Assembly (NCBI RefSeq): GCF_007954405.1
Contig: NZ_CP042344.1
Location: 1,054,001 to 1,118,000, forward strand
Direction: 5' to 3'
Source of the DNA: Comamonas flocculans
Lineage (GTDB): Bacteria > Pseudomonadota > Gammaproteobacteria > Burkholderiales > Burkholderiaceae_C
DNA: 64,000 nucleotides
Both the position numbers and the translations under genes were made by a program. Numbering within the stretch: the first letter of the stretch is position 1; each line of letters starts with the position of its first letter. Shown piece by piece: positions 1 through 64,000 of this stretch. The notes under the pieces were generated by a model that was not told the origin of the DNA, ran no database searches, and worked only from the letters and a program-made list of their open reading frames with translations.

Positions 1-146
1 CGCTGGGCCGCAGCAACGGCGACATCGCACAAGAACTCAACATCACCGAACGCACCGTGCGGGCCCACCTGTCCGCCACCTTCGAAAAGCTGCAAGTCAG
101 CGACCGCCTGCAACTGGCCCTCAAGGTCCACGGCATCAGCCGCTGA
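1..146 (+). CDS. LuxR/NarL-type response regulator, C-terminal fragment
   Basis: Only the last 47 residues are inside the window; the gene begins upstream. Read in the third frame, the fragment carries the second half of a LuxR-type helix-turn-helix: NGDIAQELNITERTVRAHLS followed by the FEKLQVSDRLQLAL helix. This is the DNA-binding end of a NarL/FixJ-type regulator, so it probably controls transcription, but the receiver or sensor domain is not visible. It lies upstream of, and in the same direction as, the LapA-like gene, with 154 bases between them. Confidence 0.8.
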   Translation, partial: LGRSNGDIAQELNITERTVRAHLSATFEKLQVSDRLQLALKVHGISR

Positions 147-166
147 GCTCGCGCCACTCGCCCCGC

Positions 167-184
167 ATTGGCGCTGGCGCCAAT
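167..184. promoter_or_regulatory. Inverted repeat upstream of the LapA-like gene
   Basis: Eight-base arms ATTGGCGC and GCGCCAAT are separated by two bases. The site lies between the LuxR-type gene and the adhesin, about 117 bases before the adhesin start. It could be an operator or a weak hairpin; there is no following T-run, so a terminator is unlikely. Confidence 0.3.
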
Positions 185-300
185 AGACAGGGTGGGCGTC
201 CCTTCATAGGATGACGGCCGTCGTCCCCGCGAAGGCGCTGCCACCCGGCCCAAGCGCTCGCAGGGCAGCGATTCAGTTCAATCCACACACGATTACCACC

Positions 301-2223
301 ATGGCCGCTGCAACCACCGTTCTCGTTACCCATCTCACCGGTCAAGCCTGGGTCCGCGGCGCCGATGGCATGCTCACCCCCCTGCGAGAGGGCATGCGCA
401 TCGCCGCTGATGCAGAAATCGTCACCGCCACGGGAGCGAGCGTGCAGGTGCAGGCCGACAACATGCCATCGGTCACGATAGGCGAAGGGCAGGACATTCT
501 TCTGACCGCTGACCTGGTTTCACCCCCGCCATCCAATGAGGCCTCGGTCACCCAGCCAAGCGATGCGGCCGTCAACGACGTCATCAACGCGATCAATGCC
601 GGACAAGACCCGCTGGCACAGCTTGATCCCACGGCTGCCATGCTGGGTGGCGGCGGAGGAGGAGAGCACTCCTTCGTGCGTCTGGCCAGCGTGATCGAGC
701 TCACCACGCCGCTCGCGCTCAATTACCCGGTAAGCATGCCGGGTGACGAAATACCCCGTCCGCAAGCGGCCGTGGACGTGGACGAAACCACGATTGAGCC
801 GCCTGCTCCTCCCGTCGAACCGCCTGCTCCCGTCGAGCCGCCTCCTCCCGTTGAGCCGCCGCCTCCTCCCGTTGAGCCGCCGCCTCCTCCCGTTGAGCCG
901 CCGCCTCCTCCCGTTGAGCCGCCGCCTCCTCCCGTTGAGCCGCCGCCTCCTCCCGTTGAGCCGCCGCCTCCTCCCGTTGAGCCGCCGCCTCCTCCCGTTG
1001 AGCCGCCGCCTCCTCCCGTTGAGCCGCCGCCTCCTCCCGTCGAGCCACCGCTGCCTCTCAACTACAACATCGCGCTGCTGGTCGACATTTCAGGGAGCAT
1101 GGATGAAACCCCTGCCGGGTTCACACAAACCCGGATGGAGATCACGAAAGATGCGCTGCATCAGCTGGTGACGACGCTGTCGGCTTACGACGGACAGGTC
1201 AACATCGGCCTGGTCAGCTTCAGCACCGGTGCCAGTCTGGTGCACAGCGTCACCGGGCTCACGTCCGGTGATGTGGCCGCTCACGTGTCTGCACTGGTGG
1301 ATGCCATCAATGGCCTGACACCGGAGGGTGCGACCAACTATGAAGCAGCGTTCGACGCGGCGGCCAGCTGGCTGGGCAGCCAGACCACACCAACGCCGGA
1401 CAACAACTTCCAGAACATCACCTACTTCCTTACCGACGGCAACCCGACGGTGTACAACGGCCAGACCGATTACTTTGCCGGCTCTACCGATTACAGGGAC
1501 ATGCAGCTGGCGCTGGACGCCTTCGCACCCTTGACTGAAAACGGCGGAAAGGTACATGCCATTGGCATCGGCGACACGGTGGATCAGGCCTACCTGAAGT
1601 TCTTTGACAACACCGATGTTGCAGGGATGGATACGGCGACACTGGACGACCGCACGCTGGACAGCAACGGCAACCTGGTCGTGAACCCGAACCAGACGGT
1701 GACTGGCGACGTGGGCCAACCCGAGTTCGTGGACGGGGCCTTCATCATCACGCCGCCTCCCGAAACAGCCGCAGCACACACTCCGTTGGCGCCACTCATG
1801 GCGACGGCGAGCCTGCATGGCCTGCTCGCTGACGACGGGGGCACACTGGGCGATGGCATCGATGCCGGCCAAGGCACGCAGACTGCCGACAGTCTCACCG
1901 ATCACGAGGCGACGGGCGGCAACGATGGCGCCGGCGGACAAGGTGGCCCCCTGGCCATTGCGGATCTGTTGTCTGACCCGGCTCAGCCCGACGATATCGG
2001 CCATCTGCTACCGCCACCTGCGGACACCGGCAGCGGAGGCAGCGATACCAGCGCAGGTGCAGGTGCCGGAAGCGGGGATGCAGGCAGCGCCGGCCAAGCC
2101 GGGGGCGCAGGTGACGCAGGCGGTGGCTCCGTTGACCTCGCCTTGCCCGACGCGGCAGGCAACGTGAACACCATGATTCAGTCCGTGATCGACCAAGGCA
2201 AGCACGGCATGGATCAGGGCTGA
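301..2223 (+). CDS. Short LapA-like surface protein: retention module, Pro-rich linker, VWA domain
   Basis: A 640-residue protein when started at the ATG at 301, where the retention-module homology begins; the frame stays open back to 211. Residues 1-130 look like the N-terminal retention module of LapA-type adhesins: a FecR-like beta region, then DPTAAM at 110-114, a glycine run and HSFVRL. The Ala-Ala pair at 112-113 is the expected LapG cleavage point. Residues 165-250 are a Pro-Glu-Val linker. A von Willebrand A domain follows (about 255-440) with a complete-looking MIDAS: DISGS at 262-266, a Thr in the EGATNYE loop and the Asp of YFLTDG. The rest is Gly/Asp/Ala-rich. I see no RTX repeats or long adhesin repeats, so it is very small for this family. 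lapG and lapD homologues follow directly. The type I exporter is not in the window. Confidence 0.72.
   Translation: MAAATTVLVTHLTGQAWVRGADGMLTPLREGMRIAADAEIVTATGASVQVQADNMPSVTIGEGQDILLTADLVSPPPSNEASVTQPSDAAVNDVINAINAGQDPLAQLDPTAAMLGGGGGGEHSFVRLASVIELTTPLALNYPVSMPGDEIPRPQAAVDVDETTIEPPAPPVEPPAPVEPPPPVEPPPPPVEPPPPPVEPPPPPVEPPPPPVEPPPPPVEPPPPPVEPPPPPVEPPPPPVEPPPPPVEPPLPLNYNIALLVDISGSMDETPAGFTQTRMEITKDALHQLVTTLSAYDGQVNIGLVSFSTGASLVHSVTGLTSGDVAAHVSALVDAINGLTPEGATNYEAAFDAAASWLGSQTTPTPDNNFQNITYFLTDGNPTVYNGQTDYFAGSTDYRDMQLALDAFAPLTENGGKVHAIGIGDTVDQAYLKFFDNTDVAGMDTATLDDRTLDSNGNLVVNPNQTVTGDVGQPEFVDGAFIITPPPETAAAHTPLAPLMATASLHGLLADDGGTLGDGIDAGQGTQTADSLTDHEATGGNDGAGGQGGPLAIADLLSDPAQPDDIGHLLPPPADTGSGGSDTSAGAGAGSGDAGSAGQAGGAGDAGGGSVDLALPDAAGNVNTMIQSVIDQGKHGMDQG
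850..1038 (+). repeat. 21-base tandem repeat encoding the VEPPPPP linker
   Basis: Nine successive GTTGAG hexamers occur exactly 21 bases apart, from 850 to 1018. Each unit encodes the heptapeptide VEPPPPP, and imperfect units flank the array on both sides. The copies are almost identical at the DNA level, which suggests recent expansion. The array lengthens the linker between the retention module and the VWA domain without shifting frame. Confidence 0.92.
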
Positions 2224-2243
2224 ATCGCGGGGCCGTCCCCCCG

Positions 2244-2270
2244 CTGCGCACGCGAACCCCGCGTGCGCAG
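2244..2270. other. GC-rich hairpin between adhesin and lapG genes
   Basis: Ten-base arms (CTGCGCACGC and GCGTGCGCAG) are separated by a seven-base loop, 20 bases after the adhesin stop codon. No T-tract follows, so it may be a processing or attenuation hairpin rather than a full terminator. Confidence 0.4.
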
Positions 2271-2388
2271 TCGGCCGGTGCTTCTGGCCACGGCCCTTTC
2301 GCAATAGCCGCCATATCGGCTATCGTCGGCATTCGAGCGACGCCCACGCCAACACCAGTTTGCGGGCCGAACTCATCTCCAGCCCACC

Positions 2389-3114
2389 ATGCCGATCGTG
2401 CGACCCATGGCAGACGAAGACGGTGCAGACATCGCCCCCCGGCGTCGCCGTGTGGTGCTGTGCGCAGGCGCAGGTGCCATTGCCTCCCTGGTGTTGCGTT
2501 TCAGTGCAAGCGCCAACGCCGTCACTCTGGATCGCGATCGGCTGGAGAGCAGCATGCGCTCGCGCTTCGGGGAGGCCGGCGTGCAAGCCTTGCACCAATG
2601 GTTCTCGCTGCTTGATACGCAGGCCGCGCGACCGCTCAACGCCCAGTTGATCGCCATCAACGAATTCTGGAACCGCATCGTGGTGGCATCCGATGACCTC
2701 AGCGTCTGGGGACAAGTCGACTACTGGGCGACGCCGCTGGAGTCGCTCGGCAAACGAGCGGGTGATTGCGACGACTACGTCATCGGAAAATATTTTTCAT
2801 TGCTCCATCTGCGCGTTCCGACCGAGAGGTTGCGCTTCATCTATGTGCGCGCGCGCATCGGCGGAAGCGGCAGCACGCAAAGCATCGCTCACATGGTGCT
2901 GGGCTACTACGCCACCCCGCAAGCCGAACCGCTGGTGCTCGACAGCCTCACCAGCGACATCCTGCCCGCCACGGAACGCCCCGATCTCATCCCCGTGTTC
3001 AGCTTCAACGGCCAGGGCATCTATCTGCCCGGCCGACAACCCACGCCTGCCGATCGCATCAGTCGCTGGCCCGACCTGCTGGCGCGCATGCAGCAGGAAG
3101 GGTTCTTGCCTTGA
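2389..3114 (+). CDS. lapG: LapG-type periplasmic cysteine protease (BTLCP family)
   Basis: A 241-residue transglutaminase-like cysteine protease. The N-terminus has an arginine cluster (RRRR, 18-21) followed by a hydrophobic stretch ending near ANA, which fits export to the periplasm. The likely catalytic triad is Cys127 (in GDCDDY), His168 (in IAHMVLGYY) and Asp185 (in LVLDSL), spaced as in LapG. Family members cut the di-alanine site of LapA-like retention modules and so release the adhesin. The preceding gene carries that site, and the following gene encodes a LapD-type receptor that would sequester LapG. The lapD gene starts 12 bases after this stop, so the two are surely co-transcribed. 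Confidence 0.87.
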   Translation: MPIVRPMADEDGADIAPRRRRVVLCAGAGAIASLVLRFSASANAVTLDRDRLESSMRSRFGEAGVQALHQWFSLLDTQAARPLNAQLIAINEFWNRIVVASDDLSVWGQVDYWATPLESLGKRAGDCDDYVIGKYFSLLHLRVPTERLRFIYVRARIGGSGSTQSIAHMVLGYYATPQAEPLVLDSLTSDILPATERPDLIPVFSFNGQGIYLPGRQPTPADRISRWPDLLARMQQEGFLP

Positions 3115-3126
3115 AAGGGCTACTCC

Positions 3127-5106
3127 ATGTCTTTGCTCAATCGTTTGCTGTTCAGCGTGACTCTGGCGATTGCCACCATCCTGATGGGCACGCTCGGCTG
3201 GAGCGTCACATCGGCGCGGCAATATCTCGACAGCCAACTGCAGTCCGAAGGCGACAACGCGGTATCCGCGCTTGCGCTCTCGCTTTCCCAGCCCGCAAAC
3301 CAGGATCCGGTCACGCGCGACTTGCTGATGATGGCCTTGTTCGACACCGGCAAGTTCAGCGCGATCACGCTCACGGGCCTGGACGGAAAGTCGCTGTTCG
3401 AGCGGCGACAGACCCCGCAGTCACGCTACCGCGGCCAGGCACCGGGCTGGTTCGTGGCTCTGCTGCCCCTGCGTGCGCCGCAAGCGCAACGAGCCATCAG
3501 CGACGGCTGGAAACAGGTGGGGCAACTGAGCCTTACGGTAGACAACGGCTACGCTTACGACGCGCTATGGCGTTCAAGCACACGCATTTCCCTGCTGGTC
3601 ATCGTCGCCGGACTGGCATGGGCCATTTTTGTGGCCGTACTTCTTCGGTGGTTTCGCCGGGTGCTGCATCAGCAGGTCGAAGACCAGGTCATGGCCATCG
3701 CCGGACAAGCCAGCCGTTCAGCGCACGCTGAGAGCGGGCACTCCGAGCCCGCCCGCGTAAGCGAACTTGCGGCAGTGGTCAGCGCCATCCAGGCAACGCG
3801 AGAGAGGGTGCGTGCGACCGCCCGGGAGCAGAGCGACCAGATCGAATCACTGCAACTGGAATTGCACACCGACCCCGTCACGGGCCTGCCCAATCGGCGC
3901 TATTTCATCAACGAGTTGCGCCGCGTGCTGGAGGCCGAATCCGACGAAGAGATGGCGACGGGGCATTTGATGCTCTTTCGCCAACGCGACCTGCTGGCCG
4001 TCAACGCGCAACTCAACCATGCGCAGACCGATGCGTGGCTTGCCCGGATGGCCAGACAAGTGAGCAACATCCTCACGCAATCGTCCCCGACTACGCCGGG
4101 TTCGCAGTTTGCGCGCCTCAACGGTTCGGATTTCATCGTCCTGCTGCCGCAGCTGGCGGGGCCCGAGGCGCTGGTGCTGGTTGAAACGATACGCCAGGCC
4201 TTGGAAAGCCTGCGCATCCCGCTCCCGCATGGAGAGCGCTGCCGCTGGGCCTACGCGCTGACGGACTACCTCCCCGGCGGCAGCGTCGGCAGCACCCTTG
4301 CCAGGCTTGACCAAGCCTTGATGCGAGCAGAAAGCGCCGGCAGCGACGAGGTCGAGTACGCGCCGCTGCAAAGTGAAAACCACGTCAACGACCATCAGGC
4401 GCAACGTCAATGGCAGCACCTGCTGCACAGCGCGCTGACCACGCCTGGCGCACTCTCGCTGCAATTGCGCGCGTTCGCGTCGCGCGCCACGGGCCCGGTG
4501 TTGCATCACGAAGCCACACTCATGGCTCACCCCGATGCCAAAACCACCCTTGCCGGGACACTCTTTCTGCCAGTTGCGCTGCGACTGGGGCTTTCAGCGG
4601 GATTCGACCTCAAGGCAATCGAACTTGCTCTCGATTGGCTGCGGCAAAACACCCATGAAACCCTGGTCATCCGCATCTCTCTTGCGTCCATTCAATCCGC
4701 CTCGTTCCTCCCGCAAGTGAAAACAACATTGCAATCGGCACCGGAGGGGATCGCCGCGCGACTGGTATTCGAGTTCGACGCCTACGCGCTGCAAGCCGAG
4801 ACGGAGGAGGTGACCGAATTTGCCCCGGAGGTCGCCCGCTACGGCGCGGAAGTCGCCCTGCGCAGGCTCGATCAATCGCCCATGGCGCTCAACCAACTGC
4901 ACCAGGTGAAACTGCGGTTCGTCAAGCTGGGGGGCGACTTCGTCGAGCGCGCGTCAACCAGTCCCGGAACACGCCAATTGTTGATTGCCATGCTGGAAAC
5001 GGCGCGTCATCTGGCGCTGGCCACCTTGGTCGCAGGCACCGTGACGCCCGAGACCGCCACTTGGCTGCGCACCCATGGCGCCGAATTGCTCGTCGAGCGC
5101 ACGTGA
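3127..5106 (+). CDS. lapD: LapD-type c-di-GMP receptor (LapD/MoxY_N, HAMP, degenerate GGDEF-EAL)
   Basis: A 659-residue inner-membrane protein. TM1 is about 7-27, a periplasmic LapD/MoxY-type domain spans about 28-150, and TM2 is about 154-175, followed by a HAMP/linker region. A GGDEF-like domain begins near HTDPVTGLPNRR, but the signature is NGSDF, so cyclase activity is unlikely. In the C-terminal EAL-like domain the EAL position reads HEATL, so phosphodiesterase activity is also unlikely. This matches LapD, an inside-out receptor that binds c-di-GMP in its dead EAL domain and holds LapG through the periplasmic domain. It is the last gene of the lap set; epsA follows on the same strand after about 160 bases. 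Confidence 0.85.
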   Translation: MSLLNRLLFSVTLAIATILMGTLGWSVTSARQYLDSQLQSEGDNAVSALALSLSQPANQDPVTRDLLMMALFDTGKFSAITLTGLDGKSLFERRQTPQSRYRGQAPGWFVALLPLRAPQAQRAISDGWKQVGQLSLTVDNGYAYDALWRSSTRISLLVIVAGLAWAIFVAVLLRWFRRVLHQQVEDQVMAIAGQASRSAHAESGHSEPARVSELAAVVSAIQATRERVRATAREQSDQIESLQLELHTDPVTGLPNRRYFINELRRVLEAESDEEMATGHLMLFRQRDLLAVNAQLNHAQTDAWLARMARQVSNILTQSSPTTPGSQFARLNGSDFIVLLPQLAGPEALVLVETIRQALESLRIPLPHGERCRWAYALTDYLPGGSVGSTLARLDQALMRAESAGSDEVEYAPLQSENHVNDHQAQRQWQHLLHSALTTPGALSLQLRAFASRATGPVLHHEATLMAHPDAKTTLAGTLFLPVALRLGLSAGFDLKAIELALDWLRQNTHETLVIRISLASIQSASFLPQVKTTLQSAPEGIAARLVFEFDAYALQAETEEVTEFAPEVARYGAEVALRRLDQSPMALNQLHQVKLRFVKLGGDFVERASTSPGTRQLLIAMLETARHLALATLVAGTVTPETATWLRTHGAELLVERT

Positions 5107-5267
5107 CGGATGGCTCCCCCATGGGCCCTGCCCCGCTTCGTACCCTTGCAATTCGCACAGCAGGCTCAAAATCAAGCGCCGTCGCATAATGCAAGGTTCT
5201 CGGCCCGAACGCCTTGCAGGGCGCTCTGGCTCTCACGAATACAACACGTACGCGAAGGACGACACGG

Positions 5268-6101
5268 ATGCCGCTGCTGGGCCGGTTGTCGGTTGAAGAA
5301 TTGGGTCATTTGCTGGAAGCCATGCAGCATTCGCTGAAGGTGGACAGCCACTACGCGCTATTCAACTGGCTGCGCAACGACGTCCAGCGTTTGCTGCCGC
5401 ATGAGATCGTCATCGCCGCATGGGGAGATTTCTCGATTGGCCTTGTCTGCCACGATGTGGTCTCTTCTCTGCAAGGCATGCGCACGCGCAGCTTCAGCAA
5501 TGAGGCCTTGCGTCCCTTCACCTGTTCATTGTTCAAGCGCTGGATCGAGCACGGCAGCAAACCTTTCATCAACGAAACACTGGGTGATTCCGCATTCCAG
5601 CGCCTGGACGATGACGACACGGTCCACACGTTCACGAAAATGCACGTCCGGCTCGTGCACGGCATCAAGGATCAGCGTGGTCGTCACGACTGCCTGTATG
5701 TGCTGCTCAGCGATGACGCGCCTGACGATCGAGACAAGAAACTGGCGTCCCTGCGCTTCCTGCTCCCTTACATCGATGCGTCATTTCGGCAGATTGCGCA
5801 TTTGCCTGGGCAGTACTACAAACAACCGCTCGAACGCGAAAATGGGGGTCGGAATCCGCTCGGAGCGGAAGTGGCGACCGCATCGATGCCAGCGGGAGAA
5901 CTCAGCGTGCGCGAGCTTGAGATCATGGAATGGGTGCGCCAAGGCAAAACCAATCCCGAGATCGGCATGATTCTGGACATCAGCGCATTCACCGTGAAAA
6001 ATCACATGCAACGGATCTTCAAGAAGCTCGATGTGCTGAACCGCACTCAGGCCGTTGCCAAGATCGACACCTATCGTCACGCGGCGGCAACCCAGAAATG
6101 A
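5268..6101 (+). CDS. epsA: EpsA-type LuxR-family transcriptional regulator of the EPS locus
   Basis: The ATG at 5268 is preferred over upstream codons because GAAGGA lies eight bases before it; the product is 277 residues. The N-terminal two thirds resemble the sensor-like part of EpsA regulators from PEP-CTERM/exosortase EPS loci. Residues from about 210 form a LuxR-type helix-turn-helix: LSVRELEIMEWVRQGKTNPE, then TVKNHMQRIFKKLDV. EpsA proteins sit at the edge of exosortase-linked EPS clusters and probably control them; the ligand is unknown. It lies between the lap genes and the first PEP-CTERM genes and ends in a strong hairpin. Confidence 0.75.
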   Translation: MPLLGRLSVEELGHLLEAMQHSLKVDSHYALFNWLRNDVQRLLPHEIVIAAWGDFSIGLVCHDVVSSLQGMRTRSFSNEALRPFTCSLFKRWIEHGSKPFINETLGDSAFQRLDDDDTVHTFTKMHVRLVHGIKDQRGRHDCLYVLLSDDAPDDRDKKLASLRFLLPYIDASFRQIAHLPGQYYKQPLERENGGRNPLGAEVATASMPAGELSVRELEIMEWVRQGKTNPEIGMILDISAFTVKNHMQRIFKKLDVLNRTQAVAKIDTYRHAAATQK

Positions 6102-6130
6102 AAAGGCCCGCTGCTTGCAGCGGGCCTTTT
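6101..6130. terminator. Bidirectional terminator between epsA and a PEP-CTERM gene
   Basis: A perfect 14-base stem, AAAAGGCCCGCTGC and its complement, with a TT at the centre. It has A/T runs on both sides and overlaps the epsA stop region. It serves epsA on the plus strand and the convergent PEP-CTERM gene on the minus strand. Confidence 0.9.
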
Positions 6131-6149
6131 CATCAATATCTTGAATGCG

Positions 6150-6914
6150 TCAGACGGCCAAGGCGCCTTTGTCCGTGCCGCCTTTGCGGCGAGAGAAGAT
6201 CCCAAGGCCCAAAGCCGAGAGGAACAGCAACGCAGCACCCGGCAGCGGCGTGGGGATGAAGGTCACGAGATCCTGCTTGTCGGGAATATCGCCGTAGGTC
6301 AACTTGACAATCCTGTAGCCGTCGCCCCACGCATTGGGGTTGGCGTTCATCGCGCCAAGCCAGCTCTCCGCCAGGTCGCGTGCAGCGGTGCTGGACGCGA
6401 TGTAATCGCCTGTCGTCATCGCGGAGGCCTGGAAATTGCCGCTGCCAAGCGAGTAAGTCGGGGTGCCCGTCGTCCCCGTGTCCCCAACGATCTCCCAAAC
6501 GGCCAATTGCATTGCCGCAGAGCTGATGACATCCGTCACCTGGCTGCCAAACTGCGTGAACAACTGGCCGAGCTTGGAAACCCAGGACGGCGTGGTGTCG
6601 CCGGTGACCTCGGTGACCGTGTAATCCGCCGTCGTCCCCTTGCCCAAGGCGACGTCCAGACACCACGAAATGATGGACTGGCCTGCCGCAAACAGCGACG
6701 TGCCCGAGACGCTGTTGACCAACTCGGTGTAACCGCCCACCCACATCTGGGTTGCCGGGTTGCCGGGCGTACGCACCACCATTTCCGGCGCGGTGCCGTT
6801 GAAGAGCTGCCCGGTCTCGGTGAGATTGACCGTTGCCGCAGAGGCTGAAGCAGCAGCCAGCGACAGCGCCCCGGCACAGAGCGACGCTGCCAGAGTCTTG
6901 GTAAAAGCTTTCAT
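6150..6914 (-). CDS. PEP-CTERM protein (PLPGA type) with thioester-like Cys/Gln signature, copy 1
   Basis: The second of two ATGs (6914) is preferred because GAAGGA is correctly spaced before it; the product is 254 residues. A Sec signal peptide ends near ASASA. The C-terminus has the sorting signal: TPLPGAALLF, a hydrophobic helix and a basic FSRRK cluster. The mature part has WCLDV (Cys85) and AAMQLAVWE (Gln136, Trp140), a pairing seen in thioester-domain adhesins and in some PEP-CTERM proteins. It is a relative of the next gene, with the same layout and an almost equal Cys-Gln distance. The probable fate is export and processing by the XrtD exosortase encoded nearby. The surface function is unknown. 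Confidence 0.82.
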   Translation of the reverse strand: MKAFTKTLAASLCAGALSLAAASASAATVNLTETGQLFNGTAPEMVVRTPGNPATQMWVGGYTELVNSVSGTSLFAAGQSIISWCLDVALGKGTTADYTVTEVTGDTTPSWVSKLGQLFTQFGSQVTDVISSAAMQLAVWEIVGDTGTTGTPTYSLGSGNFQASAMTTGDYIASSTAARDLAESWLGAMNANPNAWGDGYRIVKLTYGDIPDKQDLVTFIPTPLPGAALLFLSALGLGIFSRRKGGTDKGALAV

Positions 6915-6954
6915 GGTCATCCTTCAGAAGGATTAGGAAAATCTATGCATCCGC

Positions 6955-6982
6955 AGTATACGAAAGCGACCAACTACCGCAA
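6955..6982 (-). promoter_or_regulatory. Candidate sigma70 promoter of PEP-CTERM copy 1
   Basis: Reading the minus strand, TTGCGG (6982-6977) and TATACT (6960-6955) are 16 bases apart. The -10 lies about 40 bases before the start codon at 6914. Confidence 0.45.
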
Positions 6983-7026
6983 TGGCTCGAATGGACTAAG
7001 GAAAAGTACTGCCGCCGAAAGTGCGC

Positions 7027-7047
7027 AAGCCCGCCGGTGGCGGGCTT
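7027..7047 (-). terminator. Hairpin after PEP-CTERM copy 2
   Basis: Nine-base arms AAGCCCGCC and GGCGGGCTT with a three-base loop, 28 bases past the stop of the gene at 7075-7803. The T-run is poor, so it may be only a partial terminator before the downstream PEP-CTERM gene. Confidence 0.5.
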
Positions 7048-7074
7048 GACGGGGATGGAGCAACCCGGCTGAAC

Positions 7075-7803
7075 TCAGGCTGCCAATGGTTCGGCTACGC
7101 GTTTCTTGCGCCGCGCCATGCCACCCAGGCCCAGCGCCGAGAGGAACATCAAGGCGGCACCCGGCAGCGGGGTAGCAAGCACCTGCTGGAACGTGATCTG
7201 GTCTTGCGCCTTGTCGTTCGTCAGCTTGACCACCTTCCAGCCGACCGCGGTAGCGTTTTCCAGATCGGCAAGCCATGAATTCGCCAGGGTCGCTGCCTGG
7301 TTGTAGACGCTTGCGTTTCCGTTCGCCCTGGTTTTGATGTTCCCGCTCGTGACGTTGCCGTTGTCGCCGCCGGCGTGCGTCAGCTCCCAGATCGCCATCT
7401 GCATCGCCGCTGCGCCGACGTTCGTGCCGATTGCGCTCTGGTTCGCCGTGTACAGGCGCTCCACCTGGTTCACCCAGCTGTCGGTGACATCTTCCACGAC
7501 GTTGTAGGTGTAGCTCGACCCTTGCGAGACCCCCTGGGTCAACTCTATGCACCAGGTCAACAGCGACGACAGGCCATCGAGCACGCTGCTGCCAGAGTGA
7601 CCGGTCACATTCCAGTTGAGGGCGCCCATCTTCGTCGACTGCCAATGCGTACCCGAACCGAGATTGGTGTCCACCTGTCCCGAAATGCCGGGAGCAACCC
7701 CGGTAAATTTCATCGTGACGGTCGACGCCGAAACGGCCGGCGCCGCAAAAACGAATGCCGCAGCGCACAACGACGCGCCAAGGCTCTTGATGGCAAAGTT
7801 CAT
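7075..7803 (-). CDS. PEP-CTERM protein (PLPGA type) with thioester-like Cys/Gln signature, copy 2
   Basis: Started at the ATG at 7803, preceded by AAAGGA; 242 residues. A signal peptide ends near VSAS. The sorting signal is TPLPGAALMF, a transmembrane helix and ARRKKR. As in the neighbouring paralogue, the mature domain contains TWCIEL (Cys85) and AAMQMAIWE (Gln135), and the stretch between them ends in a helix with a conserved Trp (DSWVNQVERLYT here, PSWVSKLGQLFT in the paralogue). The pair looks like an old tandem duplication. It has its own promoter. It is likely a substrate of the XrtD exosortase; its function on the surface or in the EPS matrix is unknown. Confidence 0.82.
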   Translation of the reverse strand: MNFAIKSLGASLCAAAFVFAAPAVSASTVTMKFTGVAPGISGQVDTNLGSGTHWQSTKMGALNWNVTGHSGSSVLDGLSSLLTWCIELTQGVSQGSSYTYNVVEDVTDSWVNQVERLYTANQSAIGTNVGAAAMQMAIWELTHAGGDNGNVTSGNIKTRANGNASVYNQAATLANSWLADLENATAVGWKVVKLTNDKAQDQITFQQVLATPLPGAALMFLSALGLGGMARRKKRVAEPLAA

Positions 7804-7851
7804 GGTTCTTCGTCCTTTGGACACCCGTCCGCAAATACAGAAAGTGGACGA

Positions 7852-7880
7852 ATGCTATCGACCGCTTCAATCGTTTTCAA
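7852..7880 (-). promoter_or_regulatory. Candidate sigma70 promoter of PEP-CTERM copy 2
   Basis: On the minus strand TTGAAA (7880-7875) and TAGCAT (7857-7852) are exactly 17 bases apart, about 49 bases before the start codon at 7803. Confidence 0.55.
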
Positions 7881-7939
7881 TGAGCCTATCGGACTACATC
7901 CTGTTGCCGAAACGTCATTGCCAAACGGATCGCCGGCGG

Positions 7940-8773
7940 TCAACCGACGGGGTCGGTGGTCCCGAGCACGCCGAAGTCGCGCCGATCAGCCAACACCTCC
8001 CCGACCAACATCGCGTCTATGGTCTGAGCGTCTGCGCCAAAACCATAGACCAGCGCCATGTCGCAGAGGATGTTGATGCTGCGCGGTATGCCACGTGCGG
8101 CCTTTGCGATGAGCGCGATCGCGCCTTCGGTAAAGAGCGGTTCATCGCGCCCCGCGACGTGCAGACGATGCTGGACGTAGCGCGCCGCTTCCTGCGTCGT
8201 GAGGGGCGGAATGAAGAAGTCCACCGCCACGCGCTGCGCAAACTGCTGCAGCTGCGGCTGCTTGAGCAGATCGCGCAGTTGCGGCTGGCCGACCAGGATC
8301 ACCTGCAACAACTGGTCCTTGTCTGCATTGATGTTGGAGAGCATGCGCAGCGACTCCAGCGCCCCCGCCGAGAGGTTCTGTGCCTCATCGACGATCAGCA
8401 CCGCGCGTCGTCCCGCGGCGTATTCCTTGATGAGAAAGCGCTGAAACGCGTCATAGCGCGCCACCGGCGACATGCCTTCGTAGGGCTGACCAAACGCCAG
8501 CATGATCCATTCCAGCAGGTCGGCAATATCGCTGTGCGTGTTGTAGACCAGGCCGACGGTGAGCTCATCGCCCAAGGTATTGAGCAGGTGGCGGATCAGC
8601 GTCGTCTTGCCGCAGCCGATCTCGCCGCAAATGACGGAAAAGCCTGCCCGGTTCTGGATGCCATATTGCAGCATCGTGAAAGCAAGCGCGTGGCGCCTGC
8701 CGAGGTAGAGGAATTCCGGATCGGGTTGAATGGAAAACGGCTTCTCGCGCAGCCCGTAATAAGCTTCGTACAT
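7940..8773 (-). CDS. ExeA/GspA-like AAA ATPase of the PEP-CTERM/exosortase locus
   Basis: 277 residues from the ATG at 8773 (MYEAYYGL), the usual start of this family. It has a Walker A GEIGCGKTT at 50-58, a Walker B VLIVDEAQN around 125-132, and arginine-rich sensor regions typical of the ExeA/GspA family. Members found in exosortase loci are called XrtA- or PEP-CTERM-system-associated ATPases. Their exact role in EPS assembly is unsettled, and a role in organising the envelope export machine is usually assumed. It starts seven bases after the stop of prsT, so the two genes form an operon. Confidence 0.83.
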   Translation of the reverse strand: MYEAYYGLREKPFSIQPDPEFLYLGRRHALAFTMLQYGIQNRAGFSVICGEIGCGKTTLIRHLLNTLGDELTVGLVYNTHSDIADLLEWIMLAFGQPYEGMSPVARYDAFQRFLIKEYAAGRRAVLIVDEAQNLSAGALESLRMLSNINADKDQLLQVILVGQPQLRDLLKQPQLQQFAQRVAVDFFIPPLTTQEAARYVQHRLHVAGRDEPLFTEGAIALIAKAARGIPRSINILCDMALVYGFGADAQTIDAMLVGEVLADRRDFGVLGTTDPVG

Positions 8774-8780
8774 GCTTGCA

Positions 8781-11201
8781 TCAGATCCCGGCCAGGGCCT
8801 TCTTGGCCTCGTCGGCCTGGGCAAAGGGGGCGCCCCTGGTGGCCAGGTCCAGTGCGTGCTGCAAGGCTTCACGCGCTCCGGTCTTGTTGCCCTGTGCCAA
8901 GAGGTTCATGCCCAGGTGGTAGTGCAGCACCGGCAAGTCGGGCATGGCCTTGGCGGCATCGCGCAGGGGCGTCGCGGCCTCTGAATACCTGCCCACCCGG
9001 TACGCCGCCCAGCCAAAGGTGTCCTTGAACTGCGGCACGTTGCTTGAACGCAGGCCCTGCGCCAACTCGTAGGCGCGCTTGTGGCTGGCCTCGTCGGTGC
9101 GCGCGTCGGTGAGCAGGCTGGCCAGGTTGTTGACCACCACCTCGGCATTGGGCCGCTCCTTGTTGAGCTTTTCGTACAGGGCCAGCGCGTCGTCCACCTT
9201 GCCGCGCTGCTCGTACAAGCTGGCGCGCGAAAGGCGCAAGCCAAAGTCCCCGGGCATGCGCTCCAGAGCGCGCACCAGCAGGGCGTCGGCCTCGTCGAAT
9301 TGGCCCGCATCGCTGAGCAAACCCACCAGTCCAAGGTAGGCTTGGGCGCTCTCGGGATTCCGCTTGAGCACTTCCTCAAAGCCTTGTTTTGCGCCGGCCG
9401 CATCGCCCGACTGCGCCGCCAGCCGCGCCTGCAGCAGACGCGCGCCCACGTTGTCGGGCGACGCCGCGATGACCGACTGCAAAAAGCCTTGCGCCTCCTT
9501 GAGCTTGCCCGCGCGCAGATAGGTGCCGACCAGTGCGACCATGGGCTGCATTTCGTCGGGCGAGAGTTCATACGCCTTCCTGTACGCGGCGATGCTGCTG
9601 TCGAACTGGTTGCGCGCCGCCGCCACCGCGCCCTGGAGCTGGTTGGCCGCTACCTGCTGGTTTCCGAGCTTGGCCACCAGGTCCGCCACCTTCTGCGCCG
9701 AGACGAGTTCGCCGACATTCAGGTAGGACTGTGCGAGCAACTGGTAGGCCGGCAGGTAGTGCGGCGCCACCTGCAGGGTCTCGCGCAGCGCGGGCTCAAC
9801 CAGCCGGGGCTTGCCCACGCGCATCAGGAACTCCGCGTAAGGCATCGCATAGAGCGGCGCGAACTTGCCTTCTTGCGCGGCGCGCGCGTATTCGTCCTGT
9901 GCCAGGTCCTTGGAGCCTTGCATCTCCAGCGTGCGCCCAAGCATGGCGTGTGCCTGCGCCGACGAAGGCGTATCGCGCAAGATGGTGCGCAAGTCGGCCA
10001 CCGCGTCGTCCAGCCGCCGCTCATCGAGCGCCACGCCGGCGCGCAGCAACAGGCCTTGTTCATTGCGCGCATCGGCCTCGAGGATCTGCGCGATCAGCTC
10101 GTTTGCTTCCGCCCGCTTGCCGTTGCCCAGCAGGTCGGCGGCCAGCGCGGCGCGGGCGCGCAGCCCGGCCGGATCCTTGCCGGCCTCGGCCACCACCTCG
10201 TTCCACAGAGCCCGCGCTGCCTCAGGCTTGTTCTCTTGCTGCCGCAGATTGGCGAGCATCAGCTTGAGGTCCCAGGCCTTGGGGTCTTGTTTGATGAACT
10301 CCTGCAACTCGGCAGCGGCTGCCGCCGGGCCCTTGAGCTGCCCGACGAAACGCACCAGATCCAGCTTGGCCTCGGTGTCCCTGGGCTGGGCCTTGACGAT
10401 GTCGCGGTAGGTGTCTTCAGCCTGCGCAGGCATGCCGTGCGTCATGAAGAACTGCGCAAGCATGTGGCGCAGCACCTTGTTGTCGGGGTAGAACGCAATC
10501 AGCTTGCGAAAGACCTCTTGCGCGCCGTCGAGCCTGGACATCTTCTCCAGCGCCTGCACCTTGATGAGCTGCAGCGCCACGTCGCGCTCATTGTCCGCCA
10601 GCGCCTGGTCCAGGTATTTGAGTGCGCCATCCCCATCGCCGTCCATCAGGCGCTGGGATGCCAGTACCACCAGCGCATCGGACTGCTTGGGGTTGCGGCT
10701 CAGCGCCTGCTGCGCCAGATCTACCGCGGCCTTGCGATCCCCGAGCTTGAACATCACCGCCGCACGCAGCGCAAGCACATCGGCATCGTCCGCCTTGAGC
10801 CTGGACGCCGCTTCGCTTGCCGTCAGCGCCTTGTCCATCTGGCCGGCGGCCAGCAGCAGCTTGCCCAGCTTGAGGTGCGCCGCCAGATTTGTCGGGTCGA
10901 GTTCCACCACCTTGCTCAGCAGGCCGTAGGTGCGGTTCCAGTCGCTGCCCCGCTCGGCAATCTCGGCCAGGCCATAGAGCGATGGCACGTTGTTCGGGTT
11001 GATCTGCAGCGCGTTCTGAAATTCGAGCCGCGCCTTCACCACGTCTCCCGCCTGCAAATAGCTCTGTCCCTTCTTGGCAAACGAAGCCACCTTTTCCTCG
11101 GGCGAAGAGCAAGCGACCAACGCCAGCGCGGACAGCGCCAGCAGCGCCGCCGACACTCCGCGGCGCACGCCGCCCCTGTTCATCATCGATAGCCTGGGCA
11201 T
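8781..11201 (-). CDS. prsT: PEP-CTERM system TPR-repeat lipoprotein PrsT
   Basis: An 806-residue lipoprotein made almost entirely of tetratricopeptide repeats. The N-terminus has basic residues, a hydrophobic segment and a lipobox LVAC (Cys31 from the first ATG; a second in-frame start, MNRGG at 11183, is equally possible). TPR signatures recur through the chain, for example NPNNVPSLYGLAEIAE near the N-terminus and RPNAEVVVNNLASLL near the C-terminus. PrsT proteins co-occur with exosortases in Gram-negative EPS loci and probably scaffold periplasmic or outer-membrane assembly. It sits between the exosortase gene and the ATPase gene, all on the minus strand. Confidence 0.87.
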   Translation of the reverse strand: MPRLSMMNRGGVRRGVSAALLALSALALVACSSPEEKVASFAKKGQSYLQAGDVVKARLEFQNALQINPNNVPSLYGLAEIAERGSDWNRTYGLLSKVVELDPTNLAAHLKLGKLLLAAGQMDKALTASEAASRLKADDADVLALRAAVMFKLGDRKAAVDLAQQALSRNPKQSDALVVLASQRLMDGDGDGALKYLDQALADNERDVALQLIKVQALEKMSRLDGAQEVFRKLIAFYPDNKVLRHMLAQFFMTHGMPAQAEDTYRDIVKAQPRDTEAKLDLVRFVGQLKGPAAAAAELQEFIKQDPKAWDLKLMLANLRQQENKPEAARALWNEVVAEAGKDPAGLRARAALAADLLGNGKRAEANELIAQILEADARNEQGLLLRAGVALDERRLDDAVADLRTILRDTPSSAQAHAMLGRTLEMQGSKDLAQDEYARAAQEGKFAPLYAMPYAEFLMRVGKPRLVEPALRETLQVAPHYLPAYQLLAQSYLNVGELVSAQKVADLVAKLGNQQVAANQLQGAVAAARNQFDSSIAAYRKAYELSPDEMQPMVALVGTYLRAGKLKEAQGFLQSVIAASPDNVGARLLQARLAAQSGDAAGAKQGFEEVLKRNPESAQAYLGLVGLLSDAGQFDEADALLVRALERMPGDFGLRLSRASLYEQRGKVDDALALYEKLNKERPNAEVVVNNLASLLTDARTDEASHKRAYELAQGLRSSNVPQFKDTFGWAAYRVGRYSEAATPLRDAAKAMPDLPVLHYHLGMNLLAQGNKTGAREALQHALDLATRGAPFAQADEAKKALAGI

Positions 11202-11242
11202 CTCTTACTCCCCGGCCCCATCACTCGGGCCGATACGTCAAT

Positions 11243-11297
11243 TGATAGCTGATCGCGCAATACAGACAAGCGCCAGAGCCCAATTTCATTCAAAAAA
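11243..11297 (+). repeat. Dispersed intergenic palindromic repeat, copy 1
   Basis: Core ATAGCTGATCGCGCAATACA followed by GACAAGCGC..AGCCC..TTTCATTC. It shares the pattern TAC.GACAAGCGC...AGCC..TTTCATTC with the copy near 59300. It lies between the exosortase and prsT genes. Such short palindromes are common between genes in Comamonadaceae (from memory). Confidence 0.6.
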
Positions 11298-11329
11298 TGG
11301 CGAGTACCTTGTCCCGCCCCACGCACCCG

Positions 11330-12880
11330 CTATTTGGGCACAAAGGGCCCGAGCAGCGGCACCGCCACGCGGGCAAACGCGGTGAGCCGCGCATCCGCCG
11401 CCCCCGCCGCCTCACCCGGGCGCATCGGCGTCACCATGCGCACCAGCGCGCCATCGGTGCGATTGCGCAGGAGGGCATCTTCCAGCAGATACCACTTCAT
11501 CAGGTACTCGTTGGCAATGCGCCGGCCGCGCTGCTCGAACCAGTAGTACACGAGCTGGTGCCGATTGTCCTTGGAGATCACGACACGCACCACTTCCAGC
11601 GGCGAGCCGTCGTTGAGTTCGATCACGTCGCCATGGATATCCGATATCACCCAGCCACCACCGGGAATGCAGACCTGTGGCGAATGCGGCGACACGCCCT
11701 TGCGCTGCGAGGCGTAATACGCGGTATAAAAATTCACCACATCGCCCGCCTCATCGCGGTAATCGGCAAGCACGTAGTCGCTGAAGCCCAGCGCCTGCTC
11801 CACCTCGATGGAAAGCGACGATTCGGTGGCGCGCCAGTTGCCCAGCTCCAGCGGAAAAGTGACCAGACTGTGACGCAGCGGCTTGACCTCGGTGCGCCCG
11901 CCCACGGTGAGCGCCGCCGCCATGCCCGCCGCCAGCAAGACCATCGCCGCCACGAGCGGGCGTGACCAACGTGCGCTGTAGATCCCCGTGGGCCGTGCCA
12001 CCGGCGGTAGAGGAATCTGCTGCTGCACCTCCAGCAAGCCGCGACGCAGCGTAAAGCGCTCGATCACCCAGATCTCGGCCATCAGGATGAGCTGGCAGAC
12101 GAGAAAGATCACCCAGCCTTCGAAATAGTGCAAGAAGCCGTCGGCCATGCCGCTGCCCCAGCGCGCCACCAGCACACCCACCATCGCGATGCGCGCGCTG
12201 TTGGTGAGCACCGTGATCGGCACCGCCGAGAGAAACACCAGCACCCGCCAGCGCATCTTCGCCGGATAGATGTAGGCCATCAAAAAGCTCAGGCTCAACA
12301 GCGGATACAGGTAGCGCAGGCCGCTGCAGGCTTCGACCACCTGCAGCTTGTAGCTGCCCAGGTCGATCACGTTGCCTTCAAGATAGACCGCGTAGCCCAT
12401 CAGCCGCAGCAAACCCACACCCAGGCTGGACGACATCAGCTGCAGGCGCCAGGAAATCTGCGAATCGATGAAATATGGCAGCGGGATCGCGAACAGCAAG
12501 AACGCGATCGGCATCCACGCCACGCGCAGCAGCGAGACACCGCCGTAGCACAACACCAGTCCGACGAGTGCTATCAAAAAACCGATCTGCACCGCCAGAA
12601 ACAGCGCGGTGACCTCGCCCAGCACCAGAAGCAACGCGCTCACCACCAGCAGCACCAGGCCCCAGCCCGAAGGCGCGCCCCGGCTCTTGCGCAAGACATC
12701 GCGCCGGTACCAAAGCAAAAACAGCGAAATCAACGGCAGGAAAAAGCCGTGGCTGTATTCCTCTTGTCGGTACCAGCGGCCCACCAACTCGGACAGCCCG
12801 CCCCAGAACGCCGCAATGGCCAGCAGGACACCGAGCAGCAGCAACTGCTCATTGCGCGGAAGACGGAAATGAAAAGGCAC
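11330..12880 (-). CDS. xrtD: Exosortase-EpsI fusion, VPLPA-CTERM type (XrtD)
   Basis: A 516-residue protein. Residues 1-285 form the multi-spanning exosortase with its catalytic set: Cys185 (EACSGLRYL), Arg230 (TNSARIAM) and His251 (FLHYFEGW). After a short linker and one more membrane segment (about 310-328), residues 330-510 form an EpsI domain (LGNWRATE, VNFYTAYYASQRKG, HSPQVCIPGGGW). This fused layout and the PLPGA-type sorting signals in the same locus fit the XrtD class. The enzyme would cleave and sort PEP-CTERM proteins after export across the inner membrane. Four candidate substrates are in the window: 6150-6914, 7075-7803, 44836-45489 and 45521-46108. Confidence 0.87.
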   Translation of the reverse strand: MPFHFRLPRNEQLLLLGVLLAIAAFWGGLSELVGRWYRQEEYSHGFFLPLISLFLLWYRRDVLRKSRGAPSGWGLVLLVVSALLLVLGEVTALFLAVQIGFLIALVGLVLCYGGVSLLRVAWMPIAFLLFAIPLPYFIDSQISWRLQLMSSSLGVGLLRLMGYAVYLEGNVIDLGSYKLQVVEACSGLRYLYPLLSLSFLMAYIYPAKMRWRVLVFLSAVPITVLTNSARIAMVGVLVARWGSGMADGFLHYFEGWVIFLVCQLILMAEIWVIERFTLRRGLLEVQQQIPLPPVARPTGIYSARWSRPLVAAMVLLAAGMAAALTVGGRTEVKPLRHSLVTFPLELGNWRATESSLSIEVEQALGFSDYVLADYRDEAGDVVNFYTAYYASQRKGVSPHSPQVCIPGGGWVISDIHGDVIELNDGSPLEVVRVVISKDNRHQLVYYWFEQRGRRIANEYLMKWYLLEDALLRNRTDGALVRMVTPMRPGEAAGAADARLTAFARVAVPLLGPFVPK

Positions 12881-13077
12881 GTGGCAAAGGTGATTCTGCA
12901 GGCGAGTGGCATGCTAACAGCGGAAACCGAGCGTATCCGAGTCGCGAAGTTCACCGCGATAGGCCGATGGAGCTAGCGACGGCTGGCACCTGATGCAGGT
13001 CTGCGCCATCAGGAAAGCACCAGAACCCGCACCGGGGCTCGGGAACAAGCAACCCGCCAGCAGTGCCGAAAGAGCGC

Positions 13078-13881
13078 TTACTGCCGCCCGATCAGGCCCT
13101 TGACCCCCCGCTTGAGCCCCCGCACGCCATCCTGCAATCCGCGCAACGCGGCTTCGGCCGGCATCGCCACCCTGCCCTTCATCCACTCATCAGGGCGCGC
13201 CTTGAATATGGTCGAATGCTGCCGACCATCCCAGCCCAGCGGCGGCTCCTTGGTGTAGTAGTACACCGCAAAGGACTGGCGCATCCGCCCCTCGGGACAC
13301 GCCACCGGCGTCACACCGTGCCAGCTCTGCGCACCCGTGGCAAAGCCCGCCATGCGGTTGAACTGCGGCGCATAGTAGCCAATGCGCTGCTTGACATCCT
13401 TGTCCCACAAATCAAGGTAACCGCCCCACTCTTCTTTCCAGTCCTTGTTGAAATAGAAGAGCAGATTCACCCGGCGGTGCCACTGCTTTTCCTTGAGGAA
13501 ATTGAAATCGATGTGCACGTCCAGGTGCCCGCCAGAATTGGTTTCGTGAATGCCACCGCCATTGAGATCGGGGTCGGCCAGCAGGTTCTCGATTCCGAAC
13601 ATGCGCCCGACAAGGGCCACGAAGGCATCGCTGGCAAGCAGGTCATGCAGCTCGCGAATCGGCGCCGGGAACTTGCGAAAGTCGGTGATCTGAATCTTGC
13701 GTTTCTCGTTCACCGTGGCAAATTCCCTGCCGCTCTGGCGCGCCTCCTGATACGACGGGAACGCAGCCCACACCTCCTGCGCAAACTGCGCATCCAGGAT
13801 GTCATCCACACACAGATGAGGGAACGGCTCACGCACCACCGTTTGCGGCCCCAGCTTGTCAAGTGCAATCCGCGTGTTCAT
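13078..13881 (-). CDS. 2OG-Fe(II) oxygenase, prolyl-hydroxylase-like
   Basis: 267 residues with the double-stranded beta-helix signature of Fe(II)/2-oxoglutarate dioxygenases: HxD at His123/Asp125 (in HLDVHIDFN), a distal His188 (SWHGVTP) and an Arg at 199-201 (RMRQSFAVYYY) to bind 2-oxoglutarate. The closest family is the Tpa1/prolyl 4-hydroxylase-like group, which often appears in polysaccharide loci. The substrate is unknown; hydroxylation of a sugar, lipid or protein is possible. It diverges from galE with 150 bases between the two starts. Confidence 0.82.
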   Translation of the reverse strand: MNTRIALDKLGPQTVVREPFPHLCVDDILDAQFAQEVWAAFPSYQEARQSGREFATVNEKRKIQITDFRKFPAPIRELHDLLASDAFVALVGRMFGIENLLADPDLNGGGIHETNSGGHLDVHIDFNFLKEKQWHRRVNLLFYFNKDWKEEWGGYLDLWDKDVKQRIGYYAPQFNRMAGFATGAQSWHGVTPVACPEGRMRQSFAVYYYTKEPPLGWDGRQHSTIFKARPDEWMKGRVAMPAEAALRGLQDGVRGLKRGVKGLIGRQ

Positions 13882-14031
13882 TGAAATCAGGCTCCCGTTC
13901 TTAGGCTTTCAACCCAAGGAGCGAGCTTGCCCGCGTACACCCCGGAACGTCAAGCGTCCGGCATAGGCCAATGGGGCCATCCGTAGCACGCCCAAGCTTC
14001 ACATGCACGCCGCTACAAGCAAAATAGCCGC

Positions 14032-15039
14032 ATGAACATCCTCGTCACCGGCGGCGCCGGCTACATCGGCTCGCACACCTGCGTTGAACTGCTGCAGTCG
14101 GGCCACAAGGTCGTCGTTTTCGACAACTTCAGCAACAGCCACCCCGAGGCGCTGCACCGCGTGGCGCAGATAGCCGGAACCACCCCCAAGCTGGTTGAAG
14201 GCGACGTCCGCGACCAGGCCGCGATCGAGACCGCGCTGCGCCAGCACCAGTGCAACGCGGTGATCCATTTCGCGGGGCTGAAGGCGGTAGGCGAATCGGT
14301 GGCGCAGCCGCTGGCCTATTACGACAACAACATCATCGGCACGCACCGCCTGTTGTGCGCGATGCAGCGCTGCGGGCTGCGCACGCTGGTCTTCAGCTCT
14401 TCGGCCACGGTCTACGGCGAACCGCAGCGCTTGCCGCTGGACGAATCGCATCCGCTCTCGGCCACCAATCCGTATGGCCGCAGCAAGCTCTTCATCGAAG
14501 ACATGCTGCGTGACCTGTTTCACGCGCAACCGGAATGGCGCATCGCCATCCTGCGCTACTTCAACCCGGTGGGGGCGCATGCCAGCGGCCTCATCGGCGA
14601 AGACCCGCAAGGCACGCCCAACAACCTGATGCCTTACGTCGCCCAGGTCGCGGTGGGCCGCCGTGCGCATCTGAATGTCTGGGGCAGCGACTATCCGACG
14701 CCCGACGGCACCGGCGTGCGCGACTACATCCACGTCACCGACCTCGCGCTCGGCCATCTCAAGGCGCTGCAGTGGCTTAGGCAGCCCGGCTGCACGGCGA
14801 TCAACCTTGGAACCGGGGTGGGCTACAGCGTGCTGGAGGTGGTGCGCGCGTTCGAAGCCGCAAGCGGCCGTGCCGTGCCCTTTGAACTGTCACCCCGTCG
14901 CGCCGGTGACGTCGCCACCTGCTACGCCGACGCGTCGCTGGCGCGGGAGCATCTGGGCTGGAAGGCCGAACGCACGCTGGCAACGATGTGCCTGGACCAT
15001 TGGCGCTGGCAGAGCCGGAACCCCAACGGCTACGCCTGA
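14032..15039 (+). CDS. galE: UDP-glucose 4-epimerase
   Basis: 335 residues, normal length for GalE. The N-terminal NAD-binding motif is GGAGYIG at 7-13, the Ser-Tyr-Lys catalytic set is in SSSATVYG and NPYGRSK, and a C-terminal substrate-binding region follows. It interconverts UDP-glucose and UDP-galactose in the cytoplasm and would supply UDP-galactose for the EPS. It is one of the few plus-strand genes in the sugar block. Its last ten bases overlap the end of manC on the opposite strand. Confidence 0.96.
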   Translation: MNILVTGGAGYIGSHTCVELLQSGHKVVVFDNFSNSHPEALHRVAQIAGTTPKLVEGDVRDQAAIETALRQHQCNAVIHFAGLKAVGESVAQPLAYYDNNIIGTHRLLCAMQRCGLRTLVFSSSATVYGEPQRLPLDESHPLSATNPYGRSKLFIEDMLRDLFHAQPEWRIAILRYFNPVGAHASGLIGEDPQGTPNNLMPYVAQVAVGRRAHLNVWGSDYPTPDGTGVRDYIHVTDLALGHLKALQWLRQPGCTAINLGTGVGYSVLEVVRAFEAASGRAVPFELSPRRAGDVATCYADASLAREHLGWKAERTLATMCLDHWRWQSRNPNGYA

Positions 15040-16517
15040 GGCGCGCCGTCTTGCGGCAGTTCGGCCATCCGGCCAAAGCTGTCTTCCAGCCGCACGATAT
15101 CGTCCTCGCCCAGATAGCTGCCCGACTGCACCTCGATGATCTCCAGCGGCACCTTGCCGGGGTTGCGCAAGCGGTGCGTGTGGCCCAGCGGGATGAAGGT
15201 GGACTGATTCTCGGAGAGCAGAAAAACCTTTTCTCCGTGTGTGACTTCGGCCGTTCCCCGCACCACCACCCAATGTTCGGCGCGGTGGTGGTGCATCTGC
15301 AAGCTCAGACTGGCGCCGGGCTTGACGACGATGCGCTTGACCTGAAAACGCTCGCCATGGTCGATGCAGTCATACCAGCCCCAGGGGCGATGCACCTTGC
15401 GGTGGGTCGTGACCAGTTCACGCCGCTGCGCCTTGAGCTCGGCCACGATCTTCTTCACGTCCTGCGTCTTGCGCCGGTCCGCTACCAGGATGGCGTCCGC
15501 CGTCTCGACCACGACCAGGTTGTCCACGCCGACGGTGGCGATCAGGCTGGTCTCGGACAGCAGCAGGCTGCCCCGGGTGTCCACCGCCAGGGTCTGGCCC
15601 CGCGTGGCGTTGCCGTTGGCATCGCGCGGCATCACGTCCCACAGCGCATCCCAGGCGCCCAGGTCGGACCAGCCCGCATCCAGCGGCACCACGCACGCGG
15701 GCACGCCCAGCGCCGGCTGCGCGGGCAGATGCTCCATCACCGCGTAGTCAATGGAATCGGCCGGGCAGGCGCCAAAATCCTGCGCGCCCGGGCGGATGAA
15801 GTCCATGTCCTCGCGGCTTTGCGCCATGGCCGCCCGGCAAGCGCGCAGCATGGGCGCTTGCAGCGCCTGCATGGCCTTGAGCCATTGATCGGCGCGCACC
15901 ATGAAGAGGCCGCTGTTCCACAGGTACTGGCCGCTCGCGAGATAGTCTTGCGCGCGTCCGGCGTCAGGCTTCTCGGCAAAACTGGCTATGGCAAAGGCCG
16001 CGCCATTCGCCACCGGCGCGGCCTTCTCGATATAGCCATAACCGGTTTCCGGGCGGCTGGGCGTGATGCCAAAGGTCACCATGGCCCCTTCGACCGCCAG
16101 CGGCCACGCCCGCTCTACGGCCCGCTGCAATTCACCCGGCCGGGTAAAGACGTGATCGGCCGGCATGGCCAGCATGACGGCGTGCGGCTCGGCCACCAGC
16201 GCCGCCAGCGTCAGTGCGGGGGCGGTATTGCGGCCCACGGGCTCGAGCACGATGCGCGAGTCCTGCACGCCCGCTTCCTGCAGTTGCTGGGCCGCCAGAA
16301 AGCGATGCTCCGCATTGCACACCACGATGGGCGCCGCGCGCGCGATCGCGCCCGAGACGCCGTCGAGCCGCGTGGCGGTGTCCTGCAGCATGCTGCGCCC
16401 CTCCTGCCCCAGCGCCAGAAACTGCTTGGGGTAATGCTCGCGCGACAGCGGCCACAGCCGCGTGCCGCTGCCGCCGCACAGGATGACGGGAACAAGGGAG
16501 GGTTTATCAGCGGTCAT
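15030..16517 (-). CDS. manC: Mannose-1-phosphate guanylyltransferase / mannose-6-phosphate isomerase
   Basis: About 495 residues from the ATG at 16517 (MTADKPSLVPVIL); an upstream in-frame ATG at 16571 looks too early. The nucleotidyltransferase domain starts with CGGSGTRLWPLSREHYPKQF and contains FGITPSRPETGYGYIE. The C-terminal cupin isomerase domain has RPWGWY and QMHHHRAEHW, whose histidines bind the metal. The bifunctional ManC/AlgA/XanB type makes GDP-mannose, the precursor of mannose and of GDP-fucose. The latter fits the nearby GT11 fucosyltransferase, but gmd and fcl are not in the window. Confidence 0.94.
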   Translation of the reverse strand: MTADKPSLVPVILCGGSGTRLWPLSREHYPKQFLALGQEGRSMLQDTATRLDGVSGAIARAAPIVVCNAEHRFLAAQQLQEAGVQDSRIVLEPVGRNTAPALTLAALVAEPHAVMLAMPADHVFTRPGELQRAVERAWPLAVEGAMVTFGITPSRPETGYGYIEKAAPVANGAAFAIASFAEKPDAGRAQDYLASGQYLWNSGLFMVRADQWLKAMQALQAPMLRACRAAMAQSREDMDFIRPGAQDFGACPADSIDYAVMEHLPAQPALGVPACVVPLDAGWSDLGAWDALWDVMPRDANGNATRGQTLAVDTRGSLLLSETSLIATVGVDNLVVVETADAILVADRRKTQDVKKIVAELKAQRRELVTTHRKVHRPWGWYDCIDHGERFQVKRIVVKPGASLSLQMHHHRAEHWVVVRGTAEVTHGEKVFLLSENQSTFIPLGHTHRLRNPGKVPLEIIEVQSGSYLGEDDIVRLEDSFGRMAELPQDGAPQA

Positions 16518-16589
16518 GTGCAGATCAGTCGGCCCGGCGGGCGACAAAACAGGCGGGCCATTGTGCCGCACGCCCGCGCGATGCGCGGC

Positions 16590-17426
16590 TCACCGCTCCA
16601 ACGGTTTAGGCCCCAACGCTTTCCCTGCCAGCGCGCACAGCATCAGCTTGAGCAACACCAGACCATCGGCCGCATAGCGGCGATACAGCGCGGGCTCCTG
16701 CCGTATGCGCCACAGCCACTCCAGCCCCCAGCGCTGCCAGGCCAGCGGCGCGCGCTCTACCGTCCCGGCAACGAAGTTCACCACCGCACCCAGATGGCTC
16801 ACCACCGGTACGGTGAGCCGGCCGAGGTTGTGCATGATCCAGGCCTGCCCCTTCTTCGCGCCGAGAGCCACCACCAGAAAATCCGCACCGCTGGCATTGA
16901 TGGCATCGATCACCTCGGGCGCAGACATGTCCTCGACCGTGCCAAAGCCCGGGCTATGCGCACCCACGCCGCGCATGTGCCCGCCTTCGGCATTCAATGC
17001 ATCGCAGGCCTTTTGCGCCACGCCCGGCGGGCCGCCAAAAAAATACACCTTGATGGGCCGCGCCAGCAGCGCCTGTCCCTCGCCCGCGCGCAGGCGCTCG
17101 AACAGCGTAGAGCCCGCCACCCGCTCCGGCAGCGGCGTGCCCTGCAGGCGCGCCAGCCACAGCACGGGCATGCCGTCGGCCACGCTCAGATCGCTGGCCA
17201 GCACCGATTGTCGAAAGGCGGCATCGCGCTGCGCCGCGACGAGAAAATTGAGATTGGGCGTGGACAAAAACATGCGCTGGCCATCGACCATCGCCGCGCA
17301 CAGCCGTTCGACGGCACCTGCGGCATCGACCACATCGAAGGGCAGCCCGGCCACGGTCACGCATTGCCTTGCGGGCGGCGCTTGAACAAGCGGGGAAGAA
17401 ACAGGGGGATACGGGTCGGCCATCAT
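16590..17426 (-). CDS. WecB/TagA/CpsF family glycosyltransferase
   Basis: 278 residues. Family motifs are the STPNLNFLVAA segment, the VADGMPVLW loop with the catalytic-type Asp, FFGGPPGVA, and the C-terminal ALGAKKGQAWIMHN and GAVVNFVAGTVERAP. Members (GT26) transfer N-acetyl-mannosamine, glucuronate or similar sugars onto lipid-linked acceptors at the inner face of the membrane. It lies 72 bases upstream of manC on the same strand and may be co-transcribed with it. Confidence 0.9.
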   Translation of the reverse strand: MMADPYPPVSSPLVQAPPARQCVTVAGLPFDVVDAAGAVERLCAAMVDGQRMFLSTPNLNFLVAAQRDAAFRQSVLASDLSVADGMPVLWLARLQGTPLPERVAGSTLFERLRAGEGQALLARPIKVYFFGGPPGVAQKACDALNAEGGHMRGVGAHSPGFGTVEDMSAPEVIDAINASGADFLVVALGAKKGQAWIMHNLGRLTVPVVSHLGAVVNFVAGTVERAPLAWQRWGLEWLWRIRQEPALYRRYAADGLVLLKLMLCALAGKALGPKPLER

Positions 17427-17567
17427 TGCGTCAGAAAAGCCATGCAGGTTTGGAGCCAGACAAGCAGGCCAGCGCCGCCTGCTGATTCAAAAGGGGAAAT
17501 GATGTTGTTGCCAACATTGAAGTGTTTGGAGGGCATCCGTTCGAAGCCACGCCCAATGACACACCAT

Positions 17568-18086
17568 TCACCACAGCGGCAGAAACAGCTTCAGCGGCTG
17601 GTCAGCGCCGGGTGCGAACCCGTAGCGTTGGTAAAAACGTGCAACCTCTTCGTTCTTGGCGTCCACGAACAAGCCTGCACCACCCACAGCCTGCGCCGCC
17701 GTGCGGGCACGGTTCACGGCATCGGCGAGCAGCAACCGGCCCAAGCCCTGCCCCTGCATGTCGACTCGCGTGGCCAGACGGCCCAGGCGCGTGACCGGAA
17801 TCTGGCGTGGGTAACGCTTGGCCTGCTTTGCCGGCAGATCATCGGTCAGCACGAAAGCCGAGGTCAGCGCGTAAAAGCCGAGGATGCTGCAGGCATCAAC
17901 CATGAACCCGAGCTGCGCCCACGACCGCAGTCCCGCCTCATCAGCAGGTACGGCAACGAAGGTACGAGAAATCCCCTTGGTCTGATGTTGCAGCGCGGTC
18001 TGCTTCAGCCAGGCATCGAGCGCCTCGACACCACAATCAAACTCGCTTCGGTCGTGGCGCCCAGTCAAGGGTTCCAGTCTGATCAT
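17568..18086 (-). CDS. GNAT-family toxin, TacT-like
   Basis: 172 residues of GNAT acetyltransferase fold. The acetyl-CoA motif is VDMQGQGLGRLLLADAVNRA (QGQGLG) and the chain ends with RFYQRYGFAP. The N-terminal RHDRSEFDCGVEALDAWL is typical of TacT/AtaT toxins, which acetylate the amino group of charged tRNAs and block translation. The gene overlaps the antitoxin gene by 50 bases, the classic coupled order. It sits inside the sugar-gene block, between two glycosyltransferase genes. Confidence 0.85.
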   Translation of the reverse strand: MIRLEPLTGRHDRSEFDCGVEALDAWLKQTALQHQTKGISRTFVAVPADEAGLRSWAQLGFMVDACSILGFYALTSAFVLTDDLPAKQAKRYPRQIPVTRLGRLATRVDMQGQGLGRLLLADAVNRARTAAQAVGGAGLFVDAKNEEVARFYQRYGFAPGADQPLKLFLPLW

Positions 18087-18360
18087 TGCGTCGTGCGGTG
18101 AAGTTTTCGAGGGCCGCCTTCAGCGCGGCATTGGGCGGCAGCGGATGGTCCAGTGCAGCCAGAAACGCCTCCGTGTCACGGACGGAAAGGCGGATGACGC
18201 GCTCCTGCTCGATGATGCGTTCAGCCTCGCGCAAGGCTGTCTGGACGACGAACTGGTTCAAGGTCGCCCCGGTCAGGCTGGCGGCCATCTCCAGGGTCTC
18301 CTGCACCGCCATCGGCACACGGGCCGTGATGCGCCCACGCTCAAGCGCCGTGGTGGTCAT
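18037..18360 (-). CDS. DUF1778-family antitoxin, TacA-like
   Basis: 107 residues. The N-terminal half is a ribbon-helix-helix domain (RITARVPMAVQETLEMAA, then TGATLNQFVVQTALREAERII), the DNA-binding and dimer unit of DUF1778 antitoxins. The C-terminal half (from about residue 65) would wrap the toxin. It precedes the GNAT toxin gene and overlaps it. A promoter with an 11-base inverted repeat lies directly upstream, which supports autoregulation by the toxin-antitoxin complex. Confidence 0.87.
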   Translation of the reverse strand: MTTTALERGRITARVPMAVQETLEMAASLTGATLNQFVVQTALREAERIIEQERVIRLSVRDTEAFLAALDHPLPPNAALKAALENFTARRNDQTGTLDWAPRPKRV

Positions 18361-18388
18361 GTTCAGGCTCCATCAATTCAACGGTCGC

Positions 18389-18417
18389 AGTCTAGCAAAT
18401 TGGTGGCAAATTGTCAC
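18389..18417 (-). promoter_or_regulatory. Candidate promoter of the toxin-antitoxin pair
   Basis: On the minus strand GTGACA (18417-18412) and TAGACT (18394-18389) are 17 bases apart, 29 bases before the antitoxin start. The inverted repeat at 18395-18425 fills the spacer and covers the -35. Confidence 0.6.
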
Positions 18418-18425
18418 CAATTTGC
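18395..18425. promoter_or_regulatory. Inverted-repeat operator of the toxin-antitoxin pair
   Basis: Perfect 11-base arms GCAAATTGGTG and CACCAATTTGC flank nine bases that begin with another GCAAATTG half-site. Its place between -10 and -35 suits repression by the ribbon-helix-helix antitoxin. Confidence 0.75.
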
Positions 18426-18469
18426 ACTCCAACCCGATGCCTCGGCACCCAGTAGCAGCCCTGATCCAT

Positions 18470-19675
18470 TCACTCCCGATCCGTACGCACCCATTCTTTT
18501 TGCCTTTTGAACCAATAGCCAAGATACAGCGGCAACTTGGAGAGCACATACCACGGCACCGCCAACAAGTCGCGCGCCGACACCACCGCGCGCCCCCAGC
18601 CCCACCACGCCGCCAGGATGCCCGCCGCCAGCAATGCAAGACACGCCATGGCCAGCACCAGCGGTGCGGCGCCGCCACCCAGCAGGGCCGTCAGCAGCGC
18701 CAGCGCATTCACCGCCAGCAGCAGCAACACCAGCAGCGCCAGCGGCGGCACCGCCAGATCCAGCGCCAGTGCCAGCAAGCGTCCGTCGCGCCGCGCAATG
18801 GCCTGTCCGAACAGGCGCGGCACGTGGCGCACGATCATGCCCAGATGGCCATGTTCCCAGCGGCGGCGCTGGCTTTGCACGGCCGACGCCGCATCGGGGA
18901 ACTCGCTGCTGACCAGCACCTGCGGGCAAAACAGCGGCGGCGTGCCCGTCAGGGCCAGCGCCATGCCCAGTTGCATGTCTTCCACCAACTCACCACTGGC
19001 CAAAGGCATCTGCCGTGCCATGGCCCAGGGAAAGGCCATGCCGGTCCCCATCAACTGACACGGCCAGCCCATGGCCAACGCGCCCAGCGGCCGCACCCAA
19101 TTCTTCACCCGCCAGGCAAAAGCCGCCACACGCAGCTTCAGGCCCGCGCCCTCGGGGGCATGCATCAGGTCCAGCGCCTGCACCGGCCTGCCCTGCGCCA
19201 GTGCCAGCCGCGCCAGGCCGTGCAGGCCGCCAGCGGTGGCCACCGTGCAGTCGGCATCAACGATCAAGAGCGCATCGGGCGCCCACTCCAACGCCGACAG
19301 ATGGCGCACCCCATGGTCCAGCGCATAACCCTTGCCGCGGCGCTGCGCATCAAAACGTTCGGCCACCTGCGCACCCGCCTCACGCGCGATGCGCGCGGTG
19401 TCGTCACCGCAGTTGTCGGCAACGACGCAAAGAACGTCTTGGGGCGTCAGCGCGTCGCGCAGGCGCCGCACCGTCTGGCCTATCACCACCGCCTCGTCAT
19501 GCGCGGGCACCAGCACCGCGATGCGGGGCGTAGGGCCCACGGGCACGTCCGGCATTTGCAGCGGCAGACCATCCGCGCGCCGGGGCCAGGCCGCCCCCAC
19601 CTGCAGCGCCAGCACCAGCACGGGCACGCCCAGCAGCAGCAAGGCGGCCCACAGGAAGACCATCAGCCAGGCCAT
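18470..19675 (-). CDS. Membrane GT2 glycosyltransferase
   Basis: 401 residues from the ATG at 19675; the preferred start is preceded by AGAGGTG and leaves a seven-base gap to the upstream gene. It has an N-terminal membrane helix, then a GT-A domain with VLVPAHDEA, VVADNCGDDT, the metal-binding DADC, ELVEDMQLG and the QSQRRRW (QxxRW) motif. C-terminal membrane helices follow. This layout is that of processive or membrane-bound GT2 enzymes (BcsA/HpnI-like). The donor sugar cannot be read from the sequence. It is downstream of, and probably co-transcribed with, the GT4 gene. Confidence 0.85.
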   Translation of the reverse strand: MAWLMVFLWAALLLLGVPVLVLALQVGAAWPRRADGLPLQMPDVPVGPTPRIAVLVPAHDEAVVIGQTVRRLRDALTPQDVLCVVADNCGDDTARIAREAGAQVAERFDAQRRGKGYALDHGVRHLSALEWAPDALLIVDADCTVATAGGLHGLARLALAQGRPVQALDLMHAPEGAGLKLRVAAFAWRVKNWVRPLGALAMGWPCQLMGTGMAFPWAMARQMPLASGELVEDMQLGMALALTGTPPLFCPQVLVSSEFPDAASAVQSQRRRWEHGHLGMIVRHVPRLFGQAIARRDGRLLALALDLAVPPLALLVLLLLAVNALALLTALLGGGAAPLVLAMACLALLAAGILAAWWGWGRAVVSARDLLAVPWYVLSKLPLYLGYWFKRQKEWVRTDRE

Positions 19676-19682
19676 TGCCCCA

Positions 19683-20894
19683 TCACCTCTGCCCCGCGTA
19701 CCGCGCAAACAGCGCATGCAGCTTGGCGGCTTCGGCGTCCACGTCGTGACGCTTCAGCACGCGCTCGCGCGCTGCGTCACCCATGGCCTGCAACTCACCA
19801 GGGGGCGCGGCCAGGCAGGCCTGCATCGCATCGGCCAAGGCACCCACATCCCCCGGGGGGAACAACCAACCGGTGCGCCCCGGCTGCACCAGCTCGGGAA
19901 TGCCGGCCACATAGGTGCTGAGCACCGGGCGGCACAGCGCCATCGCCTCCATGATCACCACGGGCAGGCCCTCGGCAAAGCTGGGCAGCACCAGCGCGCG
20001 GGCGGCAAGCAGCTCCTCTCGCACTTGCGCAGACGCGATCCAGCCGGTGATGCGCACCTGCGCCTGCAGCGCCAGGCGCGCGACCTCTGCCTCGACCACG
20101 CCGCGCATCTCGCCATCACCCGCCAGCACCAGCTCACAGCCCACGCCGCGCGCCTTGAGCAAAGCCAGCGCCTGCACCAGCAGCAACTGACCCTTCTGCT
20201 CGCACAGGCGCCCCACACAAACCAGCCGGGCAGTCAAAGGGACCGGCTGCGTGGCCCCCTGATAAAACGCCTGATCGACGCCGCAATGCACCACCTGCAC
20301 CTTGGACCACTCAGCCACCGGCAACCAGCGGTAGAGCTGGCTGCGCCCGAACGAGCTGATTGCGACGACAAATCGTGCGCGCTGCATCTTCTCGCCCAAG
20401 TGCAGCGCCTGCGGCTTGTCGAATTCTTCAGGCCCATGCACGGTGAAGCTGTAACCCGGCCCGCCCAGTGCGTGCGCCAGCATCACCACCTCGGCCGAAT
20501 TGGTGCCGAAGTGCGCGTGCACGTGCCGCACGCCAGCATCCACCAGCCACAGGTAAAGCTGGCAAGCCTCCGCCAAGTACACGAGATGCAAGGGCAGAGG
20601 GCGGTCGGCGCGCCAGCCCATGCGCAGCGCCAGCATGAAGGCACGGCCCCAGTGGCGCGGACGTGTCATCGCCACACGCACGCTGGCCCTCGCCAGGCCC
20701 ATCAAGCCCCCACGCAAGAGGTAGCGTGTACGCGGCTGTTCGGCCGCGTCTTCCGGATCGGCCACGGCATCGCCCCAGCCGCGCAGCGCATAACGCTGCA
20801 CCTGCACGCCCTGGCGCTCCAGCGCCAGGATTTCGCGGCGGATGAAGCTGTGACTAACCTTGGGGTACTGGTTGACGAAGTAGGCGGCGCGCAC
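19683..20894 (-). CDS. GT4 glycosyltransferase (WcaL-like)
   Basis: 403 residues with GT-B fold features. The N-terminus YFVNQYPKVSHSFIRREI is typical of colanic-acid-type GT4 enzymes, HVHAHFGTN follows, and the C-terminal donor site reads PSFAEGLPVVIMEAMA (the EX7E motif). It starts with GTG at 20894, whose first base is the last base of the upstream TAG stop, so translation is probably coupled. It likely adds one sugar of the EPS repeat unit. Confidence 0.87.
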   Translation of the reverse strand: MRAAYFVNQYPKVSHSFIRREILALERQGVQVQRYALRGWGDAVADPEDAAEQPRTRYLLRGGLMGLARASVRVAMTRPRHWGRAFMLALRMGWRADRPLPLHLVYLAEACQLYLWLVDAGVRHVHAHFGTNSAEVVMLAHALGGPGYSFTVHGPEEFDKPQALHLGEKMQRARFVVAISSFGRSQLYRWLPVAEWSKVQVVHCGVDQAFYQGATQPVPLTARLVCVGRLCEQKGQLLLVQALALLKARGVGCELVLAGDGEMRGVVEAEVARLALQAQVRITGWIASAQVREELLAARALVLPSFAEGLPVVIMEAMALCRPVLSTYVAGIPELVQPGRTGWLFPPGDVGALADAMQACLAAPPGELQAMGDAARERVLKRHDVDAEAAKLHALFARYAGQR

Positions 20895-21769
20895 TATTTT
20901 TCAAACTTTCTCAAAACTCTCCTCAAAGTCTCTCCGGGATGAGTTATTCGCCAGATCTGAAAATTGTCCCAAATCGGATGTAACGAATCTATCTTAATCC
21001 AGCCATCAGGAACAATATTCACAATAGGTACAGGAACGCCGGGCCGCACCCACTCTTTTGGAGCAACAATCACCGCATTTTCATTAGCGTTCAAATAGCC
21101 ACCCCACCACGCAAAAGTAGAATTGACAAGCACGTTTCCTTCAGTACATCGGGTCATCAGCCAAAGTTGTTCCGGTGGGCTCAATTTTTCGACAAACATC
21201 AACGGAAGTTCACATTCAATTTTTTCAGCAAATTTCTTAGCCAAGTCAATCCTGTCGGCAAACACCAAGACTCGCCGAGCGTTCGCCGCCTTAGCGATGC
21301 CTTCAGAATAGTATTCCGGCGGGTACATTGGAAAAAATTCCCGCGTTTTCGCATAATCTTCGTCCAAGCGAAGTGATATACTCACAGAATCAGTCGCCTG
21401 ACCGACATCAAATTTAGCACCCGCTCCTTTAACGATAGCCTCACTAAATTTATACCATTCTCTGATAACGTTGCGACTTTGATAGTATTTTTCCGATTGA
21501 AAATATCCTTGAATATCCACGCCATCTTTGATCATCAACGCAGACATCGAAAACCCGGCCTGCACCCCCTGATCGTACAAGTCACCCAACTTTTCAGGCG
21601 CGGTGTTTATTCGAACCCCCTCATCATGCAAATCGAAAATTCGGTCTCCATCCCACTGAGGGCACCAAAAATCCGTCCCCAATCTCAACGCCATGCTTCG
21701 TAGATAGGCATATTGAAAAAGTTGGTTGCCGAGCCGCCCATAGTTTCCAAGTTTGCTGAACGTAATCAT
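20894..21769 (-). CDS. GT11-family glycosyltransferase (alpha-1,2-fucosyltransferase type)
   Basis: 291 residues. The GT11 N-terminal motif YGRLGNQLFQYA is clear and the C-terminal VNSTFAWWGGYLN is intact. The usual HxRxxDY motif appears as SISLRLDEDY, so the first basic residue is replaced. GT11 enzymes use GDP-fucose to make alpha-1,2 linkages, and manC in this locus could feed that pool. The base composition is clearly more AT-rich than the flanking GT4 gene. It lies just downstream of the GT25 gene, with 13 bases between. Confidence 0.82.
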   Translation of the reverse strand: MITFSKLGNYGRLGNQLFQYAYLRSMALRLGTDFWCPQWDGDRIFDLHDEGVRINTAPEKLGDLYDQGVQAGFSMSALMIKDGVDIQGYFQSEKYYQSRNVIREWYKFSEAIVKGAGAKFDVGQATDSVSISLRLDEDYAKTREFFPMYPPEYYSEGIAKAANARRVLVFADRIDLAKKFAEKIECELPLMFVEKLSPPEQLWLMTRCTEGNVLVNSTFAWWGGYLNANENAVIVAPKEWVRPGVPVPIVNIVPDGWIKIDSLHPIWDNFQIWRITHPGETLRRVLRKFEK

Positions 21770-21782
21770 TTGGCTTCAATCA

Positions 21783-22511
21783 TTATCGGAAAACTTGTCG
21801 TACCGTGTTTTTCATCTTCCTCAAAAAAGAGATCAGCGGCACAGGCAATATCGATCGACGGATAGACCTACCTTCATGTATATCCGTAGCCGAGCTTCTT
21901 TGATATGCAATTTCGGGTACCGCAAGTACTGTCGCACGCTCGGGGTGCATCTTTCTATACCACGAATAAGCACCATCAACATGCATCGGCCCTCCTTCGG
22001 GGTCTCCCGGTGGTCGGCGCAGTATTTTCTCAAAATAATCTGCGATGTCTTTAGCCACTTTTGGTTCGACGGCGATGCAGTGGGCCCCCATCAGCGCCAT
22101 ATCAGCCCCTACTGCAACGAACCCCTCTTTTCCCTGCGGTTGGGATTTGACCGTATTTAGCACACCACCATACATCATGGTGTTTTTTAATAGAATATGA
22201 TTCGTCAGATTATTCACAGCGCGCAAATCGAAATTACAATCATCCTCCAAAATCAACGCAAATTTGGCATCGGATGTCTGAATTTCACGCAATACCGCCA
22301 GATGGCTCATAAAACAACCGCGCGTGCCTATTGTGGGGAAGCCACCCGCATCATCCGGCCTGATGGCAGGGAAAAAAGTGATCCGCGGATCATGTGCTAA
22401 TACCCCTACCCTCCTTAATTGCCGCTCCATCTCCCGCCGGCGATCTACCCTGTGAGGGAGGTTGATGATCCAGATTTTTCCAAAATTGTCAAAGAAAGAT
22501 AATGCCATCAT
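21783..22511 (-). CDS. GT25-family glycosyltransferase (LPS-type)
   Basis: About 242 residues from the first of two ATGs at 22511; an in-frame ATG at 22550 would overlap the upstream gene by 17 bases. GT25 motifs are IWIINLPHRVDRRREM, GCFMSHLAVLREI and LILEDDC. Members transfer galactose or glucose in lipooligosaccharide and capsule synthesis. The C-terminal part has a basic SFLRKMKNTVRQVFR end, perhaps for membrane association. It is AT-rich like the next gene. Confidence 0.82.
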   Translation of the reverse strand: MMALSFFDNFGKIWIINLPHRVDRRREMERQLRRVGVLAHDPRITFFPAIRPDDAGGFPTIGTRGCFMSHLAVLREIQTSDAKFALILEDDCNFDLRAVNNLTNHILLKNTMMYGGVLNTVKSQPQGKEGFVAVGADMALMGAHCIAVEPKVAKDIADYFEKILRRPPGDPEGGPMHVDGAYSWYRKMHPERATVLAVPEIAYQRSSATDIHEGRSIRRSILPVPLISFLRKMKNTVRQVFR

Positions 22512-22533
22512 CTTCTTTCGAATGATCGGAAAC

Positions 22534-23559
22534 TTATTCCACCGACCCAACTACTTGGCACTCAATAAATGCGTCAAGACAACTCGCCCAGTGCTTGCGG
22601 TCGTGAATGGCGGTCTCGCGTGCGACCTGTGATTTTGCGAGCGATCGCATGATTTGCGCATCATCAATCATTCGCTGGGCATGTAACGTAAATTCCGCAA
22701 CGTCGCCAGGCTCGCAAAGCAACACAGCGGCTCGCCCCTCGACATACTCATGCGCGGCGTGGGTACGCGTCGTTGCCAATGGCAGGCCCAACAGCTTGGC
22801 ACCCACCAGCGTGATGTGGCCACAGCAAGTCTCGCGGCTCAGCAACGGCACCAGCACGCCGCAACTGCCATTCGCAATCGCCCAGGTCCGCGCCAGCGAG
22901 ATGTTGGTGAGCACGGTGACGTTTTCGGGTACTTCCATGCCTGTCAGGCTTTGCGAGCGCGCCACCACCACCATCTTCGTGGTTGGCCCCAGCCTGCGCG
23001 CCACCTGCATCAGCAAGGCAAAATCTCGCCCTTCGTCGCCAATGGCGCACAGATAGGGTCTGACATCACCCAAGCCCGTTTCGGCCTGCACCGGCGGCGG
23101 CTCTTGCGTCCAGATTACCGGTTGAAAGCGCTCGCGCTCGATCCCGAAGTGCTCGGCATACAGTCCCTGTTCGTAACGAGAGAAGACCACCATCTTGTCC
23201 ACACGTCGCAAAGCACCCCGAAGATACTGCAAGCGCCTGCCCGTCGGCAGCCGCGTGAAATTGAAGGCAAAACCCAGATGCGGCACATCGCCGCGCAGAC
23301 GCAGCAAATGGGCAACGGCGGCGGTCATCAAGGGCAGATGCGAGATGACAAAGCTGCGCGGCCCGGCACGCAGCGCCGCCTGCGCGGCAGCGCGGTAGCG
23401 CGACAGCCGCACGCCCCAGATGCGGCGCTCCAGCGCATTGGCCGGTTGCCCGCTCAAACCCACCCAGCGCAGCACATGGCGCGTTTGCAACTGTGTGAAT
23501 GCGTCATCAACCGGGCTCAAATCCGGCACGTTGATAGCGGTCAGCACGGAGTGGGCCAT
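22534..23559 (-). CDS. GT-B glycosyltransferase, GT4-like
   Basis: 341 residues. The N-terminal half has FVISHLPLMTAAV and a central PHLGFAFNFTR region. The C-terminal half resembles GT4 donor domains (VVVARSQSL, GVLVPLLSRETCCGHITLVGA, then LPLATTRTHAAHEYV). It lacks a textbook EX7E motif, so the family is less certain than for its neighbours. It ends four bases after the stop of the upstream GT2 gene begins to be cleared, within a tightly packed minus-strand run. The sugar is unknown. Confidence 0.65.
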   Translation of the reverse strand: MAHSVLTAINVPDLSPVDDAFTQLQTRHVLRWVGLSGQPANALERRIWGVRLSRYRAAAQAALRAGPRSFVISHLPLMTAAVAHLLRLRGDVPHLGFAFNFTRLPTGRRLQYLRGALRRVDKMVVFSRYEQGLYAEHFGIERERFQPVIWTQEPPPVQAETGLGDVRPYLCAIGDEGRDFALLMQVARRLGPTTKMVVVARSQSLTGMEVPENVTVLTNISLARTWAIANGSCGVLVPLLSRETCCGHITLVGAKLLGLPLATTRTHAAHEYVEGRAAVLLCEPGDVAEFTLHAQRMIDDAQIMRSLAKSQVARETAIHDRKHWASCLDAFIECQVVGSVE

Positions 23560-23562
23560 GGC

Positions 23563-24540
23563 TCACTTGTACTCAATGATGGTTTGGCGCTGGTGCAACA
23601 CGCGCTTGAAAACAAACTTCAGTACGCCCCAGCCTTCGGCGAACTTGCCCAATACCAGAAACAACGCGCGCTCCCAATCGTTGTGCCGCCAATACAAGCG
23701 CAACACCTGCGCCGGATACACCAAGAGCAGCAACAACGCGCCTGCACCCAGCCATAACGTCGCCGTCGCCACGATGAGCGGCAATGCGACACCCCAAAAC
23801 AGCGCGCTGTACGTCTCACGCACCCAGTGCCGCTCAGGCGATGCACCATGCAGCCAGGCACCCTGCGCAAACGCGTAACCCCCGCGCGTAGCGCGTCGCC
23901 ACCATTGGCTTAGACGAGTGATGTCGGCGTCGTGCAAGGTCATCTCTTGATCCAGGCGACGCACCTTCCAGCCCGCCGCACGCAGGCGCACGCACAACTC
24001 GGGCTCTTCGCCCGCAATCAGATCATCGCGGTAGCCGCCCACAGCCTGCAGCGCATCCGTGCGCATCATGGCATCGCCGCCACAGGCCTTTGCGTCGCCC
24101 ACCGGAGTGTCCCACTCCACATCGCACAACCGGTTATAGATCGAGCGTGCGGGATGGCGCTCACGACGTCTGCCGCACACCACGGCGTACCGTTCATGTC
24201 CTGACTCTGTCAAAAACTCGCTGGCCGCCAACAACCAGCTGCCAACCACTTCGCAATCACCATCAACAAACTGCACCAATGCCATTTCAGGATCTGTCTG
24301 CCGCAGCGCCTGGAACCCCGCATTGCGCGCGCGCGCTGCCGTAAAGGGCACGCTCATGTCCAAGGGCACCACCACCACACCCAGGCTGCGCGCCAGCGCC
24401 ACGGAATCATCGGTCGAGCCCGAATCGACATACACCACCGTGTTCGCCTTGTACGCCACCGACTGCAAACACACACGCAAGCGTTCGCCTTCGTTGCGGC
24501 CAATCACTACGATTCCAATAGCTTGTTGCGCTTTATTCAT
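23563..24540 (-). CDS. GT2 glycosyltransferase
   Basis: 325 residues. The GT-A domain has IGIVVIGRNEGERL, YVDSGSTDDS, the metal-binding motif VDGDCEV and a YRDDLIAGEEPELCVRLR acceptor/base motif. Two hydrophobic segments near 245-275 probably place the C-terminus at the membrane. It overlaps the upstream acetyltransferase gene by eight bases, so the two are co-translated. It likely adds one sugar of the repeat unit. Confidence 0.87.
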   Translation of the reverse strand: MNKAQQAIGIVVIGRNEGERLRVCLQSVAYKANTVVYVDSGSTDDSVALARSLGVVVVPLDMSVPFTAARARNAGFQALRQTDPEMALVQFVDGDCEVVGSWLLAASEFLTESGHERYAVVCGRRRERHPARSIYNRLCDVEWDTPVGDAKACGGDAMMRTDALQAVGGYRDDLIAGEEPELCVRLRAAGWKVRRLDQEMTLHDADITRLSQWWRRATRGGYAFAQGAWLHGASPERHWVRETYSALFWGVALPLIVATATLWLGAGALLLLLVYPAQVLRLYWRHNDWERALFLVLGKFAEGWGVLKFVFKRVLHQRQTIIEYK

Positions 24541-25081
24541 GGGCGCTAGAACCTGAAATGACTGCTGGAATTCCCACCGCTACCGCCCCCTGCGGTACAT
24601 CGACCAACACCACCGCATTGGCACCGACCACCGCATGCGCCCCCACAGTGATGCCCCCCAGCAACTTGGCGCCTGCGCCCACATCCACGTGCCCTTTCAG
24701 CACCGGCGCCCCGCCATCGCCGCGTGTGCCCAGCGTTACCTGCTGAAAAATCAGGCAATTGGGGCCGATGCGCGCGTCAGGGTGAATCACCACGCCATTG
24801 GGATGCGGCAACAACAGGCCGCCACCGATCTGCGTGTTCAGCGGAATATCGGCCCCGCTCACCGCGCTCCAGAACCGATGACGCAGCACCGCCCATTTTT
24901 TGCACAACATCGCCCATGCACCAGGGGATGCGGCCAGCCGCTGATAGTCGCGCAGGCTGGCGAGCAGACACTTGCCTGGATTCCACTCGCCGGGGCGCCG
25001 TGCCTCGCGGGACCAATCCGGCACTTGAGCGCTGGCATCCGCCAGCACCGCACAGGCGTCTGATTCCATGTTGTTCCCCAT
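24533..25081 (-). CDS. Serine-acetyltransferase-like O-acetyltransferase (left-handed beta helix)
   Basis: 182 residues (a second ATG at 25069 is also possible). The N-terminal helical part is followed by hexapeptide repeats: DIPLNTQIGGGLLLPHPNGV, IHPDARIGPNCLIFQQVTLG, and a C-terminal VGAGAKLLGGITVGAHAVVGA. The HPNG segment carries the catalytic-type histidine of the CysE fold. In polysaccharide loci such proteins acetylate sugar hydroxyls using acetyl-CoA, so EPS O-acetylation is more likely than cysteine synthesis here. The fold is also present at the end of the next gene product. Confidence 0.8.
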   Translation of the reverse strand: MGNNMESDACAVLADASAQVPDWSREARRPGEWNPGKCLLASLRDYQRLAASPGAWAMLCKKWAVLRHRFWSAVSGADIPLNTQIGGGLLLPHPNGVVIHPDARIGPNCLIFQQVTLGTRGDGGAPVLKGHVDVGAGAKLLGGITVGAHAVVGANAVVLVDVPQGAVAVGIPAVISGSSAHE

Positions 25082-25159
25082 GCGGAAACTAAACCATTGC
25101 CATACAAAGGCTTATAGCGCCTTGCCGATCCATCCACCGACGCCCCAACCCTGACCTGT

Positions 25160-27307
25160 TCACTCCAAACCTCTTGAACTACCTGCATTTTTGTCAACCT
25201 TGCTCGACTCACTATACGCCGCCAGATTTTTGCGCCGATTAACACCAATTATGCGCCCAGGATTACCCATGACTATCGAATTAGGCGGGATATCAACAAA
25301 TACCACTGAATTCGCCCCAATGATGGTATTTTCACCTATCTCTATATTTCCAACAATTACCGCTCCAGCACCAATATCTACAAAATCGCCTATGATTGGC
25401 TTAGCATTCAAATCATCAATACTACGAATGCCAAATGTTGTATTTTGACGAATAATAACATCATTGCCAATTTTTCGAGCACCTAAAATCATTCCACCAA
25501 AGTGCTCAAGTTTAACACGACGCCCAAGCTGGACCGTGTAATCAAGCTTAATTCCACAGACAATTTGCGCTGTTTTATTCAGTATCCTATAAATGATCGT
25601 CAGTGGTGCCCGGAAAATTTTTTTTCTCACACCCATACGCCAATTACCGAACCGATGAACAAAAAGCATCAGAAAGCCTTGGCTCATAATTTTCTTTTCA
25701 TTTGTCCGGTAATCCTCGCGCACCAAATTCCAGAAAGAAATATTATCCGGATTCATGTTGCGCGAGCCATCGGGCAGAGGCGGAGCGTTTTCCCCCGCCG
25801 CCATACGGAAATGATAATAGCCAGCACCTTCAATCACGCTAACAAGCCGACGCAACGGCCAAGACTCCCATCCGGCAGGGATGTCTCCTAAAGCGCGTTC
25901 CAGAGCAATGCCAACCTGCAAATGAATCAAAGAATCACCATCCAAATCGGCAAAGAGCATGTCTAATGATATCGGATGGCCGACCAGCCGCTCTAAGAAC
26001 TGACTAAACGTATCGTTGGTTTCGTCGCGACCGCTTTCCTCCAAAGTCAGCCGCGCCTCCAGAACATGCGCGAGCTCTACTCGCTGAATTTTCCCAGTCG
26101 CGGTCCGAGGCAAGCTTTGCACTTCATGGACACTGATCGCACCACGTGCATTTGCACCTTGTGCTCCCGCTTGCATCGCTACCGCATCCACCAACGTATC
26201 CTGAACAAGCTTAACCGGGGACGTCACAACCACGCCAATGCCATCTCCACGCATCGGATCGGGCCGCCTTAGTATGGCAAATTCGCCCACATCCAAATTG
26301 CGCGCTAGCAGTTCCGTGCGGACAGCCGCTTCCATCAAGTCCGGCGAAAGCTTGATTCCGCCGCAATTGATCACATCGTCGGCTCGGCCCAAATAATATA
26401 AGCGACCATCATCAATTCGCCCCAAATCCGAAGTTTGCAACCAAACTTCGTGACCCAATGCCCTCCAATACTCACCTTCGGCCACGCCAAGGGCAACGTG
26501 CGGCCCACTGATCTCGATGCGCCCGTCGTCTCCGATACGCACACGTACAGCGCCTGACACTTGGCCGACCGAACCCAATGTCTCAGCGGGTTCCTCATGA
26601 ATCCGTTGTAACGTCGTGCGCGAAGCTTCGGTCAGCCCGTAATGTTGCACGATACGCGCATTAGGCAATGCAGAACGCAACGCGGCCTTTTCGGTCGCAG
26701 ACATATATTGACTGCCAATTTCGACCCAACGCACACGCTTAAGTTCGCCACCAAACCGATCAAGCCCAGCCAAAAACACACGCCACAAACTTGGAACGGC
26801 GGAAATCGCGTTGATTTCACCGGCAATCAGCATGTGCCGTATTTCCGCCAAATCAAAACCGCCTGATGGCACATAACATGCCCCGCTGGCATTGAGTACC
26901 ACGCGACAGCGCCCGTAACCAAAACTGTGATACACCGGAACACCCACGTACTCCCGTATTTCATTGTCAATTTCCATCGTTTCGGTTACGCGACAAACTG
27001 CGTCATGCAGGTTGCCATGACTCAAAAGTACGGCCTTGGGTTTGCCCTGTGTGCCAGATGTAAATGAAATCTGCGCCGCATCATCGCCACTTCGTGAAGT
27101 GAATTTTTCGGCAATCCATCCTCCTTCCGTGTCAGTACGCTGAATGATGTTGGTATGAGTGAAAGCCAAACGCTCTTCGTCACCCGATCCGGTCAGCGGA
27201 ACGGATACCAACCCCTGAGCTAAATTAGACAGTAGCCGTCTGACATAGTCAGTGCTGTTAGATGCAATGACGCCAACAGTTTCGAGAGTATCAAAGGGGT
27301 TTTTCAC
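25160..27307 (-). CDS. AMP ligase - acyl carrier domain - CysE-like acyltransferase fusion
   Basis: 715 residues with three parts in order. (1) An adenylation domain, about 1-415: FTSGTQGKPKAV (82-93), HYGLTE (222-227), TSDLGRIDDGRLYYLGRADD, and TATGKIQR with catalytic-type Lys406. (2) A short carrier-protein-like segment, about 430-495, with FADLDGDSLIHLQ; Ser459 is the predicted phosphopantetheine site. (3) A serine-acetyltransferase-like beta helix, about 520-690, with His602 in KLEHFGG and IGDFVDIGAGAVIVGNIEIG repeats. The order suggests that an acid is activated, loaded on the carrier and passed to a sugar (inference). Just before the adenylation core the N-terminus is short. AT-rich; overlaps the upstream GT2 gene by four bases. 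Confidence 0.8.
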   Translation of the reverse strand: MKNPFDTLETVGVIASNSTDYVRRLLSNLAQGLVSVPLTGSGDEERLAFTHTNIIQRTDTEGGWIAEKFTSRSGDDAAQISFTSGTQGKPKAVLLSHGNLHDAVCRVTETMEIDNEIREYVGVPVYHSFGYGRCRVVLNASGACYVPSGGFDLAEIRHMLIAGEINAISAVPSLWRVFLAGLDRFGGELKRVRWVEIGSQYMSATEKAALRSALPNARIVQHYGLTEASRTTLQRIHEEPAETLGSVGQVSGAVRVRIGDDGRIEISGPHVALGVAEGEYWRALGHEVWLQTSDLGRIDDGRLYYLGRADDVINCGGIKLSPDLMEAAVRTELLARNLDVGEFAILRRPDPMRGDGIGVVVTSPVKLVQDTLVDAVAMQAGAQGANARGAISVHEVQSLPRTATGKIQRVELAHVLEARLTLEESGRDETNDTFSQFLERLVGHPISLDMLFADLDGDSLIHLQVGIALERALGDIPAGWESWPLRRLVSVIEGAGYYHFRMAAGENAPPLPDGSRNMNPDNISFWNLVREDYRTNEKKIMSQGFLMLFVHRFGNWRMGVRKKIFRAPLTIIYRILNKTAQIVCGIKLDYTVQLGRRVKLEHFGGMILGARKIGNDVIIRQNTTFGIRSIDDLNAKPIIGDFVDIGAGAVIVGNIEIGENTIIGANSVVFVDIPPNSIVMGNPGRIIGVNRRKNLAAYSESSKVDKNAGSSRGLE

Positions 27308-28272
27308 TGTGAGGTGCCTTTCGCCTTTGGCAAGGCGAAACCATGTGTCAGCATGTCATGCCAAAGATATGGTGGATCCATGATCGGCTTAAATCGCAGG
27401 CCACGATGAATTCTATAGAACACATCGCCGATTAGATAGAGCACATTGGCAAATATAGCACCAACACGCCCGTGGTAATCATTAAAAAATTTAAATCTGG
27501 ATTGATACCAATAATCCGGAATGCGCTTAACGGCGTCTTGCGCACGTACTCCTGTCGCTTGACCCTGCAGGTGGACGACGCGGCTTTCGGGGATATGCCA
27601 TATTTCATATCCTGCCTTTTTCATCCGAGCCATTAGATCAACCTCTTCGAAATACAAGAAATATTGGATATCCATCAAGCCGATTTCCTGAAGCGCCGTG
27701 CGCGGCATCATAAAACTCGCACCAGTTACCCAATCAACCTTTTGTGCATTCTCAAGTTCCGAAACCATCACCTCTGTAAATGGAAACATACGTCCCAAGA
27801 AAGACAATCGCACACCACAAAAAAATTCTCTCCACGGAGTCGGAAAACGAAAACCGGACGCACGCACAGTTCCATCTGGATTTTCGAGACGGCTCCCGAC
27901 AACACCAATTTTCGGGTAAATTCGCAAGGCATCTTCGAGCGCATCAACCGCACCGGCTCTAATATATGTATCCGGATTTAAAAAATAGACATATTCTATT
28001 TCTTTATCACACAAAACATAATTTATTAAAACAAAATTATTGCCGTACGCAAATCCATAATTCCCTCCAATAGGAAAACAGGTTACAAAATCGAAATTTT
28101 TCTCTTTTATGAAGCAATTAATGATACTCAAGGAATCATCGCCAGAATCTGCATCTCCCACATAGATTTTAAAGCGATTTTCAGCATCCCGCTCACGCAC
28201 CAATGAAACGAGGCACTCCGTCACAAGTTTTGGAGTTTTGTGATTGATGATGACGATTGCAATTTTCCCCAT
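27304..28272 (-). CDS. GT2 rhamnosyltransferase-like glycosyltransferase (WbbL type)
   Basis: 322 residues. The N-terminus IAIVIINHKTPKLVTECLVS is typical of rhamnosyltransferase-like GT2 enzymes. YFLNPDTYI carries the metal-binding Asp, followed by GVVGSRLENPDGTV, VTGASFMMPR and YFLYFEEVDLMAR. The donor is often dTDP-rhamnose in this subgroup, but no rml genes are in the window. It is the first gene after the long AT-rich gap, and it overlaps the ligase fusion gene by four bases (ATGA). Confidence 0.88.
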   Translation of the reverse strand: MGKIAIVIINHKTPKLVTECLVSLVRERDAENRFKIYVGDADSGDDSLSIINCFIKEKNFDFVTCFPIGGNYGFAYGNNFVLINYVLCDKEIEYVYFLNPDTYIRAGAVDALEDALRIYPKIGVVGSRLENPDGTVRASGFRFPTPWREFFCGVRLSFLGRMFPFTEVMVSELENAQKVDWVTGASFMMPRTALQEIGLMDIQYFLYFEEVDLMARMKKAGYEIWHIPESRVVHLQGQATGVRAQDAVKRIPDYWYQSRFKFFNDYHGRVGAIFANVLYLIGDVFYRIHRGLRFKPIMDPPYLWHDMLTHGFALPKAKGTSQ

Positions 28273-28835
28273 TTGTCAATAATCCATAATCTTCATATTC
28301 AAAATATCTTTTCGACACCATTGTAATTAACTTCTTTTTTTTGGTTCATCAATTTCTACTCGCCAAATTATTTTCATCAATCTCGGCCTAGCAGGCTATT
28401 GCATTATAACTGGAATACTCGGAAACAACACAACACTTTTGAGAGCGCCTCATCTTTTGCCAAGCTTGAAAAAATCGCTTGCATTCCTTTTTTGGCGGCT
28501 GATATTTTGGACAAGTCAATAGACAACCTAGTATTTCAACGACCTGTTAAGGATAAAGAACTCTAAGCCTTCAGGTCTTAATGTCGGATGCTGGCGATGG
28601 CTCTGCAAAATAATGCTCAGTGTGCTATAGCGCCCCATAACGCTAGAAATCCGGGAGAGGCGGACACAGAGCCATACCCTGACAAGGCCGTATCTTCAGA
28701 ACTTCGTTCCAACATGTCAAATTTTCTGAGATTCAGATTGAAATCACAAATACGCAACTACAGCGGGTGACTATACAAAATATTACCCACTATATATTCC
28801 ATAGTTGCTTACATTTGTCCAACAGACGTTTGGAT
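28273..28835. other. AT-rich intergenic stretch without a recognisable gene
   Basis: 563 bases between the ABC transporter stop and the GT2 start. The base composition is much richer in A+T than the ribosomal or EPS core genes. I find no family signature in any frame; a 60-codon open stretch on the plus strand at 28588-28770 has no recognisable feature. It probably holds the promoter of the 28272-16590 minus-strand run, and could be the scar of an exchanged sugar cassette. Confidence 0.6.
28403..28433 (-). promoter_or_regulatory. Possible promoter of the glycosyltransferase run
   Basis: A perfect minus-strand TATAAT (28408-28403), about 130 bases before the GT2 start. The -35 is poor: TTGTGT at 28433-28428 with a 19-base spacer is the best match. 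Confidence 0.35.
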
Positions 28836-30593
28836 TTAATTTCGCCTGATATCTTTCGATACAGTCTCTCGAATCAATCCGCCTTCCAAGTGGAAGATTC
28901 GATGACACCGCGCCAGCGTGGAAACCCTGTGGGCAATCATCAGGATGATGAGGCTGGGGTTGAGCCGATAAATCGCATCCATCACCTTGGTCTCGGTTTC
29001 GCCATCCAGTGCGCTTGTGGCCTCATCCAGCACCAGTACATCGGCCTTCTTGTACAAGGCGCGGGCAATGCCAATGCGCTGGCGCTGCCCGCCCGAGAGC
29101 TGGATGCCGCGCTCACCTACGCGCGTGCGCGTGCGCTCGGGCAATTGCCGGATGAACTCGGAGAGCTGGGCCGCCTCCAGCGTTTGCGCCAGGTGTGCAT
29201 GATCGATCTCGCCGGGGGGCACGCCCAGTGCCACGTTTTCGGCAATCGACTTGTCCACCAGGAAAATGGCCTGCGGCACGTGGGCGATGCGCTTGTGCCA
29301 CCAGGGCAAATTCGCCTCGGTGATGGGCTCGCCGTTGACGACCACCACGCCGCTCGTGGGTCGCAGAAGGCCCATGCAAATGTCGAGCAGCGTGCTTTTG
29401 CCGCCGCCTGTCACGCCGACGAAACCCACGCGCTCTCCGGCATTGATGCGCAGATTCACCCCATCGAGCACGGTTTTCTGGTCTGGTCCGTAGGCGAATC
29501 GAACCTCTCGCAGTTCGATGGCGGAAACCCCCGCCTCGGATACGCCAGTCCTTGCGTGCACGGTGGGGCCTGGCCGGGGCATCGGCAAATCCAGCAGCGC
29601 CAGCGTCTCTTGCACGGTGGCGAGGCTGCCGCGGTAGCTCGCGTACCCGTTGTAAATGACTTGCACGTGCGGCAGCAACCGCTGGCCGCCCAGCGCCAGC
29701 GCGCCCAGCACCGGCAGGGCATCCACCACACCGCCAGGGCCGCGCACCAGCCAGTTGGCCAGCGCCACCACCAGGATGATGGCGATGCTCTCGATCACGT
29801 ACTTGGGCGCGCCGCCCAGCGTGAGATTGGTCGCCTGGGCCGCACGCAACTCGCGATCCACGTAGGCGAACTGGTGCACATACACCTCCTGGTTGTGCTC
29901 CAGCGTGATGTCTCGGATCGCGCCCAGGCCTTCTTGCAGGTACTGAAACCGCAGGATGCCATTGCGCGCCACCGTCTCGCTGTTGTGCTGCAGGCGCCGC
30001 TTGGCCCACAGACTGACACCGACGTACATCCCGCCAATCAGGCAGCCCGCCACCAGCGCCACCACCGCATCCACCCACAGCAGGGCCGCGAGAATCGAGC
30101 TCGCCATCACTGCGGCCACCATCATCAGCATGAGCGGCGCCAACGCCCCCGCGGTCAGGTGGCCGACCTTCTCCATCGCTGAAAGCGTCTGGCTACTGCT
30201 GCGACCCAAGTGGTAGGCATAGGGCTGATGCAGCACCCGGCCGAACACCTGCACACCCAAGTCGGTACCAATGGCAAAGATCACCCGATTGCTGGCCCAG
30301 GTGAGGAGCAAGCGCAGCGCCCCGGCGATGAACGCGACGCAGCCGAACAGCAGGGACGCGGCCAACAGGCGCGTGCCCCCGATGAGACCCGCCACCGCAT
30401 CGAGCAGATGAGCAAACCACGGGGCCTTGTCCACGAACTCGGGACTGGCGAGCAGGCCGAGAAACGGCACGATGGCGCCGAGCGTGAACACCTCGCCAAA
30501 GGCACCGGCCACCATCAGCAGCGCCACCGTCGCCAATTGCAGGCGGCGCTTGTGGCCAAGGTGATGCCAGACGGTGGAAATCAGTTGAATCAT
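28836..30593 (-). CDS. ABC transporter, fused membrane and ATPase domains (PglK/MsbA-like)
   Basis: 585 residues from the ATG at 30593 (MIQLISTVWHHLG); the longer reading would run through the upstream gene. About six membrane segments fill residues 1-310. The ATPase domain has Walker A GVTGGGKST, signature LSGGQRQRIGIARAL, Walker B VLVLDEAT and the H-loop IAHRVSTL. In polysaccharide loci such half-transporters of the PglK type flip lipid-linked oligosaccharides across the inner membrane. No Wzx-type flippase is seen in the window, so this is the best candidate for that step. It lies between a GT4 gene and the AT-rich gap. Confidence 0.87.
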   Translation of the reverse strand: MIQLISTVWHHLGHKRRLQLATVALLMVAGAFGEVFTLGAIVPFLGLLASPEFVDKAPWFAHLLDAVAGLIGGTRLLAASLLFGCVAFIAGALRLLLTWASNRVIFAIGTDLGVQVFGRVLHQPYAYHLGRSSSQTLSAMEKVGHLTAGALAPLMLMMVAAVMASSILAALLWVDAVVALVAGCLIGGMYVGVSLWAKRRLQHNSETVARNGILRFQYLQEGLGAIRDITLEHNQEVYVHQFAYVDRELRAAQATNLTLGGAPKYVIESIAIILVVALANWLVRGPGGVVDALPVLGALALGGQRLLPHVQVIYNGYASYRGSLATVQETLALLDLPMPRPGPTVHARTGVSEAGVSAIELREVRFAYGPDQKTVLDGVNLRINAGERVGFVGVTGGGKSTLLDICMGLLRPTSGVVVVNGEPITEANLPWWHKRIAHVPQAIFLVDKSIAENVALGVPPGEIDHAHLAQTLEAAQLSEFIRQLPERTRTRVGERGIQLSGGQRQRIGIARALYKKADVLVLDEATSALDGETETKVMDAIYRLNPSLIILMIAHRVSTLARCHRIFHLEGGLIRETVSKDIRRN

Positions 30594-30658
30594 CAAACAG
30601 CAAGCAAAACGAAAAAAGGGCAGCGGCGTCAGCGCGATCGGCAGCGCATCGCAGGCGC

Positions 30659-31888
30659 TTACGCCCCCCCCGCTCGGACATCGGCCACTTCTTGGTAAAA
30701 CGCCAGATAGGCATCGGCCAAGGCTTGCCCCGAAAACTTTTTGCGCGCAACCTTCTTGGCATTCTCCGACAACCGCAGGGCAAGCTCCGGGGCGTCCAGC
30801 ACGGCCTGCACGCATGCGCCCAGCCCATCGGCATCCTCGCTCTCGAACAAAAGCCCGGTGCGCCCGTCCTCGATGATTTCGGGAATGCCGCCAACGCGGC
30901 TTGCCACCGTCGGCACTCCCTGCGCGAACGCCTCGGCTACGGCGTACGAGAATATTTCCGTGCGCGAGGACACCACGCATACCGCCGCCGCTTTTCTGAT
31001 GCGCGTCACCTCAGGTCCGTTCTTCCTGCCGAGGAACTCGATGGGGCAGGCGATCGCATACCTTTCCTCGCACCACGCGACAAAATCCTTCCGACTTTGC
31101 GGTGTGCCATCGCCGATCTGCATTCGGTCATCGTCCGGACCGACAAAAATCGCACGCACCGCCTCCCGCCTGGATGCGAGCTTGAACATGGCCTCGATGA
31201 AAATATCCGCGCCCTTGACCTTGTCGAACCGACCGACGAAGACCACGGTCTTGTTCTCTGGGTCAAATTTCCACTGCTCATCGCTCGCATAAACCGGTAA
31301 GGGATTGGGCAAGACGGTTTTCTTGTCAATCTTCTTTTCATAAAATTTCTCGACCGCATCCAGCACGAACCGGGACGGCGCCGAGACCGCCGCCGCAGAA
31401 AAAATGGCTTCCCCTTCCCTCTGAACGCGTGCTCGGTAGCGGGCATCATCAAGAACGCCCTGCGCGCGCCCCACAAGAAACCAAGGGCCATGCAGCCTCA
31501 CGACGACAGGGGCGCCGGCGTGCGTGGCAACCGCGCGAGACTGCCCGAATGCCTCTTCCATTTCGATGACGCATCGGCTGTTTTGCATCGGCCCATTCTT
31601 GACGAAACGGCCGAACTTCCATGCCATCATGGATTCATAGGCATCGACGCCAAACATCCTGAGGGTCAGACGTCGCAACAACGAGCGCTGCGACAGATAG
31701 TAGCCATATGTCCCATCGTGTTGCAGACCGGGCGGACTACCACTCTTGGCAACCAAGCCGGCCTTGATGGCCCCCAGCCCTTGCAAAAGGGCCATCAGAT
31801 TCCTTGCATAGGTGCACACACCATTCGGCGTTTCTTCCAGTGGAACACTTGGCGCAAATATGAGCAGTTCAATTTTTCCGGATGCCAT
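30659..31888 (-). CDS. GT4 glycosyltransferase
   Basis: About 409 residues from MASGKIELL at 31888; another in-frame ATG lies at 31900. The N-terminal half has FAPSVPLEETPNGVCTYARN with the glycine-rich acceptor loop. The C-terminal half has VVFVGRFDKVKGADIFIEAM and SSRTEIFSYAVAEAFAQGVP, a variant of the EX7E donor motif, then GIPEIIEDGRTGLLF. It overlaps the end of the wzy gene by 20 bases, so coupled translation is likely. The donor sugar is unknown. Confidence 0.88.
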   Translation of the reverse strand: MASGKIELLIFAPSVPLEETPNGVCTYARNLMALLQGLGAIKAGLVAKSGSPPGLQHDGTYGYYLSQRSLLRRLTLRMFGVDAYESMMAWKFGRFVKNGPMQNSRCVIEMEEAFGQSRAVATHAGAPVVVRLHGPWFLVGRAQGVLDDARYRARVQREGEAIFSAAAVSAPSRFVLDAVEKFYEKKIDKKTVLPNPLPVYASDEQWKFDPENKTVVFVGRFDKVKGADIFIEAMFKLASRREAVRAIFVGPDDDRMQIGDGTPQSRKDFVAWCEERYAIACPIEFLGRKNGPEVTRIRKAAAVCVVSSRTEIFSYAVAEAFAQGVPTVASRVGGIPEIIEDGRTGLLFESEDADGLGACVQAVLDAPELALRLSENAKKVARKKFSGQALADAYLAFYQEVADVRAGGA

Positions 31889-33338
31889 GACCCATCCCAA
31901 CCAGGAACATCAACAACGGGAAAAACACACTCCCTTTGCCAAAAGAACTGACGGTAAATATCACCATTCCCAGACCCACCATAATCACCATGTAGACCCG
32001 CGCGGCGTCAAGAACCTCACCATCACCACCACGCTTGGCTCGCCGGTAGACCGCAAGCGGCCAAGCAAATATCAGGCCGGCGAACAAGACCATGGCGACC
32101 AAGCCATACTGCAAACCTACCTGAAGATAGGTATTGACAATATCTATGATGCCTTCGCCTTGGCGCAGTACCTGCAAGCGAGGTGCACTCATGAAATGGG
32201 GATTTCCCGTCAATGGATGTTGCATGATTTCCTGCATCCCAAGCTCCAACAAGCGTTGCCGATAATCCACGTTGCCAGAATCTTTCAGCATCAGGCCATC
32301 AGCCACGGAATCGAAAAGGCCGGTAGCAAATAACAACACGGAAACGAATATTACCCCAATGAAAACATAGTAAATCCCGCGTGACCTATAACTGAGTATC
32401 GCATACCACACAACCATCCCTGCACCTATAATCCAAGGCGCGCGAGAAAACGTAAAAACCACCGATAAAAGCAACAATAAAAACAATAACTTTTGCACTG
32501 CCGATTTTTGGACATCTTTGATAAGATACGCAAACACCACCATCGCGCAGCTACCAATCGCCGCCAAATGGATGGCCCCCACGGTTGCGGAAGTTCTCAG
32601 AAAACCCCCACGGTATTTATAAGTCGTAATCATCAAATCGGGCAAATCAAGCGCACCGCGTAATTCATCATAAACATTCCAGTGCTTTAACATGGTAAAC
32701 ACTCCCATCCCAGACAGAATAATTGCGATGAAAGTAAAACCAAAATAAATATACCTTGCGTCTCTCAATTCGAACGAAGTTTTTCTAGCAATGAGATAAG
32801 GCACCAAAATGAGATTGAAATAGACAAACGTCTCGCGAAATCCATCCGACACGGTCGTGTCGCGAAACGACAGCAGCGCTATCAACACAAACAGCAAAAT
32901 CACCGCCAGCGAAACGCGCTCCCGGCCGACAGGCGTACGGCGCCGCGTTCCAGACAAGAGGTAGCTCAGGCCCAAGACCATGGGCCAAGACAATTCGACG
33001 ATCTTGTTCAACCCGAAGAAGCCCTGCATGACCCGGCCCAACGACGGAACGGACAGCAGCAGCACGACAAAGAGGCCGCCCTGCGCATGCACGGGCACTC
33101 GGTTCTTGACGAAGGGAACGACGAGCAAGGCCAGCAGAATGAAAACGTAATAGTTTGAAGCCAAGAAGGCTGCAGACGTCACCAGCGCCCATGCCACGAA
33201 ATAGCGCTTGCTGACCGAACTGGGGCCCGTCGACGGCACGCCGTCCAACTGCAGCGTTCTCCCGGCTTTCGTCCACAAGAGATAACAAAGACATCCCACG
33301 GCCATGACAACGATGTACGCTTTGAGGTAATTGGGCAT
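31869..33338 (-). CDS. O-antigen polymerase/ligase-type membrane protein (Wzy)
   Basis: 489 residues with about ten to twelve hydrophobic segments throughout. The Wzy/WaaL C-terminal signature is visible: DYRQRLLELGMQEIMQHPLTGNP, then IVNTYLQVGLQYGLVAM. Family members join lipid-linked repeat units in the periplasm. It is the first gene of a minus-strand run followed by a GT4 and the ABC transporter, which fits a polymerase next to its flippase. Sequence in the middle part is moderately AT-rich. Confidence 0.85.
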   Translation of the reverse strand: MPNYLKAYIVVMAVGCLCYLLWTKAGRTLQLDGVPSTGPSSVSKRYFVAWALVTSAAFLASNYYVFILLALLVVPFVKNRVPVHAQGGLFVVLLLSVPSLGRVMQGFFGLNKIVELSWPMVLGLSYLLSGTRRRTPVGRERVSLAVILLFVLIALLSFRDTTVSDGFRETFVYFNLILVPYLIARKTSFELRDARYIYFGFTFIAIILSGMGVFTMLKHWNVYDELRGALDLPDLMITTYKYRGGFLRTSATVGAIHLAAIGSCAMVVFAYLIKDVQKSAVQKLLFLLLLLSVVFTFSRAPWIIGAGMVVWYAILSYRSRGIYYVFIGVIFVSVLLFATGLFDSVADGLMLKDSGNVDYRQRLLELGMQEIMQHPLTGNPHFMSAPRLQVLRQGEGIIDIVNTYLQVGLQYGLVAMVLFAGLIFAWPLAVYRRAKRGGDGEVLDAARVYMVIMVGLGMVIFTVSSFGKGSVFFPLLMFLVGMGHGIRKN

Positions 33339-33596
33339 TGCAGACAGTCATCTATGGTCAGCGCGGGCTAGCTTGGACAAGGAAGCGCACGCGAGGATCT
33401 CATGGCCCCAGGCGGCGCGCTTGCTAAGCGCGCATGCATCGCTTCTCAACTCTGGCGGAGGATGCGCATTTTGCAGGAACAAGAACAGACGTCGCACATA
33501 GCCTCCGTCGTGGTTCAGCACGGATGGCTGCTGAATGGTGATCAATCACACACGACCGCACACAGACCGCATACTGTCATCCGGAGGATCAAGCAT

Positions 33597-36167
33597 ATGC
33601 GCCTGCTGCCGTTAGGGATGGCTTTTTTGCTGACGCTGCTGAGCGCTCTGGCCACGGCCGCGCCCACGTGGCACGTTCAACTCAGCGAACGCGATGGCCT
33701 GCCGCTTGCCAGCGCAGGCGGTCAGACTGGCGTGGCGGCGAGCTGGAACTTCTGGGGCGCCCAGTGGAAATGGGTGGGCACGCGCGCCGCTCTGGCGGGC
33801 AATGGCCAGGGCGACTATCGGCTGGCGGGCGAAGCGGCGGATCTGGGCGTGGCCTGGATGGCCCAGACCCAGCGCCCCGACGAACACACGCTGACCTACG
33901 ACCTGCGCATGGCCGCGCGCGGCGCGCAAACGGGCGTGATTGGCGGCGGCGCGGTCTTCAAGTTCGACCTGCCAACCTTTGGCGCGGCGATGGGCCAACC
34001 CACGCTGCTGCCGGGCAACACCGGCTGGCAGTGGGGGCGCGAAGGCTCGGCACAAATGACCTTGCGCTTCTCCCCGGCGCTTCCCAAGGTGTTTTTTGAA
34101 CGCGACAACCCGGCCGAGATACGCGCCTATTTCTACGACGGCTCGATCAATGCGGGTGAACAGCGCTACACCGTGACGCTGAGCTGGACGGGGGACGCCC
34201 GCTGGCAGGCACCGCTGGCCGAGCGCCTGGGCGGCCCGCCGGCAGCGCAGTGGCCCAGGGATGCGATCGATGTGCGCACCGCACCCGCGGATCTGCTGGG
34301 CACGGCACTCAAAGACTTCCAGACCTTTGCCCCCTTGCACGCGGGCGCGGGCGAGGGCAAGACGCAGACCCGCTACTGGGGCACCAACGTCACTGCCTAC
34401 GCACTGTTCAACACCCCACGCGAGGTGGTGCAGCAGCAGGCCCGGCGCATGGCCCAACTGGGCTACAACCTGGTGCGGCTGCATCACCACGATTCACCCT
34501 GGGTCAACCCCAATGTTTTTGGCAACCCCAAGACCACGGCCGACACGCAGACGCTGGATGCCGAGGCGCTGGACAGGCTGGACTGGTGGATCAAATGCCT
34601 GAAGGACGAGGGCATTGCCATCTGGCTGGACCTGCATGTGGGCCGCGCCGTGAAGCGGGGAGACGACATCTACGGCTTTGACGAGATCGCCAAAGGCAAG
34701 GACAGCGCGGACATCAAGGGCTTCAACTACGTGAACATCACGCTGCAGCAAGCCATGCGCCGCTTCAACGAAGCCTACGTGACGCACCGCAACGCCTACA
34801 CCCACCTGGCGTACAAGGACGACCCGGCCATCGTTGCGCTGCTGATCACCAACGAGGACGATGTGACGCACCACTTCGGCAACGCGATGCTGCCCGACAA
34901 AAAGGTGCCGCTGCACAGCAAACTCTACATGAACGCGGCCGATGCCTTTGCGCGCCGGCACGATCTTCCGCAGAACAAGACCTGGCGCAGTTGGGAGCCG
35001 GGGCCGAGCAAGATCTTCTTGAATGACCTGGAGCAGCGTTTTGACGAAGACATGATCGGACAACTGCGCAACCTGGGCGCCAGGCAGGCCATCGCCACCA
35101 CCAACACCTGGGGCAACAACCCGCTGTTCTCCTTGCCTGCGCTCACCAGTGGCGACATGATCGACGCGCACAGCTACGGCGGCCCGGGGCAACTGGAAAA
35201 AGACCCTGCCTGGTCTGCCACCCTTGGCCACTGGATGGCGGCGGCGCAGGTGGTGGGCATGCCGCTGGCGGTGAGCGAATGGAACGCCGAGCCCTTCCCC
35301 GCGTACGACAGGCACACGCTGCCACTGCTGGTGGCGGCGATGGCGTCACACCAGGGCTGGAGTGCGTTGATGCACTACGCCTACACCCAGGAGAGCCCGC
35401 GCGAGGACGGCGGCGCCGGGAATTGGCACTCGTACAACGACCCTTCTTTGCTGCCCATGCTGAGCGCGGCCGCGCTGATGTATCGGCGTGGCGACGTGCA
35501 CCCGGCAAAAACCACCTATGTGTATGACCCGGGCGCCGAGGCCTTCTTTGGCCAGGCCACCTCTGCGGGCAACGCCCCCGCGCTGCGCACGGCCGCGGAG
35601 ATGGGGCGCCTCTTGATCGCCATGCCTGCCACGCCGCAGCTGCCCTGGCTCACGCGCCGCGCGCCGCCGGCGGGGGCCATCGTCATCAAGGACCCTTCCA
35701 AGACACTGCTGCCCGAAGGCGCGCAAGCAGTGACCAGCGACACCGGTGAGCTGACGCGCGACTGGGCCAAGGGCACCTACACCATCAACACAGCTCGCAC
35801 CCAGGCGGCGATGGGCTGGATCGGCGGCGCCGAGCTGCGTCTGCCCGCCGTGCGGCTGAACCTGCAGACCGGCAATGCCTCGGTGGCGGTGCAAAGCCTG
35901 GACGACGCGGCGCTGGGCGCATCGGCCAACGTGATGGTCTCCATCGGCACACGCTCGCTGCCCCAGAAAGGTAACCGCGCGCCCTTCGCGGTAGAGCCGC
36001 TGGCCGGCAGCATTACGGTAAAGGCCCCGGCAGGCTTGAAGGCTTGGCGCAACGGCCCGTTCAACCAGTGGATAGCACTGCCCGCCACATACAAGGATGG
36101 CAGCTACCAGATCGAGCTGGACGGCAAGCTGCCCGTGCAGTGGATTGCGCTGCGCCAAGCAGGGTAG
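33597..36167 (+). CDS. Secreted glycosidase-like protein (TIM-barrel, clan GH-A type)
   Basis: 856 residues from the ATG at 33597, which has GGAGG nine bases upstream; the frame is open further upstream but without signal. The signal peptide ends near ATAA. A beta-rich N-terminal region is followed by a barrel-type domain with LGYNLVRLHHHDSPW, AIWLDLHVGR, the acid/base-type Glu420 (LLITNEDD) and the nucleophile-type Glu561 (LAVSEWNAEP). The C-terminal 150 residues look beta-rich. Such enzymes in EPS loci trim or degrade the polymer in the periplasm. The exact glycoside hydrolase family is not certain. It is on the plus strand, opposite to most of the locus. Confidence 0.72.
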   Translation: MRLLPLGMAFLLTLLSALATAAPTWHVQLSERDGLPLASAGGQTGVAASWNFWGAQWKWVGTRAALAGNGQGDYRLAGEAADLGVAWMAQTQRPDEHTLTYDLRMAARGAQTGVIGGGAVFKFDLPTFGAAMGQPTLLPGNTGWQWGREGSAQMTLRFSPALPKVFFERDNPAEIRAYFYDGSINAGEQRYTVTLSWTGDARWQAPLAERLGGPPAAQWPRDAIDVRTAPADLLGTALKDFQTFAPLHAGAGEGKTQTRYWGTNVTAYALFNTPREVVQQQARRMAQLGYNLVRLHHHDSPWVNPNVFGNPKTTADTQTLDAEALDRLDWWIKCLKDEGIAIWLDLHVGRAVKRGDDIYGFDEIAKGKDSADIKGFNYVNITLQQAMRRFNEAYVTHRNAYTHLAYKDDPAIVALLITNEDDVTHHFGNAMLPDKKVPLHSKLYMNAADAFARRHDLPQNKTWRSWEPGPSKIFLNDLEQRFDEDMIGQLRNLGARQAIATTNTWGNNPLFSLPALTSGDMIDAHSYGGPGQLEKDPAWSATLGHWMAAAQVVGMPLAVSEWNAEPFPAYDRHTLPLLVAAMASHQGWSALMHYAYTQESPREDGGAGNWHSYNDPSLLPMLSAAALMYRRGDVHPAKTTYVYDPGAEAFFGQATSAGNAPALRTAAEMGRLLIAMPATPQLPWLTRRAPPAGAIVIKDPSKTLLPEGAQAVTSDTGELTRDWAKGTYTINTARTQAAMGWIGGAELRLPAVRLNLQTGNASVAVQSLDDAALGASANVMVSIGTRSLPQKGNRAPFAVEPLAGSITVKAPAGLKAWRNGPFNQWIALPATYKDGSYQIELDGKLPVQWIALRQAG

Positions 36168-36203
36168 CGCGCCCAGGAGCGTGGAGGGGACTTCGTTTGA
36201 TGG

Positions 36204-36260
36204 TGTTTTATGGCCCTAGCCCTTTCTGGGTATGCGCCGACAGCTAGCTTTTTTGATAAT
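36204..36260 (-). repeat. Dispersed intergenic palindromic repeat, copy 2
   Basis: Read on the minus strand: AGCTAGCTGTCGGCGCATAC, then AGAAAGGGCTAGGGCC. It matches the AGCTG.TCG.GCA.TAC...AAG.GC.AG.GCC pattern of copy 1. It lies between the glycosidase gene and the convergent sulfatase-fold gene. Confidence 0.5.
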
Positions 36261-36325
36261 TCAGTCATTGCAAGCTCGGGCGCACCCACCAAGGCCTGGG
36301 CCGGCAGGCAAAGGCAACGATCATT

Positions 36326-37834
36326 TCAGCGCAGCGTGCACGCATCCAGCCTGCGCAGGGCCTGCCAGTCGTGGCCTTCAAACGTGGGGTTGGCACTGCC
36401 GGGCCAGCCTGGTTGCTGCATCAGAGCGCCGTAGCCGACGGCGCGGATGACCCCCTCGGCCATCAGCGCATTGCTGTGCTCACCCTTTGGCAGCAAGGCA
36501 GGCAAAAGCGCTCTCGCACCCGCATTGACCCACGCCAGAAACGGCACCTCCAGGCTCGCCATGCTGCGGCCATGGCGATAGTCGCTGCTGCATGGCGGCA
36601 TGATCAGCCCGTGGTCACTGGTGTAGAGCAGCACTGATCGGCGCGCGCCGGAGGCGTCGAGCATGCCTATCCACTGCTTGAGCAGCGTGCTGGTGTAGAA
36701 AATGGAGTTGTCGTAGGGATCTGCAAACTCCGCCAGCTCGGGCGGATATCTGTCTTGCACGATCTCGTGGCTGCCAAAGGTATGCAGCACGATCAGCTTG
36801 CGCGGGGCCGGGTCGGCCAGCGCCTGTTCGTAGGCAGGCGTGAGGATGCTGTCACGTGGCCCGCCGTCCCCCAGCTTCCGATAAACGGCGGTAGAACGGC
36901 GCAGCACCTGATCGAAGAAGTCCGCGACCGGTGCGTTGCGTGAATTGCTGAGAACAAAGACCTTGTAGCCCGCCTGGTGCGCCAGATCGAGAAACGACGG
37001 CGCCCGGTGGCGGACGCTGTCCACACTCGATTGACCGGTCAGCACAAAGGGCAGCGCACCGGCGGTATTGAGCCCGCGCGCGAGCACCGTGGTCGCAGCA
37101 AGCCCGTCAAGATGGCGCAACGGCGCATTGGTGTCGTCGCCCTGGTAGCCCAACAAGGACCAGCGCTGTGCAGAGGCGCTTTCGCCGAGGATGACCACGA
37201 CGGTATCCGCCTGCGCGGGCGCTGCGGTTGCCTCGGGCAGCAGTGGCGGGTCCATCACTGCCGTGCCCATCAAGTGGTACTTCCACGCTGACCAAGCCAG
37301 GTGCGTCGGATAGATCTTGTATGTCTTGTCGTGAATCTGCCAGCGCAGCGCGTCGCTGCCCCAAACATTTGCCACCGCCAACGCGAGCCAGACCAGAACC
37401 GGCGCCAACCAAGTCCATCGCAGCAAACGGTGGCCGCGAAGCCCGTCCGGCGCCACACGGCCCAGCCACCGCCCTGCCAGCACGCACCAGACCAGCCACA
37501 GCGCACTGAGCATCACCGGCCGCAGCGGCAACATCGAAAAGAAATCGGTGAGCTCCGCTGGCGTGGTGCGCAGCGCCGTGGCAAACAGGTATTCGTCCGT
37601 CAGCTTGCCAAAGTAGTAGACATGAAAGATATCCAGCACCGCGGCCACCGCCAGCACGACAACGGCCAAGCACAGCGACCAGCGCCGAAACGCGAGCGGC
37701 CAGAACAAGAAAGCCGAGATTGCAAGCCACGCAAGCGATTTGAGGTCGATGCCAGATAGCAGGCGCGGGCAGAACAGCAGCAACCACGCCGAAAGCACGC
37801 CGATCAGCGTCCCACGTGGTCCCAGTCTTCTCAA
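36326..37834 (-). CDS. Phosphoethanolamine-transferase-like membrane protein (sulfatase/alkaline phosphatase superfamily)
   Basis: 502 residues, started at a TTG (37834) that has GAGG six bases before it. About five membrane segments precede residue 160. The periplasmic domain has VVVILGESASAQRWSLLGY, where Ser219 takes the place of the usual threonine nucleophile of EptA/CptA-type enzymes, and a metal site in LYTSDHG. It is likely to move a phosphoethanolamine or a related phospho-group onto a sugar or lipid in the periplasm. It is convergent with the glycosidase gene and lies 78 bases before the lipoprotein gene on the same strand. Confidence 0.8.
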   Translation of the reverse strand: MRRLGPRGTLIGVLSAWLLLFCPRLLSGIDLKSLAWLAISAFLFWPLAFRRWSLCLAVVVLAVAAVLDIFHVYYFGKLTDEYLFATALRTTPAELTDFFSMLPLRPVMLSALWLVWCVLAGRWLGRVAPDGLRGHRLLRWTWLAPVLVWLALAVANVWGSDALRWQIHDKTYKIYPTHLAWSAWKYHLMGTAVMDPPLLPEATAAPAQADTVVVILGESASAQRWSLLGYQGDDTNAPLRHLDGLAATTVLARGLNTAGALPFVLTGQSSVDSVRHRAPSFLDLAHQAGYKVFVLSNSRNAPVADFFDQVLRRSTAVYRKLGDGGPRDSILTPAYEQALADPAPRKLIVLHTFGSHEIVQDRYPPELAEFADPYDNSIFYTSTLLKQWIGMLDASGARRSVLLYTSDHGLIMPPCSSDYRHGRSMASLEVPFLAWVNAGARALLPALLPKGEHSNALMAEGVIRAVGYGALMQQPGWPGSANPTFEGHDWQALRRLDACTLR

Positions 37835-37912
37835 GTAAGCCTCGCGTGTTCAGCTAGTGGACGGGCCATCCAAGTGTCACGAGACCTCGCACCGCTCGAC
37901 CAAAGGCCGCCC

Positions 37913-39988
37913 TCACCGTGCTGCGAAGACCAGGTCACGAGGCCAGGCCTCTGCGCCCTCCTTCAGTTGAATGCGCACTACCGACAGGCCCTCGGGCAAA
38001 TTCACTTCGGCGGCGCTTGACGCAACGGCTGCGCCCGCGTCCGCAGGAGGCTGCGTGACCACGTCGATCGATTGACCGTTGACCAGCAACTCGAGCGAGG
38101 GCCGCTCCTTCTTTGCCAGCGTCACCACCGACACGGCGTAGCGTCCAGCTCGCGTTGTGCGCACCGGCACGAGCAAGAATTCGTTGTGCGCATTTGCGCC
38201 GTTTTCCCTCAACAACCACGCACCATTGTTCGCCCAGCTTCCGCTGGAATCTCCCCGGTGCACGACCTCCGCCGCCGGATCGCGCAGCGCCACCGTGCCC
38301 GGCACCGCGCCGCCCAGGGTGAGCGCGGCAACAGGGCGCGTAGCCAGGCTGGCAAGAAATTGCATCTTCACGCTGCTGGTGTCCGAGGCCGTGGGGTTCT
38401 TGGTCTCGTCCACAAAGCGCCATGGATCTCCCATGCTGGTGTAGTTGTAGTACACGAACAAGTCACCACCGTTGGCATTCCATGCATCGTGCATCCGGCT
38501 CATCGCTTGCGCCATGCGCGGGTCGGTGTTGAGCGTGTTGGCGATCGCCTTGCCTGCCTCTCCCTTCACACCCGTGCCAGGCTCCGGCCCGCCCTCGTAC
38601 GCCACGTTGCGCAGGCCAAAACCCTGGGTCCATACGGTATCGAGCTTGATCTTGTCAACGACCTTCTGCTCTGGCTGCGCGTCAAAGTAGTCTTGTACCG
38701 CCGTAGGATTTTTGATGTCAACGGAACCACCGCCGTAGTACGGCGCGCCGCCCCCGCCCCACCAGATGCCTGAGAGGTCATTGGTTTTGTAATACCCGGC
38801 GGCCCAGATCAGCCCTTCGGAGAGCAACGCGTTGGCATTGCCCACTTGCGAGGCCAGTATCGGGCGGACACGACTGCCCATGTTCTCCGCACCCCAGACC
38901 GCGCGGAACTTCTCGCTGATCAGGGCCGAGCGCCAGGCGATGTAGCGCGCCCTCTCCCTGCCCTTGGCAGCACCATCGAAGTTGATGGGGTGGCTGGGGT
39001 CGGCCGCGGCCGCATCGACGATGGGCGTGAGCCAGTGCGTGGCCTGAAAGCCCCAGTTCCACAGTTCATTGGCGTATTCGACATAGACCTTGAGTCCGGC
39101 ATTGAGCGGTGGGTAGGCCGGGTGGGCCTGGGCGGTGGTGTAGGGCAGGTTGCCGTCCGAGCCGTAGCGCAGCAATTGCGCCAGTTTGGTCATGTAGTCT
39201 TCGTTGGCAAAGATGGGAACGTTCACCCAGATGTCTCGCCCGGTCGCGTTGGCCAGTGCGACGAGCCACTCTATGGATTGCCCTCGGGGGTCTGTTCTGC
39301 CGATGTAATCCGGGCGCGTCCGATCCGCCCACGAGACGGTCACGTTGTCGGTGTTGGTGTTCAGCGAGTCCATCGCACGCAGGACCTGCACGGTCTGCAT
39401 CGCCTGGATGAACTCCCTGGTGAAAACGATGTCGTTGCTGGGCGCGTACCCGGGACGCCACAGGTGAAGTTTCGTCACGCCATCTGCGGTGCTGGATTGG
39501 GCACTGCGCTTGGTGTCGCGAAAGGTGAGCCAAGTGTTGCGTACGCTGATTCCGGGCAACACGACGTCTGCCGTGGTGAGGTTGCTCGCGGCGTCGTAGC
39601 GCTGGTTTTCAATGCGCCCGCGCTCGGGTTGCGCATTAATACCTAGAACCGCCTGCCCGGCAAACGACAGCTTGTAGGTGCCTGCGCCGATATTGGTCGA
39701 GCTGACGAACAGGTTGAAGTCCGACAGCGGAGCCCCATCCGCATCGAGGCCGCCCGCCGAGTTGGTGATGCTGGACTGGCGCACCACGTCAGCCATCGCA
39801 AAACTCTGGTCCCAGTAGCTCAGTTGCGGCAGGTTGATCCCCACCTGCCCCGCCGAACCTTGCACCTGGGCAGGCGGCTTGCCAGCAGCCGCTTCGTCAG
39901 AACCACCGCCACATGCCAATAACAAAACCACCAAAGGGACGACAAAAAGTCTCAGATGATGAAGGAGATGGGAAGAGTTTCTGCGCAT
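37913..39988 (-). CDS. Glycosidase-like lipoprotein
   Basis: 691 residues from the ATG at 39988 (MRRNSSHLL). The lipobox is LLAC with Cys26. The central domain looks like a GH-A-type barrel: VYVEYANELWNW with acid/base-type Glu308, and NVAYEGGPEP with nucleophile-type Glu465. The C-terminal 130 residues form a beta-rich, carbohydrate-binding-like module (RYAVSVVTLA, then LELLVNGQSIDVV). Proteins with the YVEY.NE..N and YEGG motifs are often called cellulose-binding, but activity is not established. A decayed copy of its C-terminus lies just upstream (40136-40419). It lies between the phosphoethanolamine-transferase-like gene and the EPS kinase gene. Confidence 0.68.
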   Translation of the reverse strand: MRRNSSHLLHHLRLFVVPLVVLLLACGGGSDEAAAGKPPAQVQGSAGQVGINLPQLSYWDQSFAMADVVRQSSITNSAGGLDADGAPLSDFNLFVSSTNIGAGTYKLSFAGQAVLGINAQPERGRIENQRYDAASNLTTADVVLPGISVRNTWLTFRDTKRSAQSSTADGVTKLHLWRPGYAPSNDIVFTREFIQAMQTVQVLRAMDSLNTNTDNVTVSWADRTRPDYIGRTDPRGQSIEWLVALANATGRDIWVNVPIFANEDYMTKLAQLLRYGSDGNLPYTTAQAHPAYPPLNAGLKVYVEYANELWNWGFQATHWLTPIVDAAAADPSHPINFDGAAKGRERARYIAWRSALISEKFRAVWGAENMGSRVRPILASQVGNANALLSEGLIWAAGYYKTNDLSGIWWGGGGAPYYGGGSVDIKNPTAVQDYFDAQPEQKVVDKIKLDTVWTQGFGLRNVAYEGGPEPGTGVKGEAGKAIANTLNTDPRMAQAMSRMHDAWNANGGDLFVYYNYTSMGDPWRFVDETKNPTASDTSSVKMQFLASLATRPVAALTLGGAVPGTVALRDPAAEVVHRGDSSGSWANNGAWLLRENGANAHNEFLLVPVRTTRAGRYAVSVVTLAKKERPSLELLVNGQSIDVVTQPPADAGAAVASSAAEVNLPEGLSVVRIQLKEGAEAWPRDLVFAAR

Positions 39989-40135
39989 GGTTTTGCCACT
40001 CATACAACAAGCCACGCTTGTCGGGCGTGGACTTCAGGGGCTTTGGGATAGAACAAGAAAACCATTGTGCCGCAGCCCGACCGACCAGATGCTGCCTCGG
40101 CCCTCACCCGCCAAGGTCTGCGGCGGTGTGGCCTC

Positions 40136-40419
40136 TCAGAGGTCGATGCAGTTGCCTGTCTCTACCAGCACCGAATCCCGCAGCCAGCCCTCCGGCCCCA
40201 TCTCGACGTGACTGCACACCACAGAAAGGCCTTCACGCAAGGTGATCATTGCCGCACTCGAAGTGACCGGGGTGCTGTCGATGACGCGGCCGGTTGCACG
40301 GCCAGGTCCACGGGCATGCCAGTGAGGGCCGCTTCCAGCACAGGATGTTGGTCTTGGACGAGGGCGCTGATGGCGTTTTGTAGCACATGGACACGCCGTC
40401 GCCGTTGGCCTTTCACATC
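40136..40419 (-). pseudogene. Decayed C-terminal fragment of a second copy of the glycosidase-like lipoprotein
   Basis: Translating the minus strand from 40419 gives VHVLQNAISALVQDQHPVLE, then TGMPVDLAVQPA. This lines up with TLAKKERPSLELLVNGQSID and DVVTQPPA in the intact lipoprotein. After a frame change near 40275-40300 the reading continues SSAAMITLREGLSVV and WLRDSV, matching SSAAEVNLPEGLSVV and WPRDLV, and stops at 40136. The start and most of the gene are missing, and an in-frame stop precedes the fragment. The parent was probably a tandem duplicate. The rest of the 39989-40441 interval shows nothing recognisable. Confidence 0.78.
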
Positions 40420-40441
40420 CTGCTAGCGCGATGGTGCTCCT

Positions 40442-41299
40442 TCACGCATTGCCGTAGCCGTACTCGTAGCCTCTGCGCACTTCAGCGTCCGCCTTGTTCA
40501 GCACTACACCGAGCAGCTGTCCAGCCGGGATGTGGCGCATGCTTTCTTCAATCTCGCGTTGCGTGCTGTTGCCGTTGCCCACCACCATCAGCACGGCATC
40601 CATGCGCGGCAGGATGGCCATGACGTCGTCGCCCGCCATCATCGGCGGCAGATCGAAGATGACGGTGCGGTCCTGGTAGCGTTCGCGCAGATCGGAGACG
40701 AGGCTGGCCACCGGAGCGGAGGTGAGCACTTCGGCGGCACGCTGGACTGGTTCGTTGGTCGGCAGCACCACCAGACGCGGGAGGTCAGGGTTGATCAAGG
40801 CTTCGGCCACCGGGGCCGTGCCGGCCAACACTTCGTTGAGCGATGGCGTCTTGCGCACGCCGAGGTAGCTGCCGACCCGCGGGCGGCGCAAGTCGAAGTC
40901 CACCAACATCGCGGTGCGCTGCGTGTGGTGCGCCACGCTGATCGCCAGGTTGATGGCAATCACCGTCTTGCCCGATTCGGCGGTGGGTGACGTGATGGCC
41001 AGTGTGCGCCAGCCTTTTTCATCCATTTTCTGCAGGATTTGCGTGCGCAGGACATCAAACGCCCAGTTGTTGGGATTGGTCTTGCTGAATGCGACGATGC
41101 GCTGGCGCTCCAGATGCACGGGGTCGAGCGTGACGACCTGCGTCTGGGTGTAATTCACATCGATGCCGCCATCACCCAGGGGCGGCGCTGCGGGTTGCAA
41201 AGTTGCAGGCGCTGCGCGTCTCGGCCCGGGCTGCACGTGCTGGGTGTTACTGCCGGCCTGCGCGCGGGCTTTTTCCAGAGCCTGTTTGATGCGTTCCAT
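40442..41299 (-). CDS. epsG: CpsD/EpsG-type tyrosine kinase-like ATPase
   Basis: 285 residues. It is a cytoplasmic BY-kinase-type ATPase without the membrane part, which is a separate gene here (epsF). Walker A is TSPTAESGKT (Lys111), Walker A' is AMLVDFDLRRP, and Walker B is TVIFDLPPM. The C-terminus YEYGYGNA carries only two tyrosines, a small cluster compared with CpsD or Wzc. It would control chain length with the EpsF co-polymerase. It starts 14 bases after the epsF stop. Confidence 0.84.
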   Translation of the reverse strand: MERIKQALEKARAQAGSNTQHVQPGPRRAAPATLQPAAPPLGDGGIDVNYTQTQVVTLDPVHLERQRIVAFSKTNPNNWAFDVLRTQILQKMDEKGWRTLAITSPTAESGKTVIAINLAISVAHHTQRTAMLVDFDLRRPRVGSYLGVRKTPSLNEVLAGTAPVAEALINPDLPRLVVLPTNEPVQRAAEVLTSAPVASLVSDLRERYQDRTVIFDLPPMMAGDDVMAILPRMDAVLMVVGNGNSTQREIEESMRHIPAGQLLGVVLNKADAEVRRGYEYGYGNA

Positions 41300-41313
41300 G
41301 AGGCACTACCGAT

Positions 41314-42987
41314 CTACGAAAGCCGCAGGAGCACCTTGAGCGCCAGCGTATCCAGGGGCATGTACAGAAAATGGATGGCCACCAACGCGGCCACCAGCGC
41401 CACCAGCGCAGCGCCTGCGGCGCGCACCATGAGTTTGCGCTTGCGCACGCCCTCCTGCGCAATGGTGATGTAGGGCACGATGACCAGCGGGCGCTGCCCG
41501 ACGATGGCGGTCAAAGCGCCGGCGCCGCGCACGGTGCCGCGCAAGGTCTCGAGCAGCACCACCATGCCCACAGACGCCATGGCGGCCAGCGCCAGACCCA
41601 GCGCAATCATCTTCCTGCGATTGGGCTTGATTGGCCGATCTGGCGCTATGGGCGGCTCCAGCAGCGAAAAGCGCTCTGCCTTTTGCTCACCCTCCAGGTT
41701 CTCGGCGACCTGGGCGCTCATTTGCTTGGCGCGGATTTCTTCGTACTTACGCTGTGCGGTTTCGTGGTCACGCATGAGCGACGCAAGGCCGCGCTCGACC
41801 TGCGGCGCCTTGAGCATCTGGCTTTCGGCGTCGCGCAGGCGCGCCTGCAACTGGCCCTGCTCTGCCCGCAGTGCCGTCATGCGCGAACGCGCACTGCTGA
41901 TGCGCGACTCGATTTTTGCCACGACCATCTGTGCCGCTGCCACGCTGGGGGCCATGGGCAGCGCCTTGGTGGCCGGATCGCCATCGGCGGGCGCCGCTGC
42001 CGCCTGTTTGGCCGCTTCGGCGATGGATTTTTCCAGTGCCGCAATGCGGCGTTTGGCAATGCGGATATCAGGATAGCTGTCGGTGTAGAGCTCCTGCATC
42101 TGCGCCAATTGCACACGCAGCTTCTGCAATTCAAGCTCGTCGGCATTGGCGCCACCAGGGGCCGAGACGCCGCCGCTCACGGCGGCAGCCGCGCTGGCCA
42201 CTGCGGCCTTGGCGCTCGCCAGCTCGACATCGAGCGAACGGGCCTCTTCTTCTGCGGCGCTGTAATCGCGCTGCGAAGTGCGCAGATCGGTTTCCAGGCG
42301 CTGGATGGCGTTCATGCTCAGCAAGCTGTTCTGCGGCAGCGCGGCGCCATTTTCTTGCTTGTAGCTGGCGATCTGGCTCTCGATGGTCGTGAGCTCGGCT
42401 TTGAGTTTGTTGGCTTCCTGGGTGAGGAACTCGGTCGTCTGCGTGGCCCGCTCGGTACGGACCTTGACGTTCTCGTTCAGAAACAGCGTCACCAGTTCGT
42501 TGGCCACGCGCTGCGCGATATCGGGTCGGCGGTCTTCAAAGGAAACCTTGAAGGCGATGGTTGCCGAGCCGCGACTGCCGGCCTGCAGGTTGGCGTTGAC
42601 AAGGGTGACCCCGATGCGATCACGCATCTCGTCGATCTGCTCGGACGGTGTGAATGTGATGGAGCGATCCTTGAACAACTGGTATTTGTCGATGATGCGC
42701 ATCAGGTTCTCGCGCGTCATCACGCGCTGCTTGATGACCTGGATGCGCTCATCGGCAAAGCTGGTGACCGTGGCCTGCACCAGATCGGTCGGGATCTGTT
42801 GCGATTCGATCATGATGGTGCCGGTGGACTGATAGACCGGCGGCACGAGCAAGGCAACGACGATGGCCAGCGCGGAGACGCTGACAAAAGTCGCCACGAT
42901 GAGCAGCAAGTGGCGCCGAACAATGGCGATGTAGTCGCGCAGCGACGGCTGATAGTCTTCTTGGGGCATGCGCTGGGCAGGAGGCAC
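41314..42987 (-). CDS. epsF: Wzz/GumC-type chain-length determinant protein
   Basis: 557 residues. A Wzz domain starts near residue 14 (LRDYIAIVRRH) with TM1 at about 27-49. Coiled-coil regions fill the middle (about 175-230 and 260-420), interrupted by an Ala/Gly-rich loop. A Pro-rich PPIAPDRPIKPNRR precedes TM2 (about 480-500), with another hydrophobic segment near the C-terminus. It is the inner-membrane co-polymerase that sets polymer length with the EpsG ATPase and the Wza-type EpsE. It belongs to the EPS core operon. Confidence 0.88.
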   Translation of the reverse strand: MPPAQRMPQEDYQPSLRDYIAIVRRHLLLIVATFVSVSALAIVVALLVPPVYQSTGTIMIESQQIPTDLVQATVTSFADERIQVIKQRVMTRENLMRIIDKYQLFKDRSITFTPSEQIDEMRDRIGVTLVNANLQAGSRGSATIAFKVSFEDRRPDIAQRVANELVTLFLNENVKVRTERATQTTEFLTQEANKLKAELTTIESQIASYKQENGAALPQNSLLSMNAIQRLETDLRTSQRDYSAAEEEARSLDVELASAKAAVASAAAAVSGGVSAPGGANADELELQKLRVQLAQMQELYTDSYPDIRIAKRRIAALEKSIAEAAKQAAAAPADGDPATKALPMAPSVAAAQMVVAKIESRISSARSRMTALRAEQGQLQARLRDAESQMLKAPQVERGLASLMRDHETAQRKYEEIRAKQMSAQVAENLEGEQKAERFSLLEPPIAPDRPIKPNRRKMIALGLALAAMASVGMVVLLETLRGTVRGAGALTAIVGQRPLVIVPYITIAQEGVRKRKLMVRAAGAALVALVAALVAIHFLYMPLDTLALKVLLRLS

Positions 42988-43009
42988 GATGAGCTGACGC
43001 CGGCTGGCG

Positions 43010-44161
43010 TCAGAAATCCGGGTTCAGGTAGGTAAACACCAGCCCGGTGACGGTGGAACCAGCGCGTGTAGGCAGTGCGATCGCATCATGGTTGACGCGA
43101 ATGCGGCGCACCTGCAGCGCCATGCTCCAGGCGGGGCTGAGTTCGGTGGATACGCGCAGGCCGAGCTCGCGCGAGGTGTCGACCTGCGTGTTCCTGGTTC
43201 GGTTGTACGATGCATCGAGCGCCACGCGCGTGAATTCGGTCAACGCGTAGTCCAGCGTGACACGCACCTGCTGGCTGGGTGAGAAGGTGCCGCGCAAACT
43301 GTCGGGCACAGGCTGGCGCGCGATCGAGACAGCCGCGCTCCAGCGCGGCGCCTTGTAGCCCAGCAGACCCACGGCGGTAGCCTGGGTGCCGCCCGTGGCG
43401 CCCGACAGGCGACTTGCGCCCACGCGCACATCCCATGACCAGGGGTCGTCGGGGGCTGCATAGCGGTTGCCGATCGAGAGGCCGCGCATCAAGGTGTTGA
43501 GGCTGCCCGATGTACCAGGTGCCAGCGGGTCAGAGGCAAAACTGGACAAACTGCCAGAGAGATAAACATCTTTGCCTGGCCCGATCGCACGGCTGAACTC
43601 GGCATTGAGGCCGTACTGCCTTCCATCAGGGGCCGCGCGCGATGTATAGCGATCCCAGCGCGCGCTCAGGCTACCACTGAGCATGTGAATGTCGTCCAAC
43701 TGGTGCACCGCCGTAGCATCGGCGCGGCGCGTGGTCCGCGTGCCATCGGTGGTGCTCAGTTGCCCGGTTTCCTGCAGCAGCGCATCGCGCAACGCCGACT
43801 GCTCCACACCGGCACGCAGCACGTAGAGCGTTCTTTCGCTGGCATGTTGCCACTCGCCCAGCGCAGTGCCGTCGCGGCGGTTACGGCTCAGTGCCGTATT
43901 GCTGCTTTGCTCTAGCGTGGCGCCCAGCTTCAGGCTCAAGTCGTCCGGGCCATCACGGCGCAGCAGGCTGTAGCTGGGGCTGACACGCAGGCGGGTGACG
44001 CCGCCCTTGGAAACGGATGTCAAGGCGGGGTTGGCATCGTGCTCGATGCCTGACGACACCTCTATCCTTTGCTGGTACAGGGACTGTGCATGCAGCGTCG
44101 ATACCGGCCACGCGAGCAGCGCTGCGCAGAACGCGAAAGGAGCTGCCGATCGCGGCGCCAT
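43010..44161 (-). CDS. Outer-membrane beta-barrel protein of the EPS operon (EpsL-like)
   Basis: About 383 residues; the ATG at 44161 overlaps the TGA of the upstream gene by one base (a GTG at 44164 is the alternative). A signal peptide ends near LHAQ. The rest is a long run of alternating beta strands rich in aromatic and hydrophilic residues, ending in LNPDF, with the C-terminal Phe typical of outer-membrane barrels. Similar barrels (EpsL) occur in exosortase-linked EPS operons, in the place where other systems have a secretin or porin for polymer exit. The gene is placed between epsE and epsF. Confidence 0.75.
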   Translation of the reverse strand: MAPRSAAPFAFCAALLAWPVSTLHAQSLYQQRIEVSSGIEHDANPALTSVSKGGVTRLRVSPSYSLLRRDGPDDLSLKLGATLEQSSNTALSRNRRDGTALGEWQHASERTLYVLRAGVEQSALRDALLQETGQLSTTDGTRTTRRADATAVHQLDDIHMLSGSLSARWDRYTSRAAPDGRQYGLNAEFSRAIGPGKDVYLSGSLSSFASDPLAPGTSGSLNTLMRGLSIGNRYAAPDDPWSWDVRVGASRLSGATGGTQATAVGLLGYKAPRWSAAVSIARQPVPDSLRGTFSPSQQVRVTLDYALTEFTRVALDASYNRTRNTQVDTSRELGLRVSTELSPAWSMALQVRRIRVNHDAIALPTRAGSTVTGLVFTYLNPDF

Positions 44162-44733
44162 CACGGAACGAGTATCGTATCGCCCGCCTGCAAAACCACA
44201 TTGGTCTGCAAGTCGTTGCCCTTGATCAGATCGTTGTAACGCACGTCCAGAACCGTGTGCTTGCCCGCGTCCTGACGCAGAACGCGCACTGCGTTGCCGT
44301 CGGCAAAACGATCGAGCCCGCCAACCAGGCTGAGCGCCTGCATCACGGTGGTGGAATCCGCGATCAACGGCACCACGCCCGGCTTGGCCACCTTGCCCAC
44401 CACGTACACCACATTGCCTTCGGCGGCAACCACCGATACCGTCACGATGGGATCAGGCATGTAGGGCTTGAGTCGCTCGACCAGTTCTTTCTCCACGGTG
44501 TCGGTATCCAGGCCCGCCACGACGACGCGGCCCACCAAAGGCAGCGTGATGCTGCCGTCAGGCAGCACGCGCACCTCTCGCTGCAGCGCGGTATCGCGCC
44601 AGACCGAAACCTGAAGCTTGTCCGCTGGATGCAAGGTGTACGGAGCCAGAGCCTCAGACCACGCCGATCCGCTCCAGATGGTGGCGATGGCCAGAACGAA
44701 CAGAGTTTGCTTGAGCAATGAGACGATGCGCAT
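44161..44733 (-). CDS. epsE: Wza/EpsE-type polysaccharide export protein
   Basis: 190 residues from the ATG at 44733. A hydrophobic signal sequence (about 8-24) has no lipobox cysteine. The polysaccharide export domain begins with YTLHPADKLQVSVW and an SLBB-type segment follows, with VYVVGKVAKPGVVPL and LQAGDTILVP at the end. It is shorter than Wza and lacks its C-terminal membrane helix, as is usual for EpsE proteins. It would form the periplasmic ring that passes EPS to the outer membrane, perhaps with the barrel protein encoded next. Confidence 0.87.
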   Translation of the reverse strand: MRIVSLLKQTLFVLAIATIWSGSAWSEALAPYTLHPADKLQVSVWRDTALQREVRVLPDGSITLPLVGRVVVAGLDTDTVEKELVERLKPYMPDPIVTVSVVAAEGNVVYVVGKVAKPGVVPLIADSTTVMQALSLVGGLDRFADGNAVRVLRQDAGKHTVLDVRYNDLIKGNDLQTNVVLQAGDTILVP

Positions 44734-44786
44734 GAGCGTAAGCCTGTGGTTTGCAAGAACGGCGTCGAAGGCAGGTTCGACACAAC

Positions 44787-44811
44787 AAAAAAGGGGGCCT
44801 GAGCGCCCCCT
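44787..44811 (-). terminator. Rho-independent terminator of the PEP-CTERM gene upstream of epsE
   Basis: On the minus strand AGGGGGC and GCCCCCT arms with a six-base loop are followed by six T and a further T-rich tail. It lies between the PEP-CTERM stop (44836) and the epsE start (44733), so the epsE operon must have another promoter or depend on read-through. Confidence 0.85.
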
Positions 44812-44835
44812 GATCATACAGATGCTCGAGCGGCT

Positions 44836-45489
44836 TCAAGCAGCCAAGGCGTCAGCTTCTGCTTCATTGGCGGCCTTGCGGCGCCGCAACACGCCCGCAC
44901 CGAGCATGGCCGAGCCGAACAGCAGCGCGGCGCCAGGCAGAGGCACGGCGCTCACGGAAACGGCATCCAGGCCACCGCCAAATGAATCCGAAGTACCGCC
45001 AGCGCTGAACTTGAGCGTCGAGAGCACCGAATCAGCGACCACGTTGAAGGTATACATCACCCACTCGTTGCCGGTGCTGCCCCCGGTACCGGTATAAGGC
45101 GACCCAGGCAGAGCGACGCCATTCCAGGTGACTGCGATCGGGTTGGTGCTCGCGGGTTGATTCATCCGGGGCGAGTACATGAAGCTGATCTGGTAGGTCT
45201 GGCCAATCACCGTCGCCAAGTCCTGCCAGATGCTCATGTTCTTGGTGGAATCGAGCTCGACATAGTTGTCCTGGTCGTACGCCTGGCCTGCCACGTTGTT
45301 GCGCACCTCCACCATTGCGTCGCCAGTCATCTTCCATCCCGGCAGGAAATCGGTGTAGACGAAAGAACCGCTCGCGACGACCGGATTCTCGAACGAGCCG
45401 TTCACCACGATATTGCTGGCCTGCGCTGCGCCGGCAAACGCCATCGTAGCCACGACGGCGGCGCCACAGAAAAATTTGCCAAGTGCCAT
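44836..45489 (-). CDS. PEP-CTERM protein (VPLPGA type), DUF642-like domain
   Basis: 217 residues. The signal peptide ends near AQAS. The mature part opens with NIVVNGSFENPVVASG, resembling the start of DUF642-type choice-of-anchor domains, and is rich in beta-strand and aromatic residues. The C-terminus has the sorting signal VPLPGAALLFGSA, a hydrophobic stretch and LRRRK. It is a likely XrtD substrate. It lies in the EPS operon, 31 bases after another PEP-CTERM gene, and has its own strong terminator. Confidence 0.84.
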   Translation of the reverse strand: MALGKFFCGAAVVATMAFAGAAQASNIVVNGSFENPVVASGSFVYTDFLPGWKMTGDAMVEVRNNVAGQAYDQDNYVELDSTKNMSIWQDLATVIGQTYQISFMYSPRMNQPASTNPIAVTWNGVALPGSPYTGTGGSTGNEWVMYTFNVVADSVLSTLKFSAGGTSDSFGGGLDAVSVSAVPLPGAALLFGSAMLGAGVLRRRKAANEAEADALAA

Positions 45490-45520
45490 GTGCCCTCCAA
45501 AAAAGCTGAAAAACCTGTTG

Positions 45521-46108
45521 TCAAACCTTGCGGCGGCTGGAAAAACCGACGAACCCCATCAGTGCGGCCCCAAACATCCAGAGCGCGCCAGGCAAGGGCA
45601 CCGCTGTCACATCCGTGGTGACAGCCTCCCACCCGGGGACGTTCTTCTGAACCTGCAAAACGTACTGCTGGCCTGATTGCAGCGCGTACTGAAACCCCTG
45701 CCCCACCGTCAAATAGGGCACGGTCTCGGCGAGCGCGCCTTGGGCAAGACCGTTGCCGGCGGTACCGATGGCGGCAATCTGCGCCGTGCGCAATGTCGGA
45801 TTGGTATCCAGCCAAAGGAAATAGCGCACTGGCACGGTCTCGTCGCGTGTTGAGCCAAGAACAAACGTGGTCAAGGTATCGAATGCACCCGCCACCAACT
45901 CGTAGAAGTAGTTGGCGGTGTAGGCCTGCCCGTTGGGCTGGCCGTTGGCGTCACGATCACTTGCCGTCGTGACAATCGAAAACGGCTGCCCGCTGGCGAC
46001 GCTGTAGGAATCAAGTACATTGACTTGTACCGCGCCTGCCACACCAGCCAGCCCCAAGGCGACGCAAGCAGCCAAGGTTCGGATCACGTTCTTGAACACG
46101 AGAGACAC
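45521..46108 (-). CDS. PEP-CTERM protein (VPLPGALW type)
   Basis: 195 residues. The signal peptide ends near VAGA. The mature part is beta-rich with no recognised domain (ANYFYELVAGAFDTLTTFVL, then QYVLQVQKNVPGWE). The C-terminal signal is VPLPGALWMFGAA, a hydrophobic helix and SSRRKV. It probably is exported and cleaved by XrtD. It lies 90 bases downstream of the priming transferase gene and upstream of a second PEP-CTERM gene. Confidence 0.83.
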   Translation of the reverse strand: MSLVFKNVIRTLAACVALGLAGVAGAVQVNVLDSYSVASGQPFSIVTTASDRDANGQPNGQAYTANYFYELVAGAFDTLTTFVLGSTRDETVPVRYFLWLDTNPTLRTAQIAAIGTAGNGLAQGALAETVPYLTVGQGFQYALQSGQQYVLQVQKNVPGWEAVTTDVTAVPLPGALWMFGAALMGFVGFSSRRKV

Positions 46109-46197
46109 TACGCAAAAAGGTTAATCTGAGACGGGGCCAAGCGTAGCCATGGCCGGGGGCGGCAGCAATGGCCCATTGGGACTATTCCGTTAGGCTG

Positions 46198-47616
46198 TCA
46201 ATACGCCTTCTTGCCCGTGAACGCACTGAAGGTACGCAGCAGGATGGACAGGTCCAGCCACAGCGACCAGTTGTTGATGTACTCGATGTCAGACTGGACG
46301 CGCAGTACCATTTCATTGATGTCCCGTGTCTCGCCACGGTAGCCCCGCACCTGCGCCAAGCCCGTGATCCCTGGCTTGATGTTGTGGCGTGCGAAGTACT
46401 GCTGGATGCGGCTTGAATACTCCTGGTCGTGCTGCACCGCATGAGGGCGTGGCCCCACAAGCGACATCTCGCCGCGCAGCACGTTGAAGATCTGCGGCAA
46501 TTCATCCAGGCTGGTGCGCCGAATGAATGCGCCCACGCGGGTGACGCGGGGGTCGCCCCGCGTGGCTTGGCGCACTACGCCTTGTTCCACCGGATGCACA
46601 TACATGCTGCGGAATTTCCAGATGCGAAATGTGGCGCCATTCCAGCCCATGCGCGACTGGCGGAAGAACACGGGGCCGGGGCTGTCAAGCCTTACCGCCA
46701 AGGCAACCAGACCGAGGACAGGCACAGCCGCAAGACAGATCAGCGAGCCCAGAATCACGTCTTCCAGCGACTTCACCAGACGTCTCGTGCCCGTGAGGGG
46801 CGTTTCGGACAAGGTGAGCACGGGCACGCCAGCGATCTCGCGCACACTGTGGTTGATGAGCCGCAAAGAGAAGATGTCCGGCACCCAATGAATGGCGACA
46901 TGCTCATCGAGCAGCTTGAAATAGAGCTCTTCAACCACCGCTGATGCATGCAGCGGGATGGCGAAATACACCGTCCGGACGCCGTGGCGCTCTATCAGTT
47001 CAAGCAGATGATCTAGCGTCCCGAGCACGGGGGGCAACCCGTCCACCGGCGAAGTGCTGGTGTTGTCGGCATCCTCCTGCAGGGCGACACACCCGACAAC
47101 GCGCTCGGACAGCCACGGGTTGTGCGAAATCCGCTGATGCAGATAGGAGGCCAGCTGGCTGGTGCCGACGATGATCACGTTGTCGGTTTCGACCGCGTGG
47201 CGCACGAAATACTTCTGCAGCGAACGCACGATGAGGTGCAACAGCAGTTGCACGAACAAGCCAAGCACGTACAGCTGAGCGATCAGGCGACGCGAGAAGA
47301 CATCGGTCTGCTTGGTCAGAAAGCCGAGCAGCAGCAGTACGGCAAACGCCAGGCTCCAGGCTTGAATCAGCCGAACGGCTTTGCCGGTGAAGTTGGAGTT
47401 GCTGCGGTAGATGGCAAACTGATCGTAGAGCAAACCCATGATCACGAGCAGCGTCATCACCAGCACCGTGTAGTGGGCGGTCAATGCACCGATTTGGCGC
47501 TGGATCAACAGGTAGGCAATCGTCAGCACGGCGGCGCCGTCAAGCGCCGCCTGCAGTGCGTTGCTGAAATTGCCGCGTCGCTGCAGTACGGAGCGGTTCC
47601 CCCCCAGATTACTCAT
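46198..47616 (-). CDS. epsB: Undecaprenyl-phosphate glucose phosphotransferase (WcaJ/EpsB type)
   Basis: 472 residues. Four to five membrane helices are at the N-terminus (about 30-140), followed by a Rossmann-like CoA-binding-type domain (VIIVGTSQLA near 148) and the C-terminal bacterial sugar transferase domain. In the last, FRIWKFRSM, the TSLDELPQIFNVLRGEMSLV motif and GPRPHA are intact, and YINNWSLWLDLSILLRT ends the fold. It adds glucose-1-phosphate or a related sugar to undecaprenyl phosphate and so starts the repeat unit. Its ATG overlaps the TGA of the HDOD gene. Confidence 0.91.
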   Translation of the reverse strand: MSNLGGNRSVLQRRGNFSNALQAALDGAAVLTIAYLLIQRQIGALTAHYTVLVMTLLVIMGLLYDQFAIYRSNSNFTGKAVRLIQAWSLAFAVLLLLGFLTKQTDVFSRRLIAQLYVLGLFVQLLLHLIVRSLQKYFVRHAVETDNVIIVGTSQLASYLHQRISHNPWLSERVVGCVALQEDADNTSTSPVDGLPPVLGTLDHLLELIERHGVRTVYFAIPLHASAVVEELYFKLLDEHVAIHWVPDIFSLRLINHSVREIAGVPVLTLSETPLTGTRRLVKSLEDVILGSLICLAAVPVLGLVALAVRLDSPGPVFFRQSRMGWNGATFRIWKFRSMYVHPVEQGVVRQATRGDPRVTRVGAFIRRTSLDELPQIFNVLRGEMSLVGPRPHAVQHDQEYSSRIQQYFARHNIKPGITGLAQVRGYRGETRDINEMVLRVQSDIEYINNWSLWLDLSILLRTFSAFTGKKAY

Positions 47617-48497
47617 CAGCCGTCAAGCGCTTCCAGCAGATCATCGAAAGCTGCCGTGGCCCGTTGGACGAGTTCATCCACCTGCTCGGCGGTCATGGGT
47701 GCAAACGCTGTGGTATCTGGCACATCGGCGCTGTGGGGCGAGCGATCAAAAACGCCCGGCATCAAAGCATCGGCATGGAGCATGCAGGCCATCAACGCCT
47801 GCGCCCGTTCGGCGACCTCGCGACTCTGATGCCACGCGCTGAGCACCGCCACGATGTCAGCGGGCATGTCCAGGATTTGCACAAGGCGTGCGGTGACCTG
47901 CGGCGCATGCAAATCCAGCAGATTGCGCAAAACGGCTTCTTCCGACGGGAGGCTGTACCTTGGATCATGGCTGGCGCGCTGCAGCAGATAGAAAGTACCC
48001 AGATCCGAAACCAGTCCGCACAGTGCCGCTTCATCGGGCATCACGGCGCCGTAACCAGGCGCCAGCATGCGAGCCAGCACCGAGAGTTGCACCGACCGCT
48101 GCCATGCGGCATCGGCCATCGCGTTGAAGTGTGGCGCACCCACAAGCGCACGCATTTGCGCCACCGCAACTGCAGTGGCTGCGGTACGCACCATGTTGAA
48201 ACCCACGCGCTGAATGGCCTTGTCCACGCTGAGGATCTCCCGCCCACCAGGATTGAACGTTGCGCAGTTGGCCAAGCGCAGAATCTGCGCGGTCACAAGC
48301 GGCTCTGCGCCGGCAAGCTTGGTGACCTGCGCTATCGAAGCATTGGGGTCATCCAGCACCCGCCGCAATGCGGCAAGCAACTTGAGTCCGGTAGGGAAGT
48401 GCGCATCTCCCGCTAGCAGGTCTCGCTCCATGGCGGTCAGGAAACCCTGGTGACTGAGATGCTCGGCGCTAAAGGTGATGGTGTTTGATGGCCCCAT
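47616..48497 (-). CDS. HDOD-domain protein
   Basis: 293 residues. An HDOD domain fills most of the chain (LLAALRRVLDDPNASIAQVTKLA, ILRLANCATFNP, VDKAIQRVGFNMVRTAA, then ALCGLVSDLGTFYLL). HDOD proteins relate to HD phosphohydrolases but lack the full metal-binding set, and act in signal transduction. It is the first gene of the EPS core run and shares its stop with the start of the priming transferase gene. A regulatory role for EPS synthesis is plausible but only inferred from position. Confidence 0.84.
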   Translation of the reverse strand: MGPSNTITFSAEHLSHQGFLTAMERDLLAGDAHFPTGLKLLAALRRVLDDPNASIAQVTKLAGAEPLVTAQILRLANCATFNPGGREILSVDKAIQRVGFNMVRTAATAVAVAQMRALVGAPHFNAMADAAWQRSVQLSVLARMLAPGYGAVMPDEAALCGLVSDLGTFYLLQRASHDPRYSLPSEEAVLRNLLDLHAPQVTARLVQILDMPADIVAVLSAWHQSREVAERAQALMACMLHADALMPGVFDRSPHSADVPDTTAFAPMTAEQVDELVQRATAAFDDLLEALDG

Positions 48498-48640
48498 GAC
48501 AGGTAAATCAATTCACGGTTTTGCATTATGGCTCAGCCGGATCGGTATCACCTGCGGGGAAAAGGTATCTGATCGAGCTATTGCGCCGCCAGGAGAAGGC
48601 GATAGGATCACACCAGTCCATCCGCCAAGACTGTCCATAA

Positions 48641-49144
48641 ATGCTTGAAGCGCTGCCGTCCCACTTTGAGTACCTGGGTAACGCACAGGACTACGCTGCC
48701 GACATCCATGACATCTTCGTCAGCGCCCCGCTCTTCGAGCCTCTTGACATTGCCGAGACGACGCTGCTGTGCAACTTCATGGCGGTGTACTCCACACACA
48801 CGAACACGACACTGCTGAATCAGGGCGGCTCGCCAGCCTACATGATCATTTTGCTGACTGGCATGGCCAAGGCAGTGCGCACCGACGACAACGGCAAAGA
48901 TATCTGGCTGCACAATTTGCGACCGGGCGACACCTTTGGCGAACTGGCCATGCTGGACAACGAACCCTTGCGCGCATCGTGCATTTCCAGCGAACCGGTC
49001 GATCTGGTCGTACTTTCGCGCGACGCATTCCGGGATGTCCTGCTCACGCTGCCGCGTCTGGGCAACAAATTGTTGATGCTTTTCCTGCGCGTGACGTCGC
49101 GGCGCCTGCAGTTGACGGAAGCGTATTTGCCAGAGCTGCGCTAG
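48641..49144 (+). CDS. Cyclic-nucleotide-binding domain protein without HTH
   Basis: 167 residues with a CRP/FNR-like effector domain: IILLTGMAKAVRTDDNGKDIWLH, then LRPGDTFGELAMLDNEPLRAS, the phosphate-binding cassette. The C-terminal helix (FRDVLLTLPRLGNKLLMLFL) resembles the CRP dimer helix, but the chain stops before a DNA-binding helix-turn-helix. So it may act through partner proteins. It diverges from the HDOD gene, 143 bases apart, which suggests shared control with EPS synthesis. Confidence 0.82.
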   Translation: MLEALPSHFEYLGNAQDYAADIHDIFVSAPLFEPLDIAETTLLCNFMAVYSTHTNTTLLNQGGSPAYMIILLTGMAKAVRTDDNGKDIWLHNLRPGDTFGELAMLDNEPLRASCISSEPVDLVVLSRDAFRDVLLTLPRLGNKLLMLFLRVTSRRLQLTEAYLPELR

Positions 49145-49294
49145 CGCGGCGGGGAGCTGTACGCCCTCCAAATCAAACCTTGCAGGCAATCAGGGCATGT
49201 ACGTGCCAGCCTCGCGACCTGAAGGGCCCGCTGCAACCCGCACCGCCAGCACAAGAGATGGCTGGCGCAGCCAACTCACGCGCGATTCGCGCAT

Positions 49295-51010
49295 TCAAGA
49301 AGGGCAGCTGTCCATCAGCAGGCGCGGCTGCGGCGCCGCGATCACCCGTTCCGCCCACTCCTTCAGCGCTGTGGCATCACTGCGCAAGATGCGCTGTTTG
49401 ACGAGTGGAATTTGCGCGGATTGCATGGAGAAGTGGCGCAAGCCCAGACCCAGCAGCAAGGGCGCCAACGCGACGTCTCCGGCCATTTCTCCGCAGACGC
49501 TCACCTCTTTTCCCGACCGGACCCCCGCAGCAATCACTCTTGCAATCAAGCGCAAGACGGCGGGGTGCAGGGGATCGTAGAGGTATGCCACCGACTCATC
49601 GGTACGATCGATCGCAAGGGTGTACTGGATCAGATCGTTGGTGCCTATCGACAGGAAGTCAAAGTATTGAAAGAATTCGTCGGCGAGCAGCGCCGCAGCG
49701 GGCACTTCGACCATCGCTCCCACACGCACGATCCCTGCCACGTCTGCGCGGGCGGCCAGTTCTTCCCGCGCAAGCTGCAATTGAGCCAGCACCTGGTGGA
49801 TTTCGCCCAGTTGGCCAATCATGGGAAAGAGCACGCTCACCGGCCCATGGGCCGCCGCGCGCAAGATTGCACGCAACTGGGTGCGAAACGCCTCCGGATC
49901 GGCCAGGCTCCAGCGTATGGCACGCAAGCCTAGCGCCGGGTTGTCCGCATGCGGGTGACTCGCGCCATCCAACGGTTTGTCTGCGCCGATGTCAATCGTG
50001 CGTATCGTGACCGGCAGGCCCCGCATGCCTTGCACCACGGCGCGATAGGCGTGGTACTGCCCTTCTTCGGAAGGCAGGTCAGCGCCGCGCCCCATGAAAA
50101 GAAATTCACTACGAAAAAGCCCAATGCCCGCAGCACCGACGTGCAAGGCGGCAGCAACGTCTTCCGGACCTTCGATGTTGGCCAGCAAATGAACCGCTTC
50201 TCCGTCACTCGTGCGGGCGGATACCGATGCAAGCGCTTCAAGCTCCACCTTGCATCGAATCTGGTCGCGTTCACGCTCCCGATACGCGGCTCTTTCTTCC
50301 ACGGTAGGCTCCAGGATCACGACTCCGGCATCCCCGTCGATGATCAGCCAATCATCGGGCCGGACCTGCTGGCTGATCCCGCGCACAGCCACGACGGCGG
50401 GGATCCCCATGCTGCGCGCGACGATGGCCGTATGGCTCGTGAGCGCTCCCGCATCTGTGGCGAAGCCGGCGAAGGCACCCTCCCGATACCTCAGCAAGTC
50501 CGCCGGCGACAGGTCTTGCGCCACGAGAATGCGCGCCCCTCCCTCCTCGATATCCGATACAGGCTGTGCTGCTCCGCGCAGGTGCTGCTGAACCCGCTCC
50601 GCTACCTGTTCAAGGTCCGCCTTGCGTTCTCGCAAATAAGGATCATCCATGGCGTCAAATTGACGTACAAGAACGTCCAGTTGAGCCGACAACGCCCACT
50701 CCGCGTTGTAGTGGTGTCGCGTGATCCAATGAGCGATGGCGGCTTTGAACACCTCGTCGTGCAGCATCTGCAGATGCACATCGATCATGGCTGAAAGTTC
50801 AACCGGGGCATCGCCAGGTAGCGAAGCCTGCAGGCCGTAGAGCTCCCGCGCAACCGCATCGCGCGCGTTGCGCAAACGCTCCAACTCGGAGTCGACCTGC
50901 GCCACTTCGACACGATACCGGCGAATCTGCGAGCCACTATGCCCCACCAGCACAGCCCGGCCCTGCGCAACACCTCCCGTTATCGCCAGACCATGCACAC
51001 GTACCGTCAC
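49295..51010 (-). CDS. ptsI: Phosphoenolpyruvate-protein phosphotransferase (PTS enzyme I)
   Basis: 571 residues if started at the GTG at 51010, where family homology begins (VHGLAITGGVAQGRAVLV); the frame stays open to an ATG at 51103 but that would add an atypical extension overlapping ptsH. The phosphohistidine site is in GALTSHTAIVARSMGIPAVV, and the PEP-binding barrel has GLFRSEFLFMGR, SIGTNDLIQYTLAIDR and CGEMAG. It takes phosphate from PEP and passes it to HPr. It lies next to ptsH and a mannose-type EIIA gene, the usual set in betaproteobacteria, where it acts mainly in regulation. Confidence 0.93.
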   Translation of the reverse strand: MTVRVHGLAITGGVAQGRAVLVGHSGSQIRRYRVEVAQVDSELERLRNARDAVARELYGLQASLPGDAPVELSAMIDVHLQMLHDEVFKAAIAHWITRHHYNAEWALSAQLDVLVRQFDAMDDPYLRERKADLEQVAERVQQHLRGAAQPVSDIEEGGARILVAQDLSPADLLRYREGAFAGFATDAGALTSHTAIVARSMGIPAVVAVRGISQQVRPDDWLIIDGDAGVVILEPTVEERAAYRERERDQIRCKVELEALASVSARTSDGEAVHLLANIEGPEDVAAALHVGAAGIGLFRSEFLFMGRGADLPSEEGQYHAYRAVVQGMRGLPVTIRTIDIGADKPLDGASHPHADNPALGLRAIRWSLADPEAFRTQLRAILRAAAHGPVSVLFPMIGQLGEIHQVLAQLQLAREELAARADVAGIVRVGAMVEVPAAALLADEFFQYFDFLSIGTNDLIQYTLAIDRTDESVAYLYDPLHPAVLRLIARVIAAGVRSGKEVSVCGEMAGDVALAPLLLGLGLRHFSMQSAQIPLVKQRILRSDATALKEWAERVIAAPQPRLLMDSCPS

Positions 51011-51074
51011 GCTCGTGCGGCTTCCCGCCCCGCTATCCAAACGATGAACATGTACACGGATACGCCGCCCACGT

Positions 51075-51344
51075 TCACTCCCCTTCGCCGAATTTGTCGG
51101 CAATCAAGGCAAGCAGCGCCGGCATGGCCACCTCTTCCTGCGCGCCTTCGGTTTCGATCTCGATTTCCGTTCCCATGCCCGCCGCCAGCAGCATCACGCC
51201 CATGATGCTCTTGGCGTTCACCCGCCGCTCGCCTCGGCTGAGCCAGACCTGGCAATCGAAGCTGTTGGCAAGCTTGGTCAGCTTGGCCGACGCGCGCGCA
51301 TGCAATCCCAGCCTGTTGACGATGGTTGCCTTTGTCTTGATCAC
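51075..51344 (-). CDS. ptsH: HPr phosphocarrier protein
   Basis: 89 residues. The active-site histidine is His15 in GLHARASAKL, and the regulatory-type serine is Ser46 in NAKSIMGVM, so phosphorylation at both positions is possible. HPr relays phosphate between enzyme I and EIIA. It starts seven bases after the EIIA stop and is followed by ptsI. Confidence 0.95.
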   Translation of the reverse strand: MIKTKATIVNRLGLHARASAKLTKLANSFDCQVWLSRGERRVNAKSIMGVMLLAAGMGTEIEIETEGAQEEVAMPALLALIADKFGEGE

Positions 51345-51350
51345 GTTGGG

Positions 51351-51758
51351 CTACTGGTGAGCGCAGCTCGCTTGCAGCTGCGGTCGCAGCATCCCCTGCC
51401 TGCCGCCCGCCAACGCCCGTTCGATCAGCGAATCCAGGTCTTCATGGCGGTAGTTGACGGCCCGCAGCAACATCGGCAGATTCGCCCCCGTGATCAGGCC
51501 TGCCGTTGGCTCATGTACCAGGCCGCAGGCGATGTTGTGCGGCGTGGCACCAGCCACGTCGGACACCAGGAGAAACTGCTGCGCACCGCTGCGGTTCATC
51601 AGATCCTGCGCAGCGTCGCGCATCTCAGCCGGCTGGGCACAGGGCGGAACGTCCAGTGCCAGCACCTCCGATTCGCATTCGGGGAACACATGCAAGACGC
51701 AGGAGCGCAGCGCACTGGCCAGCGGTACGTGAGCGATAAGGACGATACAGGTCTTCAT
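51351..51758 (-). CDS. PTS mannose-family EIIA protein
   Basis: 135 residues from the ATG at 51758. The fold of the mannose-family EIIA is visible, with the phosphorylatable His10 in LIAHVPLASAL and a middle LLVSDVAGATPHNIACGL. The segment around the histidine departs from the usual THG motif. No EIIB/C/D permease is nearby, so it probably acts as a regulatory output of the EI-HPr chain. First gene of the EIIA-ptsH-ptsI operon. Confidence 0.88.
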   Translation of the reverse strand: MKTCIVLIAHVPLASALRSCVLHVFPECESEVLALDVPPCAQPAEMRDAAQDLMNRSGAQQFLLVSDVAGATPHNIACGLVHEPTAGLITGANLPMLLRAVNYRHEDLDSLIERALAGGRQGMLRPQLQASCAHQ

Positions 51759-51885
51759 GGCCGGCAAAAGGGTAACACTGCATTATCACCCCGCCTGCAC
51801 CCCGCTGCTGAACACGGCACGCAGCGAGGCAGGCGTGCGACGGCGCCGGCTACACTCGAGCCCTTGACCACTTGCCTCGAAGAAA

Positions 51886-52377
51886 GTGCAGCGCCCCTCT
51901 TTCCGCCTGTTCGTGGCCTCGCATGCAGATGACATGGCGCTTGCCAGAGAGCTGTTCAGGGAATATGCCCTGTCTCTGGAGGTGGACCTGAGCCTGCAGG
52001 GCCTGGAAGAGGAGATCGCCCGGCTGCCCGGCGAGTACGCCCCGCCCCGCGGCTGCCTGTATCTGGCCGAAGTGGATGGCAGTGTTGCAGGCTGCTGCGC
52101 TCTGCGCCCGATCGACGAATGCGATTACCCGAACGCGGCAGAGATGAAGCGGCTGTACGTGCGCAAGGCGTTTCGCGGCTTCGGCCTGGGCCGGGCTCTC
52201 GCAGAAGCTATTGTGCAAGAGGCCAGTCGCCAAGGTTATGCCACGGTTCTGCTCGATACCCTGGACGACATGGAGGCCGCGCGTTCCTTGTATGAAGAGC
52301 TGGGCTTCGTCGAGATCCCGCCCTACTACCACAGCCCTTACCCGGGAGCGCACTATCTGAAAGCGACCCTGGGCTGA
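51886..52377 (+). CDS. GNAT-family N-acetyltransferase
   Basis: 163 residues, started at a GTG (51886). The GNAT acetyl-CoA site is MKRLYVRKAFRGFGLGRALAE (RGFGLG), followed by VLLDTLDDMEAARSLYEELGF. The substrate is unknown. It lies between the PTS operon and the end of the ribosomal operon, convergent with the latter. A hairpin with a T-run for the ribosomal operon separates them. Confidence 0.85.
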   Translation: MQRPSFRLFVASHADDMALARELFREYALSLEVDLSLQGLEEEIARLPGEYAPPRGCLYLAEVDGSVAGCCALRPIDECDYPNAAEMKRLYVRKAFRGFGLGRALAEAIVQEASRQGYATVLLDTLDDMEAARSLYEELGFVEIPPYYHSPYPGAHYLKATLG

Positions 52378-52473
52378 ACCCGTCATTGAGCGCGACCCTG
52401 CGGCGTATGGGATGTCTGGCTGAGCGGGCGATAGCCGCTATGAACCGCGAGTTGCTGAATCGAATCAGCAAGG

Positions 52474-52502
52474 AAAAAAAAACGACCCACGAGGTGGGTC
52501 GT
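52474..52502 (-). terminator. Rho-independent terminator after rpsQ
   Basis: Nine-base arms ACGACCCAC and GTGGGTCGT with a three-base loop, followed on the minus strand by nine T. It ends the rplC-rpsQ operon 51 bases past the rpsQ stop. Confidence 0.92.
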
Positions 52503-52552
52503 CTGCAGAGCGATGAGCATGCCACCGCTGCATTGGCAGCGGGACCGGCCTC

Positions 52553-52822
52553 TCAGACCAGAGTAGCCTTCTGCACCAGGCGTGTCACCACCCAGTTCTT
52601 GGTCTTGGACAGCGGGCGGCTTTCGGCGATCTCCACCGTATCACCCTGCTTGTACTCGCCGTTCTCGTCATGAGCATGGAACTTGCTCGACCGGATCACA
52701 ATCTTGTCGTAGATCGGGTGCTTCACACGGCGCTCCACCAGAACGGTGACCGTCTTCGCACGCTTGTCACTGACCACCTTGCCAACCAAGGTGCGCTTGA
52801 GGGATGTCTTTGCTTCCGTCAT
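52553..52822 (-). CDS. rpsQ: 30S ribosomal protein S17
   Basis: 89 residues, usual length. S17 signatures: [40 protein letters not shown] and [19 protein letters not shown] primary 16S rRNA-binding protein of the small subunit. It is the last gene of the S10-type operon here and is followed by a terminator, not by rplN. Confidence 0.97.
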
Positions 52823-52834
52823 GTTCGCTCCTGG

Positions 52835-53032
52835 TTACTTGGCGGCCTGCTTTTCAGCAAGTATGGTTTTGGCGCGCGCTATGTCGCGTCGCGTCGTCTT
52901 GAGGGCCGCGGTATTGCCCAGTTGCTGGGTTGCCTTTTGCATGCGCAGGCCAAAGTGGGCCTTTTGCAGCGACTTCACTTCCTCCAACAGAGCACTCTCA
53001 TCCTTCTGGCGGAGTTCAGCAGCTTTCGTCAT
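52835..53032 (-). CDS. rpmC: 50S ribosomal protein L29
   Basis: 65 residues. L29 features: a helical [21 protein letters not shown]-terminus and [27 protein letters not shown] in the second helix. It binds near the peptide exit tunnel. Ends 12 bases before rpsQ. Confidence 0.95.
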
Positions 53033-53044
53033 GTTGAAAATTCC

Positions 53045-53461
53045 TTACGCGCCAATATGGCGAGAGACGAAGGTGGTGCGCAGCGGAAGCTTGGCCGCAG
53101 CCAGGCGGAAAGCCTCGCGCGCCAGCTCCTCCGGGACACCAACGATCTCGAAAACCACCTTGCCCGGCTGGATCTCGGCCACGTAGTACTCCGGATTTCC
53201 CTTCCCGCTGCCCATGCGCACTTCGGCGGGCTTGTTGGAAATGGGCTTGTCCGGAAACACACGAATCCAGATGCGTCCGCCGCGCTTGACGTGGCGGGAA
53301 ATGGCGCGCCGTGCGGCTTCGATCTGGCGGGCCGTCAGGCGGCCGCGATCGGTGCACTTGAGGCCGAAATCACCGAAGGACACGGCATTGCCACGCGTGG
53401 CTATGCCCGTGTTGCGGCCCTTTTGTTCCTTGCGGAACTTGCGGCGAGCAGGTTGCAGCAT
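53045..53461 (-). CDS. rplP: 50S ribosomal protein L16
   Basis: 138 residues, full length. Starts [17 protein letters not shown]; contains [20 protein letters not shown] and the [20 protein letters not shown] loop. It organises tRNA binding at the A-site and central protuberance. Its arginine in the last-named loop is where RlmB-independent hydroxylation occurs in other bacteria. Confidence 0.97.
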
Positions 53462-53463
53462 GT

Positions 53464-54324
53464 TTATTCTCCTTTGCCGTCCGCCGCTGCAGCAGCGGGC
53501 GCGTCCTTGGCAACGCGCTTAACGGTGGTTGCGTCGGTGCCAGCAGCACCTTCGGGTTTGTCGCTACCGTCCACGGGCGCCGTATTGGTGCCGCCAGTAC
53601 GGCGCGGTCCGCGGGCGTCGCGGCGGCCATCGCGTCGCGCACCGCGAGGGCGGCGCTCGTCTTCGCGCGGGGTCTCGACGGCAGGCAAGTCGCCACGGCC
53701 GAGCGTGTCGCCCTTGTAGACCCAGACCTTCACGCCGATGGCGCCATAGGTCGTGTGCGCTTCGGACACGCCGTAGTCGATGTCGGCACGCAGGGTATGC
53801 AGCGGCACACGGCCTTCTCGGTACCATTCGGTGCGAGCGATTTCGATGCCGTTGAGGCGCCCCGAGGACATGATCTTGATGCCCTGGGCGCCCAGGCGCA
53901 TGGCGTTCTGCATGGCGCGCTTCATCGCGCGGCGGAACTGGATACGCTTTTCCAGCTGCTGGGTGATGGAGTCGGCGATCAGTTTGGCGTCGATCTCGGG
54001 CTTGCGCACCTCTTCGATGTTGACCGCCACCGGCACACCGAGCATGACTGCGAGCTCCTTCTTCAGGTTCTCGATGTCCTCGCCCTTCTTGCCAATCACC
54101 ACTCCCGGACGAGCCGAGTAGATGGTGATGCGCGCATTCTTGGCCGGACGCTCGATCAGCACGCGCGAGACGGCGGCGTTCTTGAGCTTGCGACGCAGGA
54201 ATTCGCGCACCTTGATGTCTTCGGCCAGCTTGCCCGCGAAATCGCGGTTGCCGGCGTACCAGCGGCTGGCCCAGTTGCGGCTGACGGCGAGGCGAAAGCC
54301 GGTAGGATGAATTTTTTGTCCCAT
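53464..54324 (-). CDS. rpsC: 30S ribosomal protein S3
   Basis: 286 residues, longer than E. coli S3 (about 233). The core is canonical: [18 protein letters not shown], the KH domain [18 protein letters not shown], and the C-terminal domain ending with GLGRGDLP-type sequence. The extra tail of about 65 residues is rich in Arg, Asp, Ala and Gly ([19 protein letters not shown], then an Ala-rich end). Such tails are common in Comamonadaceae S3 (from memory). S3 lies at the mRNA entry site. Confidence 0.96.
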
Positions 54325-54340
54325 GGTGTTCCTCTCGCCT

Positions 54341-54673
54341 TCAGTTGCCCACGGTCACGTAGATGTGGCACGTCGGCTTGCTGATGCGGTTGCCGCGGCC
54401 CTTGGCGCGCGCCGTGAAACGCTTGAGCGTGGTGCCTTGTTCGACGTAGATGGTCTTGACCTTCAGTTCGTCGATGTCGGCGCCGTCGTTGTGCTCGGCA
54501 TTGGCAATGGCCGACTCCAGCACCTTCTTGACGATGCCGGCTGCCTTCTTCTGGGTGAAAGTCAGGATGTCGAGGGCCTGGTCCACCTTCTTGCCGCGGA
54601 TGAGATCTGCCACGAGACGACCCTTGTCCACGGACAAGCGGACGCCCCGCAGGACTGCACGTGTTTCAGACAT
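54341..54673 (-). CDS. rplV: 50S ribosomal protein L22
   Basis: 110 residues. L22 core: [40 protein letters not shown] and the beta-hairpin region [20 protein letters not shown] that lines the exit tunnel. Lies 16 bases upstream of rpsC. Confidence 0.97.
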
Positions 54674-54682
54674 GGTCGTTCC

Positions 54683-54961
54683 TTACTTCTTCTGGACTTT
54701 CTTGTCCGCCGGGTGACCCTTGAACGTGCGCGTCAGGGCAAACTCACCGAGCTTGTGGCCCACCATCTGATCGGTGATGTAGACGGGCACGTGCTGCTTG
54801 CCGTTGTGCACGGCAATGGTCAGGCCGATGAACTCGGGCAGCACCATGGAACGGCGCGACCAGGTCCTGACGGGCTTCTTGTCCTTGGTAGCCACGGCCT
54901 TCTCGGCCTTGGCCAACAGGTGATGGTCAACAAACGGACCCTTTTTGACAGAGCGAGACAT
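54683..54961 (-). CDS. rpsS: 30S ribosomal protein S19
   Basis: 92 residues, complete. [16 protein letters not shown] at the start, then [20 protein letters not shown] and [20 protein letters not shown]. It sits in the head of the 30S subunit near the A-site finger. Lies between rplB and rplV. Confidence 0.97.
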
Positions 54962-54971
54962 TGGCTACCCC

Positions 54972-55796
54972 TTACTTCTTGCGACGCGACACGATCATGT
55001 TCTGTGTGCGCTTGTTGTTGCGGGTACGGTAGCCCTTGGTCAGATTGCCCCACGGGTCCACAGGGTGGCGTCCTTCCCCGGTCTTGCCCTCACCACCGCC
55101 CTGGGGGTGGTCGATCGGGTTCATGGCCACGCCGCGCACCGTCGGGCGTATGCCCATCCAGCGCTTGACACCGGCCTTGCCGAGTTGACGCAGGCTGTGC
55201 TCTTCATTGGCGACTTCGCCAATGGTGGCGCGGCATTCGACGTGGATCCTGCGGACTTCGCCGGACCGCATGCGCACCTGAGCGTAAACCCCTTCGCGCG
55301 CCAGCAGGGTCGCCGAAGTGCCGGCGGAGCGCGCAATCTGCGCACCCTTGCCCGGCTTGAGCTCGATGCAGTGGATGGTCGAGCCGACGGGGATATTGCG
55401 GATCGGCAGGGTATTGCCCACGCGGATCGGCGCCTCGGAGCCGCTCACCACGGTGGCGCCCACTTCGATGTTGCGCGGCGCGATGATGTAGCGGCGCTCG
55501 CCATCGGCGTAGCACACCAGCGCGATGTGCGCCGAGCGGTTGGGGTCGTACTCGATACGCTCCACTTTGGCCGGGATGCCATCCTTGGCACGGACAAAGT
55601 CCACCACGCGGTAGTGGTGTTTGTGACCACCGCCCTTGTGGCGCACGGTGATGCAACCGCGGTTGTTGCGACCGGCCTTCTGGAACTTGGGCTCCAGCAG
55701 CGGCGCGTAGCCCTCACCCTTGTGCAGGTGATTGCGCGAAATCTTCACCGCGCCACGCTGGCCCGGAGTGTTCGGTTTGATTTTGATGACAGCCAT
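54972..55796 (-). CDS. rplB: 50S ribosomal protein L2
   Basis: 274 residues, normal length. Signatures: [37 protein letters not shown], and the C-terminal [20 protein letters not shown] loop with the functionally important histidine. Needed for subunit association and peptidyl transfer. Next to rplW, two bases after its stop. Confidence 0.97.
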
Positions 55797-55798
55797 GG

Positions 55799-56113
55799 TT
55801 ATGCCGCCTCCCCGGACAGGTTCAGGTCCTGGCCTTCCTTGAGATGTACATAGGCCTTGCGCACGTTGTCGCGCCGGCCGGTGGTTTTGCCAAAGCGCTT
55901 GGTCTTGCCCTTGACATTGACCACGGACACGCCGGTGACTTCCACCTTGAAAAGCAGCTCGACTGCCGCCTTGATCTCCGGCTTGGTCGCGCCCTGCAGC
56001 ACCTTGAAAGTCACCACGTTCGACTTTTCCGACACCATGGTGGCCTTCTCCGACACCACCGGGGCGATCAGCACCTGCATCAGACGACCTTCATCGAATT
56101 TGGACGTGCTCAT
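55799..56113 (-). CDS. rplW: 50S ribosomal protein L23
   Basis: 104 residues. L23 features: [40 protein letters not shown] and the [20 protein letters not shown] loop. It lies at the tunnel exit and binds trigger factor and SRP. Start overlaps the end of rplD by four bases. Confidence 0.96.
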
Positions 56114-56730
56114 GCAAACATCTCCTTGAGCTGGTCAATGGCGCCCTTGGTGACGAGAACCTTCTTGTAGTGCACCAGCGAAACCGGGTCGGCGTAGCGC
56201 GGTTCGACCACGAACACGTTCTTCAGATTGCGTGATGCCAGGTACAGGTTCTCGTCCACCTCTTCGGCGATCACCATGACGGAATCGAGGTTCATTGCCT
56301 TGAAGCGGCTGGCAAGCGCCTTGGTCTTCGGCGAATCGAGCTTGATCGAATCGACCACCGCCAGGCGCCCCTCGCGCACCAGCTGCGAGAAGATGGAAGC
56401 CATGCCGGCGCGGTACATCTTCTTGTTGAGCTTGTGCGTGAAATTCTCGTCCGGCAGGTTCGGGAAGATGCGACCGCCCCCACGCCACAAGGGCGAGGAG
56501 GTCATGCCGGCGCGGGCGTTGCCCGTCCCTTTTTGCTTGAACGGCTTGCGGGTGGAGTGACGGACCTGTTGACGGTCCTTTTGCGCACGCGTGCCCTGAC
56601 GGCCATTGGCACGGTAGGCAACCACGACCTGATGGATCAGGTCTTCGTTGTATTGACGATCGAACACGGTCTCGGGCACATCCACCTTGGATGCGGCATT
56701 GCCCTGTTCATCGAGGAGTTCGAGCTGCAT
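56110..56730 (-). CDS. rplD: 50S ribosomal protein L4
   Basis: 206 residues. L4 core: [40 protein letters not shown] (the tunnel loop) and a C-terminal globular part. In E. coli L4 also represses its own operon through a leader hairpin; a candidate leader lies upstream of rplC here. The rplD start touches the rplC stop. Confidence 0.97.
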
Positions 56731-57404
56731 CAGTTCGCTCCTTTCGTTGCAAGCGCCTTGACGGCCGGACGGACGGTCACGAAGCCGCCCTTGGACCCGG
56801 GGACCGCGCCCCTGATGAGCAGCAACTGGCGTGCCTCGTCGACCCGCACCACGTCCAGGTTCTGGGTGGTCACGGTTTCGTCGCCCATGTGGCCGGTCAT
56901 CTTCTTGCCGGGGAACACGCGGCCCGGGTCCTGCGCCATGCCGATGGAGCCGGGTACGTTGTGCGAGCGGCTGTTGCCATGCGAAGCGCGCTGCGAACCG
57001 AAGTTGTGGCGCTTGATGGTGCCAGCGTAGCCCTTGCCGATGGACGTGCCCTGCACATCCACCTTCTGGCCCGCGGCGAAGACGTCGGCGACCGGCAAGG
57101 CGCTGCCGGCCGGGTACTTGTCCGCAGTTTCGGAGCTGACGCGAAACTCGCGCATGATCTGCCCCGCCTGGACGCCCGCCTTGGCGAGGTGCCCTGCCTG
57201 CGGCTTGGTCACACGCGATGCCTTGCGCGCACCATAGGTGACCTGCAAGGCCACGTAGCCGTCGTTGTCCTGGGTCTTGACCTGGGTAACGCGGTTGCCC
57301 GAGACGTCCACCACCGTAACGGGGATGGAAACCCCGTCATCGGCGAACAGACGCATCATGCCCACCTTGCGCCCCAGCAACCCCAGGGAGTTGCTCTGAC
57401 TCAT
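56730..57404 (-). CDS. rplC: 50S ribosomal protein L3
   Basis: 224 residues. L3 core: [40 protein letters not shown] and the [21 protein letters not shown] loop near the peptidyl transferase centre, including the glutamine that PrmB methylates in other bacteria. It is the first gene after a 223-base gap from rpsJ, a gap that holds a promoter and two strong hairpins. Confidence 0.97.
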
Positions 57405-57455
57405 GTTTATTCTCCAGAACTTTCACCGTCCCGACTTCAATTGGCCTTGACGTTT

Positions 57456-57499
57456 GCGCCGGTGCGAATCCGCGAGGTATCGCGTATTCGCACCGGCGC
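57456..57499. promoter_or_regulatory. Leader hairpin before rplC
   Basis: Perfect 14-base arms GCGCCGGTGCGAAT and ATTCGCACCGGCGC with a 16-base loop, 52 bases before the rplC start and inside the leader that would start near 57546. It may be an L4-type autoregulatory leader, but the match to a known structure has not been tested. Confidence 0.55.
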
Positions 57500-57552
57500 G
57501 TGAAAGAAGGTTGTTCAAGCTTCGCGAAGACGCTCTCTGCGCGAAGCCGGCG

Positions 57553-57581
57553 ATTCTAACCCAATCGTTTTGCAAGAACAA
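57553..57581 (-). promoter_or_regulatory. Candidate sigma70 promoter for the rplC operon
   Basis: On the minus strand TTGTTC (57581-57576) and TAGAAT (57558-57553) are exactly 17 bases apart. It lies within the rpsJ-rplC gap and would give a leader of about 140 bases. Confidence 0.6.
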
Positions 57582-57584
57582 GTG

Positions 57585-57620
57585 CTGGCCGCCCAGCGCC
57601 TTGGGGCGCTGGGCGGCCAG
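57585..57620 (-). terminator. Strong GC hairpin after rpsJ
   Basis: Perfect 16-base arms CTGGCCGCCCAGCGCC and its complement with a four-base loop, eight bases past the rpsJ stop. The minus-strand tail is only weakly T-rich (CACTTGTTCTTG), so it may be a partial terminator or RNA-processing signal. Confidence 0.55.
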
Positions 57621-57627
57621 CGGGGGT

Positions 57628-57939
57628 TCACTGCAGCTTGATCTCCACGTCGACGCCCGCGGGCAGGTCGAGCTTCATCAACGCGTCGACGGTCTTGTCC
57701 GTCGGATCGACGATGTCCATCAGGCGCTGGTGCGTGCGGATTTCCAGCTGGTCGCGGCTCGTCTTGTTGACGTGCGGCGAGCGCAGGATGTCGAAACGCT
57801 TCATGCGCGTGGGCAGGGGCACGGGACCCTTGACGATGGCGCCGGTGCGCTTGGCGGTATCGACGATCTCGGCGGCCGACTGGTCGATCAGCTTGTAGTC
57901 AAACGCCTTCAGGCGAATGCGGATTTTTTGCTTGGACAT
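57628..57939 (-). CDS. rpsJ: 30S ribosomal protein S10
   Basis: 103 residues, full length. [40 protein letters not shown] and the C-terminal [15 protein letters not shown] are typical. S10 also acts as NusE in transcription antitermination. It follows tuf after 25 bases and so appears to belong to the str operon here, with the rest of the S10 genes after a gap. Confidence 0.97.
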
Positions 57940-57964
57940 GAATAATCCTCAGTCGTCCCAAGAA

Positions 57965-59155
<1,191 letters not shown>

Positions 59156-59275
59156 GTTCCAACTCCAAAAGAGCAATGCCTGTGCGAGGGTTTAAGGTCT
59201 GCACCCGATTGCTGATTCCCCCGGCACAGGACCACCGGGAGGCACCGAATCGCAGACCGTCAAGATACTATTAAA

Positions 59276-59325
59276 AACATAGCTATCAGCGCTTTACTGA
59301 CAAGCGCTGATAGCCGTTTTCATTC
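59276..59325 (-). repeat. Dispersed intergenic palindromic repeat, copy 3, between fusA and tuf
   Basis: Thirteen-base arms GCTATCAGCGCTT and AAGCGCTGATAGC with a seven-base loop (59282-59314). On the minus strand the stem is followed by ATGTTTTTAAT, so it may also terminate or attenuate the fusA transcript. A TTGTCA/TATGTT pair 16 bases apart overlaps it. It matches copies 1 and 2. Confidence 0.6.
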
Positions 59326-59328
59326 GGA

Positions 59329-61437
59329 TCACTTGGCGCGTGCAGCCATGATGGCTTCGGCCACGTTGCGCGGAGCTTCGGCGTAATGCTTGAACTCCAT
59401 CACGTAGGTGGCACGGCCCTGGGTCATGGAGCGCAACTGCGTGGCGTAGCCGAACATCTCGGACAGTGGCACCTCGGCCTTGATGGCCTTGCCGCCGCCT
59501 ACCATGTCGTCCATGCCCTGCACCATGCCGCGGCGGCTGGAGAGGTCGCCCATCACCGTGCCGGCGTAGTCTTCGGGCGTCTCGACCTCCACGGCCATCA
59601 TGGGCTCCAGGATGACCGGGTCGGCCTTGCGTGCGGCTTCCTTGAAGCCGAAGATGGCCGCCATCTTGAACGCCTGCTCGGACGAGTCCACGTCGTGGTA
59701 GGAACCGAAAGTGAGCGCAACCTTCACGTCCACCACCGGGTAGCCGGCCAGCACGCCAGCGGTGAGCGCTTCTTCCACGCCCTTTTGCACCGCAGGGATG
59801 TATTCGCGCGGCACCACGCCGCCCTTGATCTCGTCGAGGAACTCGAAGCCCTTGCCCGGCTCGTTGGGCTCCAGGCGGAACACCACGTGGCCGTACTGCC
59901 CCTTGCCGCCCGACTGGCGCACGAACTTGCCTTCCACGTCGGAGACGCTCTTGCGCACCGTCTCGCGGTAGGCCACCTGGGGCTTGCCGACGTTGGCCTC
60001 GACGCCGAACTCGCGCTTCATGCGGTCGACAATGATGTCCAGGTGCAGCTCGCCCATGCCGGCGATGATGGTCTGACCCGACTCTTCGTCGGTGCGCACG
60101 CGAAACGACGGGTCTTCGGCCGCCAGGCGCGACAGCGCGATGCCCATCTTCTCCTGGTCGGCCTTGGACTTGGGCTCCACTGCCTGGGCGATCACCGGCT
60201 CGGGGAAGACCATGCGCTCGAGCATGATGTGGGCGTTCAGGTCGCACAGGGTGTCACCCGTGGTCACATCCTTCAGGCCCACGCAGGCGGCGATGTCGCC
60301 GGCGCGGATTTCCTCGATTTCCTGGCGGTCATTGGCGTGCATCTGCACGATGCGGCCGATGCGCTCCTTCTTGCCCTTGACGGGGTTGTAGACCGTGTCG
60401 CCCTTGGTCAGCACGCCCGAGTAGACACGCACGAAGGTGAGCTGGCCGACAAAGGGGTCGGTCATGAGCTTGAACGCCAGCGCCGAGAACTTCTCGTTGT
60501 CGTCCGCCTTGCGCGTCAGCTTCTTGTCCTCCTCGTCCGGATCGGTGCCGGCGACATCGGGGATGTCGGTCGGCGCCGGCAGGAAGTCGAGTACCGCGTC
60601 CAGCATGCGCTGCACACCCTTGTTCTTGAAGGCGGTGCCGCACAACATGGGCTGGATTTCGGTGGCGATGGTGCGCTGGCGCAGGCCGGCGATGATGTCT
60701 TCCTCGCTGAGTTCGCCCTCCTCGAGGTATTTGTTCATCAGCTCTTCGCTGGCTTCGGCGGCCGATTCGACCATCTTCTCGCGCCATTCCGTGGCCTGAT
60801 CGACGAGATCGGCAGGTATGTCGCGGTATTCGAACTTCATCCCCTGGGAGGCCTCATCCCAGATGATGGCCTTCATCTTGATGAGGTCCACCACGCCCTG
60901 GAAACCGTCTTCCGCACCGATGGGAATGACCACCGGCACCGGATGCGCATTCAGGCGCGTCTTCATCTGGTCGTGCACCTTGAAGAAGTTGGCCCCCGTG
61001 CGGTCCATCTTGTTGACAAAGGCAATGCGCGGCACCTTGTGCTTGTTTGCCTGGCGCCAGACGGTCTCGGACTGCGGCTGCACGCCGCCCACGGCGCAGT
61101 ACACCATGACGGCGCCGTCGAGCACGCGCATGGAACGCTCCACCTCGATGGTGAAGTCCACGTGCCCGGGGGTGTCGATGATGTTGATGCGATGGGCCGG
61201 ACGCGACAGATCCATGCCCTTCCAGAAACAGGTCACCGCCGAAGAGGTGATGGTGATGCCGCGCTCCTGCTCCTGCTCCATCCAGTCGGTCGTGGCCGCA
61301 CCGTCATGCACTTCCCCGATCTTGTGGGTCAAGCCCGTGTAAAACAGAATGCGCTCGGAGGTCGTGGTCTTGCCTGCGTCGATGTGCGCAGAGATGCCGA
61401 TATTGCGATAACGCTCCAGGGGAGTAGTGCGGGCCAT
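59329..61437 (-). CDS. fusA: Elongation factor G
   Basis: 702 residues, usual length. G1 is [15 protein letters not shown], then the DTPGHVDFT switch, [10 protein letters not shown] and the domain IV to V region ending [16 protein letters not shown]. It drives translocation and ribosome recycling. It starts 86 bases after the rpsG stop in the str operon. Confidence 0.98.
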
Positions 61438-61523
61438 GATGATCTTTCGTTAACGGACAACAGCCCGGCCGCCGAAAACCGGCACGTCGGGCTTGTTGCC
61501 TTCGAGGGAAATAGGGGCGAAAT

Positions 61524-61997
<474 letters not shown>

Positions 61998-62147
61998 TTT
62001 TCACCTTTCGATTGCTTCAGCTGGCGCCTTGCGGGCGCCACGGAGGCCAAACCGGGACCTCCACTTACTCGACCCCGGCACGCGGGGCCATTACGCCACT
62101 CCCTGCGCCACGCAGGGGGCAGCACCTTGCCGGCTTGCGCCGATGTA

Positions 62148-62525
62148 TTACTTGGCCTTGGGGCGCTTGGCGCCGTACTTGGAGCGCGCCTGCTTGCGAT
62201 CTTTCACGCCCTGCAGGTCCAGCGAACCGCGCACGATGTGGTAGCGCACGCCCGGCAGGTCCTTGACACGACCGCCGCGCAGCAGCACCACGCTGTGCTC
62301 CTGCAGGTTGTGCCCTTCGCCGCCGATGTAGGAGATGACCTCGAAACCATTGGTCAGGCGCACCTTGGCCACCTTGCGCAGAGCCGAGTTCGGCTTCTTC
62401 GGAGTGGTGGTGTACACACGCGTGCACACCCCCCGGCGCTGCGGGCAGTTCTCCATTGCAGGGCTTTTGGATTTGACAACTTCGACCGTGCGGCCCTGGC
62501 GCACGAGTTGGTTAATGGTTGGCAT
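62148..62525 (-). CDS. rpsL: 30S ribosomal protein S12
   Basis: 125 residues from [11 protein letters not shown] at 62525. Contains [20 protein letters not shown] and [20 protein letters not shown], the regions where streptomycin-resistance changes map in other bacteria. Both lysines (KKPNSALRK and the later [12 protein letters not shown]) look wild type. It is the first gene of the str operon, with a promoter about 90 bases upstream. Confidence 0.98.
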
Positions 62526-62612
62526 GCAGTTACGTGTCCCTAAAGCGTGAATCCGCGGCACGACCCGCGCCGCGCGCAAGCCAACCGCCAAAGAAATCCG
62601 GAAAAGCCCGAA

Positions 62613-62641
62613 AGTGTACTATGCTCTGCGCGCCAATGCAA
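62613..62641 (-). promoter_or_regulatory. Candidate sigma70 promoter of the rpsL operon
   Basis: On the minus strand TTGCAT (62641-62636) and TACACT (62618-62613) are 17 bases apart, leaving a leader of about 80 bases before the rpsL start. Confidence 0.6.
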
Positions 62642-62789
62642 TCTCTGCATGCGGCCTGTTCCACAGGGCCTGCGGGGACCCACGGCGCGCCGCGGGCATT
62701 GGTGTAGCTGCACGAAGGGTCTTTGAGGGCTTTGCGGACAAACACAGACAATACGGGATTACCTCCAACGCGATACAAAAGCCAGTCAC

Positions 62790-63605
62790 ATGACGGCACC
62801 GACGGCACCACGCAACTCCATCAACTGGTTCAAATATGCTGCTCCCGCGCGCTTTTACCCGCTCGCGGGCCGCGCGGTGGTGTGGTTTTCGGTGCTTGCG
62901 GTGCTGCTGGGTGCGCTCGGGCTGTTCATCGGCTTCGCGGTGGCGCCGACCGATGCGCAGCAGGGAGACGCCTATCGCATCATCTTCCTGCACGTGCCTA
63001 CCGCCTGGCTGTCCATGGTCATCTATGTTGCCATGGCATTCTGGGCCGGTGTAGGCTTGGTGTTCAACACGCGCCTGGCTTCCATGATGGCAAGGGCGCT
63101 GGCACCCACAGGCGCCTTGATGACGTTTTTGGCGCTGTGGACCGGCGCGCTCTGGGGCAAACCGACCTGGGGCACCTGGTGGGTCTGGGACGCGAGGCTC
63201 ACCTCCGAGCTGATCCTGCTCTTCCTGTACCTGGGCTTTCTCGCGCTGCATGCCTCCATCGATGACGAGCGCCGCGCCGACCGCGCCACCGCCGTTCTGG
63301 CGCTGGTGGGAGTGGTCAACGTTCCGATCATCTATTTCTCGGTGCAGTGGTGGAATACGCTGCACCAGGGGGCCTCGGTGAGCCTGACCAGCGCCCCGAG
63401 CATTGCCACTCCGATGTTGGCTGGCATGTTGATCAGCTCGGCTGCCGTGTGGTGCTACTGCATTGCGGTGGTGTTGGCGCGGGTGCGGCTGATCATGCTT
63501 GAACGCGAGCGCCATGCAAGCTGGGTGCAACGGGAACTGCAAGGGCACGGAGCAAGTCCATTGGAATCCTCCCCTTCCTCGCCGCCCCCCGGAGCCCCCA
63601 CATGA
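62790..63605 (+). CDS. ccmC: Heme export protein CcmC
   Basis: 271 residues. About six membrane helices and the tryptophan-rich heme-handling motif WGTWWVWDARLTSELIL, with flanking histidines in FLHVPTAW and NTLHQGA. CcmC loads heme onto CcmE for cytochrome c maturation in the periplasm. It is divergent from rpsL and starts a ccmC-ccmD-ccmE run; ccmA and ccmB are not upstream. The C-terminus has an extra Ser/Pro-rich tail. Confidence 0.94.
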   Translation: MTAPTAPRNSINWFKYAAPARFYPLAGRAVVWFSVLAVLLGALGLFIGFAVAPTDAQQGDAYRIIFLHVPTAWLSMVIYVAMAFWAGVGLVFNTRLASMMARALAPTGALMTFLALWTGALWGKPTWGTWWVWDARLTSELILLFLYLGFLALHASIDDERRADRATAVLALVGVVNVPIIYFSVQWWNTLHQGASVSLTSAPSIATPMLAGMLISSAAVWCYCIAVVLARVRLIMLERERHASWVQRELQGHGASPLESSPSSPPPGAPT

Positions 63606-63742
63606 TTTACTGGTCGAGCTGGTCCGAGTTCCTGCACATGGGCGGCTACGGCCGCTACGTCTGGGGCTCGCTAGCGGTGATGATGGTGGTCATTGCTGCC
63701 GAGATCTGGCAGCTTCGCAGCCGTCGCCGGCACATGGAGTAA
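63602..63742 (+). CDS. ccmD: Heme exporter protein CcmD
   Basis: 46 residues: MIYWSSWSEFLHMGGYGRYV, then WGSLAVMMVVIAAEIWQL and a basic RSRRRHME end. It has one membrane helix and the charged tail of CcmD. CcmD helps CcmC release heme-loaded CcmE. The start overlaps the ccmC stop (ATGA), and ccmE follows after four bases. Confidence 0.9.
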   Translation: MIYWSSWSEFLHMGGYGRYVWGSLAVMMVVIAAEIWQLRSRRRHME

Positions 63743-63746
63743 GAGC

Positions 63747-64000
63747 ATGAGAAGCAGAACCAAACGCGGGCTGATCATCGTTGGTGGCCTGGCGGCGCTG
63801 GGCGTTGCAAGCGCCTTGGTGCTCAACGCCTTCCAGGACAACCTGGTGTTCTTCTTCAGCCCCTCGCAGGTGGCCAGCAGCGAGGCTCCCGTCGATCGCA
63901 GCTTTCGCCTGGGCGGGCTGGTGCAGGAAGGCAGCGTGCAGCGCAGCAGCGACAGCCTGGCCGTGCACTTTGTCGTCACCGACGGCGCCCAGGCCATCCC
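63747..64000 (+). CDS. ccmE: Cytochrome c-type biogenesis protein CcmE, N-terminal part
   Basis: 84 residues are inside the window; the gene continues past the end. A membrane anchor (about 9-30) is followed by VFFFSPSQV, FRLGGLVQEGSVQR and the start of the beta-barrel heme chaperone fold. The heme-binding histidine region is outside the window. It receives heme from CcmC/CcmD. Confidence 0.93.
   Translation, partial: MRSRTKRGLIIVGGLAALGVASALVLNAFQDNLVFFFSPSQVASSEAPVDRSFRLGGLVQEGSVQRSSDSLAVHFVVTDGAQAI

Follow-up and report, generated by a model that had tools for sequence, protein, structure and literature searches.

We analysed a stretch of 64,000 nucleotides of the Comamonas flocculans genome (one 3.33 Mb contig), hereafter the window, which carries an EPS locus. 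One gene of this locus encodes an adenylating ligase, a carrier and an acyltransferase in a single chain of 715 residues. The gene and the neighbours that define its setting were the following:

25160..27307, minus strand: fused gene, mini-ANL ligase, carrier and CysE/EpsC-type left-handed beta-helix (LbH) acyltransferase, 715 aa
27304..28272, minus strand: GT2 glycosyltransferase, upstream, overlapping the start of the fused gene
24533..25081, minus strand: separate second CysE/EpsC-like protein, 182 aa
23563..24540, minus strand: GT2 glycosyltransferase, weakly EpsD-like, downstream
11330..12880, minus strand: exosortase of the XrtD type, in the same EPS locus
28836..30980, minus strand: ABC transporter (MsbA/PglK-like), candidate flippase
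31869..33338, minus strand: Wzy_C polymerase/ligase
46198..47616, minus strand: WcaJ-type initiating glycosyl-phosphate transferase

The EPS locus also encodes GDP-mannose pyrophosphorylase/PMI, WecG-type and several other glycosyltransferases, and Wzz/Wzc-like and export proteins. A previous sequence-only reading had placed a single 715-residue chain at 25160-27307 inside an EPS locus. The open reading frame was borne out and lies on the minus strand, which that reading had not stated, and the setting was confirmed by the exosortase, glycosyltransferase, Wzy_C, export and initiating-transferase genes around it. The G+C content dropped to 0.40-0.56 at window positions 20500-23000, 25000-29000 and 31000-33000, compared with about 0.60-0.71 in the rest of the EPS locus; the local values of 0.40-0.55 contrast with 0.62-0.71 over much of the flanking DNA. 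The second of these dips (25000-29000) contains the fused gene together with the neighbouring GT2 gene, and the low G+C fits a recent horizontal acquisition of the fused-gene region. Elsewhere in the locus, 36326-37834 encodes an EptA/CptA-like phosphoethanolamine-transferase-type sulfatase-fold protein, possibly responsible for a second decoration of the polymer or of lipid A. In the export part of the locus, a 700-aa ORF (37913-40015) matched nothing in Pfam or NCBIfam at the thresholds applied, and one of 384 aa (43010-44164) is a weak outer-membrane-barrel candidate.

The GTG start codon of the fused gene overlaps the stop of the upstream glycosyltransferase gene (GTGA), which couples the two genes, and the open frame around it spans 731 aa with no internal stops. 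A homology search with the fused protein yielded 962 homologues at E 0.001, 120 of which were listed, and 31 of these were aligned with the query. The Asp-Ser-Leu/Ile motif was found in all 120 listed homologues, the EHxG pattern in 118, HYGLTEASR in 116 and the strict P-loop pattern in 94; the four motifs occurred together in 92, of which 90 measured 640-800 aa. The motif positions previously read from the sequence (82-93, 222-227, Lys406, Ser459 and His602) were found as claimed, with TSGTQGKPK at 83-91, HYGLTE at 222-227 and the carrier serine in the pair Asp458-Ser459. Residues S84, G85, T86, G88, K91, 222-227, K406, D458, S459 and H602 were invariant in the query and its 31 relatives. When 80 genome loci (80 kept of 284) were compared, the same ligase-carrier-LbH order appeared in 11 of them, belonging to Roseovarius, an uncultured Rhodobacteraceae, Octadecabacter, three Parvularcula, two Endobugula, two Cellvibrionaceae and a Sphingomonas MAG. 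The sequence-only reading had itself raised the concern that a frameshift in the assembly might falsely join two genes. This origin was ruled out by the open frame and by the recurrence of the join in most of the 120 listed homologues and in 11 of the 80 loci; no point in favour of an assembly artefact or a chance joining was found, and we consider the probability of either to be negligible. Among the relatives, P0016 (1041 aa) was rejected as a true glycosyltransferase-ligase-LbH fusion, since its GT2 match ends at residue 248 and its ligase match begins at 333. The stretch between them resembles another frame, and P0016 is a probable frameshift joining neighbouring genes.

The chain runs from a shortened ANL adenylation domain through a carrier to the CysE/EpsC-type LbH domain, with these landmarks:

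26063..27307, minus strand: shortened ANL adenylation domain, residues 1-415
27029..27064, minus strand: ANL phosphate-binding motif, residues 82-93
26909..26911, minus strand: Arg133, invariant, in the predicted acid pocket
26618..26620, minus strand: Arg230, invariant, in the predicted acid pocket
26090..26092, minus strand: Lys406, A10 catalytic Lys
25796..26038, minus strand: carrier domain, residues 424-504
25931..25933, minus strand: Ser459, predicted phosphopantetheine site
25232..25786, minus strand: CysE/EpsC-type LbH domain with its N-terminal linker, residues 508-692
25547..25549, minus strand: Lys587, aligned with Asp143 of E. coli CysE and conserved as Lys in 42 of 42 fused domains
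25502..25504, minus strand: His602, equivalent to E. coli CysE His158
25400..25402, minus strand: Lys636, aligned with His193 of E. coli CysE and conserved as Lys in 42 of 42 fused domains

The AMP-binding profile (PF00501) matched the fused protein with an E-value of 4.7e-29 (101.8 bits against a cut-off of 29.9), and the P-loop, the A5 motif, the A7 Asp and the A10 Lys were invariant in the query and its 31 relatives. The ANL domain is N-terminally short, with the Pfam match starting at profile position 158 of 384, as is also the case in the aligned relatives. Membership in the XrtA-associated acyl-CoA ligase family (TIGR03098) was ruled out by a score of 104 bits, far under the cut-off of 592.35. 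In the profile search against solved structures, the three best PDB matches were entries of linear gramicidin synthase, an NRPS for which several domains add up in the score, and oxalyl-CoA ligases and malonyl-CoA synthetase were found within the ten best solved relatives.

The pocket was mapped with a sequence alignment and the NRPS code positions, and it was compared in 71 rows from 69 of the 80 loci. L040 and L056 (partial genes) were left out, as were L024, L034, L046, L047, L059, L066, L070, L073 and L080, which fall outside the main cluster and several of which run off the contig. Residues F129, G130, R133, E196, H222 and R230 were identical in the 11 LbH, 2 thioesterase and 58 AT3-type rows, with the exception of one gapped AT3-type row; K406 was replaced by Ala in one of the 71 rows, and D458 and S459 never varied. 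By the NRPS code positions, the residues conserved in this way would include the substrate pocket. Arg230 aligned with His319 of the oxalyl-CoA synthetase 5ie0, as counted by hand in the profile alignment; this histidine contacts oxalate in AAE3.

These comparisons bear on whether the loaded acid could be an amino acid. In the DltA-DltC-DltB and AlmE-AlmF-AlmG systems, a ligase loads a carrier, from which a transferase passes the group on to a glycan of the envelope. DltA and NRPS domains were among the structural and sequence matches of the fused protein, and carrier-borne aminoacyl transfer to envelope glycans is established, so an aminoacyl ester or amide might likewise be made on the glycan here. 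However, Phe129 stands where the NRPS code expects the Asp235 that holds the alpha-amino group, and the predicted pocket contains two invariant arginines. The Dlt and Alm systems also differ from the fused protein in consisting of separate proteins with amino-acid substrates and unrelated transferases. We consider an aminoacyl product improbable.

The Pfam carrier profile (PF00550) gave no match in the carrier segment of the query. At E <= 0.1 it matched 27 of the 32 aligned sequences and missed five, one of them the query, and two other fused proteins, L014 and L016, exceeded the Pfam carrier cut-off. Modelled alone, the segment formed a helical bundle that was most similar to solved carriers (Foldseek E-values of 0.17 or worse), with Ser459 at a helix start. 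Thus, the carrier fold around Ser459, on which the sequence-only reading depended, was predicted for the isolated segment, and the Asp458-Ser459 attachment site was invariant across the relatives compared. Because the genome contained one match to the phosphopantetheinyl transferase family and only one other carrier was found in it, loading of Ser459 would rely on a transferase that is probably the housekeeping AcpS.

The C-terminal part gave a Hexapep match (E 7e-9), and EpsC/CysE-type profiles covered residues 549-688 with scores under the cut-offs of those families (EpsC, NF041874: 98.6 bits against 150; CysE, TIGR01172: 83.5 bits against 210.65). Its closest solved relatives were serine acetyltransferases, with E-values of 6.3e-19 for the whole chain and 8e-20 for the C-terminal part alone. 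The catalytic His602 was invariant in the 42 fused LbH domains, and its surroundings were strongly conserved. The lysine pair at CysE positions 143 and 193 distinguished the fused domains from 11 stand-alone LbH proteins (5 counterparts of the fused domain and 6 of the second type), which carried Lys at neither position: position 143 was Asp/Glu in 10 and position 193 was Ala in 9. The two closest stand-alone proteins had Gln (L055) or Phe (L048) together with Arg in place of the lysine pair. With regard to the CysE-like fold proposed earlier, the fold relation and the catalytic His were therefore upheld, whereas an identity as serine acetyltransferase was ruled out by the score far below the cut-off, by the presence of another CysE elsewhere in the genome that passes the TIGR01172 cut-off (239.7 bits) and by Lys587 and Lys636. 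The fused C-terminal domain resembles the EpsC, CysE and WcaB acetyltransferases in its LbH fold and catalytic His, and EpsC and WcaB also in the type of locus, but it scores under the curated cut-offs, is joined to a loading pair and presents two lysines near the catalytic His.

In E. coli CysE, Asp143 is the partner of the catalytic His, and His193 also has a role. Since the Asp143 equivalent is Lys in all 42 fused domains, the transfer step may differ or be lost. If it were lost, the LbH domain would be a catalytically dead trimer scaffold, and the acyl group would go from the carrier to another enzyme, for instance the adjacent 182-aa LbH protein, which is of a more typical kind. We regard such a scaffold as quite unlikely, given the full conservation of His602 with its surroundings in the fused domains and the absence of a second LbH match from the 11 other fused-type loci within the locus DNA examined.

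From the computed architecture, predicted carrier fold, conservation, module exchange and locus context, we infer a series of catalytic steps together with their acid, acceptor, compartment and trimeric state. The fused protein is likely an NRPS-like acyl-loading and transfer enzyme of the EPS pathway that would carry out carrier-delivered O-acylation of a sugar precursor. The mini-ANL domain would convert a small carboxylic acid and ATP into an adenylate, and the activated acid would then be moved to a phosphopantetheine arm that the in-chain carrier bears at Ser459. Transfer would follow in the cytoplasm, ahead of export: the LbH domain, probably a trimer, would take the acyl group from the carrier and, by means of His602, place it on a hydroxyl of an EPS sugar precursor. 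In the relatives, the same loading pair would supply an AT3-like membrane domain or a thioesterase with the acyl group. The self-contained activation-carrier-transfer machine that the sequence-only reading had proposed is well supported by conservation, the predicted carrier fold, the EPS-locus context and the joining of the pair to AT3-like membrane domains as well; its action on EPS and the unusual nature of the acyl group are what we infer from this.

Each of the proposed steps is plausible because precedents exist, in that Pls/PosA proteins join an adenylation-carrier pair to left-handed beta-helices and LpxA/LpxD use carrier-borne acyl groups. LpxA and LpxD are LbH enzymes that move acyl groups from a carrier to sugar nucleotides; unlike the fused protein, they draw on the free acyl-ACP of fatty-acid synthesis and are not known to have an in-chain ligase or carrier. 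The nearest precedent is Pls/PosA (TIGR02353), described as one NRPS-like chain in which an adenylation domain and a carrier are followed by a terminal part that has been modelled as left-handed beta-helices or called acetyltransferase-related (PMC10522769, PMC8117764). Pls/PosA proteins possess six membrane helices and three tandem beta-helices, and diamino acids are what they load and polymerise, whereas the fused protein has one soluble EpsC/CysE-type LbH domain and its gene lies in an EPS locus. By simple hydropathy, no TM-like stretch was found in the last 280 residues of the fused protein, and the Pls/PosA profile TIGR02353 had no match in its genome at E <= 1e-30. In a related genome, the Pls/PosA terminal domain occurred twice with equal scores, at sites separated by about 12 kb (G023:C1:448349-450475 and G023:C1:460166-462292).

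Among the relatives, the adenylation-carrier pair occurs with three endings: LbH, a largely AT3-like membrane domain and a thioesterase. In most of the other loci, the loading pair was followed by a C-terminal domain that is polytopic by simple hydropathy. PF01757 (Acyl_transf_3) matched 42 of 55 membrane domains at E <= 0.1, with a best E-value of 3e-29; these were 55 of 58 domains, L036, L042 and L057 being left out because the cut began too late. Among nine whole AT3-type proteins, PF01757 was found in four and was above its cut-off in one. An R-x9..12-H pattern was present near the start of 53 of the 58 membrane domains, in a plain count without a chance control. The label AT3-like is based on the 42 PF01757 matches, since hhalign gave kinship of the two membrane-domain subtypes no support (no profile similarity, probability 0.8%). 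AT3-type relatives contained the loading pair with one to four carriers in the chain; L046:9992-13369 has tandem carriers between the ligase and the membrane domain, with four Pfam carrier matches, and L080:9986-13198 about three, as read from its sequence alone. The two thioesterase-ended members, assigned by Pfam, came from Methylophaga lonarensis and a Gemmatimonadota MAG. The ligase-carrier pair with this ending was observed at L052:3534-5954 and at L078:9977-12217, the latter amid glycosyltransferases. Overall, the loading pair was spread across Pseudomonadota, Cyanobacteriota, Chlorobiota, Planctomycetota, Gemmatimonadota and Myxococcota.

A maximum-likelihood tree was built from 102 adenylation domains, comprising 43 LbH (the window, 11 loci and 31 database relatives), 57 AT3-type and 2 thioesterase rows. 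The tree requires five changes of ending, and LbH rows occupy three places in it: a main clade of 41 rows including the window, P0077 and L016. The separation of the main clade has weak support (79/74), while P0077 (99/77) and L016 (100/96) both stand among AT3-type rows. Even if only branches with good support are counted, LbH must have changed at least twice and AT3 at least three times, and the joining of the ligase-carrier pair to LbH probably arose more than once.

This repeated joining also bears on an alternative, in which the LbH domain would be an EPS O-acetyltransferase of the ordinary acetyl-CoA-dependent kind, and the loading pair would be joined to it only for co-expression and serve another step. 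Stand-alone LbH homologues do occur in genomes without a reported loading pair (G002 and G025; 8 of 369 class genomes, with three candidates scored per genome), which favours this alternative. On the other hand, the lysine pair is confined to the fused side of the comparison (42 of 42 against 0 of 11), the joining probably happened more than once, and the same loading pair is also joined to other transferase-type domains. An acetyl-CoA-dependent enzyme thus seems unlikely, although less so than an aminoacyl product or a dead scaffold, and we retain carrier-delivered O-acylation.

The predicted acid pocket stays constant although the endings change, and the loading pairs therefore probably use one and the same acid whatever the ending. 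The extra positive charges at both sites, two arginines in the pocket and two lysines in the fused LbH domains, would fit, and suggest, an anionic or very polar acyl group; the acid is probably malonate-, succinate- or glycerate-like. Among 17 neighbour clusters recurring in at least five loci, no acid-making gene was apparent when judged by eye from the sequence starts.

The gene order offered a view of how the fusion originated. The order in the window is GT2, fused gene, second LbH, GT2. In Methylophaga (L050 and L057) it is GT2, stand-alone LbH, second LbH, GT2, with an AT3-type loading protein encoded nearby as another gene, and in Nitrincola (L055) it is GT2, stand-alone LbH, GT2; the comparison took in L016-L018 only in part. 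The N-terminus of the stand-alone LbH of L055 resembles the linker of the fused protein. Because a separate LbH holds the syntenic place in Methylophaga and Nitrincola, the loading pair probably became joined to the N-terminus of an existing LbH gene of the EPS locus. Both a loading pair and a separate LbH were present in 8 of 9 non-fused genomes searched, six of which (L029, L048, L050, L055, L057 and L078) had been chosen for having a separate LbH. Among the three not so chosen (L043, L036 and L022), a separate LbH match was found in two and none in one (G077). An additional loading pair or LbH of this kind was found in none of the 11 fused-type genomes at E <= 1e-20, the two matches of G067 being one gene.

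The AT3 architectures described comprise AT3 alone, AT3-SGNH, AT3-racemase and the animal NRF-AT3 (PMC9558356, PMC7448272, PMC12423673). One review among these prefers acyl-CoA over ACP as the AT3 donor, and the main texts of the three contain no occurrence of phosphopantetheine or AMP. The sister AT3-type proteins differ from the architectures described there in their built-in loading pair and one to four carriers. A search of the open-licence PMC literature found no description of a ligase-carrier-LbH or ligase-carrier-AT3 order. We give about equal credence to and against the proposal that these proteins form a previously unnamed acylation system of exported polysaccharides, in which one acid-loading pair and one acid would be combined with interchangeable endings: a cytoplasmic LbH, an AT3-like membrane transferase that receives the acyl group from its own carrier, or a thioesterase. 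If so, some AT3 proteins would draw acyl groups from a carrier and not from CoA, EPS could bear acids absent from the acyl-CoA pool, and the ending of a compact machine would decide the membrane side of the transfer. The carrier-fused AT3 relatives would then allow the supposed use of acyl-CoA by AT3 proteins to be tested directly. Because the pocket is invariant, finding the acid of one member should answer the question for all, and the modules look interchangeable for the production of new polysaccharide derivatives.

Further distribution analyses showed that the fused gene is rare and patchy. It was found only in its own genome among 60 relatives (own included), and likewise only there among 369 genomes of the class (three candidates scored per genome) and 398 of the phylum (two scored per genome). 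The phylum-level scan revealed one further loading pair, in a 1141-aa open frame of G652.
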